DNA from: Ailanthus altissimus
Taxonomy: Eukaryota; Streptophyta; Magnoliopsida; Sapindales; Simaroubaceae
Assembly (NCBI GenBank): GCA_946807835.1
Contig: OX327684.1
Coordinates: forward strand, 35,586,501 to 35,650,500
Direction of reading: 5' to 3'
DNA length: 64,000 bases
Shown: positions 1-64,000 of the stretch, in pieces
How the letters are laid out: every line of letters begins with the position of its first letter
Position numbering within the stretch: the stretch's first letter is position 1
Made by a program: the position numbers and the translations under genes
Notes under the pieces: model-generated
The model's database searches: none
The model's input: the letters and a program-made list of their open reading frames with translations, nothing else
What the model was told of the DNA's origin: nothing

Positions 1-2558
1 AATATTTTAAAATTTTCATCTTAAATTAATGTGTTAAATGATAAAATAGTAAAATTTTAAATCTATCTATTACACTATTTTTATTATTTAATAATTACTT
101 AACACATTATTTATAATAAAAAATTTTAAAATACTATTTAAAAATAAAAAAGTGTAACATTATTCATTCTAGAATTTATCTCATCTCAAAATTCTAGATT
201 AAAACTCTCTATCGCTTTTTCTCATATTTTTGAAAACTCTTAAAATAATGTAGTCTAGTTCCTTAAAAGATAATTGCCTGCTCTTCCTATGTTACAAAAG
301 TGTTATAAAATAAATAATATTACACTTTTTAAATAGTATGTAAACATTTTTTTTTACCTAAAATAACATGACAAATAATTATCTTGAGTAGTAAAATAAT
401 ATTATAGGTGATTTTGAAAGTTATATTGAGTGCTTAGTACATCACTTTAAATTAAAATATATATATTTTTCCATATCATAATTAATACTTAAATTTATTA
501 TCTTTTTAATGTCAATAGTGTTATGAGTAGTCAATCTTCATCTGGAGGCGAACTTACAACAGGGTATAGGGGCGGGCTATAACCCCAATAAGCCCTAAAA
601 AAAATTAATTTTAACAATAATTTTTAACTACTTTTCCTTTTAAATGTAGGTATTTTTATATATGCTTTAGCCTTTACAAGATTTTATTTTAGACACTAGA
701 ATCTTTTATAATTTAAATTTAAATTTTATAATATTTTGACTTTGATATTTTAATCTCTCCATACTTTAGATTCTTGGTCCATAGCTGTCTTGACCAATGG
801 TTTTTCTTTTTTTTTTCTCAATTTTTATTACATTTATTTTTGTTAGTATTATTAAAAAATTAGTGATTTAATAATTTTAATTAGGCAAGAATTGAGAGAA
901 ATACCAAAGAGGAGAGTCATAAGAAGTATAGAATATGTGGGATATATACGGAGAAGTCTATGATATGTAGGACATGAAGGGGGAAGTGAAACGGAACTCG
1001 AAGATACAAAAGAAGCGAAGAAAACAAGCGGGAGGATACCAAGGCTGCGTCGCGGCGCCAAAAGCGACAGAGAGTTCGTTTTGATTCAGATTTCAAGTTT
1101 TGGAAAGTTTAAGACTTCCAAAACAAGAGGACTCTTACTCCAATAAGAAATAGAGTTAGTAAGCGCAAAATAAACTCTATATAAACACTTGTAATCCCTT
1201 TAGTTGAATATTAAACATTAAGAGAGACTCTAAAAGGGGGGAAGAACTGGGTAAATACTAAGTGCTTGTGTGCGCTAGGGTGGAACTATTGTTTAGGTGT
1301 TCATTATTCGTGATAGAATAAGGGTACACTAAACATTAGGTCATTTTGAGAGTTTTTCATTGGGTTTTCCTTATAAAATCTTTAAGGAGTTAATAAGAGA
1401 GGTTAAGATCCTTTGATCCACTGTGGATGTAGACAATTGGTCGAATCACGTAAGATTGTGTTGTGCTATTTTATATTCTACTTTAGATTCTTACTATTTT
1501 ACTTGATAAATAAGTTATTTAATTGCACAAAAAAATTATGGTTCTAAGTTAGTCTTGAAATTTTTTGCTTTAATTTAATCTTAAAATGGTGAAAAATATT
1601 CCTCCCTATCAAGTATTAAATTTAATTTTTTCACAAAACATGAGTGCGGAAATAAGGATTCTTTTTAGGAATGTTTTTGTAGAGATTTAAGTTTTGGAAC
1701 TATTTTATTAAATACAAATTAAAATTTTAAATAAAATTAATGATTGGTGATGTGACAAGATGAAAAAAAAAATGAGGTCTTAGTAGTCCCGAATAATTTT
1801 GACAAAGGACTATTAAGCTTGGTAAAAGGGGTATCTATTAAGATACAACACGAAGATTCAAGATCAAAAATAATTGATGGACATATATTAAGAGCCAATT
1901 ATTAAAATATTTATTATTTGAGTCTTATTTGTATTTGTTATTTTAGTAGGATTATTATAGTGTTTGAGTTATAATTTTATAAAAAAAAATTTAAGTTTTT
2001 TACTTAATAAAATTTATTTTTCATTTATTCATTAGGATTTTTTTGTTTCTTTAGAATTACGTTAGTTATTAATATAAATAAATTTGTATTTATAATATTT
2101 TAACAATTATTTTATTAATATTATTTCAATTAAATTGCAGACTTGGCAACTTTCTTTTTATAAGAATTATTTTTTTTCATGGATTTGACATATATGTTAG
2201 AATGCCATTTAATATTACTTTCGCGTTAGGTGAAATTTTTTTAAAAAAATTTGGAAATAAAATAAACCTATTCACTAAAATGATGAAGAATAACTCAAAT
2301 TCTAATATACATATAGTGGATTATGTAGTTCATTATATGATAAGTATTTAGACACGTGAAATTTTTTTGTAACGCATCATAAATTTTATAAAAATTTATG
2401 AATTAATTAAATAATGTCATATAACAGTATTATCCTCAAATTGAGTAAGGCAATAACCTTAAATGAAATTCACAATGATTTAACTTTGAATTTGTAAATT
2501 GTAGAAATATTTACATTATTGATTGTGAAATTCCCGGGCAAGAAGTAGCTAGGGTATT
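1..2558. other. AT-rich intergenic region, possible old LTR relic
   Basis: No supported gene. The sequence is strongly AT-rich with short frames only. Around 1060-1520 the composition changes: a TATA-like box lies near 1177-1186, followed by a purine-rich stretch and an LTR-leader-like segment, which could be the remains of an LTR. I find no second copy in the window, so the relic call is weak. Confidence 0.3.
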
Positions 2559-3523
2559 TTGGTGAGACCTCGCAGAAATAATCCAAAAGAGGACAACACA
2601 AAGTCTTTAAAATGTTCACATTTGGTGATATTAGTCCTCTCGGAGTACAAAATGGAAAAGTCCTTCCACTTCCATCCTTCTTCGCCCATTGTTAATCCTC
2701 TTGATTTTAGTATCAAAAGCACATACCGAAATTTCCCACATTCTTTTAAGTTTTATACAAGCCTTGATCAACGTGCTTCAAAATTGACTTCGAAATAAAT
2801 GCTCCTCGCCGGAGCTCTGATCCATATGCTTGAATATCCAACGGCTAGGACCCTTCTTCGAGCTCCCCCCTCGACCATTGTTCCCTATATGAGCCATCTC
2901 CAATCCTTGCCCTACCGGAAGAAACACGAATCTTACGACACGTGTCCCCGATTCCAGCACTCCTTGCCATCCAAACTCAGATGTATTTTGGCTTTGGCAT
3001 GCATTTTTGCAAGCCAAAATAGCTCATTCCTTAGTAAACTTGTAGCAAACTTCAAAACCCTAACAAAATCATTACCCTTACTATCCAATGCCAAAAAGTC
3101 CACACCCAGTAATTCTGTCATCGCCTTCTCTGCTTCTCTCACTATCACCTTTGACGCTGATTTGCTGGAGTCATGCATGACTTTAACGTAGGCTAATCTC
3201 GATCTTTCATCTGGGACTATACACACGTGTCTTGCCCACGTTTGACGGGTTGTTATAGCTAGGCCGATGGTAGTTGCTATCTGACCGCCGTCTGTCCAGG
3301 CTTCCACGATGCTTTTGGTGTTCCAGCCGGCTGCACGGCTGAAAGGAGCTCGGCTACGCCCAATTCTTCGATATTTTCACATTGCAAATGAATGTAAAAC
3401 AAATTTTAGCATATTATAGATTAACGAAAAACAACTTACACATAAGTAAAAGAGCTTCGAAAATCAATTAGGTGCATGGGTTCAAGGTTAGAGGGGCGCT
3501 TGGTGATTTTACAGTATCTATAT

Positions 3524-3914
3524 AGTTAAATTGATCTCAAAAATGGCATTCAACTAAATGCTTGTTCTTTGGAGGGAAAAACTACAAACTGGTGAGCTGG
3601 AATTTCTAATGAGCTGGAACAGCATCCTGGAAGATGACAAAATTACAAAGTGTGTGTGTGCAGCTGTCAAGGCCAATAAGAGTGTATCAAGTACTGGACA
3701 CCTGGACCAGTGGAGGATGAATCGAGAATATAGGGACTGCAATGACAGAATGCGTTATAACAAATTATTTGAATTGTACAAAGAATATTTGTACATATGA
3801 TTCTTTTATCTTCTGTATAAATTATACAGTATTGTAATACATTCATTTCAATTCCAGAAATACAAAAACCAATCTGCTTGCATTTGCTCTGTTCTTCATC
3901 AACAAAATCTATCT
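3524..3914 (+). repeat. Copia-1 5' LTR
   Basis: This segment matches 8264-8654 except at 6 positions. The 3' boundary is fixed by the primer site that follows at 3915. The 5' boundary is the point where similarity to the 3' LTR begins, AGTTAAATTG. The termini are AG...CT rather than the usual TG...CA. Confidence 0.9.
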
Positions 3915-3926
3915 TGGTATCAGAGC
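3915..3926 (+). other. Copia-1 primer-binding site (initiator tRNA-Met)
   Basis: TGGTATCAGAGC lies directly after the 5' LTR. It is the standard plant primer site, complementary to the 3' end of initiator tRNA-Met, for minus-strand cDNA synthesis. Confidence 0.95.
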
Positions 3927-3942
3927 AAGGCAGCCAATAACA

Positions 3943-4913
3943 ATGGCTAATCCAAGCTCGGTCACTGGAATACCAGCTGACATTCTTGCAAACAATATGC
4001 AAAGACTCATCCCTAATGAGACCATAAATAATCTCACCTTTGCAGTCCCAATCAAACTTGATAGGAACAACTACATCATATGAAAAACACAAGTTCTACC
4101 CTTCATTAGGGGAAATGAACTTGATGATTACATAGATGCAAGCAAGCACATCCCAAATCGTTTCATCACAACATTGGATGAGAACCAAGCTCCCAGAACC
4201 ATTTCAAATCCCTTGTATGGACTCTGGAGGAAACAAGATCAGTTATTGCTTAGCTGGTTACTGTTCTCACTGAGTGAAAACATACTTAGCTCATTCACTG
4301 ACTGTAGCACATCCATGGATCTGTGGTTTGCCTTAGAGATGATGTATTGCTCTCAATCAATGGCACACATGATTGAAGTGAAGAGATAACTCAATGTCAC
4401 AAGGAAAGGCTCAATGAGCATGAGTGACTGCTTTACTAAGATGAATAAACTTGCTGGAATACTAACAACATCTAGAAAGCCTATTTCAGACATAGAACTC
4501 ATTCAATTCATCTTAGGGGGACTGGGGTCAGAATATAATCCTGTTGCAGTGATCATAACGTCCAATCTGAACCATACTACCCTAGAAGATGCTTATGCAT
4601 CACTGCTGAATTTCGAGGGAAGATTGGAAAGGAATGCCACTAAAAACACTGACCTTGAAGCCAACATGACTTATAATAGAGCAAATCAGAGAAGAAATCA
4701 GTTTGGTAGAGGTACTGGTGGCAGAGGAACTCCATCCTATGGTAGAGGTTCTAATCACAACTACAACAAGCAGAACTACAACAAAAAAAAGAAAAGATGA
4801 AGCAACAAGTGAACAAGGAAAAGCCAAAAATCACTTATCAAATTTGCTGGAAACCAGGACATGAAGCAATGGACTGCTGGCATAGATTTGAGCAAGACTT
4901 CACACCAAAATAA
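3943..4913 (+). pseudogene. Copia-1 gag remnant
   Basis: The gag frame starts at ATG 3943 (MANPSSVTGIPADIL). It is broken by TGA at 4081, where a Trp codon is expected, by TAA at 4387 and by TGA at 4798. A frame change lies in the A-rich run just before 4797. The UBN2/gag core is visible between about 4240 and 4630, followed by an RGRG-rich basic stretch. The zinc knuckle near 4835-4885 has lost its first Cys: it reads YQIC-WKPG-H-EAMD-C where C-x2-C-x4-H-x4-C is usual. It cannot encode a working nucleocapsid. Confidence 0.85.
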
Positions 4914-7900
4914 ACCAATCAACAAAACTCAGCATATATTGCTGCTCAGGAGGATGAGGAAGATGAAGGGTGGTACTTTGACAGTGAAGTAACAAATCAC
5001 ATCACCAATAATCTCAACAACTCGACATCAAAGGCTGAATACAAAGGTAATCAAACTTTAATAGTAGGTAATGGCAATAAATTGAATATCTTTCATGTTG
5101 GAACCTGTATTCTGTATCTACCATACACTAATGAACCCTTGATACTCAAACATGTCCTCTTTGTGCCTAAAATGACCAAAAATTTAATAAGCATATCAAA
5201 ATTACTACAAGACAATGAAATCAGAATACAGTTTTTTCATGATTTGTGTGTTGTGAAGGACAAGATGCAGAAGGTGCTTCTTCGAAGAATGGCTAAGGGT
5301 GGTCTATATCAGATGGTTATGGCAGAAAGCTCCTTTAACTCTACAAATGTTAATTCTCCCAAGTCTGCTTTCTCATTGTTTGCTGTATTTCCAACAAAAG
5401 AGTCCAAAAAAGGTTTAGTTCACCTCTCATAAGAGTTTCATGATCCTGATTTGTTAAACAAATTGTCAGTGCTTCATAGACAAATTGGTCATCCTAGTGA
5501 TTTGGTTTTAAGAAGAGTTTTGATGTCATGTAACAAGTTAGTCACCTTGAATAAAAATATAAAATTACCCTTCTGTGATGCTTGTGAAATGGGAAAGAAC
5601 CACAAACTGAGCTTCAGAAACTATGAAAGTTATACCACAAAACCACTTGAGATTTTGTATGCTGATCTCTAGGGTCCAACACCCTCCATCTTTGGAAATG
5701 GGTTCAGATATTACCTTAGTATTGTTGATGATTACTCAAGGTTCATTTAAATTTTTCCATTACAAACTAAATCACAAACCACCCACACTATACTGTCCTT
5801 CAAAAATTACATCGAAAAACAACTTGAGACACAGATAAAGACCCTACAAACTGATATAGGCAGTGAGTTCAAACCATTAGAATCTCACATAAGAAAATGT
5901 GGTATACACATGAGGCATACATGTCCCTACACATCAGAACAAAATGGAAGAGTTGAAAGAAGACATAGGCAAATAATAGAAATAGGATTGACGCTTCTAT
6001 CACAAGCAAAAATGCCTCTAAAATTCTGGTGGCAAGCTTTTGAGACAGCCATTCACTTAATAAACATGCTGCCAACACTTATTCTGAATCACTATACTCC
6101 ATACAAAAAAACTCCTTGGAAAAATACCTGATTATAGCAAACTTAAGGTTTTTGGCTGTGCATGCTTCCCACATCTGAAACCACTCAACAAACACAAATT
6201 AGATTTTCATACCCAAAAATGTGTCTTCATAGGTTACAGTTAGAAACACAAAGGTTATAAATGTTTGCTTCCCATAGGAAAGATTTTCATCTCTAGACAT
6301 GTAAAATTCAATGAAAATGATTTTCCCTTTGAAAGTGATGAATCCTACAAGAGTAACCAAACTTAATTACCTGACAGTAGCATGCATAAACAACTTATAT
6401 ATCTACCTTTTCAGAAGATGAACAAGAGTGCAACAATCCTTGATATAGACCAGCCAAGCTCAGACCAAGGGGAAGCAGCTAATGATCATGCCATTAATCA
6501 CATACAGTCACCACCAACTTCAATTACATCCACTCAAACACTTGAGACACACTCTGGCAGCCATCAATAAACACAAGAACCAATACATCAAACAGATCCA
6601 GATGAAAGGATACAACAACTACCAGAAATACCTACACACCCCATGGTCACCAGATCAAAGTCTGGGATATTCAAGCCCAAAATTTATCTGAAAAGTCTAG
6701 TGAGTAACACACATATAGATGTTCCAGCAAGTGCAAAAGAAGCAGTGAAACACTCAAAGTGGAGAGCAGCTATAACAGATGAATATCAAGCCTTATTGAA
6801 AAATGATACTTGGTCACTAGTCAATTACAAACCTGATATGAAAGTTATAAGAAACAAATGGGTTTACAAAATTAAATACAAGCCAAATGGTAAAGTGGCA
6901 AGATTCAAAGCAAGGTTTGTTGTCAAGGGGTTTCATCAAACTGAAGGTGTGGACTATACAGAGACATTCAGCCCTGTAGTAAAGTCAGCAACTATTAAGA
7001 TTGTGATTAGTCTTGCAGTACACTTTGATTGGGATATTAAACAAGTCGATATCAACAATGCTTTCCTAAATGGATACTTGGCTGATGAGATTTTTATGAC
7101 TCAACCTGAAGGCTTTGAAGATGAACGAAGGCCTAACAGTGTGTGCAAACTCAAGAAAGCTCTCTATGGGCTCAAACAAGCACCAAGGGCTTGGTTTCAA
7201 AAATTAAAATCAGCACTGGTACAATGGGACTTCAAGAACTCAAAATCAGATACTTCACTTTTTGTACTCAAGAAAAATGAAGATCTGGTGTTGCTACTTG
7301 TATATGTTGATGATATACTAGTAACAGGAAACAATGAAAGCTTCTGCAACTCCATAATCAACAGACTTGATCAGACTTTCTCACTTAAAGTTCTAAGATC
7401 CTTAAGTTACTTTCTAGGGATGGAAGTAAAAAGGGATGAAAAAGGTCTGCACATAAATCAAAATAAATATATCCTAGATATATTAAAAAAGGTGAGAATG
7501 TCAAAGTGCAAATCAAGTCAAACACCAATGTGTGCAGATGCGAAATTCATAAAGGAATGAGGAAATTTTTTTGAAGATGAAACTTTGTACAGAAGCACCA
7601 TTGGAGCTCTACAATATATGACATTAACAAGGCCTGAAATAGCCTTTAGTGTCAGCAGACTAAGTCAGTTTCTTCAAAAACCAAAGATGGAGCACTGGAT
7701 TGGATGTAAGAGAATCTTGAGATACCTGCAAGGAAGTTCAAGTCATGGATTACACTTCACCAGGAACAGAAAGTTAGAGCTCGAGGGTTACACTGATGCA
7801 AATTGGGGCAATGATCCAGATGACAGAAAATCAACTGGAGGGTACAACATCTTTCTTTGTGGCAACCTGGTGTCATGGAGCTCAAAAAAACAAAAGGTGG

Positions 7901-8256
7901 TTGCAAGATTAAGCACTGAATCCGAGTACAGGTCATTAGCATAAACAGAGGCAGAGATATCATGGATTAGCTCCTTACTATCTGAATTGCACATCAAACT
8001 CTCAGCAAAACCAATAGTGTGGTGTGATAACTAAGGAGCAGTTGCATTGGCCAGCAATCCAATATATCACGCAAGAACCAAACATATTGAAATCGATGTG
8101 CATTATATTCGAGATCAAGTTGTCAACAATGTGCTTAAAATTAAGTACATATCCTCCAAAGATCAAGTAGCAGACATAATGACAAAGCCCTTACCATCTG
8201 AGAGGTTTAACTATCTGAAGAACAAGCTCAAGGTGCTACCAGAACCTGAAGCTTGA
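4914..8256 (+). pseudogene. Copia-1 pol remnant (PR-IN-RT-RH)
   Basis: Copia-type pol, broken by stops and frame changes. The GAG-pre-integrase zinc domain is at about 5451-5650 (LHRQIGHPSD, then CDACEMGK). The integrase core follows, with a TAG at 5670 right after the first catalytic Asp region, and the ERRHR helix is near 5950. Reverse transcriptase is the best-preserved part (6643-7560, with NKWVYKIKYKPNG, DINNAFLNG and YVDDILVTG). RNase H continues from 7585 with TDANWG and STESEYRSLA, then a TAA at 7942 and the C-terminal DQVADIMTKPLPSERF at about 8165-8205. In-frame stops separate all these blocks, so no full product can be made. Confidence 0.88.
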
Positions 8257-8263
8257 AGGGGAG
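8255..8263 (+). other. Copia-1 polypurine tract
   Basis: GAAGGGGAG lies directly before the 3' LTR, the expected place for the plus-strand primer of a retrotransposon. Confidence 0.8.
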
Positions 8264-8654
8264 AGTTAAATTGATCTCAGAAATGGCATTCAACTAAATG
8301 CTTGTTCTTTGGAGGGAAAAACTACAAACTGGTGAGCTGGAATTTCTAATGAGTTGGAACAGCATCCTGAAAGATGACAAAATTACAAAGTGTGTGTGTG
8401 CAGCTGTCAAGGCCAATAAGAGTGTATCAAGTACTGGACACCTGGACCAGTGGAGGATGAATCGAGAATATAGGGACTGCAATGACAGAATTCGTTATAA
8501 CAAATTATTTGAATTGTACAAAGAATATTCGTACATATGATTCTTTTATCTTCTGTATAAATTATACAGTATTGTAATACATTCATTTCAATTCCAGAAA
8601 TACAAAAACCAATCTGCTTGCATTTTCTCTGTTCTTCATCAACAAAATCTATCT
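8264..8654 (+). repeat. Copia-1 3' LTR
   Basis: Second copy of the 391-bp LTR. It ends CTATCT directly before the TATAT target repeat and the continuation of the disrupted DUF1442 exon. Confidence 0.9.
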
Positions 8655-8703
8655 TATATAGGCATTTGAAGTTGTTTCCGGAGAGCATACAAGCTTCATC
8701 TTC

Positions 8704-10280
8704 TCTGTATAATGTTTATGGACTATTCTATATTAATATTAGAAAGGTTTTACAATATTGATGAGAGAAAAGACAAAAATAAAATAAAAAGACAGCAAAA
8801 ATATTTAAGAAAAAATCAAAAAATTTAATGACTATATTATTATTGTAATTTTATTTATTACAAATGTTATATAAATAGCCTTTATATAAGTTTTAGATTA
8901 ACATAAATAAGAAACATAAATACATATAAGGAAATTAAATATAATATATTAATTATAAAATATATATGATAAGAATTAATTATCTTAATTTCTTTATATA
9001 TTGAACAATTGATAGTAAAATTATTTGTATAGTTAGATTAATAGTTGAATATCATCACCTTTAATTCTCTAATTCAAATTATTTTCAGTATTATACTAGG
9101 CTTTAATTCCTGTATCATATTTTATTTATATATATGAAACATGTCACTTTTTGAACTCGTAGTAGAAAGATGAAAACAATATCTTGTTATGAGATGAAAG
9201 GAAATAAATAAAAAGAACTCATATCTGAGTAGACAGTAATTATTTGAATTGATCATCTGAAGTGGTTTCTTTACACTTAAAAAATTTATAGGTTGAGTTA
9301 TTAACAATCTGTTCTGATGACCAAATCTTATGTTAGCATACTTTAAGACCATTTGTTGTCCTTGTCTTGTTATTACTTGTTTTTGAAAGAATTGCAAAAA
9401 CCACTGATTACATTCCTACCCAGAATTAACAACAAGCCTACCAAGTTATAACTCGTAACCTAAGAAGATAAGTTTAAAATTATTATCCTTGTGTGTGCTC
9501 ATACACAGTGAGCGACTCACTGCGTTAATGGTCACCTAATTAAGTTAAATAACCACGACTGTTATTATGAACCTTGAATTTTCTCATCCCAGATGCCAAT
9601 CTCTCGATTGTTTTCTGAAAGATTGAAGTTACGAAGTGCTTTTGATAAGTTATAAAAACGTGACTGTTGTATGAGAAAAAGAACCCATGACATAATCCAC
9701 TAAATTATGGACGTGAACCACACACATGGGGCGTACTCACATGTGCCTTTATCATATTTTATCAAATGGGATAAAGAACGGAAATGAACTACAAAATGGA
9801 TCCATGTTGAACATTCTGAATATTCTAATGGCTCGCCTTGTCTTTGGTGCAACTAATTTAGCCAGTATATGAAGGCATAAATAAATTAAGCTATACGGGT
9901 TAATTTTTTTCACTTGCTTCTTAGATGGGTTTGCGTACGGGCTTGAAGAGCAATATCTGTGCTAATGCATCAGTCTGAACCTTTCTCCTGCGTGATTAAT
10001 GCTCTCTTTTTATTATTTTTAACAAAAAGCAAAGAGTGAGCAAATGGTTTATAACTATTTCATTGTCAGTTACGTCCGCTTGAGAAATACGGCGATGTAT
10101 ACAGAACAAATACAATAGTTGCCAGAGCCTACAATACAACTAGAAAATTGAAGATAGATAAAATTGGCCAGGGGTGTCAACATAGTGGCGATATGATGAA
10201 TTAAGTCGGGCTGCTCTGTATATAAAAAACTAAGTTACAACATAGCAGAGAAAAGAAAAATAAGCGGATGACGGCTGGTG
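8704..10280. other. Intergenic DNA upstream of the dead DUF1442 gene
   Basis: AT-rich sequence with only short frames. It would have held the promoter of the minus-strand DUF1442 pseudogene. I see no gene or clear element here. Confidence 0.5.
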
Positions 10281-10285
10281 GTTAA

Positions 10286-10697
10286 TGCTGGTAGCTGGCA
10301 CCGTGTGCCAGCTACACAATTGCTGGCACACGGTGCCAGCAATTTTCCAGCAAGGTGGACAGCCAATTCTTGGCTGTCCACCATGCTAAACTCTCCCTAT
10401 AAATGGGAGAGTTTAGCAATTCATTTTCATTGCAATTTAGAGAGAGTTTCTAAAGTTTTGAGAGAGTTTTTGAGTGATTTGAGAGAATTGGGTGTATTGG
10501 GGTTTTTGGGTTGTAAGGCTAAAACACTACAATACTTGTATTCTCCATTTCTAATAGTAAGAGATTCTTCTGTCTTCGCCCGTGGACGTAGGCTAAAAGC
10601 CGAACCACGTAAACTTGTCTTTGTCTTATTTTATTTTCATTTTTTTTCTCAATTTCGCTTTAGCTGCGACCCTGCATCACCCCTCAATTTCCCAACA
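10286..10697 (+). repeat. Copia-2 5' LTR
   Basis: The 412-bp LTR has a U3 built from four consecutive perfect hairpins (10291-10418), the last with a TATAAAT box in its loop. The transcript start would fall near 10430, in the stretch rich in GAGAGAG. The end CCAACA is followed by the primer site. Confidence 0.95.
10291..10418 (+). promoter_or_regulatory. Four-hairpin U3 promoter of Copia-2 with TATA box in a loop
   Basis: There are four inverted repeats in a row. Stem 1 is 10291-10301/10305-10315 (11 bp, loop CGT). Stem 2 is 10318-10329/10333-10344 (12 bp, loop ACG). Stem 3 is 10354-10366/10370-10382 (13 bp, loop TTC). Stem 4 is 10384-10397/10405-10418 (14 bp, loop TATAAAT). All stems are perfect. 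The loop of stem 4 is the probable core promoter TATA box. The 3' LTR has the same array at 14840-14967. Confidence 0.9.
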
Positions 10698-10699
10698 AG

Positions 10700-10711
10700 T
10701 GGTATCAGAGC
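10700..10711 (+). other. Copia-2 primer-binding site
   Basis: TGGTATCAGAGC starts 2 nt after the 5' LTR. It is complementary to the 3' end of initiator tRNA-Met. Confidence 0.95.
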
Positions 10712-10826
10712 TTCTGGTTGAAGGAGGTCACTATTCACGTATACAATTACTGTTCATACGTACGGTTACTATTCACGTGAAACAGTGGGAGCCGATCCTA
10801 GCAGAAGTAGTTCGTGGTGAAAAGCA

Positions 10827-13800
10827 ATGGCGGCAAAATACGAAGTTGAGAAGTTCAATGGAGGTAATTTTACATTGTGGAAAATGAAAATAAAGGCGAT
10901 TTTAAGAAAAAATAAGTGCTTAGAAGCGATTGATGAAAGGCCCGCTGGTATCACTGATGATATCAAGTGGAATGAGATTGACGGTAATGCAGTTGCTGAT
11001 CTGCATCTAGCACTTGCTGATAACGTGCTATCTAGTGTAGCGGAAAAGAAGACAGCAAAAGAGATCTGGGATACTCTCATTAAATTGTATGAGGCTAAAT
11101 CTCTGCACAACAAGATCTTCTTAAAAAGGAGATTGTACACTCTTCGAATGACAGAATCCACTTCAGTGACGGAGCACATCAACACATTAAATACTCTATT
11201 TTCCCAACTCACTTCCTTGGGGCATAAAATAGAGGCAGGTGAACGTGCAGAGATTCTACTTCAAAGCCTACCAGATTCGTATGATCAACTCATCATCAAC
11301 TTGACGAATAATATCCTATCGGACTTCTTAGTCTTCGATGATGTTACAGCTGCTGTACTGGGAGAAGAACGAAGACGGAAAAATAAAGAAGACAAACAGG
11401 AATGTTCGCAGCAAGCAGAAGCTTTGACAATGATGAGAGGTAGATCAACAGAACGTGGCCCCAGTGGGAGTCAAAATCATGGTAGACCAAAATCCAGAAG
11501 TAAGAAGAACGTCAAGTGCTACCATTGTGGCAAGAAAGGCCATCTGAAGAAGGATTGTTGGGGATTGAAGAAAAGTGTAGAGGACAAACCGCAAGGGAAT
11601 ATTGCAAGCACCTCAGATGATGGTGAAATTTTATACAGCGAGGCAGCAACAGTTGTTGAAAGCAGAAAACGGTTCTCTGATGTATGGCTCATGGATTCTG
11701 GAGCTACATGGCACATGACCTCTAAAAGAGAATGGTTCCATCAATATGAACCTATCTCTGGAGGATCTGTATATATGGGGGACGATCATGCTTTAGAAAT
11801 TGCTGGAGTAGGATCCATCAAGATGAAGATGTACGATGGTACTGTTCGTATTATCCAGGAGGTGCGACATGTGAAAGGCCTCAAGAAGAATCTTTTGTCA
11901 TTGGGAAAATTAGATAACATTGGGTGTAAGACCCAAATTGAAAATGGGATAATGAAAATTCTCAAAGGCGTGCTTGTAGTAATGAAGGCAGAAAAAGTTG
12001 CTGCAAATTTGTACATGCTTAATGGAGAAACACTGCAGGAAGGAGATGCATCTGTTGCATCAACTAGTTCAGCAGAAGAGTCAACGATAATGTGGCATCG
12101 CAAACTGGGCCATATGTCAGAACGAGGTTTGAAGATTCTCTCTGATCAAAATTTACTTCCTGGGCTCAAATCGGTTCATTTACCTTTCTGTGAGCACTGT
12201 GTCACAAGTAAGCAGCACAGATTAAAGTTCAGCACATCCAGTTCTAGAAGTAAAGAAATTCTAGAATTGATCCACTCTGATGTTTGGCAAGCACCGATGA
12301 TGTCCTTAGGAGGAGCGAGATATTTTGTGTCATTCATAGATGATTACTCCAGGAGATGTTGGGTGTATCCAATCAAGAAGAAGTCATATGTGTTTGAAGC
12401 TTTCAAAATATTCAGAGCGCGTGTAGAACTTGAATCAGAAAAGAAGATCAAGTGTTTAAGGACAGATAATGGAGGAGAATATACTGGTGAGGATTTTATT
12501 GCATTCTGTCAACAAGAAGGCATCAAGCGGCAATTCAGCACAGCTTACACGCCTCAGCAGAATGGAGTAGCAGAGCGGATGAACAGAACCTTGTTGGAGA
12601 GAACAAGAGCTATGTTGAGAACTGCAGGTTTAGCCAAGATATTTTGGGCAGAAGCAGTCAAAACCGCCTGTTATGTGGTAAATCGGTCACCATCAACAGC
12701 AATCGAGTTGAAGACACCGATGGAGATGTGGACTGGAAAACCAGTTGATTATTCTCACCTTCATACATTTGGAAGTCCTGTGTACGTGATGTATAATCCC
12801 CAAGAAACAACGAAGCTGGATCCAAAATCCAGAAAATGCCTTTTCTTGGGATATGCTGATGGAGTCAAGGGGTATCGCCTGTGGGATCCCACTACCCACA
12901 AGGTCGTCATCAGCAGAGATGTGATATTTGCAGAAGATAAACTGCAAAGGAATGATAAAGATGATAGCACAGTGAAGGAAAATCCAGATACTACAATGGT
13001 ACAAATGGAAAATAATCAAGTACAAGAAGATTCAGATTCTCCTGAAGCAGCACCAGGGCACGAAGAACAAGAACCAGCAGAGTCTGAGGCTACAGATGAT
13101 CGTCGATCAACTCGTGAGAGACGACCACCAGCGTGGCACTCGGAGTATGTCATGGAGGCTCATGTTGCATACTGCCTTCTAACAGAGGATGGAGAGCCAA
13201 CAACTTTCCAGGAGGCTTCTAAAAGTCAAGAAGTTTCTCTATGGATGACAGCAATGCAAGAAGAGATTGAAGCTTTGCATAAGAACAAAACATGGGAGCT
13301 GGTTGCACTGCCACGTGGAAGAAAAGCCATTGGAAACAAATGGGTCTACAAGATCAAACGGGATGCCAATGACCAAGTAGAGCGGTATCGTGCGAGATTG
13401 GTGGTGAAAGGTTATGCTCAGAAAGAAGGTATTGACTTTAATGAGATATTTTCCCCTGTGGTTCGACTCACGACAGTCAGAATAGTCTTGGCAATGTGTG
13501 CTACATTTGACTTACATCTAGAACAGCTAGATGTGAAGACAGCTTTTCTTCATGGAGAACTTGAAGAAGAAATTTATATGCTCCAACCAGAAGGTTTTAA
13601 AGAAGAAGGAAAAGAGAACTTGGTTTGCAGGTTGAACAAATCTCTGTACGGTCTCAAACAGGCGCCGAGGTGTTGGTACAAGAGATTTGATTCCTATATC
13701 ATCAGCCTTGGATACAACAGACTTAGTTCAGACCATTGTACATACTACAAAAGGTTTGAAGATGATAATGATTTCATTATTTTACTGTTGTACGTGGATG

Positions 13801-14756
13801 ACATGTTGGTGGCAGGCCCCAACAAAGATCGAGTCCAAGAATTAAAGGCACAGTTGGCTAGGGAATTTGATATGAAGGACTTGGGACCAGCAAACAAGAT
13901 TCTAGGGATGCAAATTCACCGAGACAGAAATAACAGGAAGATTTGGCTTTCTCAGAAGAACTACTTAAAGAAAATCTTGTGGCGCTTCAACATGCAAGAT
14001 TGTAAGCCAATTAGTACCCCACTCCCTGTTAATTTCAAGTTATCCTCTAAGATGTGTCCTAGCAAAGAAGCAGAGAGGAATGAGATGTCTCGAGTACCGT
14101 ATGCATCAGCAGTGGGAAGTTTAATGTTCCCTATGATTTGTACCAGACCAGACATTGCACAAGCAGTGGGAGCAGTTAGTAGATACATGGCGAATCCTGG
14201 TAGAGAGCATTGGGGTTGTGTCAGGAGGATCCTTAGATACATTAAGGGTACCTCAGATGTTGCTTTATGTTACGGAGGATCAGATTTTATTGTTAAGGGC
14301 TATGTGGATTCAGATTTTGCAGGAGATCTTGATAAAAGAAAATCCACTACTGGCTATGTGTTTAAACTTGCAGAAGGAGCTGTAAGCTGGGTTTCGAAAC
14401 TGCAAACTGTTGTGGCATTATCTACTACAGAAGCAGAATACATGGCAGCTACACAAGCTTGCAATGAAGCAATTTGGATACAAAGATTACTGGAGGAGCT
14501 CGGGCACAAGCAAGAGAAAGTTGAATTGTTTTGTGACAGTCAGAGTGCCTTGCACATTGCAAGGAATCCAGCTTTTCATTCAAGAACGAAGCACATAGGT
14601 GTTCAATATCACTTTGTTGGTGAAGTGGTAGAAGATGGAAGTGTGGATATGAAAAAAATTCATACAGATGATAACCTTGCAGATGTGATGACCAAGCCCA
14701 TCAATACCAACAAGTTTGTATGGTGTAGATCCTTGCATGGCCTAGCAGACACGTAG
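10827..14756 (+). CDS. Copia-2 gag-pol polyprotein, 1309 aa
   Basis: One frame encodes the whole copia polyprotein. The order is: gag (UBN2 type, about residues 1-200); zinc knuckle C231-x2-C234-x4-H239-x4-C244; aspartic protease active site D290-S-G; integrase zinc domain H424/H429/C455/C458; integrase catalytic triad D485, D547, E583 with 35 residues between the last two; reverse transcriptase with YVDD at 989-992; and RNase H with YVDSDFAG from 1159 and a later STTEAEY. The frame ends with NLADVMTKPINTNKF just before the stop, the usual copia C-terminus. No stop or frameshift is seen and all catalytic residues I can check are present. The start MAAKYEVEKF fits the gag of Tnt1/Tork-like elements. 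Such proteins form virus-like particles, make cDNA and insert it; whether this copy is expressed is unknown. Confidence 0.97.
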   Translation: MAAKYEVEKFNGGNFTLWKMKIKAILRKNKCLEAIDERPAGITDDIKWNEIDGNAVADLHLALADNVLSSVAEKKTAKEIWDTLIKLYEAKSLHNKIFLKRRLYTLRMTESTSVTEHINTLNTLFSQLTSLGHKIEAGERAEILLQSLPDSYDQLIINLTNNILSDFLVFDDVTAAVLGEERRRKNKEDKQECSQQAEALTMMRGRSTERGPSGSQNHGRPKSRSKKNVKCYHCGKKGHLKKDCWGLKKSVEDKPQGNIASTSDDGEILYSEAATVVESRKRFSDVWLMDSGATWHMTSKREWFHQYEPISGGSVYMGDDHALEIAGVGSIKMKMYDGTVRIIQEVRHVKGLKKNLLSLGKLDNIGCKTQIENGIMKILKGVLVVMKAEKVAANLYMLNGETLQEGDASVASTSSAEESTIMWHRKLGHMSERGLKILSDQNLLPGLKSVHLPFCEHCVTSKQHRLKFSTSSSRSKEILELIHSDVWQAPMMSLGGARYFVSFIDDYSRRCWVYPIKKKSYVFEAFKIFRARVELESEKKIKCLRTDNGGEYTGEDFIAFCQQEGIKRQFSTAYTPQQNGVAERMNRTLLERTRAMLRTAGLAKIFWAEAVKTACYVVNRSPSTAIELKTPMEMWTGKPVDYSHLHTFGSPVYVMYNPQETTKLDPKSRKCLFLGYADGVKGYRLWDPTTHKVVISRDVIFAEDKLQRNDKDDSTVKENPDTTMVQMENNQVQEDSDSPEAAPGHEEQEPAESEATDDRRSTRERRPPAWHSEYVMEAHVAYCLLTEDGEPTTFQEASKSQEVSLWMTAMQEEIEALHKNKTWELVALPRGRKAIGNKWVYKIKRDANDQVERYRARLVVKGYAQKEGIDFNEIFSPVVRLTTVRIVLAMCATFDLHLEQLDVKTAFLHGELEEEIYMLQPEGFKEEGKENLVCRLNKSLYGLKQAPRCWYKRFDSYIISLGYNRLSSDHCTYYKRFEDDNDFIILLLYVDDMLVAGPNKDRVQELKAQLAREFDMKDLGPANKILGMQIHRDRNNRKIWLSQKNYLKKILWRFNMQDCKPISTPLPVNFKLSSKMCPSKEAERNEMSRVPYASAVGSLMFPMICTRPDIAQAVGAVSRYMANPGREHWGCVRRILRYIKGTSDVALCYGGSDFIVKGYVDSDFAGDLDKRKSTTGYVFKLAEGAVSWVSKLQTVVALSTTEAEYMAATQACNEAIWIQRLLEELGHKQEKVELFCDSQSALHIARNPAFHSRTKHIGVQYHFVGEVVEDGSVDMKKIHTDDNLADVMTKPINTNKFVWCRSLHGLADT

Positions 14757-14822
14757 GCAACATGGCATTGGCGAAGAAGAAAGAATGGTGTGGAGAATTG
14801 ATTGATTCTCAATCAAATCTCC

Positions 14823-14834
14823 AAGTGGGAGAAA
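14823..14834 (+). other. Copia-2 polypurine tract
   Basis: AAGTGGGAGAAA lies directly upstream of the TGCTGG start of the 3' LTR. Confidence 0.8.
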
Positions 14835-15246
14835 TGCTGGTAGCTGGCACCGTGTGCCAGCTACACAATTGCTGGCACACGGTGCCAGCAATTTTCCAGC
14901 AAGGTGGACAGCCAATTCTTGGCTGTCCACCATGCTAAACTCTCCCTATAAATGGGAGAGTTTAGCAATTCATTTTCATTGCAATTTAGAGAGAGTTTCT
15001 AAAGTTTTGAGAGAGTTTTTGAGTGATTTGAGAGAATTGGGTGTATTGGGGTTTTTGGGTTGTAAGGCTAAAATACTACAATACTTGTATTTTCCATTTC
15101 TAATAGTAAGAGATTCTTCTGTCTTCGCCCGTAGACGTAGGCTAAAAGCCGAACCACGTAAACTTGTCTTTGTCTTATTTTATTTTCATTATTTTTCTTA
15201 ATTTCACTTTAATTGCGACCCTGCATCACCCCTCAATTTTCCAACA
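14835..15246 (+). repeat. Copia-2 3' LTR
   Basis: The 412-bp copy of 10286-10697. Eight of the nine differences read as C to T or G to A in this copy relative to the 5' LTR. The hairpin array (14840-14967) is unchanged. Confidence 0.95.
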
Positions 15247-15251
15247 GTTAA

Positions 15252-16767
15252 GAATCTAAGAATCTAGTCGTTATATTCCATGATTCCTCGCATGTATAAA
15301 AAAATATGTCAAAGTCATTACCTAATACTGCTAGTTAAATTATGCACTGCTGTAAGATCATCTCAGATTCTTAGCCGTACGTTGACTCTATCAATCTCTA
15401 CCATATACTTTAAAAAGAATAACTAGCAATTTCAACTCCTGTTGAATTAATTTAAGGACGAGTGTGATATAAGCAACAATTAGAATAGCAAATATATATA
15501 TGGTAGTTGTCAATATGTCGACATGCATGGAAATTTGTTTACGCATAAATGATGCTTTTAAGGGTCCTTTACTTTTGTGGTCTCATAAACAGACTTAAAT
15601 GATGCATAAAAAAATATCAGAAGAAGATTGGGATTTATGTACAAAATTTGTGATATGATGGCACCGTTATTGATACATTAAATCCATTTAACTATATTAA
15701 CGGTCTGGGGTTAGATACATGCAGCATCAACTCCCATAACTGGACAGAACTATCCATCGATCCTAGCTCAATCTAAGTATATTATCCATCTTAAGATATT
15801 TGGTTATTTATTTGGGTAACGGGACCTTGCTGAATTCATATTATGACTCCTCAAGGTAATTGTTTATGGGATGTTTTCATGTTTGGTAAGTGTTAATCAC
15901 TTGACAGGAAAATCTAAATTATTAAGAGTCCAATATTATGCCAGATGAACTTTCTAATGAGAAATTCAGTTTCATAACTAAAGGATCCCTCTTGACATGC
16001 CCTAAATAATTAATTATATTATTTTTGGTTTTTTTTAGGTCTAATATTTTCATGCGAAAGGTATTGTTAGAAACCTTGCGAAAGCTTTCAATTAGTTGTT
16101 CGAACGTTAAGGTCTTGTAAATAAGCTAACGCGTAGCTAATGAAGCATCATTCGGATAGGAAAAAAAATATGTATTTTGGTTGATGAATTAGTGACTTGC
16201 TTAGAAATTTAAGAGGCTTGTTGCCTTCACCCAACGTCATGCTTGAAAAGGATATAACTCATTGCTACGGGGAGAAATAGTCAGCTGCAAATTTGCTTAT
16301 GCACGAAACTAAGGATCAAGACATCGAAGAAGAAGGCAAAAGAGTTATAAAAATCCCATTTTTCAAATAACAGCGTATATTCTTATTTTGAGAATGCAAT
16401 TATAGAATTATAATGGTTATGAATAGATTTGATCATTTTATATCAAACATAAATCTGAATGTAGGACCTTCCGTGTACGGTACTAGATCCTAATCAATTG
16501 AAACAAGCGTAATTCCACAAAGATTGGCATCTATATATACAGTATATTTATTTTTATATGAAGTGCATTTTCCTGGCTGACTCTTTCCGAATGAAACCTC
16601 CATTAGTTGATTCCATGCATATAATTAATTTAATGACAAGAAGCCTAGGTTACCTCTATTTTCGTTGCATATATATTAGGCCCCATCACCGCAACTCTGG
16701 AATCCTGTTTATTACCAATGATTTAAACTCCAAGAGACTGAAAATTAACCCACCAAGAAAAAGGGAA
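15252..16767. other. Upstream region of the DUF1442 gene
   Basis: No gene. This is the 5' flank of the DUF1442 gene at 16768. Two stretches, about 15370-15720 and 16060-16520, have diverged copies at about 19755-20110 and 23055-23420. That marks an old segmental duplication. Confidence 0.6.
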
Positions 16768-17560
16768 ATGGCTTGTTGGTCCTCTGAAAATGCTGTCAAA
16801 GCTTATCTTGAAGCTCTGAAAATGGTAAGCAATCTCCTGGAAATCCTTAGTTCTGTAGCTTTCTGCTCTACAACTGAATGCGGGTGGTGTTCTTATAATA
16901 TTGAACTTTTTCAAATATTAATATGCATTCTCTTATGACTTTTCTGTTTTATTTGTACAGGGTAAAAGAGGCAACGAGCCTGACGTTTCTGAGTTCATCT
17001 CCGCACTAGCAGCTGGCAATAATGCACAACTCATGGTGATGGCATGTGCTAGCATCGCCGTATCGACCACCACGCTAGCACTGGTCGCGGCAGCTCATCA
17101 AACTGGCGGCCGAGTAGTGTGTATTTTTAGTGAACTAGATAATATCCATGCATCCAAAAATGCCCTAGGACCTTATGCGAATTGCATCGAATTCGTGATA
17201 GGAGAAGCAAAAAAACTATTGATAAACGATTACAAAGGTGCGGATTTTGTGCTTGTTGATTGCGATATCGATGATCATAAAGAGGTGTTTAGAGCTGCTC
17301 AAGGGAGTGTAAAGCATGGATCAGGAGGCGTTATTGTAGGGTACAATGCCCTTCATAAAGGATCATGGAGTCAATTCAATACTCATTTTTTACCCATTGG
17401 GGAAGGGCTGTTGGTCACTACAATTGGTAGAAATGAAAAGGTTGGTGATAAATATCAAGGCAGAAAAAGGAGTCGTTGGATTGTTATGCTTGATAAATAT
17501 ACAGGTGAAGAACACGTTTTTAGGATCACTCCGTCTCCCCAAAAAGAGATTGAAGCTTAA
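16768..17560 (+). CDS. DUF1442 family protein, 218 aa, two exons
   Basis: Plant-specific DUF1442 protein, a family usually described as a SAM-dependent methyltransferase-like fold; the substrate is not known. Exon 1 is 16768-16824 (MACWSSENAVKAYLEALKM). The intron begins GTAAGC at 16825 and ends ACAG at 16960. Exon 2 is 16961-17560 (GKRGNEPDVSEFISALAAG onward). Junction phase is 0. The start is chosen because WSxExAxKAY is the family N-terminus and the ATG directly precedes it. The Rossmann-like part has LALVAAAHQTGGRVVCIFS and, later, GADFVLVDCDIDD. The C-terminus has the family signature RWIVMLDKYTGEEHVFRI. Length matches the family. A broken paralogue lies at 2778-8699. An AATAAA lies at 17604-17609. 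Confidence 0.88.
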
Positions 17561-19740
17561 AGTGGCCTTTGATATGAATCAGGGGAAATATGAGAAAAGG
17601 AAAAATAAATGCTTGCCTTTCCTTTCTCATTTTCAGATCTAGGCTAGAAGCCTGTGCACTTGTTTTAGTTTTTGTTACTAACTTGGAAACGAAGCTGTCT
17701 GTATAAAAACAACTGACATGTTAAAAATAATTACATTTTCAAAGGAGTGAGGTCGTACATGCACTGTATGTGTTACATGAAATTTAATTCCCTGTATATG
17801 TAATGATCACCGCAATATATATTTTGAAATTAATATATTTGCGGCAATGTAAGGTTGAGGTGTGATAATTCTCCAACTGAAGTATGAGCAGATCCTCTAA
17901 GTATGTATTCTCAACCCATCCAAATTTTTTTCCAAAAACAAAATTCCTGTAAGTCGAAAATCTATTCGATCTATAAGGAACCAGTCTTATGTAGTGTGCA
18001 GAACAAGGCGAAAAAGTTATAGGAGATATTGCCTACGGTTAAACAGTACTGATAATACTGTTGCCCTGAAAATGAAACGGCCAAACGGGAGGTCTTTGGC
18101 AAAACTATCGTTAGGTAAAACTAAAAGATCTGGACAATGGGGTTCTAATTGAGCGCTCTTAGTCTGAAAATTCTGTAGTTCCCCCAAATTCTCAGATCCA
18201 AAATATCAGAACTGAAAGTGGGAGTCCTTTAGAATGGATCCAGTGGCTGCATATTTAAAAATCTCTGCTCTTCCATGCACAAAAGTATAAATGGTAGTTG
18301 CGTATAGATACAGTTCATCTAGCAGCACTCATTTTCTCTACACTCATTTGGTCTCAACGTTACAGGCCATTTCTACACTACGTGGGTTTTGATTCCTATA
18401 AATCCGGATTGTCTGCGGGACTAACCTCACTTCTCATTCGTTACCCACTCGACCAATTCATAACGTCTAGGCAACGTATCTGAACACCAGACAATGTAGC
18501 ACTGGATTCTGCACGGGTGATTATAGTAAAAAATTAAGGTTCATTTTCAGTTGCCAGAAGTTCACTTTACTATTATGCAAATATTTATATTATAATTAGT
18601 GTCACACTTACATAATTTAGATACAAGATATGTCATTAATAAATAACTATCACTTGTTAAATAATTATTAAAGTTTTAGTTTTTATCAATATGATAATTA
18701 TATAATATTAATTAATACTCAACACATTAAATATTACATCAGTTAAAATATAAATTTTATATACTAACTATGTAAACGTAATATTATTCTTACACTATTA
18801 ATAATTAATTCATGGCAATTAGGGTAACCGACTGAGACCTCCTCGAGTTAAACCCAAAAAGGAAAGGTAAGTATCTACTATATAAACCCACAGCGTATGA
18901 ATACTAAAAAGAAAAAACTTTTTAAGTTTAGTTCAAGTCTTGAGTGCTTGTTGTATAATTATAATATCAACTCTTTTAAATAATTAAAAAAATTAAAATT
19001 AACCTCCCAATAATTAAAAAAAGAGAAATTAAAACTGCCTTATCTACCAAAATTTAAACTATTAGGTAGACAAACTTTACCACTAGAACATACGTATAAG
19101 TGCACCAGGCTTTCAAATAGTTAAACCCGCAGAGTATTAGCATTAAAACGCCAGGCTAGGCCTTAACGAGAACAATTGGAAAACAAAATGGAAATTACTA
19201 CTATATCCTTCCTTCCTTGTCCAGAGATGAGAGGTTCGAGTCAGACCTTTCACATTTGGCGAAACTAATTCTGCATGCATTTCATGCCCGAAAATGCATA
19301 GGCATTTTTCACTTGTTTGCTGAGGCAAAAAAAAGTGACATGGGTTTATCAAATTCGTTGCCATTCCATATCTATTACGTACACCTGGAACTGGAACTCA
19401 ATTCTCCACAGAAAATTAACAGAACAAAAATTACAAAAGAGATTGTAAAATCTGGTGATATGTATACAATAATTGCCATATAAATTTGCAATGGGGTAGA
19501 ATACAAGTAATATCACTGGACATGGTTGTCATCGTAATAGATAGCGAATGGTGCACAGAAAGTCAAAAGTGATCTGTAAGCCTTGCTCTTGATCATTGGT
19601 CATCTTTCATTAAAAAAATATATCTACAGTTACAACAAAGTCGGCATCAGAAAATAATATAAGCAGACGGCGATTGGCGGTTACATCCTAATCATTATAA
19701 GAAAATAATATACTCTTTCTATGCGGGAAAAAAAAAAATC
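17561..19740. other. Intergenic region downstream of the DUF1442 gene
   Basis: The 3' UTR of the DUF1442 gene probably occupies the first few hundred bases. The rest is mostly AT-rich with no supported coding region. The segment 18050-18500 has more balanced composition but no frame or RNA I recognise. Confidence 0.4.
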
Positions 19741-19754
19741 GAAGTCACATAATC

Positions 19755-20110
19755 TTTGCCGTACACTGAATGGATCAATCTTAACGTACTTTTCAACGTA
19801 CCAATAACTAAATAATTCAACTCTGGTTGAATTAACAATAGCGAATATTATATTTGATATCAAGATGTAGACTCTGGACATAAACTATTATTTTCTTCAA
19901 AAAAAAAAAAAAGTTTGTGCATAAATTATTCTTAATTTCTTATAATACTTTCTATAAGATATTATAGATCATGATCTGTGACATCTCCCTAATTAATTAA
20001 ATTGCAGTGGAAAAATGGTTATCTAGACCGCAAGCTACTTAAAATATGAGAATTTGTAGTACAAACTGGTTGTTGATACATTAAATTCATCTGCCATACA
20101 TGCCTCGTTT
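19755..20110 (+). repeat. Diverged copy of DUF1442 upstream DNA (part 1)
   Basis: Similar to about 15370-15720. Shared blocks include CCGTAC...ATCAATCT, TCAACTC...GGTTGAATTAA and GTTGTTGATACATTAAAT, in the same order. It is the left part of an old duplicate of the region upstream of the DUF1442 gene. Confidence 0.6.
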
Positions 20111-20540
20111 CACTATTTGAGGGCTTGATGCACTTAGATGCTACGTGCATCCTATAATTTAGGTTTAAAGTTTAAACTTGATAGAGATCAGGGTAGTATA
20201 TAATTGATTTAATAGGTTATGTAGTTCATCATTTAATGAGTAATATTATCATATGTTACTGTCTAATAAATTTATAATTTTTTGTAATTTTTACACAATT
20301 TACAATGTGTTATAAAATTTTACCACGCATTTAAAAACTCATCATATAATAAGTTACGTAATCTATTAAATTATTTTTTAAAGAGAAAGATATATATATA
20401 TAATCTAATGGACTGTGGAGCTCACCATATGGCGAGCTCCTGAACATTTGGTAAGATTCTATAATACATTATAAATTATGAAAAAATTATAAAAAGTTAT
20501 GAATTTACTAAACAATAACATATGACAGTATTGCTCACCA

Positions 20541-20802
20541 TATAAAACACATCCAAATACTTTTATGACACGAGTACTCGTAATGTAATATTAATTGAGC
20601 TAGGGACTAAGGAGGAGGGCATTTCTTCAATTATACGTAGCTCACCATATGACAGTATTGCTCACCATATAAAATACGCGGTAATTGAAGGAATGTGGTG
20701 AGCTACGTATAATTGAAGGAATATCCTCCTCCCTAGTCCTTAGCTCAATTAATATTACATTACGAGTACTCGTGTCATAAAAGTATTTGGATGTGTTTTA
20801 TA
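20541..20802. repeat. Large foldback: 107-bp arms, 48-bp loop
   Basis: The left arm is 20541-20647 and the right arm 20696-20802. They are near-perfect reverse complements, with small mismatches near the GGGCATTTC segment. The outer ends read TATAAAACAC and GTGTTTTATA. The loop begins inside a 29-bp direct repeat of the left flank (20519-20547 and 20646-20674). It could be a MITE-like foldback or a template-switch product. A transcript would form a long hairpin. Confidence 0.85.
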
Positions 20803-20989
20803 TTTTAAGAAAAAATAATATTTTAATATCTTATTTTATGAGTATATACTAACCTAGTTCTTATATTTCAATCATTACCGCATTAATCTCTGCCGTTAGA
20901 AGTTTACTATTAAATGGGTTCTCTTTAAGGGCAAAATAGTACTTTTTTCATTTCTAAAATACAGATGCCCAATGTTAGTTTAAAAAAAA

Positions 20990-21470
20990 ATTAAAAATAA
21001 CACATGTCATAATATGATAAGTTCATGATGACACGTATCATCATGTAATTTGTTAATATTTGTAATAAATATATTTTTTTAAAAAATAAATATTTTAAAA
21101 AGTAAATTAATAAATATATTTTTTAAATAAAATGATACATGTTATAATATGATTAGTTACAAATAACGCGTATTATTATGTAATTGGTTGATATTTGTAC
21201 TAAATATATATATTTTTTAAAATATTTTTAAAAATAAATTAAAAAATAAATTTGTAATAAAAGAACATACGTCGTAATATGATTAGTTACAAATAACATG
21301 TATCATTATGTAATTAGTTGATATCTTTAATAATATATTTTTTTTAAAAATAAATTAATAAATATATTTTTAATAAAATGTCACATATCATAATATAATT
21401 AATTATAAATTATACGTGTCATTATATAATTAATTTATATGTTTAATAAATATATTTTTTAATTTGTTCG
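20990..21470. repeat. Degenerate AT-rich tandem repeat, block 1
   Basis: About four diverged units of 115-135 bp. Each contains a variant of ACATGTCATAATATGATTAG followed by a TATCATTATGTAATT segment and a TAATAAATATATTTTTT run, near 21001, 21133, 21268 and 21383. Confidence 0.65.
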
Positions 21471-22139
21471 ATGTTGAGTACTAATAAAAGTTAAATTTTA
21501 CATCACAGTAATGAGCTTCCTCAATCAACATTGGACAGAAACGTGGGTTTCCTGATGTAGAGCCGTTGAGCTAAAAGATTTTGGCACCAAGACGTTACTC
21601 TTCAAATGGTCAGTTTAAACCCAAGTTCTAAAATTTGATTATAAGTCTCACAGGGCTTTGGCACCAACTCGGGTCAAAGGGTGTTGATTTAACATTCATT
21701 CGTCTTTCACAAAACCCTAGTAAACTTCGACATGATAAATCCATGGTGATCTGTTGGGTCTCGCTTTGATTGGGAAGTTAAGGTAGAATCCACATTCACT
21801 AACGATGACTTTTAAATCTACAGTGAAGATAACGTCACTGATTTTTCTATTAAGCAAAGGATCTGATTACCCCATTATGATTTGGAAATTCATGGACAGG
21901 ATTAGTTTTTTCATTTTAAGGTAACATTACTTGATTTATTTAATTAACATATACTTTTTGACTAAAATAATGCTAATGCATTTGTTTTCGTAGTTGTTAA
22001 AGATGATATGTGTCACCAATTTAGTATTTAATTTGGGCATTTAAGGAATAATCAATCCTTTGAAGACGAAAGTGAACCATTTCAAAGCTTGCTATGTGAT
22101 GGTATGCTTTTAATCTTTTTGGCTCTTCGGTTGGTACTT

Positions 22140-22450
22140 CTTTAATAATATATTTTTAAAAAAAATTAAATATTTTTAAAAGTAAATTAATAAATATATT
22201 TTAATAAAATGATACATGTAATAATATAATTAGTTACAAATAATACGTGTCATCATATAATTAATTTATATGTTTAATAAATATATTTTTTGAAAGAAAT
22301 TTTTTTAAAAGTAAATTAATAAATATATTTAATTAATAAATGACATGTTTAATAATATAATTAATTAAAAATGATACGTGTCATCATATAATTAATTTAT
22401 ATTTTTAATAATAAAATAAATAATAATTAATTGATACATTTATTATTCAC
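22140..22450. repeat. Degenerate AT-rich tandem repeat, block 2
   Basis: Two further units of the same repeat as 20990-21470, with variants of GATACATG-TAATAATATAATTAG near 22206 and 22345. Confidence 0.55.
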
Positions 22451-22494
22451 CGTCGCCAAAAAATAATGACCGGCCGCTATTTTTTGGTGACGGT
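22449..22494. repeat. Short inverted repeat, 17-bp arms
   Basis: ACCGTCGCCAAAAAATA (22449-22465) pairs with TATTTTTTGGTGACGGT (22478-22494) with one G:T position and a 12-nt loop containing CCGGCCG. Purpose unknown. Confidence 0.7.
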
Positions 22495-23054
22495 TGATTA
22501 CTAATAAAAGTTAAATTTTACATCATTAGACTCTATTTTTTCAACAGCGGTGATAGTTCTATTTTTAATTTTAATTTATTTTTTAAATTATTTAATAATA
22601 ATTTTAAATTAATTAAATGATGACATATGTTAAATAATTAGTGGACATTTGACTAAGGGTATTATAACAAAAATAATAAAAATAAATAAATGTTTAATAA
22701 CAAACTTCTAATGACAAATATTAATGTGATAATTATTGAAATTTATATATAACCATAAAATAAGAAATTAAAATATTATTTTCTCGTACTTTAATTGTTT
22801 AGCAATTAGCGCGACATTTAATATTAAGGCAAAAACTTTACGTAAAAAGTTGTGCTTGTAAAAATTGTTAACTTGGTAGTGCATGTGCATGTTTTCTCAT
22901 CGTAAAACTCTCAAGGGTAAATTAAAATTCACTTTTGCAACAATATCCTCTTAAATCTTAACGTGAGCCCATTTTGTTCTCTCAAAAAGAAGAAAAATTA
23001 TCTAGGCTTAAATATTCGATCGTTCCAGGAAAGCCAAATATGATTTTTGAAATT

Positions 23055-23420
23055 TGCAACCCTCACGAAAGCTTTAGATGAGTTGTTCGGACGCTAAGGG
23101 CTTTGTAAGCTAACGCTTAGCTTTTCAAGCAATATTGTGATAGAGAAAAATGCAGCAAAATATTTAACTACTCCATGAAATGAGAAGCTGTTGCCTTTCG
23201 TGCACCTCATGCTTGAAAAAGATTCCCATCCCTTTCAGTGCAGTGACCAAAATCATTTAAGGGGACTGAAATGTTTAATACATTGTCTGAGTTTGATTCC
23301 GAAAAATGCATTTCTGTAATTATAATGCTTATGATTGAATTCTTGGATTTGATCAGTTACATCATCAATATACCTGCATGATATACTAAATCCTAATTAG
23401 CTGGAACCAACGTAACGAAG
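23055..23420 (+). repeat. Diverged copy of DUF1442 upstream DNA (part 2), without the gene
   Basis: Similar to about 16060-16520. Shared blocks include CGAAAGCTTT...GAGTTGTTCG, the AAGCTAACGC...TTAGCT segment, GTTGCCTTC and CATGCTTGAAAA, and at the right end TACTAAATCCTAAT. The DUF1442 coding region does not follow; AT-rich repeats do. Confidence 0.65.
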
Positions 23421-23429
23421 AAAATAATA

Positions 23430-24335
23430 TTATGAAAGAGTAACTTTCTCTCTTATTCATACAAGTTTTATAAAAAGCTCTCTCTTATTCATATGAGATT
23501 TACAAATACTCTATTAAAACATGAAATTGAATAAAAAAAATCAAATACATATTATTGCATGATTTTGAGATTATTTTTTTTATTATGATTTATTGACATA
23601 ATTAATTGTATTTTCTATTTCTTGTTCAACAAATCACTTTATGATATCAAGAATTAATGATGATTCTTATCATACTCTCTCAAATTAGTAATAGTTTTTT
23701 AAATCCCATATTGATATTATGAATCATAACTCAAGCTTTGTTATAATTTCGTTGTAAGATTTTCTTATAATCTCGTTGTAGAGACTTTCTTACAATTTTA
23801 TCATGAATTTTTCTTCTATGAACATGTCACAAGAATTTCCAACAAACTTGTTATGAAAACTTTCTTGCTAAAAAGATTTTTTTTTAAATACCATGAATTT
23901 CTTACTTTTTTCTTTTTTAGAAAAAAGTGTTTTAAACACTCTCAAATACTAATAAAAAATGTTCTCGAATTGCTTTTTTATTATGGTCCATAATTACATG
24001 GTATTTATTATAATTTAAGACGACTTTTAAAATTGATTCTCAAATTTGTTATATCACAAAAAAAAAAATCAAATGAATAAAAAGTATAACTTTTTTTTTA
24101 TATTCATACGAGCTTTACAAGACTCTTTATTCATATAAACTTTACAAATGCTTTATTTACATATAAAAATGAAATAAAATTAAAATACATATTATTACAT
24201 AATTTTGAAAATATTTTATTGATTATAATTAATTGACATAATTAATAATATTTTTTTTATTTTTGTACAACAAATCACTTTATAATATTACAAATCAATC
24301 ATAATTCTTATCACATAATTACCAGAATTATTTGG

Positions 24336-24370
<35 letters not shown>

Positions 24371-24560
24371 GATGAGACGCAAAATAAAATACATATTATT
24401 ATATGATTTTAAAAATATTTTATTAATTATAATTGATTGACATAATTAATAGTGTATTTTATTTTGTACAAGAAATCACTTTATAAAATTAGGAATCAAT
24501 CATAATTGTTATCTTATAATTACCAGAATTATGGTTTTATTATTATACGATGAAACGCGT
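23430..24560. repeat. Three diverged copies of an AT-rich unit, plus (TTA)n
   Basis: Related blocks at about 23440-23690, 24083-24336 and 24389-24550 share AATACATATTATT, ATTGACATAATTAAT and CAACAAATCACTTTAT. A (TTA)n microsatellite lies at about 24338-24368. No gene. Confidence 0.6.
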
Positions 24561-24879
24561 TGTCATCAATTAATTGTCCCTTTTTTTTTTCCTTATTACA
24601 CACGTCAGCGCACGACGAAATGAAAATGGAACGAAAAAAAATGGACATTTAGCTTTAGCTTCTTATGGACCTTCGAATTGGGCTTTTAAGTTTATGTTTC
24701 ATAAGCTCATGAAACTGGGCCGAGCCTCCTATGGGCTATAGACATGCCATTTCCTTTCATATGGAAACGCAACAACTTATCGCCGTTGTGGCTTCATGAT
24801 TTTCCCTTGCTCCCACACGCGATCTCAACCTTCGTGGGTGACACGCGGATGAGCCGTTGGAAAACCGTTGCAAGAATTA

Positions 24880-25197
24880 GCACAGAACCCATCCAGGAAA
24901 GTGGTAGTTGTTTCTAAGCATCTCATGGGGTTGGATTCCAGTAATTCAAGTTCTTATGTGACTCTACCCAATAAGTTTGCTGGTCTACGAATGTGAAATG
25001 ATGCTAGAAGGTTTAGGACGATGATGAAACAAAGAAACCTAAAGAAAATTACTGGTTGCAGTTGGATTGAACTTGAGGGAGTTGTTCATGAATTATTTGT
25101 GCAAAATAAGTCACAGCTGCAAGTTACAGAGATCTACTCCGCGTTGGATAATTTGTGGACGCCCAGTTCGGTAGTCATCCCTTGTAGACATGGTTGA
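24880..25197 (+). pseudogene. PPR protein C-terminal (E domain) fragment
   Basis: A plus-strand remnant of a PLS-class pentatricopeptide-repeat protein. It reads ...GLDSSNSSSYVTLPNKFAGL, then a TGA at 24994-24996 where family members have Trp, then NDARRFRTMMKQRNLKK, ITGCSWIELEGVVHELFVQ and VTEIYSALDNLW, ending at the TGA at 25195-25197. GCSWIE is the hallmark of the E region used in organellar RNA editing factors. No upstream PPR array is present, so this is an isolated 3' fragment and not a gene. Confidence 0.85.
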
Positions 25198-25199
25198 GT

Positions 25200-26930
25200 T
25201 GAAAGCCTCCTCTTCAATTGTACAAACAAAAATTAAATTTGTTAACACAAGTTAATTTGCATTACAAAATTTGTGTGGATATCAACCAAACCGGCCATAA
25301 CATTCATATTTTAATAAAGGACGACACGGACAAGAGCTAATAGAAGATGAGGACAAGAAAAGTTCACAGCCACCTGAAGGAAAAGCAATAAGGCCAAACT
25401 TTCTTTTGTAAAAACCTTTATTTTTACATAGATTACTCATGTTATAGATTCTGCAAGCCATTCACTCTCGTGTCCGCGCATTACATTGCAGCATAATAGA
25501 TTATGTTGCAGTTGCCTAGGTTTTTGCAGTTTGGTTTCTTTGTTTTATTTTTGCACGCCATTTGGACAGCGAATAACAATTTAGCTATCAAATGTTCAGT
25601 TCATTACGGAACCCAACTTTGGTGAGTTGCAGTGGCACCTCGCAGAAAGAAGGTTTTAGTGACCATACGCAGAGAGAGAATAGTAATGTTTTGTCTTGGT
25701 CACGTGAATTAAGAAACCTGAGAAATGTTCTAAAATAGTCACTTTTAAAATGTTATATATTTTTATATTTAAAAATTATTTAAAAAATTTTTATTAATAA
25801 ATAAATGAAATTATCTTTATAAATAATATAGTTCAAAAAATATTTGTAATTTAAACTACAAAATTAATTAAAAAAATATTGTTATTATCTAACTAAATTT
25901 AAAAAAATACTCTATAAATTAAGAACAAATAAATTTGTGCATTAATATAAAAAAATAATAATAAATAATAAAATCGAGAATAAAAATGATTGACAAAATT
26001 AAAATTTCTCCCACCTCGCACGAGGCGTGAGGGCGTTGTGTGAGTTGGGACCTTGCCCAACGCCCCACACGCGAGGTGTGCCGCAAGGTCTCAACTTGCA
26101 CATCACCTCGCATGCAAGGCGTGGAGAGGGCCCAACTCGCTCAACACCTCGCACGCAATTTGACCTCGAGTTGAGCGTAAGATTTTGTTGATCTCAACTT
26201 TTTTCATGACTTTTTTTGCTATATTTTACTCTCTTTTTTATAAATTTTCAGTTATTTTTAATCAAATTTATTAATTTTTAATTTATTTTATTTTTAAATA
26301 CTTATTTTAATTAATTTTAAAGTATATTTTAATCAAAATTTTAAATAATTTATAAGAAAGAGATAACAAAAATACTTCTACAATAAAATATTACGAAAAT
26401 TAAATATATAACTAATAAAATTTATGAATTTATTTTATAATTAAATTAAATTTTTATTTTAAAAAATTGATTATTTTTAGACATTTCCCTTTGGAGGAGA
26501 CAAAGACTGGCCATACTGAATTTTTTTTTTTGCATGACGCCACGAACCTTCGTGTGGACAGATTCTTCGATCATTTTAAGCGTTATTGAGAGAGGTGGTT
26601 CGGTGTTAAAAAAAAAAAAAAAAACAAAGGAAGCTGCAGATATTTCGGCATTAAACGTTCAAATCTCATAAAAGTTCTAACAAAGTCATTAAAGGCAGGA
26701 AGCCAATTTCTTACATGCCTAAACTTAATTACCACAATTACAGGCCGAGTTCACATCGAACGCCCTCCACCAATAAATTACATTAAACCAATACATGACA
26801 TTCACAACTAAGGTCCTCAGGAAAGGATACTGCAGTTACATAACATTAGTAACCGAGAGCTTCAGAAAGTAGTTAGTGATTGACCACCATCTTGACTCTT
26901 GTCAGCTGAAAAATTGAGGCAAAAACTCCG
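25200..26930. other. Intergenic DNA with a GC-rich island
   Basis: Mostly AT-rich with no gene. The stretch at about 26010-26175 stands out: it is GC-rich and repeats CACCTCGCA(C/T)G and CGCGAGGTG-like words in both orientations. The last few hundred bases are probably the 3' UTR of the kinase gene on the minus strand. Confidence 0.5.
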
Positions 26931-26936
26931 TTAAAA

Positions 26937-29609
26937 CTAGGAACTGCTAATAATACCATTCAATTCTTGCACTACGGTTTCTATGGATGGTCTGTGGCTA
27001 GGAGATTCATGGGTACAAAGTAGAGCAATTCGGCCAAGTTTTGCTGCCTCGGATTCTGGAAACTTTCCCTCAAGATTGGGGTCAATGAAATCTTCAATCT
27101 TTGATGATTCTGCTGCCTGGCGAGTGAACTGGGTGATTTTACGTTTTCCACTGAGAATTTGAAATACAATCATACCAAATGCATATATATCGCTCTTTTC
27201 TGTGAACCGGCCAGTGGTGGTGTATTCAGGAGCCAGGTATCCCATAGCAGCACTGGCTTTGAGCATTGAGAAAACTATGTCATCTGCAAGGAGTTTGTGC
27301 AGGCCAGAATCTGAAAGGAAAGGATTATATCGTCCATCGATGAGCACTTTCTCAGCTGATAAATTCTGGTGAACAAGACCCGGTCTCTTTCCATGTAAAT
27401 ACCCTATACCTGGTAACACATCAAACTTCAGTATACACAAAATAACATAATGCAAATTCTAATTCCTGAAGGTATATAGGTTTTGACAGGACTCAAATTA
27501 GATTATTGCATCAGAAACAAAAAGAACAATATCCGTAGCTCCAGTATATGGAAAACAAACTAACCTTTGGCAATGCCATTTATGATAGAAATTCTGGTAG
27601 ACCATTCAAGAACTTTATCACTGCCTGCCTTTACATCAAGATACAGCAACAGGTTTCCATTGGGGACAAAATCATAGATGAGAAAACACTCGCCTCTGCC
27701 TTTTGAACAGCAAAAACCTCTCAATCTCACAAGATTTTCATGTTTCACTGATGTCAATATCTTCAGCCCCCTCAGAAACTCAGCTTCATCAGATTTGCAA
27801 TTTGTCTTGACAATGCCCTTTATAACAACAACTGAGCCATCTCTGAGGATCCCTTTGTAGACAGAGGAAAAATTACTCCGTCCTAACAAATTCACCTCTG
27901 AGAAGCACCGAGTTGCACGTTCCACCTCTTCTAAATTAAACATGAAACTCTCAAGAACTTCCTGAGAAAACCCGCTTCCACTCTGACCTTTGGCCAATGG
28001 ATCCCACCCATTGGAATACTCAAGGCTGATAAGAGGAGAAGCACTTCTCCTGCAAACCTCCTTCACCTGGTCGATACTAAGACGACTATCGGAATTATCG
28101 AAAGCACTTCCAATTTTCTGTTTTCGCCGACGGTACCAAGAGAATGTAAAAAGTCCAGTGACAGTCAATGCAATGAACACTGCAATTAGCCCAAAAATGA
28201 CACCAGTATGGGGGCTTTTGGATGGGTTTGAGCAACGGGTTTGCCCGCAATTAGATGGTAAGTTGGCTGATTCTGGAATATCCTTTGTAGGAAGACCATT
28301 AGGCTTGAATGGTTCAGGTCTATTAAAATTTGGAAGATCAGATGCTGTACAATTTTTCAAGTTAGAAAAACCAACCCCGCATAACTCTGCATTGTTGTCA
28401 TATTGGAATCCACTGTTCAGCCTCTTCAGAGCTGCATTGCCATTCACAATAAAAGAAGAAAAATCAATTAAATTTTTTTTGTATGTCCTAAATATTCTTC
28501 AACAAATAAAAATGCTATGTTCATATAAGCATAGGGAAGGCAATATTACCTGGAGGTACATTTCCAGAGAGAGAATTATTTCGGATGTCAAGAACTTCCA
28601 GCTTAGGCACATTAGCCAATTTAACTGGAATTGAACCAAAAAGGCTATTAAAACTCAAATCCAACCTCGCCAACATCCCCAAATCTCCCAAACTCGCAGG
28701 AATTGCACCGGTTAATTGATTATATTGCAAAGCAAGGACGCTAAGCTTATGCAGAGATCCCAACTGCGTGGGTATACTCCCAGTCAATTTGTTGTAACAT
28801 AGCTGTAGAACTGTAATAAAAAAGGTCCAGACTAGTGAAAATTCACAATCTACTTCCGCCTATAAACATGATATCTAACAATGTAGTTCAAACTTCAAGC
28901 TTAAATAAGCCAACATGTGATAAGTTTCAAAAGAAATCAGAGAACATCTTTCCACCCAAATTCGTTAACAAAAGTCGGACAAAATTAATGACCTCAAAAA
29001 GCACTTTAGGAATTTGAAAAAAATGAAAATAGCCACAATAACCAAACCAAACTTTAAAATGTAATAAATTTCTAGACTTAAAATGCGACCCGTTAAAACA
29101 CAAGTAATAATTTATAAAAGATGAGAAATTTTAACTCCTCTTGCAGACCGAGAAATCAAAATAGCAAAAAGTAAATGTAACAACCAACCTTGAAGATTAA
29201 TCATGTTTCCAAACTGAGGAGGAATCTCTCCAGAGAGATTATTCACATTAAGATACAAGTCACTGAGCTCACTCAAGCTTGCAATCTCCTTCGGAATCTC
29301 ATCGTACAATGCGTTGAAATGCAGGTACAACCCAGTCAAGCTCTTGAGCCCACCTACGGCTGCCGTTATCTTGCCGGAGAGACCTTTTCCCTGAAGGGAA
29401 ATGTTCGCCACGCGGCCATTCTCGTTGCAGGCCACGCCTTCAAAAGAGTCACTGCTACATGGGTCAGCGCTACTCGTCCATGAAGTCAAGAGCCGGTTTT
29501 CTGGGTCTAATGAGTCTTTGATTTGCAAGAGGAGGTCGAGCTCTGCTGGTGAAGAGAGTGTGTGAGTGATGGAGAGGAGGAGACAAAGGAGGTAGAGGAA
29601 GAAACGCAT
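26937..29609 (-). CDS. LRR receptor-like pseudokinase, 673 aa, four exons
   Basis: Exons on the minus strand are 29609-29189, 28810-28550, 28431-27565 and 27409-26937. All junctions are phase 1 with GT...AG introns, and the lengths sum to 674 codons including the TAG. Residues 1-20 are a signal peptide, followed by the LRR N-cap (LDLLLQIKDSLDPENRLLTSW). About five leucine-rich repeats follow to about residue 225. A transmembrane helix lies at about 304-326 with RRRKQK after it. The kinase-like domain spans about 395-670, with nucleotide-binding Lys K432 in VVVIKG. The catalytic HRD is HQN (530-532) and the DFG is DSG (550-552). The APE motif is intact (GYLAPEY). This pattern predicts an inactive plasma-membrane receptor kinase that signals through partners. 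It resembles the Arabidopsis LRR-IV group. The ligand is unknown. Confidence 0.93.
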
Positions 29610-29719
29610 GTTTGGTCACCGGAAAGTGAAGGAGAATGCGAGAGAAAGTTTGTGTTCTGGGAAATGTGTTGGATTCTTTTTTTGGTTGGATTCGAAGTCA
29701 AGGTGAGAGAGAGCGCGCT

Positions 29720-29728
29720 CTTATAAGG
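29720..29728 (-). promoter_or_regulatory. Possible TATA box of the LRR kinase gene
   Basis: CTTATAAG on the minus strand lies about 110 bp upstream of the ATG. Its position fits a core promoter with a leader of about 80 nt. The call rests on the motif only. Confidence 0.4.
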
Positions 29729-29729
29729 A

Positions 29730-31079
29730 TTCGAAACTAGGTTCACTTCAGTTCAGTAGTAACTGCGCTTGTTCTAGCACACTCGCTGGCCAGCAAAAGC
29801 ACAAATTTATTTTTCTCTCTGCCTTATTCTCTCCAGTGGAATATTTACAGTGCTGTGCGTTTTATCTTATGATTTTTTTTTTAAATCATCTTATGATCTT
29901 GTGTGCGTTTTATCTTCTGATCTTGTTAGGTAAAGCTATTTTGAATGGAAGGATGGGCGTGCGCGTGGCCCCCTTATTTAAAAAAGAAGAGTAACTGATT
30001 ACCATTTACAAAAATCATGGGTCCCACCTAAGTATGGGTTCTAACGTGTGATGATGAATCTCCAATGACTGCTTGCATATTTCACTTTTCAGTATGTTAC
30101 ATTTTTTACGTTAAATCAAAGTCACTGCTGCCATAAAATCAAAAATCATTTAGAATTTGAATTTTTCTTCTTCATAATGATAAACTCTGATCCAACAATA
30201 AAAAATTTATTTAAAAAAAAGTTATATTCTCTCTCTTTGGAAAATAAAAGGGGTTAGGAGATGGTCATTTTCAGAAAGAAAATGGTCAGTATGCCATCAT
30301 CTAGAAGTGATAATGATGGTCTCTTGAAAGACAATTCCTGATGGAAACTAGTAGAAAGTTAAAAGAATCTGAAGCTGACTTTTACAGTTTTACTATTCTG
30401 ATTTGGCTTCGGCCTTCGACTTGGAACTTCATAATAACAATACTTTGCCAGCAGAATGTGATCTTGTCCGTGGAAAATGAAAAGATTTCGGTGCTTGGTA
30501 CCTACTTTTATCCTCTTCCTGGAACTGTCAACGATTGATCATTGAAAACGACCGGCTTACTTATTTGTCTCGTGAAACAACCGTATTACACTAAGTACGT
30601 AGTATATATATTTGCCTAAAGATTGTAGTTTGCTGAACCTGCGAGGTAAATGGTAAATGACACGTCTGTACATTCAGCTGAGCAAAATGAAATTGAAATG
30701 TTATGTTTACTCTTGTCTTCTACTTCAAATTAGAGATCGGGTGTAAGAAATTAGAAACTGTTTATTTGTTGAGAAAGTGGCTGAGAAAATGACTGAGAAA
30801 GTTATTGAAAAAGAAAGAGCATACGAAATAAGGAATCTATTATTTATTTACTTCTTCAAAAAATTACTTACATTAAAGATACATTAGCCTTTTCATATTT
30901 AAAATCTTTAACAACTTAATATATGTGGTTAATGATCCATAAATTTAATAAAATATTTAACAACTTTAATTAACTAACAAAATAATTAATACTACTGTAG
31001 CTTCTCTTGATTTAGCTTCTTCTGTAACTTGGGCTTAAACCTTTTTAATGAATATATATGTGCCAGTATAAATATATGC
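29730..31079. other. Intergenic DNA between the kinase gene and the TE nest
   Basis: No gene seen. The right part, below about 31080, may contain the 3' LTR of Copia-3, since that element's RNase H end and a purine tract lie just to the right. I cannot define the LTR because no second copy exists. Confidence 0.4.
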
Positions 31080-33033
31080 TGATATCCTCCCGCAAGCTCA
31101 AGGTCTAGCTGTGATATTGAGCTTGGATCGAAGATAATTAAACCGATCAAAGGCTAAAGGTTTTGTTAAAATATCAGCAACCTGATCCATACTAGGCACA
31201 TATTTGACTTCCAGCTAATTTGCTACAATTTTCTCCCTTATAAAGTGAACATCTAGCTCGATGTGTGTGTTTTGTCCTTGAGTGAAAAACAGGATTTTGA
31301 GCTAAAGTCTGAGCACTCTGATTGTCACACCAAAGAATTGGCACATTGGAAGGTTTTAAGCACAGTTCAGATAGTAATGAATTCAACTATAGAACTTCAC
31401 TGCATGCAGAAGCCAGGCTCTGTACTCAGCCTCTGCACTTGACCTGGAAACCACACCTTGCTTTTTAGATGACCAAGACACCAAATTGTCTCCAAAATAT
31501 ATGCAATAACCCCTAATGGATCGTCTATCAGATGGATCATTACCCCAATCAGTATCAGTGTAGCCAGTCAGCTTAAAGTCACCTGAATGTACAAACTCAA
31601 GACCAAAGTGTGCAGTACTTTTCAAGTACCTAAGTACTCTTTTACAAGCTTACCAATGTTGCATTGTTGGTGCTGATAGGTACTGACTTAATTTGTGAAC
31701 TGAATATACTAATTCAAGTCTTGTTAATGTGGTATACTGCAGAAAGCCAACTATGCTTCTATATAAAGTGGGATCTTCAAATGGAGTACTATCACTATGA
31801 AGCATTTTTTGACCAAGAACCATTGGTGTATCACACCCTTTACATTCTGCCATATTAGCTTTTTTAAGTAGGTCATTAATATACTTTGTTTGAGATAGAT
31901 GTAACCCAGTAGTTGTAAGTGTAACCTCTACTCCAAAAAAATAATTAAAGTCTCATAGGTCTTTCAGGGCAAAGGTTGCACCCAAGAGCTGAACAAAGTC
32001 TTCTAATACGCTGCTGTCAGGCCCTGTTATTAATATGTCATCTACATAGACAAGCACCAAAATCATTTTTTCTGCAACATGCTTTATGAATAATGAGGTA
32101 TCAGACCTGAAATTTACAAAATTCCATTGAAGTAGAGGAGTTTTTAACCTGTTATACCAAGCTCTTGGAGCTTGCTTTAAACCATATAAGGCCTTTTGAA
32201 GCTTGCACACAAAAGAAGGATGAGAAGAATCTATAAAGCCAAATAGTTGTTTCATGTAAATAGCCTCAGTAAAAGTTCCATTGAGGAAGGCATTGTTCAC
32301 ATCAATTTGCCTTATTCTCCAATAGTTCATCACTGTCAAGCTAAGAATAACCCTTACTGTTGATGTCTTGATAACTGGGCTGAAGGTATCAAAATAGTCA
32401 ACACCAGGAGTTTGCGAAAAATCCTTTGCAACCAATCTAGCTTTGTGTTTTGCCACAATACCATTTCGATTGTATTTGATCCTAAATACCCACTTGTTAT
32501 CAATGACCTTTAAAGCTTCACTTTCTGGCACTAAAGTCCATGTTTCATTCTTCATTAGTGCTGTATATTTATCAACCATAACCTGGTACCACTGTCTATT
32601 TTGGAATGCTTCTATTACTGAGGTTGGTTCAAGGCTTACTTTAGTTGACTGGGATATATAGCATTTTGGCTTTGTAATTCTAGATTTTGATCTAGTTCTC
32701 ATAGATGAGTTGATGTGATTTGAGATGGTTGTTGTGTTTGTATTTGTTGGTGTGTGTTTAAATGTACAGTGTCTAAAGTATCTGTATACTGAGTACTTGA
32801 ATCAGAGGTTATTTCTTGAAGAGGCTGAGAAGTAGTGTTTTCAGTGTTCATCCAAAGGTTTGGTGCTGGTTCAGATATTGTGACTTGAGGCTTTAAACAA
32901 CTAGGACTAGACTCAAACATAAAGGAATTAGAATAATCAAACACTGAATTATCGTATGAAACAGAAGAAGAAGTGAACATTTGATTATATGGAAAACATG
33001 TTTCATCAAAAGTAACATGTCTAGCTATGTATA
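31080..33033 (-). pseudogene. Copia-3 RT and RNase H segment
   Basis: Reverse transcriptase at 32702-31953 has NKWVFRIKYNRNG, DVNNAFLNG, KALYGLKQAPRAWY and YVDDILITG. The frame then stops at 31953. RNase H pieces follow ([31 protein letters not shown]) in shifted frames and end near 31190-31090. A purine tract, CGGGAGGATA, lies at about 31083-31092 on the minus strand. Confidence 0.88.
33029..33033. repeat. Target-site duplication of B1 (left)
   Basis: GTATA, matched by 51522-51526 at the other end of B1. Confidence 0.9.
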
Positions 33034-33427
33034 TGTTGGGATTTGTGCTTACGTGACATCCCTTTTATGTATAAATATTTGCTTTATGTTTATACATTTA
33101 TGATTTCAATATATCACTAATTATTTTTTTTATAAATATGGTAAGATGCTTGTAACGTTTTAGACATTGTATGATCTGAAAGAGTTCAGATCTGATCTAA
33201 AGGAGTTTAGATCTGAATTAAGAGTTAGTAAAATCTAAAGAGTTAGAGCCTTGTCTGAAATGGGACAAAGACCTAAGAATATATTAATAATGACATAGTT
33301 GCAATGGGTTGCAAATGGTGCTAAGAAATGTTGTTATGCAAATATGTTCTTAAATTTAATGTTCCTGATCTACCTTCACTAATGCGGGTCTGTTAGTGAA
33401 GATCTTAATATATATATATAGATCAGT

Positions 33428-33432
33428 GTATG
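33428..33432. repeat. Target-site duplication of the family C array (left)
   Basis: GTATG, matched by 49667-49671. B2 shows the undisrupted order GATCAGTGTATG-C-CTATATCTG, which confirms the empty site. Confidence 0.93.
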
Positions 33433-36286
33433 TGTAGTAACCAGTATCCATAACCGGTAAGAATATGTATATTTATATATATAAATATACGTATTTTATT
33501 TGTATGTGGGTGATCCTTGATTTATATATTGTTATTAGTAGTGTTTTTATATGTTAAGGATATACTATTAGTATTGGGTTTATTTGCAAGACTTTGGAAT
33601 TATTTTAGGGACCAAATTGTTATACTTTGAAAGTTTTGGGGGTGAATTCGTAAATACCAAAAATTAACCACTTAGTATAAAAATACACTTTTAAAAACCC
33701 TAATTCTCTCATTTTGGTCGAGCTACCCATTTTTAGAGAGAGAAGAGAGAAATAAAGGAGAGAGAAAGAGAAGAAGAAGAAGAAAAAGAAGAAGAAAATG
33801 AGAATTTTGGATCTTTAGAGGTATATCACAACTAATTATCAATTTATTGGTGTTAATTAAGTTAATTTCTTTAAGTTTTGATTTTTGGAAATATGTATAA
33901 TTAAGGATTTGATGTGTATTTCGTTTGATATTGTGAGAATTGATGATGATCTATAAGATAGTTTGATAAATCATGATGAATTATGGAATTTCTGCTGGAT
34001 AACCTCTTGATCTAGGAATTTTATAAATTGTTGTGATTCGATTCTGGTTTTTAATTTTGAGTATATGAAATTAGACATGTTTAGGATCATCTGAGACTTT
34101 GAATCGACTGAAAATCTCGGAAATTGAATTTGTAGTGAATTTACCAAAATGACCCTGGAATTCTGGAAATTTCTTGTGTAAACAGTATGATACAGTGGAA
34201 AATAATTTTTGACCTGCTGAATGATCTTTAAAAATTATGAATTTGTGAAATATGATAATTTTATATGTCTAATATGATATACTCGGAATTGAGAATTTGG
34301 ATCAATGTGGTTGAAGTGTTATGAATTTCTAAAGTGTATCAGCTCATTGTAGTATTTGATTAACAGATTTTTAAAGTTATGAAATAAAATAGTTTTAAAA
34401 TACTTTTGGCAGTTATTTGGAAGCCAAATATTTATCATGGACTGAGATATGTGTCAAGAGTAATTATGTGATAGTTTTATAATTTTTGAGTTAGTATATG
34501 ATTTTATAAAATTGGGAGATTGAATACTGTTCAGTAAGTATCTTGATCCTGTCAAGTTTGTAGTTTGGATTCGATGGTGTGTATGGAATGGATTGTGTAG
34601 GAATTTTGATATAATATTCATATATAAGAAGTATATATGAGTCAAGAATGATATATTCTGATTTCGGAGTAATTGGACATCATTTGATGTATTAGAAATT
34701 TTTGTTAAGTGTAAGTGGTCAGAATGACAGGTTTTGAGAAACCAAATATTTAGACCAATTTGATGTGATAAATGCATTGTGTATAATTTTGTAAGCTATT
34801 TAAAGTATTTTGTGTGAATTTTGAGGCTTATGAAAGGATTAATCTCCATTGATAGGTTAAGGAGATTTAAGCCTTGTAGCTGAAAGTGTTAAGAGGTAAG
34901 TATACTAGACTTACTACTGGAATCACAATAAACATAATAATTATTTTGTATGATTTTGTAAATGGGGTTAAGAATATGTTTATGATATGTCAAAGTATAT
35001 TTTGATATGAAATGTGAATTTATGTTTATGAATGTGAGCATTGACATTGAGCATGGACATACATGTGTTTTTGAAAGTGAGCTTTCCAAAATAAGATGCG
35101 TTTAACAAAGAAAGCTTTTGAAGTGTAATATGTCCATGAGAAATATTTTGTGATTTGAGGGTACTTGAACTCACTGTTAACTTAGTAGGCATTTTATGTG
35201 ATTTGTGGAGCCTTTATGTGTGGCCTTTCCTTCGGGATTGGTATATGTTATGTGTTCCGTATGTAGGGAGGATCCTATTGGTACCTAAAGGAAGTGTGAG
35301 TCATCACATTCGTGTGGTGGCGTATTGGTACATGTGAGAGGACTCACCGATGATCAGGGTGAGGGTTTGGCTTTTACCTTCGGGCATAAGTGTTATATAT
35401 GTGTGATTTAAAGACCTCACTTGTACTATTCCTCTCATACGGTATGTCACCTACGAGTGACATTTGGCTCATTATGTGATATGTGATATGTAAGTCCTAC
35501 TAAGTAGTAGTCGAGTAATGGTATTCCTATTATGTGTTTTGAAAGAATGTGTAAGCGCTTACATGATATGTGATTTGATAAGATTATGATTTTGATTGAT
35601 CACAGCATATCATACATATGCATTGTGTACATATATGTATTTGTATTTGATATATGAAAAACTAGTATGCTTACTGAGTTTTATACTCATTATAGTTTAT
35701 GGTGATTTCAGGTAAATAAGGTACATGTGTGCTTAGCGGATTTGGCAAGGCTTCTGCTGTTCCTTGGGTTCCCTAAGTTGCTAGGTTGTTGTGTGTTTCA
35801 TTTGGGGACACGTGGGATAGGATATTTGGTTTGTCCCTATTGAATAAATACTTATGTATTATTTCATTGTGTGTGGATTGGATTTGGTTTAAGTTTTACA
35901 AAGTGTGGTTATTGGATGATTTTAAGTAAGAATTTGCAATGGATATATTCTGGGCTCCCGGTAACAAAGTTGCTACTGGTGACGTAGTAGAGTGTTAATC
36001 TCTGAGAAAACTCTGCGTATCTCCGGTTTAATAATTGTCTCAGTCATAATTCAATTGCTATAATTCTGAAAGAAATTGAAATGAATGTTTAAATATTGTT
36101 AAGAGAAGTTTATATTTATATGTTAGGTTATGGTTGATTTTAGTGTTGAACTTACTAGCAACTTGCTAAGGATTTCTGTGTTGAATGAAAGTTGAAAATT
36201 TTGTGTAATATTATTTATGAGTGCACATGCAGTGAATGAATGTAAGTGATGTCGTGTGTCAGATCTGTTGGGTCTGGGGCGTGACA
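33433..36286 (+). repeat. Family C LTR 1
   Basis: 2854-bp LTR. A TATA-like TATAAAAATAC near 33677 is followed by AAACCCTAA and a long GA-rich leader (about 33736-33800), so the transcript probably starts about 0.27 kb into the LTR and R-U5 is about 2.6 kb. By eye it differs from LTR 3 at four positions: 33930, 34052, 34174 and 36100. The several minus-strand frames inside it are identical in all copies and look like chance frames. Confidence 0.92.
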
Positions 36287-36294
36287 GCTTTTAT

Positions 36295-36306
36295 TGGTAT
36301 CAGAGC
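36295..36306 (+). other. Family C primer-binding site, unit 1
   Basis: TGGTATCAGAGC begins 8 nt after LTR 1. It repeats at 42985-42996. Confidence 0.93.
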
Positions 36307-36731
36307 TAAGATATGATTCTGTAGACTTTTAAGTGTCGAGTCAAGGGAACCGAGCAGATGCCAAATCCTTAGGATTGTATTTGTAGCTTTGTTGTGTAAA
36401 AGTTTGACATATTCCTTAAATTTTGTATGATTTTGTGAAGATGACACAATATCCAAGAGCTGCTAAGATTGTTGTTGTTGTGGATAATGGTACCTTGTGG
36501 ATCTTAATGTTACCATTTAGATTTTCTTTTAAGTTATGACTAATATGCTTAGTAAGAGTGATGTTGAATATCTTATAATGATAATTTGCATGTGATAGAG
36601 CAAATTGAGATAATTTTCTCAATGACAAAATATAGAGAAGTAGAGTATTGAAGACATCAATTGAAACAACTTTTATTGAAAAGGAAAACAACAACACAAC
36701 AACAATAGCAGCAACAAAAATACAATAGAGG

Positions 36732-37397
36732 CTACGGAGTGAGATTTAAGTCTATTTTGCGCTTCTTCTGACTGTCATGAGTAGACCAATCTAACTGATG
36801 CAATGTTGGATTAGGCAGAGGAATAAAAGACTGCAATTGATCAATCAGTTGATCAACAGTTGGAGCTGAAATAAGAATCCGTCGTGCTAGAAGTGGGATG
36901 AATTGTGTTCCCGCTGCATAGTCAAGAAAAGATATCAACCCATCGTAAAAACCATTAACATTTAACAAACCAATGGGTTTTTGGTGGATTTGTAATTGTG
37001 CCCATGAGACAATTTGAAAAATTTCCTCCAAGGTCCCGAAACCTCCTGGTAGAGCTATGAAAGCATCCGCATGCCTAAGCATTTGAGCCATTCGCTCGTG
37101 CATAGATGAGACTTGTAACTCATCCCCAATTGTTTTTCCTACAACATTTTTAATAGCTAGAGGTTTTGGAATGATACCCAAAACTCGACTACCTTTATTG
37201 TGTGCAGCTTTTGCCACAGACCCCATTAACCCTCGGTTACCTCCTCCATATACTAAATGTATATTTCGCTCAGCTAATACCTTACCAAGATTTTCTGCAA
37301 CTTTTGTAAACTCTTCAGTATTCCCAGGGTTGGATCCACAAAAGACACAAATTTTTGTGAATCGACGAGCTGAGGTTTCCTCCATTGTTATGCTCAC
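36732..37397 (-). CDS. LOG: LOG-type cytokinin riboside 5'-monophosphate phosphoribohydrolase, copy 1
   Basis: 221-aa member of the LOG family (lysine-decarboxylase-like Rossmann fold). LOG enzymes split cytokinin riboside 5'-monophosphate into active free-base cytokinin and ribose 5-phosphate, in the cytosol and nucleus. Visible features are ICVFCGSN at 16-23, YGGGNRGLMG at 50-59, the SMHER region at 98-102 with its conserved Arg, and the signature PGGFGTLEE at 117-125. Length is normal for the family. Plant LOG genes usually have several introns and this copy has none, so it probably derives from a processed transcript. It runs antisense to the retroelement and has a TATA box about 50 bp upstream of the ATG. 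The tail ends DLNLTP. An in-frame Met at residue 5 is an alternative start. The frame is intact; enzyme activity is inferred. Confidence 0.92.
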   Translation of the reverse strand: MSITMEETSARRFTKICVFCGSNPGNTEEFTKVAENLGKVLAERNIHLVYGGGNRGLMGSVAKAAHNKGSRVLGIIPKPLAIKNVVGKTIGDELQVSSMHERMAQMLRHADAFIALPGGFGTLEEIFQIVSWAQLQIHQKPIGLLNVNGFYDGLISFLDYAAGTQFIPLLARRILISAPTVDQLIDQLQSFIPLPNPTLHQLDWSTHDSQKKRKIDLNLTP

Positions 37398-37445
37398 CCT
37401 AATCTTTGAATATTTTTGAGTTTGTATAAGGATGCAATAATAATG

Positions 37446-37454
37446 TATTTATAG
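37446..37454 (-). promoter_or_regulatory. TATA box of LOG copy 1
   Basis: CTATAAATA on the minus strand, 49-57 bp upstream of the LOG ATG. Spacing allows a transcript start near 37420 and a leader of about 20-25 nt. Confidence 0.6.
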
Positions 37455-37980
37455 ATAAACAAATTGATAATAGCTGTGGAGCATATGTGTAAGTATGTTC
37501 AAGTATATATTTTTCTCGATTCTTGTGAGGTAAAACAAAAAAAAAGAGAATGAGTTTTACTTTATCATTTTATAAGGGACAATAGGTCGCAAAATCTTGA
37601 ATAAATATATGTTGATATGTAAGTGTGATAAAAATTGTGTCGGAAGTGTGATAAGTTAGGTAAGATAATTAAGAAAAGTCAATAAAAGCCTATTTCATGG
37701 ATTTAGGGACTTAGCCATTTTGGCACTAATGGTCGACAATACATCAATGACTTGAAGACTTTTTGAGCTAACAATTGGACTTTGGACATGAGGCCAAATT
37801 AACTTTATTAATTACAAAGATTTTGTGGTCTTAACATTAATTTTTGGCCGATAGATTAAAAGCAGATATGAAGAAAGATAAAGCACACTTGACATAAAGA
37901 TAAAGCAGTAATCAGTCTCTCTTTGATGTGATAGAGCAACACGGATCTAGTTTCTGTGAAAATAGAAACAGCAATGTAGG

Positions 37981-39174
37981 TCAAAATGAGTCTCCTTGGT
38001 CGCTTTCATCTGTGTCGTATCCGTAAGAGAGAAACTTATGGAGTTGTTGTTCCCATACATTGAATGAGGGCTCTGGCTGAGTGGAATGTGGGTCTACCAT
38101 ATCTTGATCTTCTCCAGGTGAGCTGGTCTGGATGAGGGATGTGCTGGCTTCCTCTTGGATTTGGGTGTCGGTTGGATAAGGTTGGGAGTCTTGAAAGAGG
38201 GATAAGTCAAGATTGGGTTGGTGTTGGTCAAGTTCTGTCGGGACAACTGGCTGAGATTGAGTAGGTTCTGTCGGGACAACTGGCTGAGATTGGGTAGGTT
38301 TTGTCGGGACAGTTAGCTGAGGCCATTGGTGAAGGTTATCCATTGCTTGTCTGTATCTGGCATAATAAGTCATGTTTGGGATATGGTGATGATGAGTAGA
38401 GTAATCTGTATTTCTGAGATGTGAAAGATGATATTTTTGTCTTTGTTGGAATTTGAGTATATTGGCAAAATTCAGGTCTTCTGTAAAGTCAACTTCAACT
38501 TGTTCCCAAGGTGCAGCATCTTCTGGGGAGATCCAAACAGACGGAGGAATTATTTGATTTTCCTGAGCAAGAATTCTTTCAAGTTCTCTCTTTTGCTGAA
38601 TTACTTCTTCAGGCCAGAGCTTAATTGATCCCTTTAGTGAAAGGGTAAATGTGAAGTAATCCTTAACAGTGGGGTAATAATGAATCTCGTGATCTGAAAT
38701 AATCATACCCTTCCGTTGGAGAAGTAAGACTGACCAAAGATGTTGTCTGGGGACTGCAGCATTTGTGTTGTTTGCAATCATGTATTGAAATTTAGTTATC
38801 CACCATGTCTTTGGGTAAAACCATTGGAGAAAAATCAGGGCTGGATGATCTTCATCACATTTTTCTAATTTTTGGAGGGTTCTAAGTAATGGAAATTCCA
38901 TGGCGATTGTATACAGATCCAACAGGTACCATAACAAGTAAAGGACAGGTTTGGACCATTGGGAAAATGGGAAAAAAGAGTGCAGGTGAAAGAAAGGGTA
39001 TTCTAAGTTGAACAAAGGGCCACCAAGAACTGTGAGGCCGTGTTCTTGGACTGCTAAGATGGCGTAGTGTCTGATGAATTCTTTGGCACGGGAATGGAGT
39101 GTTCTGGTTTTGATTAGGTCTGGAAATTGTGGTGGAGAAAAAGGAACAGGGGGAGTTATGATAATGGGATTCAT
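37981..39174 (-). CDS. Unknown 397-aa protein carried by family C, copy 1
   Basis: I do not recognise this protein. Residues 1-210 are rich in aromatic residues and Leu (WFYPKTWWITKFQYM, LYLLWYLLDLY). A Glu/Gln-rich stretch with VWISPEDAAPWEQVEVDF follows. Near 290-325 an 11-residue unit is repeated two and a half times (VPTKPTQSQPV, VPTEPTQSQPV, VPTELDQHQP). The C-terminus is acidic (YGYDTDESDQGDSF). There is no signal peptide, zinc knuckle, protease or RT motif. The frame is 1.2 kb long, uninterrupted, identical in both units, and preceded by a TATA box, so it is likely a real gene. It could be an element-specific antisense gene or captured cellular or viral sequence. Confidence 0.7.
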   Translation of the reverse strand: MNPIIITPPVPFSPPQFPDLIKTRTLHSRAKEFIRHYAILAVQEHGLTVLGGPLFNLEYPFFHLHSFFPFSQWSKPVLYLLWYLLDLYTIAMEFPLLRTLQKLEKCDEDHPALIFLQWFYPKTWWITKFQYMIANNTNAAVPRQHLWSVLLLQRKGMIISDHEIHYYPTVKDYFTFTLSLKGSIKLWPEEVIQQKRELERILAQENQIIPPSVWISPEDAAPWEQVEVDFTEDLNFANILKFQQRQKYHLSHLRNTDYSTHHHHIPNMTYYARYRQAMDNLHQWPQLTVPTKPTQSQPVVPTEPTQSQPVVPTELDQHQPNLDLSLFQDSQPYPTDTQIQEEASTSLIQTSSPGEDQDMVDPHSTQPEPSFNVWEQQLHKFLSYGYDTDESDQGDSF

Positions 39175-39235
39175 TATGAAGATGGTAAGAAGGTTGGTTT
39201 TATTTATTGCTAGAAAAGTGATTATGAGGTTTAGG

Positions 39236-39245
39236 CTATTTATAG
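39236..39245 (-). promoter_or_regulatory. TATA box of the 397-aa gene, copy 1
   Basis: CTATAAATAG on the minus strand, about 62-71 bp upstream of the ATG. It is nearly the same box as that of LOG. Confidence 0.6.
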
Positions 39246-40110
39246 AGTTTTATGAAAGAAAATTAATAATCGTTTTGTCCATTTCTTTTACGTGGATGAC
39301 GTTAAAGGAATAGTTAAAAGAATCATATTTGCCATCGCAGTAATTGTGCTAGTAGAATCTTTTCTATTTGAAATCGAGCATATTAGAAAAAGCAGACATG
39401 TCAATCTCAATGAGAAAATGATGTCCAATAAGGTGGACTATTTTTTTAAGAGTTAAAGTAAGAGATATAATGTTAAGATCTATAGTTTAAGAATCAGTTG
39501 AACTAAAGGTCTTTTTATTGAAGTTGATTTTTGATCGTTTAAGATAATGCTTTCAATATTCTGATTTGAATGACAACTTAGTTGCGTAGAAATACTACAT
39601 TTTTTTTTTTAATGATATCAAGGTAGTGAATGATATTATGACGTATGAGTATATGTTGAAGGGATTAAAATTTTTAAAGGAGTTAAGAATTTTATGTAAG
39701 AGATTAGTATGGGTATTCTACATCTATGTTATTCTTTAATGAATGAAAGGTGAAGTGTATAGATACCCATTAAATATTGAACGAATGGGAAAAAAGAATA
39801 AAAATATGTGTGTATAATTTTATAAGTCCATAATGTGTGTCATATGTTTATTTTATGGATATATGTTCCGTACTCCTCTCGTATACTCAACTATGAGCCA
39901 ACTTAGAGATAATCTAACATATGAATGAGTATTTATTAGGATTTTGGACCACAATGAGCAAATCCTATATACAAGGAAGATTGCTTTGTAAATGTTTTAT
40001 GAATAAACTATACAGTTGAAAAGGAAAATTGAGAATGAGAAGAAGAAATGAGATCAAGTATCCTCATCTATGTGCTTAAGTTATGAATTTCGAGGACGAA
40101 ATTCTTATAA

Positions 40111-40122
40111 GGAGGGGAGAAT
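40111..40122 (+). other. Family C polypurine tract, unit 1
   Basis: GGAGGGGAGAAT lies directly before LTR 2, about 10 nt after the GAATTTCGAGGACGAAATTC tract typical of the 3' end of chromovirus pol. It repeats at 46801-46812. Confidence 0.88.
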
Positions 40123-42976
40123 TGTAGTAACCAGTATCCATAACCGGTAAGAATATGTATATTTATATATATAAATATACGTATTTTATTTGTATGTGGG
40201 TGATCCTTGATTTATATATTGTTATTAGTAGTGTTTTTATATGTTAAGGATATACTATTAGTATTGGGTTTATTTGCAAGACTTTGGAATTATTTTAGGG
40301 ACCAAATTGTTATACTTTGAAAGTTTTGGGGGTGAATTCGTAAATACCAAAAATTAACCACTTAGTATAAAAATACACTTTTAAAAACCCTAATTCTCTC
40401 ATTTTGGTCGAGCTACCCATTTTTAGAGAGAGAAGAGAGAAATAAAGGAGAGAGAAAGAGAAGAAGAAGAAGAAAAAGAAGAAGAAAATGAGAATTTTGG
40501 ATCTTTAGAGGTATATCACAACTAATTATCAATTTATTGGTGTTAATTAAGTTAATTTCTTTAAGTTTTGATTTTTGGAAATATGTATAATTAAGGATTT
40601 GATGTGTATTTCGTTTGATGTTGTGAGAATTGATGATGATCTATAAGATAGTTTGATAAATCATGATGAATTATGGAATTTCTGCTGGATAACCTCTTGA
40701 TCTAGGAATTTTATAAATTGTTGTGATTCGATTCTGGTTTTGAATTTTGAGTATATGAAATTAGACATGTTTAGGATCATCTGAGACTTTGAATCGACTG
40801 AAAATCTCGGAAATTGAATTTGTAGTGAATTTACCAAAATGACCCTGGAATTCTGGAAATTTCCTGTGTAAACAGTATGATACAGTGGAAAATAATTTTT
40901 GACCTGCTGAATGATCTTTAAAAATTATGAATTTGTGAAATATGATAATTTTATATGTCTAATATGATATACTCGGAATTGAGAATTTGGATCAACGTGG
41001 TTGAAGTGTTATGAATTTCTAAAGTGTATCAGCTCATTGTAGTATTTGATTAACAGATTTTTAAAGTTATGAAATAAAATAGTTTTAAAATACTTTTGGC
41101 AGTTATTTGGAAGCCAAATATTTATCATGGACTGAGATATGTGTCAAGAGTAATTATGTGATAGTTTTATAATTTTTGAGTTAGTATATGATTTTATAAA
41201 ATTGGGAGATTGAATACTGTTCAGTAAGTATCTTGATCCTGTCAAGTTTGTAGTTTGGATTCGATGGTGTGTATGGAATGGATTGTGTAGGAATTTTGAT
41301 ATAATATTCATATATAAGAAGTATATATGAGTCAAGAATGATATATTCTGATTTCGGAGTAATTGGACATCATTTGATGTATTAGAAATTTTTGTTAAGT
41401 GTAAGTGGTCAGAATGACAGGTTTTGAGAAACCAAATATTTAGACCAATTTGATGTGATAAATGCATTGTGTATAATTTTGTAAGCTATTTAAAGTATTT
41501 TGTGTGAATTTTGAGGCTTATGAAAGGATTAATCTCCATTGATAGGTTAAGGAGATTTAAGCCTTGTAGCTGAAAGTGTTAAGAGGTAAGTATACTAGAC
41601 TTACTACTGGAATCACAATAAACATAATAATTATTTTGTATGATTTTGTAAATGGGGTTAAGAATATGTTTATGATATGTCAAAGTATATTTTGATATGA
41701 AATGTGAATTTATGTTTATGAATGTGAGCATTGACATTGAGCATGGACATACATGTGTTTTTGAAAGTGAGCTTTCCAAAATAAGATGCGTTTAACAAAG
41801 AAAGCTTTTGAAGTGTAATATGTCCATGAGAAATATTTTGTGATTTGAGGGTACTTGAACTCACTGTTAACTTAGTAGGCATTTTATGTGATTTGTGGAG
41901 CCTTTATGTGTGGCCTTTCCTTCGGGATTGGTATATGTTATGTGTTCCGTATGTAGGGAGGATCCTATTGGTACCTAAAGGAAGTGTGAGTCATCACATT
42001 CGTGTGGTGGCGTATTGGTACATGTGAGAGGACTCACCGATGATCAGGGTGAGGGTTTGGCTTTTACCTTCGGGCATAAGTGTTATATATGTGTGATTTA
42101 AAGACCTCACTTGTACTATTCCTCTCATACGGTATGTCACCTACGAGTGACATTTGGCTCATTATGTGATATGTGATATGTAAGTCCTACTAAGTAGTAG
42201 TCGAGTAATGGTATTCCTATTATGTGTTTTGAAAGAATGTGTAAGCGCTTACATGATATGTGATTTGATAAGATTATGATTTTGATTGATCACAGCATAT
42301 CATACATATGCATTGTGTACATATATGTATTTGTATTTGATATATGAAAAACTAGTATGCTTACTGAGTTTTATACTCATTATAGTTTATGGTGATTTCA
42401 GGTAAATAAGGTACATGTGTGCTTAGCGGATTTGGCAAGGCTTCTGCTGTTCCTTGGGTTCCCTAAGTTGCTAGGTTGTTGTGTGTTTCATTTGGGGACA
42501 CGTGGGATAGGATATTTGGTTTGTCCCTATTGAATAAATACTTATGTATTATTTCATTGTGTGTGGATTGGATTTGGTTTAAGTTTTACAAAGTGTGGTT
42601 ATTGGATGATTTTAAGTAAGAATTTGCAATGGATATATTCTGGGCTCCCGGTAACAAAGTTGCTACTGGTGACGTAGTAGAGTGTTAATCTCTGAGAAAA
42701 CTCTGCGTATCTCCGGTTTAATAATTGTCTCAGTCATAATTCAATTGCTATAATTCTGAAAGAAATTGAAATGAATGTTTAAATATTGTCAAGAGAAGTT
42801 TATATTTATATGTTAGGTTATGGTTGATTTTAGTGTTGAACTTACTAGCAACTTGCTAAGGATTTCTGTGTTGAATGAAAGTTGAAAATTTTGTGTAATA
42901 TTATTTATGAGTGCACATGCAGTGAATGAATGTAAGTGATGTCGTGTGTCAGATCTGTTGGGTCTGGGGCGTGACA
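40123..42976 (+). repeat. Family C LTR 2 (shared middle LTR)
   Basis: It serves as 3' LTR of unit 1 and 5' LTR of unit 2. It agrees with LTR 3 against LTR 1 at four positions (40620, 40742, 40864, 42790) and has one private C at 40996. Confidence 0.92.
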
Positions 42977-43421
42977 GCTTTTATTGGTATCAGAGCTAAG
43001 ATATGATTCTGTAGACTTTTAAGTGTCGAGTCAAGGGAACCGAGCAGATGCCAAATCCTTAGGATTGTATTTGTAGCTTTGTTGTGTAAAAGTTTGACAT
43101 ATTCCTTAAATTTTGTATGATTTTGTGAAGATGACACAATATCCAAGAGCTGCTAAGATTGTTGTTGTTGTGGATAATGGTACCTTGTGGATCTTAATGT
43201 TACCATTTAGATTTTCTTTTAAGTTATGACTAATATGCTTAGTAAGAGTGATGTTGAATATCTTATAATGATAATTTGCATGTGATAGAGCAAATTGAGA
43301 TAATTTTCTCAATGACAAAATATAGAGAAGTAGAGTATTGAAGACATCAATTGAAACAACTTTTATTGAAAAGGAAAACAACAACACAACAACAATAGCA
43401 GCAACAAAAATACAATAGAGG

Positions 43422-44087
43422 CTACGGAGTGAGATTTAAGTCTATTTTGCGCTTCTTCTGACTGTCATGAGTAGACCAATCTAACTGATGCAATGTTGGA
43501 TTAGACAGAGGAATAAAAGACTGCAATTGATCAATCAGTTGATCAACAGTTGGAGCTGAAATAAGAATCCGTCGTGCTAGAAGTGGGATGAATTGTGTTC
43601 CCGCTGCATAGTCAAGAAAAGATATCAACCCATCGTAAAAACCATTAACATTTAACAAACCAATGGGTTTTTGGTGGATTTGTAATTGTGCCCATGAGAC
43701 AATTTGAAAAATTTCCTCCAAGGTCCCGAAACCTCCTGGTAGAGCTATGAAAGCATCCGCATGCCTAAGCATTTGAGCCATTCGCTCGTGCATAGATGAG
43801 ACTTGTAACTCATCCCCAATTGTTTTTCCTACAACATTTTTAATAGCTAGAGGTTTTGGAATGATACCCAAAACTCGACTACCTTTATTGTGTGCAGCTT
43901 TTGCCACAGACCCCATTAACCCTCGGTTACCTCCTCCATATACTAAATGTATATTTCGCTCAGCTAATACCTTACCAAGATTTTCTGCAACTTTTGTAAA
44001 CTCTTCAGTATTCCCAGGGTTGGATCCACAAAAGACACAAATTTTTGTGAATCGACGAGCTGAGGTTTCCTCCATTGTTATGCTCAC
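43422..44087 (-). CDS. LOG: LOG-type phosphoribohydrolase, copy 2
   Basis: Same 221-aa frame as copy 1, with one amino-acid change seen near the C-terminus: IPLSNP instead of IPLPNP, from A at 43505 in place of G at 36815. The change lies outside the catalytic PGGFGTLEE and YGGGNRGLMG motifs, so both copies could encode active enzyme. Intronless and antisense to the element, like copy 1. Confidence 0.92.
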   Translation of the reverse strand: MSITMEETSARRFTKICVFCGSNPGNTEEFTKVAENLGKVLAERNIHLVYGGGNRGLMGSVAKAAHNKGSRVLGIIPKPLAIKNVVGKTIGDELQVSSMHERMAQMLRHADAFIALPGGFGTLEEIFQIVSWAQLQIHQKPIGLLNVNGFYDGLISFLDYAAGTQFIPLLARRILISAPTVDQLIDQLQSFIPLSNPTLHQLDWSTHDSQKKRKIDLNLTP

Positions 44088-44135
44088 CCTAATCTTTGAA
44101 TATTTTTGAGTTTGTATAAGGATGCAATAATAATG

Positions 44136-44144
44136 TATTTATAG
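44136..44144 (-). promoter_or_regulatory. TATA box of LOG copy 2
   Basis: CTATAAATA on the minus strand, identical in position and sequence to the box of copy 1. Confidence 0.6.
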
Positions 44145-44670
44145 ATAAACAAATTGATAATAGCTGTGGAGCATATGTGTAAGTATGTTCAAGTATATAT
44201 TTTTCTCGATTCTTGTGAGGTAAAACAAAAAAAAAGAGAATGAGTTTTACTTTATCATTTTATAAGGGACAATAGGTCGCAAAATCTTGAATAAATATAT
44301 GTTGATATGTAAGTGTGATAAAAATTGTGTCGGAAGTGTGATAAGTTAGGTAAGATAATTAAGAAAAGTCAATAAAAGCCTATTTCATGGATTTAGGGAC
44401 TTAGCCATTTTGGCACTAATGGTCGACAATACATCAATGACTTGAAGACTTTTTGAGCTAACAATTGGACTTTGGACATGAGGCCAAATTAACTTTATTA
44501 ATTACAAAGATTTTGTGGTCTTAACATTAATTTTTGGCCGATAGATTAAAAGCAGATATGAAGAAAGATAAAGCACACTTGACATAAAGATAAAGCAGTA
44601 ATCAGTCTCTCTTTGATGTGATAGAGCAACACGGATCTAGTTTCTGTGAAAATAGAAACAGCAATGTAGG

Positions 44671-45864
44671 TCAAAATGAGTCTCCTTGGTCGCTTTCATC
44701 TGTGTCGTATCCGTAAGAGAGAAACTTATGGAGTTGTTGTTCCCATACATTGAATGAGGGCTCTGGCTGAGTGGAATGTGGGTCTACCATATCTTGATCT
44801 TCTCCAGGTGAGCTGGTCTGGATGAGGGATGTGCTGGCTTCCTCTTGGATTTGGGTGTCGGTTGGATAAGGTTGGGAGTCTTGAAAGAGGGATAAGTCAA
44901 GATTGGGTTGGTGTTGGTCAAGTTCTGTCGGGACAACTGGCTGAGATTGAGTAGGTTCTGTCGGGACAACTGGCTGAGATTGGGTAGGTTTTGTCGGGAC
45001 AGTTAGCTGAGGCCATTGGTGAAGGTTATCCATTGCTTGTCTGTATCTGGCATAATAAGTCATGTTTGGGATATGGTGATGATGAGTAGAGTAATCTGTA
45101 TTTCTGAGATGTGAAAGATGATATTTTTGTCTTTGTTGGAATTTGAGTATATTGGCAAAATTCAGGTCTTCTGTAAAGTCAACTTCAACTTGTTCCCAAG
45201 GTGCAGCATCTTCTGGGGAGATCCAAACAGACGGAGGAATTATTTGATTTTCCTGAGCAAGAATTCTTTCAAGTTCTCTCTTTTGCTGAATTACTTCTTC
45301 AGGCCAGAGCTTAATTGATCCCTTTAGTGAAAGGGTAAATGTGAAGTAATCCTTAACAGTGGGGTAATAATGAATCTCGTGATCTGAAATAATCATACCC
45401 TTCCGTTGGAGAAGTAAGACTGACCAAAGATGTTGTCTGGGGACTGCAGCATTTGTGTTGTTTGCAATCATGTATTGAAATTTAGTTATCCACCATGTCT
45501 TTGGGTAAAACCATTGGAGAAAAATCAGGGCTGGATGATCTTCATCACATTTTTCTAATTTTTGGAGGGTTCTAAGTAATGGAAATTCCATGGCGATTGT
45601 ATACAGATCCAACAGGTACCATAACAAGTAAAGGACAGGTTTGGACCATTGGGAAAATGGGAAAAAAGAGTGCAGGTGAAAGAAAGGGTATTCTAAGTTG
45701 AACAAAGGGCCACCAAGAACTGTGAGGCCGTGTTCTTGGACTGCTAAGATGGCGTAGTGTCTGATGAATTCTTTGGCACGGGAATGGAGTGTTCTGGTTT
45801 TGATTAGGTCTGGAAATTGTGGTGGAGAAAAAGGAACAGGGGGAGTTATGATAATGGGATTCAT
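44671..45864 (-). CDS. Unknown 397-aa protein carried by family C, copy 2
   Basis: Predicted protein identical to copy 1 (37981-39174), including the VPTxPTQSQPV repeats and the acidic tail. Function not recognised. Confidence 0.7.
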   Translation of the reverse strand: MNPIIITPPVPFSPPQFPDLIKTRTLHSRAKEFIRHYAILAVQEHGLTVLGGPLFNLEYPFFHLHSFFPFSQWSKPVLYLLWYLLDLYTIAMEFPLLRTLQKLEKCDEDHPALIFLQWFYPKTWWITKFQYMIANNTNAAVPRQHLWSVLLLQRKGMIISDHEIHYYPTVKDYFTFTLSLKGSIKLWPEEVIQQKRELERILAQENQIIPPSVWISPEDAAPWEQVEVDFTEDLNFANILKFQQRQKYHLSHLRNTDYSTHHHHIPNMTYYARYRQAMDNLHQWPQLTVPTKPTQSQPVVPTEPTQSQPVVPTELDQHQPNLDLSLFQDSQPYPTDTQIQEEASTSLIQTSSPGEDQDMVDPHSTQPEPSFNVWEQQLHKFLSYGYDTDESDQGDSF

Positions 45865-45925
45865 TATGAAGATGGTAAGAAGGTTGGTTTTATTTATTGC
45901 TAGAAAAGTGATTATGAGGTTTAGG

Positions 45926-45935
45926 CTATTTATAG
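45926..45935 (-). promoter_or_regulatory. TATA box of the 397-aa gene, copy 2
   Basis: CTATAAATAG, same place as in unit 1. Confidence 0.6.
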
Positions 45936-46812
45936 AGTTTTATGAAAGAAAATTAATAATCGTTTTGTCCATTTCTTTTACGTGGATGACGTTAAAGGAA
46001 TAGTTAAAAGAATCATATTTGCCATCGCAGTAATTGTGCTAGTAGAATCTTTTCTATTTGAAATCGAGCATATTAGAAAAAGCAGACATGTCAATCTCAA
46101 TGAGAAAATGATGTCCAATAAGGTGGACTATTTTTTTAAGAGTTAAAGTAAGAGATATAATGTTAAGATCTATAGTTTAAGAATCAGTTGAACTAAAGGT
46201 CTTTTTATTGAAGTTGATTTTTGATCGTTTAAGATAATGCTTTCAATATTCTGATTTGAATGACAACTTAGTTGCGTAGAAATACTACATTTTTTTTTTT
46301 AATGATATCAAGGTAGTGAATGATATTATGACGTATGAGTATATGTTGAAGGGATTAAAATTTTTAAAGGAGTTAAGAATTTTATGTAAGAGATTAGTAT
46401 GGGTATTCTACATCTATGTTATTCTTTAATGAATGAAAGGTGAAGTGTATAGATACCCATTAAATATTGAACGAATGGGAAAAAAGAATAAAAATATGTG
46501 TGTATAATTTTATAAGTCCATAATGTGTGTCATATGTTTATTTTATGGATATATGTTCCGTACTCCTCTCGTATACTCAACTATGAGCCAACTTAGAGAT
46601 AATCTAACATATGAATGAGTATTTATTAGGATTTTGGACCACAATGAGCAAATCCTATATACAAGGAAGATTGCTTTGTAAATGTTTTATGAATAAACTA
46701 TACAGTTGAAAAGGAAAATTGAGAATGAGAAGAAGAAATGAGATCAAGTATCCTCATCTATGTGCTTAAGTTATGAATTTCGAGGACGAAATTCTTATAA
46801 GGAGGGGAGAAT

Positions 46813-49666
46813 TGTAGTAACCAGTATCCATAACCGGTAAGAATATGTATATTTATATATATAAATATACGTATTTTATTTGTATGTGGGTGATCCTTGA
46901 TTTATATATTGTTATTAGTAGTGTTTTTATATGTTAAGGATATACTATTAGTATTGGGTTTATTTGCAAGACTTTGGAATTATTTTAGGGACCAAATTGT
47001 TATACTTTGAAAGTTTTGGGGGTGAATTCGTAAATACCAAAAATTAACCACTTAGTATAAAAATACACTTTTAAAAACCCTAATTCTCTCATTTTGGTCG
47101 AGCTACCCATTTTTAGAGAGAGAAGAGAGAAATAAAGGAGAGAGAAAGAGAAGAAGAAGAAGAAAAAGAAGAAGAAAATGAGAATTTTGGATCTTTAGAG
47201 GTATATCACAACTAATTATCAATTTATTGGTGTTAATTAAGTTAATTTCTTTAAGTTTTGATTTTTGGAAATATGTATAATTAAGGATTTGATGTGTATT
47301 TCGTTTGATGTTGTGAGAATTGATGATGATCTATAAGATAGTTTGATAAATCATGATGAATTATGGAATTTCTGCTGGATAACCTCTTGATCTAGGAATT
47401 TTATAAATTGTTGTGATTCGATTCTGGTTTTGAATTTTGAGTATATGAAATTAGACATGTTTAGGATCATCTGAGACTTTGAATCGACTGAAAATCTCGG
47501 AAATTGAATTTGTAGTGAATTTACCAAAATGACCCTGGAATTCTGGAAATTTCCTGTGTAAACAGTATGATACAGTGGAAAATAATTTTTGACCTGCTGA
47601 ATGATCTTTAAAAATTATGAATTTGTGAAATATGATAATTTTATATGTCTAATATGATATACTCGGAATTGAGAATTTGGATCAATGTGGTTGAAGTGTT
47701 ATGAATTTCTAAAGTGTATCAGCTCATTGTAGTATTTGATTAACAGATTTTTAAAGTTATGAAATAAAATAGTTTTAAAATACTTTTGGCAGTTATTTGG
47801 AAGCCAAATATTTATCATGGACTGAGATATGTGTCAAGAGTAATTATGTGATAGTTTTATAATTTTTGAGTTAGTATATGATTTTATAAAATTGGGAGAT
47901 TGAATACTGTTCAGTAAGTATCTTGATCCTGTCAAGTTTGTAGTTTGGATTCGATGGTGTGTATGGAATGGATTGTGTAGGAATTTTGATATAATATTCA
48001 TATATAAGAAGTATATATGAGTCAAGAATGATATATTCTGATTTCGGAGTAATTGGACATCATTTGATGTATTAGAAATTTTTGTTAAGTGTAAGTGGTC
48101 AGAATGACAGGTTTTGAGAAACCAAATATTTAGACCAATTTGATGTGATAAATGCATTGTGTATAATTTTGTAAGCTATTTAAAGTATTTTGTGTGAATT
48201 TTGAGGCTTATGAAAGGATTAATCTCCATTGATAGGTTAAGGAGATTTAAGCCTTGTAGCTGAAAGTGTTAAGAGGTAAGTATACTAGACTTACTACTGG
48301 AATCACAATAAACATAATAATTATTTTGTATGATTTTGTAAATGGGGTTAAGAATATGTTTATGATATGTCAAAGTATATTTTGATATGAAATGTGAATT
48401 TATGTTTATGAATGTGAGCATTGACATTGAGCATGGACATACATGTGTTTTTGAAAGTGAGCTTTCCAAAATAAGATGCGTTTAACAAAGAAAGCTTTTG
48501 AAGTGTAATATGTCCATGAGAAATATTTTGTGATTTGAGGGTACTTGAACTCACTGTTAACTTAGTAGGCATTTTATGTGATTTGTGGAGCCTTTATGTG
48601 TGGCCTTTCCTTCGGGATTGGTATATGTTATGTGTTCCGTATGTAGGGAGGATCCTATTGGTACCTAAAGGAAGTGTGAGTCATCACATTCGTGTGGTGG
48701 CGTATTGGTACATGTGAGAGGACTCACCGATGATCAGGGTGAGGGTTTGGCTTTTACCTTCGGGCATAAGTGTTATATATGTGTGATTTAAAGACCTCAC
48801 TTGTACTATTCCTCTCATACGGTATGTCACCTACGAGTGACATTTGGCTCATTATGTGATATGTGATATGTAAGTCCTACTAAGTAGTAGTCGAGTAATG
48901 GTATTCCTATTATGTGTTTTGAAAGAATGTGTAAGCGCTTACATGATATGTGATTTGATAAGATTATGATTTTGATTGATCACAGCATATCATACATATG
49001 CATTGTGTACATATATGTATTTGTATTTGATATATGAAAAACTAGTATGCTTACTGAGTTTTATACTCATTATAGTTTATGGTGATTTCAGGTAAATAAG
49101 GTACATGTGTGCTTAGCGGATTTGGCAAGGCTTCTGCTGTTCCTTGGGTTCCCTAAGTTGCTAGGTTGTTGTGTGTTTCATTTGGGGACACGTGGGATAG
49201 GATATTTGGTTTGTCCCTATTGAATAAATACTTATGTATTATTTCATTGTGTGTGGATTGGATTTGGTTTAAGTTTTACAAAGTGTGGTTATTGGATGAT
49301 TTTAAGTAAGAATTTGCAATGGATATATTCTGGGCTCCCGGTAACAAAGTTGCTACTGGTGACGTAGTAGAGTGTTAATCTCTGAGAAAACTCTGCGTAT
49401 CTCCGGTTTAATAATTGTCTCAGTCATAATTCAATTGCTATAATTCTGAAAGAAATTGAAATGAATGTTTAAATATTGTCAAGAGAAGTTTATATTTATA
49501 TGTTAGGTTATGGTTGATTTTAGTGTTGAACTTACTAGCAACTTGCTAAGGATTTCTGTGTTGAATGAAAGTTGAAAATTTTGTGTAATATTATTTATGA
49601 GTGCACATGCAGTGAATGAATGTAAGTGATGTCGTGTGTCAGATCTGTTGGGTCTGGGGCGTGACA
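46813..49666 (+). repeat. Family C LTR 3
   Basis: Right-hand LTR of the array, ending GGGGCGTGACA and followed by the GTATG duplication. It differs from LTR 2 at one position seen (T at 47686). Confidence 0.92.
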
Positions 49667-49671
49667 GTATG
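49667..49671. repeat. Target-site duplication of the family C array (right)
   Basis: GTATG, partner of 33428-33432. B1 continues after it with TCTATATCTGG. Confidence 0.93.
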
Positions 49672-51521
49672 TCTATATCTGGATAGTCCAGATGGTTAGT
49701 CTTAGCAGACCATGAGTTTAGTGGAAACTCGTATAGAGATACAAGTATTCAGTAAGGACTGAATATTGAACAGACTCACAAATATCTCCAATAGACATCC
49801 CATAAAGCCGTCAATAGAGGATCTTTCGAGTTGAGTAGTATTCGTGGTCCTTAGACCTGAGTGCCACAGTGGACTTGTTAGTGATCCATCATACTTTGGT
49901 TCCACACATGTTAGATACCTTTCATGGTCTGACCGCTGGGTGTCGCTGGGTATGGTCCGATGCTAATGGAGTCCGGTGTGTACAGATATAGGATCCATCA
50001 ACTCAATTGGGTGAGTAAAATATCCTGCAACTCTAAGATTGTATTTCAGAAAGTCTTATGGCCATAAGCAGATATCCAAGAATTTCTTGGAAAAATAATA
50101 TCGTGAAAGTGTTTACGAATATTATTTATTGAAATACAAATCTAGAGATAAGTTTATGGTTGAGCACATGGAGACTTGACGGTGTTGATCTATATCTCCG
50201 CTCTTCTAGGATATTTATGATGGAAGGATTATACGAATATGTTATAACCTCAACTTGTATGGTCTAATGCGCCGTTTTGTAATATCTGTAACATGTGCGT
50301 GGGACATTGTTCACGGACGTGTGAAATAGTTTCATATGACAAATCGGGCATGGACCTAGAGAGTCTCACAATATGAAGTGTACTCGTTGTGCACTGGGGC
50401 GGCGAATTGGATTGAATAATTAATTCAACAATTTCCAGCAAAATAAAAAATGTTTCTAGGTTCTTTTTATTATTCACTTGTCAATAATTGAAGGTAAAAC
50501 ACATTATTGGTTTACAAGAGTTGTTAACCAATAAAAAATTGACAAGTGACATAATCTTGCTCCATAAATAATTTACCATGTATTTACCTATTTACCTTAC
50601 TTGGTAAATACATATATGGTAAATGTAAATATTCAAAATAGTTTTGAATTATTAATATTTTATATATTAATCAAATTATTATTATTAATTGGAATAAGTG
50701 GCAAACACCATTTACTAATGGAGAATGCACTTGTTATTAATAATAAGGAAAGTTTACCACTTAGTAATTCTTAAATGATGCACTAAGGAAGTGGTAAAAC
50801 CACTTAACATTGATTAAATGCCATTTACTCTCCAGAAATTGATTCAATTGGTTGAATCAAATTGGTGAGTGAAAAATATGATAGATTAATATTTGTAATG
50901 GCAAACATGGTTAAGTGGTGGTGGAGCACTAAGAGAAATCATTCTTTGCAATTAAGAAAGAATTGAAAGAGTTTAATTTGTGTAAGAAAGAGTGAAATTC
51001 GTTCTAGGAGAAAGGAGAGAGAATTGAGAGCTTTTCCTAAGTGTTTTTCTCAAAGTGTTGAGAGAAAATGCAAAGGCTTACCAAGCTACAACATATAGAG
51101 TTGTAAAGAACTATAGAAAACACCTAATTTTTCTCATCTCTTGGTAGTAATCATTCATAAGGACAAATTGTTTTAAGTGTTAAAACAATCATTTGCTGGA
51201 AATTCAAGGCTGCCATTCTAGCTTCACAATCCCACCGGATTTAGTTGTGAACTAGAATTGTGCAAGAGAACACTTCAAGGTGAGCTCAACAAATTGAAGC
51301 TTGGAGTTCTTGAAGAATTGTAAAGTTACCTTCATATTCGGGTAGGTTATTTATTTGTTATTCATTTTATATCATGCATGTAATATATATATGAGATATA
51401 TATGTACTTGAATGATCATACATGCTTGAATATGTTACATATTGTTTAATATGTATGAATACTTCCGTTGCGTATTTAATTTTTGAAATTATATACACAT
51501 TACACACCATATCACACAACA
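49672..51521 (+). repeat. B1 right part
   Basis: Remaining 1.85 kb of element B1 after the nested array. Much of it aligns, as reverse complement, with the part of B2 left of about 54480. It is non-coding. The end ACACAACA precedes GTATA (51522-51526), where Copia-3 integrase resumes. Confidence 0.8.
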
Positions 51522-51526
51522 GTATA

Positions 51527-52720
51527 TCCTACCAGATGGATGCAAGCATCTATATCCTTTATGATTTGTGTTGTACCCAAGAAAAGTGCACCTTTCAGTA
51601 TAAAAATTCAGCTTGTTTGTCTGATATGGTATTAAATATGGAAAACAAGCACAACCAAACACTTTTAAGAAGCTATAATCTGGTTTTGTATGAAACAGTA
51701 CTTCAAAGGATGATCTATTGTTCAAAAATGTTGTGGGAAGCTTGTTGATTAGGTAAGATGTTGTACTAAAAGCATCCCACCAATATGAGAGAGGCATAGA
51801 TGCTTGGGCAAGTAGGGTCAGTCCAGTGTATGAGGGCATGGATATCTGAAATGAATACCTTATTGACTCAAAAATTGAGAAAAAGACCTGAATTCTCCTC
51901 CCTAATTTGACTGAAGGGTTTTAATATTTTTGTCAAATTATTTCTCTACAAAGGATTTAAACTCTTTGAATATATTGAGAGCTTCTGATTTTGTTCTCAT
52001 GGGAAACAACCAGTTATATCTGGTAAAATCATCAATGAAACTCAGATAATATTTATAACCTTCTGTGGTTTCTATTGAAGAAGGACCCTAAACATCTGTG
52101 TATATAAGTTCTAAATGACATTTGGTTCTTATTCCAACACAAGCATAATGAAATTTATGCATTTTACCCATCTGGCAAGGATTACAAAAACTAGGTCTGA
52201 TACTGTCATTATTTTTGAAAATAAGTTCACAAGACTTGAGTATACTTTTAAGAACAAAAGGACTTGGATGTCCAAGTCTTTAATGCCATAGATTCAAATC
52301 TGATACATTCTGCATTGTACATGACTGAACTGACATGTTACAAGATTTTGAATTATAGATTTTTGAACATGAATCAGCTGTACCACACTGACTCTTATTT
52401 ATCAACAATGGTGCATGTGGACAATATAAAGAAAGCATGGAGGCAAGATGGTTATTTGACAATGAGTTGGTAAAGAAAGAATTTGTATTGTTGATTGAGG
52501 TAGATGAGAAGACCAATTTATAAAGTCCTTTGACAGCAATACCCTTGAGCAGCAAGGTTTCCCTCTTCGTGCCTTTAATAAAACACATGTGAGGAAAAAA
52601 TTCAATAAAAATATCATTATCAGCAGCCAATTTAGACACACTGATTAGATTTTTTGTGATTGAAGGAACATATAACAGATTTTTTAGAACTAAATCATCA
52701 TTAGAATTTGATCTAAGCCA
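51527..52720 (-). pseudogene. Copia-3 integrase segment
   Basis: Minus-strand copia pol 5' part. From high to low coordinates there is the end of the protease region (NDDLVLKNLLYVPSITKNLIS, then KLAADNDIFIEFF), the integrase zinc-domain region, the integrase core with several stops, and the C-terminal LPSYWWDAF-like to FGCACFPYL and CLHPSGRIY segment at about 51839-51530. It is broken at both ends by insertions B2 and B1. Confidence 0.82.
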
Positions 52721-52730
52721 TGTATCAATT

Positions 52731-54881
52731 TGTTGGGGATCTACTGTGTTCAGGTGTATGCATGTGGTAGCGTGTTAATTGAAAAATACGTATCTAATAC
52801 ATATTTTAACGCAGCGGAATATAAAACATACAATTAACACACTAATAATATATTAATCAAATTAACATATAAATGATTAAATTGAGAAATTACCAACACG
52901 TGTAACGTTTTACACGTTTAATTTCGGAGTCTGCCTGGAGGTGTACTCGTTCACAGTTCTAGTTATCAACTTTGATGGGTTTAATAATCTAAAACAGCAG
53001 CTCCTTTATCCAACGTAAGATTAACACTTAATCCAAATGGCCAGTTCTTAAGCTTGCTCTTGTCTCTCTTATGGTGCAAAAAGAGTGAAACTAGAAGCAA
53101 TTGTTGCTTTTCTTTTGTTGAGCAAGAAATAAAAAATGGTGAAGAAATGAAATAGAAGCAACACTTGTCTCTGTTTTCCCGAGAGCAAAATAGAAATACT
53201 AAAGGAAAATATACATTTTTTTCTTTTCTTTTCTTTTTCCGTTTTTTTCAATTCATTTCTCTTTTCATTTTCTCTTGTTTCCCTTAACAAATTCAAACAC
53301 ATATATATCTCTTTGTATTAAAAAATATTATTACAATATAATAATAATAAAGCATGCATAGGTGGTAAATAATAATATTAAATAAATAAAATATTATTAT
53401 TATATATATAATGCATGACAACTATCATGTATTATATATATTATATTATTATAAATAAAATATTATATAATAATATATAATATTAGAGATATTTAATTAT
53501 TTAACATTTAAATAATCAAAGTGTGAAATGATTATTTTACCCCTCATGAATAGTTACTAAGTATACCCTTAGCGGGTTCCACCGAATCCCACACTTAGGT
53601 AAATTCAACCAAGGGTCCACAATGCATTACATGTCACTTTACAATTAGTAAATAACAATTATTAATTAGTTGTTGTATTTAACACTTAAATACTGACACG
53701 CACTCATTTTCGTGATTACGTTGGATATTACCGGATTAAATAATTTAATCCAGTATTCTGCCCCAGTGCACAACGAGTACACTCCATATCACAGGACTTC
53801 CTAGGTCTACGCCCGATTCGTCAAATAGAACTATTCCATAAATCCGTGAGTCATGCCCCACGCACACGTCACGAATATACAAATTAATGCGTTGAACCAT
53901 ACAAGTTGAGATTACAACACATACATATAGTCATTCCATCATATATATCTTGGATGTGCGGGGACATAGATACACACCGTCAAATCCTCATATACTCATC
54001 TATAACCTATCTTCAGAATAGTATCTTAATTGAATAATATGAGCAAAACTCTTTGCCATATTGTTTAACCCATGGAAACACCTTTTCCGGGTTAAGTGCT
54101 TATGGCCATAAGACTTTCCTAAGATACTATCTTGGAGCATCTAGATATATCACTCCCTATGAGAGCTGATGGATCCCATATCTGCACGTACCAGACTCCA
54201 TAAGTATCGGACCATACCCAGCGACACCCAGCAGTCAGACCATGAAAGGTCTCTGACATGCATGGAACCAAAGCATGGTGGATCACTCACAAGCCCATCG
54301 TGGTGCTCAGGTCAGAGGACCACATATACTACTCAACTCGAGAGGACCTTCCATTGACGGCAACATAGGATGTCTATTGGGGTCTTTATGAGTCTGTTTA
54401 GTACTCAGTCCTAACTGAATACCTGTATGCCTATACAATCTCTAAAATTCTAGTTAGCTAGGAACCACCAACTGTACCCTACAGATATAGGCATACACTG
54501 ATCTATATAAATTGATAGGATCTACTAATAGACCTGCGTTAGTAGAAATAGATCAAGAACTATTTATTTGAGAACATGTTTGTATAATGCCATATCCTAG
54601 CAACCTATTGCAACTTTTGCAACTATATCATTATTAGCATATTCTGAGATCTTTGTCCCATTAGAGACAATGCTCCAACTCTTGGAATATTTGTTAACTC
54701 TTAGCACCGGTCTAAACTCCTTTAGACTGTATCCAAACTTCTTCAGATAAAACAAAGTCTGTAGCGTAACAAGCATTAAACCATATAATTAAAAGATAAT
54801 TAGCGATATAACAAAATATACTTTGTATAGATATCAAATATTTATATAAAACTGGGATGGCACGTAGGCACAACCCTAACA
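52731..54881 (-). mobile_element. B2: LTR-like element related to B1, opposite orientation
   Basis: In minus orientation it runs TGTTAGGGTTGTGCC...CCCCAACA, 2151 bp, and matches B1 along most of its length with clear divergence. TGTATCA occurs on both sides (52721-52727 and 54882-54888), but three extra bases (ATT) separate the left copy from the element end, so the duplication is imperfect. Non-coding. The sequence lies inside the Copia-3 protease region. Confidence 0.78.
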
Positions 54882-54888
54882 TGTATCA

Positions 54889-55255
54889 CCAGTAAAAAGA
54901 ATTTGTAAACCTGAACCATTACCAATTATGAGCTGATCATTACTTGAAAATTCCATTTGTCACCAAGATTGTTGATGTTGTTTGTCAAGTGGTGTGTTGC
55001 CCCAGAATTGAGGTACCTATCTTACTCATAGTTGTTCCCTTAAGTTGTCTGTTCAGCCATGAGAGCCATCTTTCCTGCACCAGGTCTTGAAGAATTACCT
55101 AGTCCTTGACTCATAAAATTTTGATTGTTGTTATTTCCCACTCCATTCTGTTCTTTCAGTGTGTAGTCTTTATAATATCTGTAGTAGCACTTTGAAGCTG
55201 GATGTCCCTGCTTCTCACAAATCTGACATATTAATCTAGGATAATTTCCTTTGCC
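54889..55255 (-). pseudogene. Copia-3 gag zinc knuckle and protease start
   Basis: Minus-strand piece with an intact knuckle C-QI-C-EKQG-H-PASK-C near 55220-55180, then an Asn/Gln-rich linker, a stop at about 55040 and a protease active-site relic (NSGATHHLT, with Asn in place of the catalytic Asp). Confidence 0.82.
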
Positions 55256-55260
55256 AAAGT
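55256..55260. repeat. Target-site duplication of the family C solo LTR (left)
   Basis: AAAGT, repeated at 57959-57963. Confidence 0.93.
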
Positions 55261-57958
55261 TGTCACGCCTCAGACCCAAAAGACCTAACACACGAGATCA
55301 CTTACATTCATTCAATAATACTTAAACATTCATTTTAATTTCTTTCAGAATTATAGTAATTGAATTATGACTGGGACAATTAGTAAACCGGAGATACGCA
55401 GAGTTTTCTCAGAGATTAACACTCTACTACGTCACCAGTAGCAACTTTATTACCGGAAGCCCAGAATATATTCATTGCAAATTCTTACTTAAAATCAATC
55501 CATTACTACACTTGGTGAAACTTAAACTAAATCCAACCACACACAATAAAATAATACATAAGTATTTATTCACTAGGGACAAATCAAATATCTTATCCCA
55601 CGTGTCCCCAAATGAAACACTTAGCAACCTAACAACTTAGGGAACCCAAGGAACAGCAGAAGCCTTGCCAAATTCGCTAAGCACACATGTACCTTATTTA
55701 CCTGAAATCACCATAAACTATAATGAGTATAAAACTCAGTAAGCATACTAGTTTTTCATATATCAAATACAAATACATATATGTACACAATGCATATGTA
55801 TGATATGCTGTGATCAATCAAAATCATAATCTTATCAAATCACATATCATGTAAGCGCTTACACATTCTTTCAAAACACATAATAGGAATACCATCACTC
55901 AACTACTACTTAGTAGGACTTACATATCACATATCACATAATGAGCCAAATGTCACTCGTAGGTGACATACCGTATGAGAGGAATAGTACAAGTGAGGTC
56001 TTTAAATCACACATATATAACGCTTATGCCCGAAGGTAAAAGCCAAACCCTCACCCTGATCATCGGTGAGTCCTCTCACATGTACCAATACGCCACCACA
56101 CGAATGTGATGACTCACACTTCCTTTAGGTACCAATAGGATCCTCCCTACATACGGAACACATAACATATACCAATCCCAAAGGAAAGGCCACACATAAA
56201 GGCTCCACAATCACATAAAATGCCTACTAAGTTAACAGTGAGTTCAAGTACCCTCAAAATACAAAATATTTCTCATGGACATATTACACTTCAAAAGCTT
56301 TCTTTATTAAACACATCTTATTTTGAAAGCTCACTTACAAAAACACATGTATGTCCATGCTCAATGTCAATGCTCACATTCAGAAACATATATTCACATT
56401 TCATATCAAAATATACGTTGACATAACATAAACATATTCTTAACCCTATTTGTAAAATCATACAAAACAATTACTATGTTTATTGTGATTTCAGTAAAAA
56501 GTCTAGTATACTTACCTCTTAACACTTTCAGCTACAAGGCTTAAATCTCCTTAACCTATCAATGGAGATTAATCCTTTCATAAGCCTCACAATTCACACA
56601 AAATACTTTAAATAGCTTACAAAATTATACACAATGTATTTATCACATCAAATTGGTCTAAATACTTGGTTTCTCAAAACCTGTCATTCTGACCACTTAC
56701 ACTTAACAAAATTCTCTAATACATCAAATGATGTCCAATTACTCCAAAATCAGAATATACCATTCTTGACTCATATATCCTTCTTATATATGAATATTAT
56801 ATCAAATTTCCTACACAATCCATTCCATACACACCATCGAATCCAAACTACAAACCTGACAGGATCAAGATACTTACTGAACAGTATTCAATCTCCCAAT
56901 TTTATAAAATCATATACTAACTAAAAAATTATAAAACTATCACATAATTACTCTTAACACATATCTCAGTCCATGATAAATATTTGGCTTCCAAATAACT
57001 GCCAAAAGTATTTTAAAACTATTTTATTTCATAACTTTAAAAATCTGTTAATCAAATACTACAATGAGCTGATACACTTTAGAAATTCATAACACTTCAA
57101 CCACATTGATCCAAATTCTCATTTCCGAGTATATCATATTAGACATATAAAATTATCATATTCCACAAATTCGTAATTTTTAAAGATTATTCAGCATGTC
57201 AAAAATTATTTTCCACTGTATCATACTGTTTACACAGGAAATTTCCAGAATTCCAGGGTCATTTTGGTAAATTCACTATAAATTCAATTTCTAGAATTTT
57301 CAATCGATTCAAAGTCTCAGATGATCCTTAACATTTCTAATTTCATATACTCAAAATTCAAAACCAGAATCGAATCACAACAATTTATAAAATTCCTAGA
57401 TCAAGAGGTTATCCAGCAGAAATTCCATAATTCATCATGATTTATCAAACTATCTTATAGATCATCATCAATTCTCATATGATCTTACGAAATACACAAC
57501 AAATCCTCAATTATACATATTTCCAGAAATCAAAAATTAAAGAAATTAGCTTAATTAACACCAATAAATTGATAATTAGTTGTGATATACCTCTAAAGAT
57601 CCAAAATTCCAATTTCTTCTTCTCTTTCTCTCTCCTTTATTTCTCTCTTCTCTCTCTTAAAATGGGTAGCTCGACCTAAAAATGGTAAATTAGGGTTTAA
57701 AAGTGTATTTTTATACTAAGAGGCTAATTTTTGGTATTTACAAATTTGCCCCCAAAACTTTCAAAGTATAACAATTTGGTCCCTAAAATAATTCCAAAGT
57801 CTTGCAAATAAACCCAATACTAATAGTATATCCTTAACCTATAAAAATACTACTAATAACAATATATAAATCAGGGATCACCCACATACAAATAAAATAC
57901 GTATATTTATATATATAAATATACATATTATTACCGGTTATGGATACTGGTTACTACA
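55261..57958 (-). mobile_element. Family C solo LTR
   Basis: 2698-bp LTR of family C in minus orientation (TGTAGTAACCAG...GAGGCGTGACA when reverse-complemented) with a perfect AAAGT duplication. It is 156 bp shorter than the array LTRs, mainly from one gap of about 150 bp near the U5 end (around 55315). It shows many scattered substitutions, so it is an older insertion than the array. The internal region was lost by LTR-LTR recombination. Confidence 0.93.
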
Positions 57959-57963
57959 AAAGT

Positions 57964-58245
57964 TACCAGATCTTCCCATGACTTGATTCTGATAACCTTG
58001 ACTTCTTCCTCTGCCTTGCTGGCCTTCTCTTCCATAGTTTCCAAACTGTCTAGAATTATTAAAATTTCCATTGACACCATACTGATTATTTCCACCATAT
58101 CCATTTAAACCTCTTCTACCCAAGTTCACATTTCTTTGATTTTTCTAAGCAAAATTTGCAGTGTAACTATCTTGAAAAACATTTTTACCAAAATTTTGTA
58201 TGTTTCTACTTTCCTAAGTTAAGAGCATTCCATAAGCTTCATTTA
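57964..58245 (-). pseudogene. Copia-3 gag 5' piece
   Basis: A Gly/Asn/Gln-rich linker (RGLNGYGGNNQYGVNGNFN) with upstream FNEAYGMLL, a motif of copia gag, near 58245-58215. Similarity ends there, marking the truncated left end of Copia-3. Confidence 0.72.
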
Positions 58246-59124
58246 AACGGAAGAACAAAAATAAGAAAAAAGGAAATGAGTACTCCCCCCACCCCAATAT
58301 CATATTTTATTATTGTCTTATCATATTTTGAGAGAGAGAGAATTATTTTTCTGACTTAAGTATCGGAATGTCTTCGCCGGAACTCACCTCAACAAAATTA
58401 TTCTTAAACTTGTGTTCGTATTTTCTTTGCAAACTCCCTACCACTAGTGACAAACAAAAAGTTCAAGTCTATGCTAATCGCTCTCGTCGAGACGAGGTCC
58501 AAATTTGATTCTTCATTATAAACAAATCTAAGACTCGTTAACCTAGATAACCATTTATTCAAGTTAACAAAAAATTTATGCTAAGTTTATTAAATTTGGT
58601 GTGTTGTAACATAAAAGTTAAATAATTTAATAAAATATTTAAAGACATTTAACCCAAAAAAAAAAAAAACTTTAATGCATTGTAATATTGTATAAGATGT
58701 ATTGTAGACTGACCAACACAACCCGAAAAAACTTCACTTATTTGGCATGAACGAATGAATGAACATCGTTGTTTCTACTTTATAAAATAGGAGACTCTTC
58801 TTCTTCTTGTTGATACACATTACCCATCATTCGTTTTGTGAATCTAGCTCAAGCTATTTGTGCATTAGAAAATCGATCCATTATTTAAATGCAAATATAA
58901 AGCAAAAAGGTTCATGATTCATGCTTTATTAGTTTATTTATTTATTTACTTTTCATTTGTTCATTTTTCAAGACATCAACTCCTTTCACATATTTCACAT
59001 TTTCCAAGCCTTTACAGATTATAATATGGTAGTAACGGGCATCCAAAATTTTGGGCTCGATTAGGCTCATAACCCATATAAATGGAATTTGGACCCATAG
59101 CTGATCCAATTAGATACTAGTTAC
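58246..59124. other. Intergenic region before RPS13
   Basis: No gene. AT-rich with a GAGAGAGAGAG run near 58331. The RPS13 promoter begins in the right part. Confidence 0.5.
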
Positions 59125-59278
59125 TGGGCCGATATTGGGCCAACCAGCTTGGACATGGAAAAAAGAAGATCTCATTTCGTTGCTCCAAACGCAAAAGAAA
59201 CAAAACCAAAGGCACCGGTGCAATTAGAAAAGCTAATAAAAACCCTGAAGTGTCCGAATTTTTTCAATGCTAGGGTTT
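59125..59278 (+). promoter_or_regulatory. RPS13 promoter: two site II motifs and a telo-box
   Basis: TGGGCC at 59125-59130 and at 59136-59141 are site II elements. TAGGGTTT at 59271-59278 is a telo-box (AAACCCTA) in reverse. This pair is the usual signature of plant ribosomal-protein promoters, giving growth-linked expression through TCP factors and telo-box binding proteins. Confidence 0.75.
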
Positions 59279-59342
59279 CTTTCGGCCAAGTGAAGGGAGG
59301 AGTAACACTTCAGAGGACAGCGAAACTCAACATTCTGCCACC

Positions 59343-60959
<1,617 letters not shown>

Positions 60960-61489
60960 GTAAGATTTACTTGGTTCCAGCTTTTGTGCAGTTTGGGATT
61001 GTACCCTCAGACAAGCAGGACTCGATTTTTGTTTTTTAATTTATAGAAGACTTCATGAGAGTGAGTTGAGCTGATTAGGAAGGACAAAATGTTTGATATA
61101 TTGAACTAATTCATTAATTGTTCTTTTTCTAAACTTTTCTGTGATCATCAAAGATCTCTTTTTTTTTTCTACTTTCAGATTTTAAATTATGGTAATGATG
61201 GGTCTTAGAAGCATGATTTTCTCATTTGAGTATGGAAAATTTAATGGGTTGTCCCAGAATGGTGGTTTGCATGACCTGTTATACACTGTTCTTGGAGAAT
61301 CTCCTAGCTCCTGTCTTGTACTTTCTTAGATGGTGGTGGCTACTCATTTGCTATTCAACCGAATTGTTAGAATGATTTTTAATATTGACCGGCGGTGGTT
61401 ACTCATTTGCTATGTAGTCGAATGGTTAGAACGTTTTTTAGTTTTGAAATAATTGTTACCATAGTCTTGGAAATCAGCAATGCAAAACT
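60960..61489. other. RPS13 3' region
   Basis: 3' UTR and intergenic DNA. A short direct repeat (GGTGGTGGCTACTCATTTGC and GGCGGTGGTTACTCATTTGC) lies near 61332 and 61391. Confidence 0.45.
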
Positions 61490-61910
61490 CCATATGAATT
61501 TCACTACGGTGCTTTTATTCCTCCACTTTAACAGAGTACCTATCAGCTTCCTCCATTTGTAAGTTTGAATCTGTGTTGTTTGTATTCCTTTACTTTCAAC
61601 AGAGTATCCAATAGTGTGATCCCATTAGTTTCATTCCTCCATTACATTTTATTCCTCCACTTCAAACAGAGAATCCTTACTTTTTATTCAGCCATTTTGA
61701 ACTGAGTACCCATATTTTATTCTTCCATTTGTAGGTTTGAATATGTGCCCTTTGTCTTTTCTCCCCCATTTTAAATTAGTACGCATTTCCTTCGGTTCCT
61801 TCATTTGTAAGTTCGAATCCGTGCCCGTTGGCTTTTATTTCCCCATTTTAAACAGAGTACCGCATTAGATTCTATTCCTCCATTTGTAAATTTGAATCTG
61901 TATTTGCTAT
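61490..61910. repeat. Degenerate minisatellite, about 80-bp period
   Basis: Repeated units contain CTCCATTTGTAAGTTTGAATCTGTG and ATTTTAAACAGAGTACC variants. The TTTGAATCTGTG word recurs near 61563, 61736, 61812 and 61891. Non-coding. Confidence 0.75.
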
Positions 61911-62751
61911 CTGTATTATGATGCATGCTGTAGTGATATTAACTATAAATATGATAACAGTATCCTGAAACAATGAAGATGTCTAATGATCTTATTACCA
62001 AAAAGATGCACTCATGCAAGCCAAATGTTATATAAGTTTAAAATGTCCGTGTATTTACGTTATTGATTTTTAAATTAAATAAATAATTTAATAAGTTGGT
62101 AATTCTTTAGTATTTAATGAATAATTGCTGTAGTATCTTTTCTGTAAGATTAAATTTAGAAGGAATATTAAATGTATTAATTCCTCATTAAATTGTGAAT
62201 GCATTTACAATTCTCCAAATCCTAATTTGTTAATCTTAAATAGTATCCATCTTCAAACACTGGGTCAAAGAATAAAGAGAGAAATTTTAGAGAGATGAGA
62301 GAGGCTATCTGATTATTAAAATTATAATAATTCCAAATTCCAATTATAGTTTTCAACAATTTTCACTACATTAAATATTTTAGTATTAACGGCTAATTAT
62401 TGGATTTATTTTAAAGTTTCACAAACGATGGAAATGAGTATTGGGATGGTGAGGGGACGGGTATAGCATCATCAAGAAGAGACGAAGAGTGAGTGATGCC
62501 GCTAGTGAAGAGTGAACAGGACGAGGGGTGTAGACAGAAGGGGAATGGGAAAGTTCATGCTAATGGGTATTGTTCTTTCGAGCACATTCTGAACTTCACC
62601 TTCAAGATCTACCATATTTGTGAAATAAGCGAGTACATTAACATATTCTTTCTGAGAATTTGTTTATTTATTTATAAATTTCCACCCACTGCGAACCAAC
62701 CGCATCACCATTGTACTGAGATTAGCAATCGCAAGAGAGATTCTGTAAACC
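61911..62751. other. Intergenic region upstream of TPT1
   Basis: AT-rich with no supported gene. The last 250 bases are more balanced and probably include the TPT1 promoter and leader. Confidence 0.45.
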
Positions 62752-63927
62752 ATGTGGGCTTGTGTGAGTGTGAGCAGCATCATCAGCACTAGAATACTAC
62801 GTGACTGCCGTGGTGTTCCTATCAGTGCTTCCTCCTCGTCATCTCTGCTCTCACGGTCTCTTTCCCTTTGTTTCCCGCATCAGAGCTCGTCCTTCGCATC
62901 TTTCGCTCAATTGAATGAAAAGTAATGTTTTTCCTCAAGTGATTCTTTTAGTTATTGAAAAACTGTAACTTGTTTTATTTTATTTGGTGAAGAAAACTAC
63001 GTTTCTTCTGCATGACTAGCTCCACGAACGTTCTTTGTTTGGTTGAAATGAAAAAGATTTGGCGTATTTTCTAAAGTAAATTTGTTTACGTGGACAGTGG
63101 TGGTGTTGGTAGAGGAAGTTTTGAGATGAAAAATGATGGAGAAAGATCGAGAGGCGGTCCTGGCGATGTTGGTGGTTGTGGCAGCGGAGGCAAAGACAAG
63201 ATTGAAGCTCTTGGTAGACTGTTGTAAGCCCAATTATGTGGCTTAACTTCACTATTAACATCCTTATTTGTTTCATTTTTTAAAGAACGTTCCAAGTTCA
63301 ATTAGAGATGACTTTCATAAAAATTAAAAGTAAAAAGAATAATGATAATCCTGTCTCGCTTAGCTTAGCCAAATGGCGATTTAATCTTAGCTGGGGGGTA
63401 GTTTACGTTCTCCCCTCTCCCAAATGAACAAAGTAATAATTTTGCAATATGTCATGTTTGTTCTTTCTAGTGCATTATGTGCACATTCTTTTGTTAATTC
63501 ATGTAATATATGTTCAGGATACGCATTTTACGTCATTTCGCTATCGAGTTAAATCTGAATATGCGGAGTGATGGATACGTCAAAGTTCAAGATTTACTCA
63601 AACTGAACTTGAAAACATTTGCCCAGATTCCATTGAGATCGCACACTGTTGAAGATATCAGGGAGGTTGGTCCAGCTCAATGCTTCACTATCCACTATTT
63701 TTTGTTTTTAAACCAAATAATACAAATCCTGTAAAATGATGCTCTTTTTGTTAGGCTTGTGTTCCCCGCTTGATGCTTTGGAAGTTAATATTCTTTTCCA
63801 GTCATTTGCATTTTGCTTGTCTAATGCTTAACTTCAGGCCGTCAGAAGGGATGACAAGCAGCGATTTAGTCTCGTGGAGGAGAACGGAGAGCTTTTAATA
63901 CGTGCAAACCAAGGCCACACAATTATG
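62752..63927 (+). CDS. TPT1: tRNA 2'-phosphotransferase (TPT1/KptA), partial, first four exons
   Basis: TPT1 removes the 2'-phosphate left at the splice junction of tRNA, passing it to NAD+. Exons are 62752-62921, 63098-63223, 63518-63665 and 63838-63927; the gene runs off the right edge after a GTAATA donor. Junctions agree in phase. Exon 1 codes for a Ser/Arg-rich N-terminus (MWACVSVSSIISTRILRD, later SASSSSSLLSRS) with no acidic residue for its first 17 positions, like an organelle transit peptide. The catalytic domain starts in exon 2 (DKIEALGRLL). R104-H105 (RILRHF) is the conserved Arg-His, followed by MRSDGYVKVQDLL, and then DDKQRFSLVEENGELLIRANQGHTI in exon 4. If exon 1 is not used, ATG 63126 in exon 2 would start a shorter form. 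C-terminal half not visible. Confidence 0.88.
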
Positions 63928-64000
63928 GTAATATATCCTTACATAACTGCTACATATACCAATGGGTGTTTATGGCAAGATCATTGTTTATCCTTTCAAA

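Follow-up and report, generated by a model that had tools for sequence, protein, structure and literature searches.

Why would a retrotransposon without gag-pol carry an intact gene of the cytokinin-activating LOG family, and is that gene kept for what its protein does? We addressed this question in a 64,000-nucleotide window of the Ailanthus altissimus genome (contig OX327684.1, positions 35,586,501 to 35,650,500), starting from the array in which the gene lies.

The tandem array and its antisense LOG genes

An LTR element is present twice in tandem between 5-bp GTATG duplications, at positions 33428-49671 of the window. The features of the array are as follows.

33428..33432, no strand: target site duplication (TSD) GTATG, left of the array, followed by TGTAGTAACC
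33433..36286, plus: LTR 1 (2854 bp)
36287..40122, plus: internal region, copy 1, without gag-pol and with two antisense ORFs
36295..36306, plus: primer binding site TGGTATCAGAGC, 8 nt inside the LTR end
36601..37455, minus: segment homologous to the LOG cassette of locus L059 (77.6% over 902 alignment columns)
36672..36677, minus: AATAAA downstream of LOG, also in L059
36732..37385, minus: LOG1, 217 aa, intronless, stop included (ORF, profile matches, predicted fold)
36735..36752, minus: codons for DLNLTP, an EAR-type (DLNxxP) C-terminus
36756..36767, minus: codons for the basic run KKRK, ahead of the EAR-type motif
37446..37454, minus: CTATAAATA, a TATA-like box ahead of LOG1 with the same sequence in L059
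37981..39174, minus: ORF397, an antisense orphan ORF (397 aa)
40109..40121, plus: polypurine tract AAGGAGGGGAGAA, preceding the next LTR
40123..42976, plus: LTR 2, common to both tandem copies
42977..46812, plus: internal region, copy 2
43422..44075, minus: LOG1, second tandem copy, with one residue different (P191S)
44671..45864, minus: ORF397, second tandem copy
46813..49666, plus: LTR 3
49667..49671, no strand: TSD GTATG, right of the array

The three LTRs, each 2854 bp long with the ends TGTAG...GTGACA, differ pairwise at 5, 1, and 4 of 2854 positions, and the two internal regions are mismatched at 1 of 3836 bases. TG...CA LTRs, a 5-bp TSD, a primer binding site, a polypurine tract, the lack of gag-pol, and dispersed copies identify a non-autonomous LTR retrotransposon. 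The initial annotation had described the element as lacking gag-pol, and this held: no frame of gag-pol size was found in the internal region, where the only stop-to-stop frames of at least 180 aa are LOG and the frame that holds ORF397. The primer site that it named is also present, and we take it to be of the initiator tRNA-Met type. The chromovirus-type (Tekay-type) label for the element is presumptive and comes from the 3' motifs.

Both copies hold an intact, intronless LOG with a TATA-like box and AATAAA, antisense to the element. On the minus strand, LOG1 opens with an ATG at 37385 and stops at 36732, and an alternative GTG start lies four codons upstream of the ATG. The protein matches PF03641 (E=4e-39; 134.1 bits against a cut-off of 27) and TIGR00730 (183.6 bits against 96.35), with PF18306 (SLOG cluster) as a second, lower-scoring Pfam match (56.1 bits). 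By sequence, it matches the Arabidopsis LOG structure 2a33 at E=2e-63, and the same entry is the best structural match of the predicted model (pLDDT, 83.8; TM, 0.93 by target length), all of which agrees with the earlier description of a full-length LOG enzyme. The PGGxGTxxE-type motif read from the letters was likewise recovered in the alignments, together with the R98 and E121 columns. Among 33 representatives of the retro-LOG relatives (see below), R98 is invariant and position 121 is E or D; in a wider 39-row alignment, R98 is nearly invariant. The residue aligned with E121 is A in 5zbk, a bacterial structure with AMP bound; in 5zbj it is E.

LOG1 scored 125.5 bits against NF058542, the cytokinin riboside 5'-monophosphate phosphoribohydrolase equivalog, and so fell short of its threshold of 300 bits. 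Because canonical LOGs also miss this cut-off (an Arabidopsis LOG relative, P0122, at 132.4 bits and a Vitis LOG, P0174, at 131.9), the model does not discriminate here, and we dropped it as an argument for or against LOG identity. A prokaryotic promoter scan of the window was set aside as irrelevant to a plant.

Family copies, selection, and the probable source of the cassette

A 28-mer from the family spacer was found at 694 places in the genome, and a 35-mer LOG pattern at 2164 places; the control gave 0 in each case. We sampled 30 family copies on contig C1, picked without regard to LOG and biased to young copies. LOG was present in all 30, open in 23, and broken in 7. In this sample, therefore, we saw neither copies lacking LOG nor a majority of broken genes at dN/dS near 1, which the initial annotation had named as marks of a one-off passenger, and its view of LOG as element cargo stands, with the TSDs enclosing the array as a whole.

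Among the 22 sequenced loci, N/S in the true frame of LOG was 0.46 of neutral (P = 0.00072). Five wrong frames were also scored; one minus-strand frame gave 0.54 (P = 0.0099), and the other four ranged from 1.04 to 1.71. It is important to note that variants were no rarer in LOG than in the spacer (0.122 versus 0.116 per site, same 22 loci), so that selection on LOG is visible solely as the N/S skew. A larger set of 56 loci gave an N/S of 0.38, but these loci were partly chosen by similarity to the window copy or its LOG protein, and we therefore kept this value out of the main evidence and used the 22-locus sample. The sequence comparisons support purifying selection on the LOG protein during the spread of the element. 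LTR pairs at six further loci (L003 to L008) differed at 0 to 3 positions per ∼711.

At locus L059, RVT, RNase H, and integrase domains in one frame are followed by a 186-aa ORF and then by LOG, all on a single strand. LOG is thus in sense orientation downstream of a Ty3-type pol at this one locus. We take the L059 element to be Athila-like; no chromodomain was among its Pfam matches. Two Athila-like elements similar to LOGL4 were reportedly noted by Steinbauerova et al. in 2011. The window LOG and L059 share the TATA box, the 5' leader, the AATAAA, and the sequence up to a G-rich tract of the L059 element, presumably its polypurine tract, where the match stops. Between the two LOGs, dN is 0.158 and dS is 0.457 (dN/dS, 0.35; Fisher P = 1.9e-7). 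Three LOGs of this second group were read nearly full length, of which L064 and L068 are interrupted and L059 is open; L065 to L067 are partial reads.

The four host LOG loci examined match in blocks split by introns and are mostly 42 to 60% identical to LOG1, and the nearest relative of LOG1 that we found is the L059 retroelement LOG. The proposal that the window element captured its gene directly from a parental host LOG is thus probably wrong, judging from these comparisons. Because L059 shares LOG and its flanks in sense, the window element probably took the intronless cassette second-hand, reversed.

The C-terminal tail and relatives in other plants

The tail of LOG1, a basic run followed by DLNLTP, looks like a repressor-recruiting signal. 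DLNLTP is kept in 55 of 56 window-family loci. An EAR-type ending (LxLxL or DLNxxP) was found in 95 of 113 retro-LOG relatives, one of which (P0002) is the window family itself, and the motif is missing from the tail in the other 18. No canonical LOG among the 114 tested has such a motif at its C-terminus; the motif is short, and LxLxL occurs at some position in five of them. The tail is present in 29 of the 33 representatives of the retro-LOG clade, in which its Leu columns are 0.93 to 0.94 identical versus 0.31 to 0.58 for the intervening columns. On a tree built without the tail, its history fits one gain and two losses.

In a LOG tree of 62 rows, the window and L059 LOGs group in one clade (support, 99/95) with relatives from Reevesia, Populus, Paulownia, and Xanthoceras, separate from canonical LOGs, including the host LOGs placed in the tree. 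Copy number and single-ORF proteins suggest that the relatives in other species are element-borne as well. LOG1 has its fold, the PGGxGTxxE motif, and the catalytic columns in common with Arabidopsis LOG3 (2a33) and LOG8 (1ydh), but unlike canonical LONELY GUY genes it is intronless, falls in a separate clade, and has the basic and EAR-type tail. The many copies and the wide family of relatives suggest that LOG was kept for a reason.

PMC9289625, which credits Steinbauerova et al. 2011, describes LOG-type (YgdH) domains in consensus LTR retrotransposons from Citrus and, when the filter is relaxed, from Populus trichocarpa. The earlier view of LOG cargo as unusual is tempered by these published cases. 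What the cases share is that Gypsy-type elements of eudicots contain a gene of LOG type; the window element differs in being non-autonomous with an antisense LOG and in a genome with 2164 LOG-pattern places, and in the selection tests, the clade over several orders, and the EAR-type tail, none of which section 12 of that paper describes. Our literature search did not find the retro-LOG clade, selection on LOG, or the EAR tail. Other plant LTR elements also have extra ORFs in antisense, among them Grande (gene23), RIRE2, and Retand (PMC7264820). Grande gene23 has its own promoter, as LOG1 appears to have, but these ORFs show no clear protein similarity and lie beside gag-pol, whereas LOG1 is a recognizable enzyme in an element without gag-pol. 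LTR elements of Phalaenopsis also took up and retained a cellular enzyme domain; there the enzyme is another one and the elements are large, whereas the LOG clade extends over several orders. The TOPLESS-interacting pathogen effectors Jsi1 (PMC8126959) and HaRxL21 (PMC7446885) are likewise foreign proteins in the plant cell that are listed with EAR motifs, but LOG1 is carried by a retroelement, and its putative EAR motif is part of an enzyme.

Explanations for a LOG gene in a retroelement

The explanation that we favor, and consider reasonably likely as a whole, is that a non-autonomous LTR retrotransposon family carries a retroelement-adapted LOG as an accessory gene. A plant LOG with its own promoter would have been captured long ago by a Ty3-type element, in sense and 3' of the pol of that element, and the introns of LOG would have been lost in later RNA cycles. 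A pol-LOG element whose cassette and flanks are homologous to those of the window is present in the same genome at one locus, L059, and from such an element the window family probably acquired the cassette, already intronless, second-hand and in inverted orientation. Purifying selection, to which the N/S statistics point, would then have acted on the LOG protein while the elements spread. The TATA promoter of LOG would drive its transcription, antisense to the element, and the product is predicted to be an active cytokinin-riboside-monophosphate phosphoribohydrolase. The conserved basic run and EAR-type motif may direct the protein to the nucleus and to a TOPLESS-type corepressor. What the element gains is the weakest step; most likely it would be a host cell kept dividing or permissive. 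More tentatively, and on balance doubtfully, eudicot LTR elements may have very long kept and passed between unrelated families a two-function accessory protein, a cytokinin-activating enzyme with a once-gained nuclear corepressor-recruiting EAR tail, steering both the hormone state and the transcription of the cell.

A LOG caught once and riding a young, fast-spreading family would be open through youth alone. The few differences among the window LTRs (1 to 5 of 2854) and within the LTR pairs of L003 to L008 agree with this, as do the 7 broken genes among 30 and the equal variant density of LOG and spacer. However, the N/S skew is strongest in the true frame, dN/dS against the L059 LOG is 0.35, a full-length frame is retained in both element families and across a clade of several species, and the Leu columns of the tail are conserved; the N/S tests led us to reject a one-off passenger as the main reading, and we keep it as an unlikely rival. 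Similarly unlikely is a functional SLOG-type nucleotide phosphoribohydrolase whose target is not cytokinin but nucleotide pools or signals that aid reverse transcription or counter silencing. The LOG fold and motifs suit nucleotide 5'-monophosphates generally, bacterial type-I LOGs have been solved with AMP, and PF18306 is the second Pfam match, yet the nearest solved relative is an Arabidopsis LOG, the catalytic columns are retained, and an EAR-type tail points to the nucleus and not to nucleotide pools.

The antisense position of LOG and its internal TATA box would also suit a transcript that pairs with the genomic RNA of the element and feeds small RNAs, and PMC7264820 discusses, for plant LTR elements, antisense ORFs with promoters of their own and a possible role of double-stranded RNA. 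We hold this to be quite improbable: the N/S skew acts on protein, and the antisense orientation is not conserved, since the LOG of L059 is in sense. Last, LOG1 has promoter-like and polyadenylation-like signals of its own, as an ordinary host LOG with an element inserted into or around it would. This reading was rejected on the array-enclosing TSDs, which take in LTRs and LOG together, and on the dispersed copies, with the spacer at 694 places and LOG adjoining in 30 of 30 sampled; moreover, the host LOGs examined have introns, and those in the tree fall in another clade, which makes it extremely improbable.

On the accessory-gene explanation, LOG departs from the usual view of captured cellular genes in plant retrotransposons as accidents, in that it looks selected as a protein. 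It is a hormone-pathway gene that two families of elements in a single genome carry, and its clade, with a conserved extra motif, is found in several plant orders. Should the enzyme be active, this genome, with its 2164 LOG-pattern places, and others like it would hold many promoter-bearing cytokinin switches, and the release of LOG copies, for instance on a failure of silencing, could alter growth. Annotations of such LOGs as "LOGL10" or as hypothetical host genes may have to be revised. With an enzyme this small and a tail this short, what extra genes do for retrotransposons can be asked directly.

The second antisense frame, ORF397, had no match in Pfam or NCBIfam and chance-level matches alone in PDB and PHROGs (E values of 2.2 and 0.52). 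Its structure prediction was useless (pLDDT, 33.5), and a protein search returned one near-identical protein. ORF397 shows an N/S skew of 0.64, a mild purifying signal weaker than that of LOG, so that LOG is not unique in the element in this respect.

The tandem array and its antisense LOG gene

Repeat comparison placed three LTRs in the window, in the tandem order LTR-internal-LTR-internal-LTR. The features of the array are as follows:

33433-36286, first LTR
36287-40122, internal region, first copy
36732-37385 (-), LOG1, the 217-aa LOG gene
37981-39174 (-), ORF397, a 397-aa orphan frame
40123-42976, middle LTR
42977-46812, internal region, second copy
43422-44075 (-), second copy of the LOG gene
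44671-45864 (-), second copy of ORF397
46813-49666, last LTR

A 5-bp duplication (GTATG) immediately flanks the outermost LTRs, and thus the array is a single integrated unit. The LTRs differ at 5, 1, and 4 per 2854 sites and the internal regions at 1 per 3836, so the array is young. A primer site that we take to be of the tRNA-Met type lies at one end of the internal region and a purine tract at the other. An open-frame scan of this region found no gag-pol frame; its only long frames were LOG and ORF397, both on the minus strand. ORF397 has a TATA-like CTATAAATA of its own upstream and practically no known relatives.

Two further features were observed in the window. At 55261-57958 (minus strand) lies a solo LTR from a related subfamily, with pieces 87-97% identical to the array LTRs; it is flanked by what looks like a 5-bp duplication (AAAGT). 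A 1311-aa open frame (10821-14756, plus strand) resembles by eye an intact Copia-type polyprotein and is enclosed by direct repeats at 10284 and 14833.

LOG1 is an intronless homolog of LOG. Its PF03641 and TIGR00730 profile scores exceed the cut-offs, the closest solved structures found by a structure-database sequence search are Arabidopsis LOG proteins, and its predicted fold matches 2a33 with a TM score of 0.93 by target length. LOG1 falls below the stricter NCBIfam equivalog cut-off, as do canonical LOGs from Arabidopsis and Vitis (one each). The gene is flanked by CTATAAATA upstream and AATAAA downstream.

Copy number in the genome, and LOG integrity and evidence of selection in a sample of copies

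We scanned 939,062,666 bases in 37 contigs. The initial annotation was right in describing an element with an intact, intronless antisense LOG, and the family is larger than it had seen: a 28-mer from the noncoding spacer between LOG and ORF397 was found at 694 places with at most 3 mismatches (reversed control, 0) and a 35-place LOG pattern at 2164 (control, 0), both counts including fragments. LTR-sharing tandem arrays look frequent, with 11 arrays (23 copies, one triplet, spacing 6.5-6.7 kb) among 100 spacer-exact copies listed.

In a search of the genome with the LOG protein, 148 of 150 scored matches contained no stop, although this best-first list is biased toward similar copies. A fairer sample consisted of all 30 exact spacer matches on one contig, C1, chosen regardless of LOG (22 sequenced [L005, L006, and L039 to L058] and 8 judged from protein-search rows); requiring an exact spacer makes this single-contig sample lean toward young copies. 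LOG was open in 23 of the 30, including L039, which has a 12-bp in-frame deletion, and broken in 7 (L006, L040, L042, L046, L047, L048, and L050). Because L047, L048, and L050 share a stop at codon 200 and lie within 23 kb of one another, their breaks are perhaps not independent.

For the 22 sequenced copies, each variant was classed relative to the window copy, with the neutral expectation taken from the spacer mutation spectrum. The true LOG frame had 46 nonsynonymous variants (4 of them stops) versus 34 synonymous ones. This ratio is 0.46 of neutral (P = 0.00072), which statistically supports selection on LOG. The remaining five frames gave 1.21, 1.39, 1.04, 0.54, and 1.71 of neutral, the 0.54 frame being on the minus strand (P = 0.0099). 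For ORF397 the ratio was 0.64 of neutral (P = 0.0035), indicating mild purifying selection. Across these 22 copies, LOG variant density was not below that of the spacer, and therefore the case for selection rests on the nonsynonymous/synonymous skew. The 8 copies outside this subset are intact, so their omission, if it biases the result at all, works against LOG conservation. For loci L003 to L008, LTR pairs differ at 0-3 of about 711 sites and the LOGs are 0.8-1.5% from that of the window; much of this divergence is thus older than insertion.

Retro-type LOGs and their C-terminal tail

A protein search gave 350 relatives at E ≤ 1e-60 among 7999 candidates scored. Of these, 120 were listed, many of them 216-217 aa long and encoded on short contigs; Reevesia, Xanthoceras, Paulownia, and Populus (several rows each) and Diplodiscus are among the sources named. 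Three annotated Xanthoceras sorbifolium proteins (P0003, P0004, and P0006) resemble fused tandem LOG fragments and are perhaps misannotated element LOGs.

We built a 62-row tree in which 34 relatives (from the 120) and 20 canonical LOGs (from a set of 120) were chosen by hand; the remaining rows were LOG1, the LOG of L059 (a pol-bearing element), LOG8, three host genes, and two LOGs of bacteria. One branch (support, 99/95) separated 36 retro-type rows from 24 canonical and 2 bacterial rows; the canonical rows are mostly LOG3-like, and the tree does not fix the exact sister group of the retro-type rows. This topology suggests that the retro-type LOGs, which come from several plant orders, form one clade.

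Tails were counted in relatives 200-235 aa long (113; the other 7 of the 120 lay outside this range) and in canonical LOGs 195-260 aa long (114, with 6 of 120 excluded). Both DLNxxP and LxLxL are given as accepted EAR patterns in part of a published account (PMC6283911). Within the last 14 residues, LxLxL was present in 94/113 relatives and DLNxxP in one, P0002, which belongs to the window family itself (98% identical). No canonical LOG (0/114) had an EAR-type end, and 5/114 had LxLxL anywhere; a basic run was found in 102/113 relatives versus 1/114 canonical LOGs. The window family ends in KKRKIDLNLTP (DLNxxP form) and L059 in KKRRIDLTLRL (LxLxL form).

The motif is conserved: clustering 112 rows at 85% left 33 representatives, 29 with an EAR-type motif. 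Identity is 0.93-0.94 in its three alternating Leu columns, versus 0.31-0.58 in the intervening columns and 0.39 in the preceding linker. On a tail-free tree of these 33 representatives and 10 canonical LOGs, three tail changes suffice, for example, a single gain, placed above the P0025/P0057 lineages, plus two losses. Four early-branching retro-type LOGs (P0025, P0039, P0057, and P0061) end in KRRRLD or KKRRLA, just before the EAR-motif position.

A second LOG family, origin, and possible role

A genome search with a 71-aa segment from Arabidopsis LOG3 scored 150 rows, 12 of which had at least 69% identity; beneath them was a large second LOG group, mostly at 46-51%. We fetched 4 of the 12 host-like loci (L060 to L063), whose LOG matches are broken into blocks by intron-like gaps, and 6 second-group loci (L059 and L064 to L068). 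L059, the only long one and presumably an Athila-like element, has a single 1119-aa frame that covers reverse transcriptase, RNase H, and integrase; a 186-aa ORF and then an open LOG follow on the same strand. The pol-LOG linkage comes from this one locus. LOG was interrupted in L064 and L068, 2 of the 3 second-group LOGs read nearly whole (L065 to L067 were read partly).

The window and L059 LOGs align over 902 columns at 77.6% identity; the alignment takes in the TATA box and extends downstream as far as the L059 GGGGGGAGG tract. Between the two LOGs, dN is 0.158 and dS 0.457 (Fisher P = 1.9e-7 for N against S). Given this match, flanks included, direct capture of LOG from a host gene, as initially proposed, is probably wrong for the window element. 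Capture in the sense direction, with the introns later spliced out of the element RNA, would best account for an intronless LOG that retains a promoter. The antisense LOG of the window could not lose introns in this way and therefore probably derives from a sense copy of this kind.

LOG may be an accessory enzyme of the retroelement, expressed from its own promoter, with predicted activity on cytokinin riboside monophosphates; its tail would direct it to the nucleus and to corepressors through TOPLESS binding, and its presence would benefit the element. Counted against the accessory-enzyme reading are the 7 broken copies of 30, the interruption of 2 of 3 second-group LOGs, the skew in one wrong frame, the shortness of the motif, and the single locus behind the pol-LOG linkage. 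Passages of one report (PMC7264820) describe an antisense extra ORF in Grande, as in the window element, with its own promoter there and a putative one here; the window layout is thus plausible. LOG-type domains in LTR elements have already been published, as part of another report indicates (PMC9289625); a LOG-bearing LTR element is of a known kind, and the window variant is new.

The 186-aa ORF that separates pol from LOG in L059 (L059:5873-6430, minus strand) matches PF05515 Viral_NABP, a viral nucleic-acid-binding protein family (E = 1.9e-7; 31.7 bits versus a cut-off of 23), and may be a second accessory gene there.
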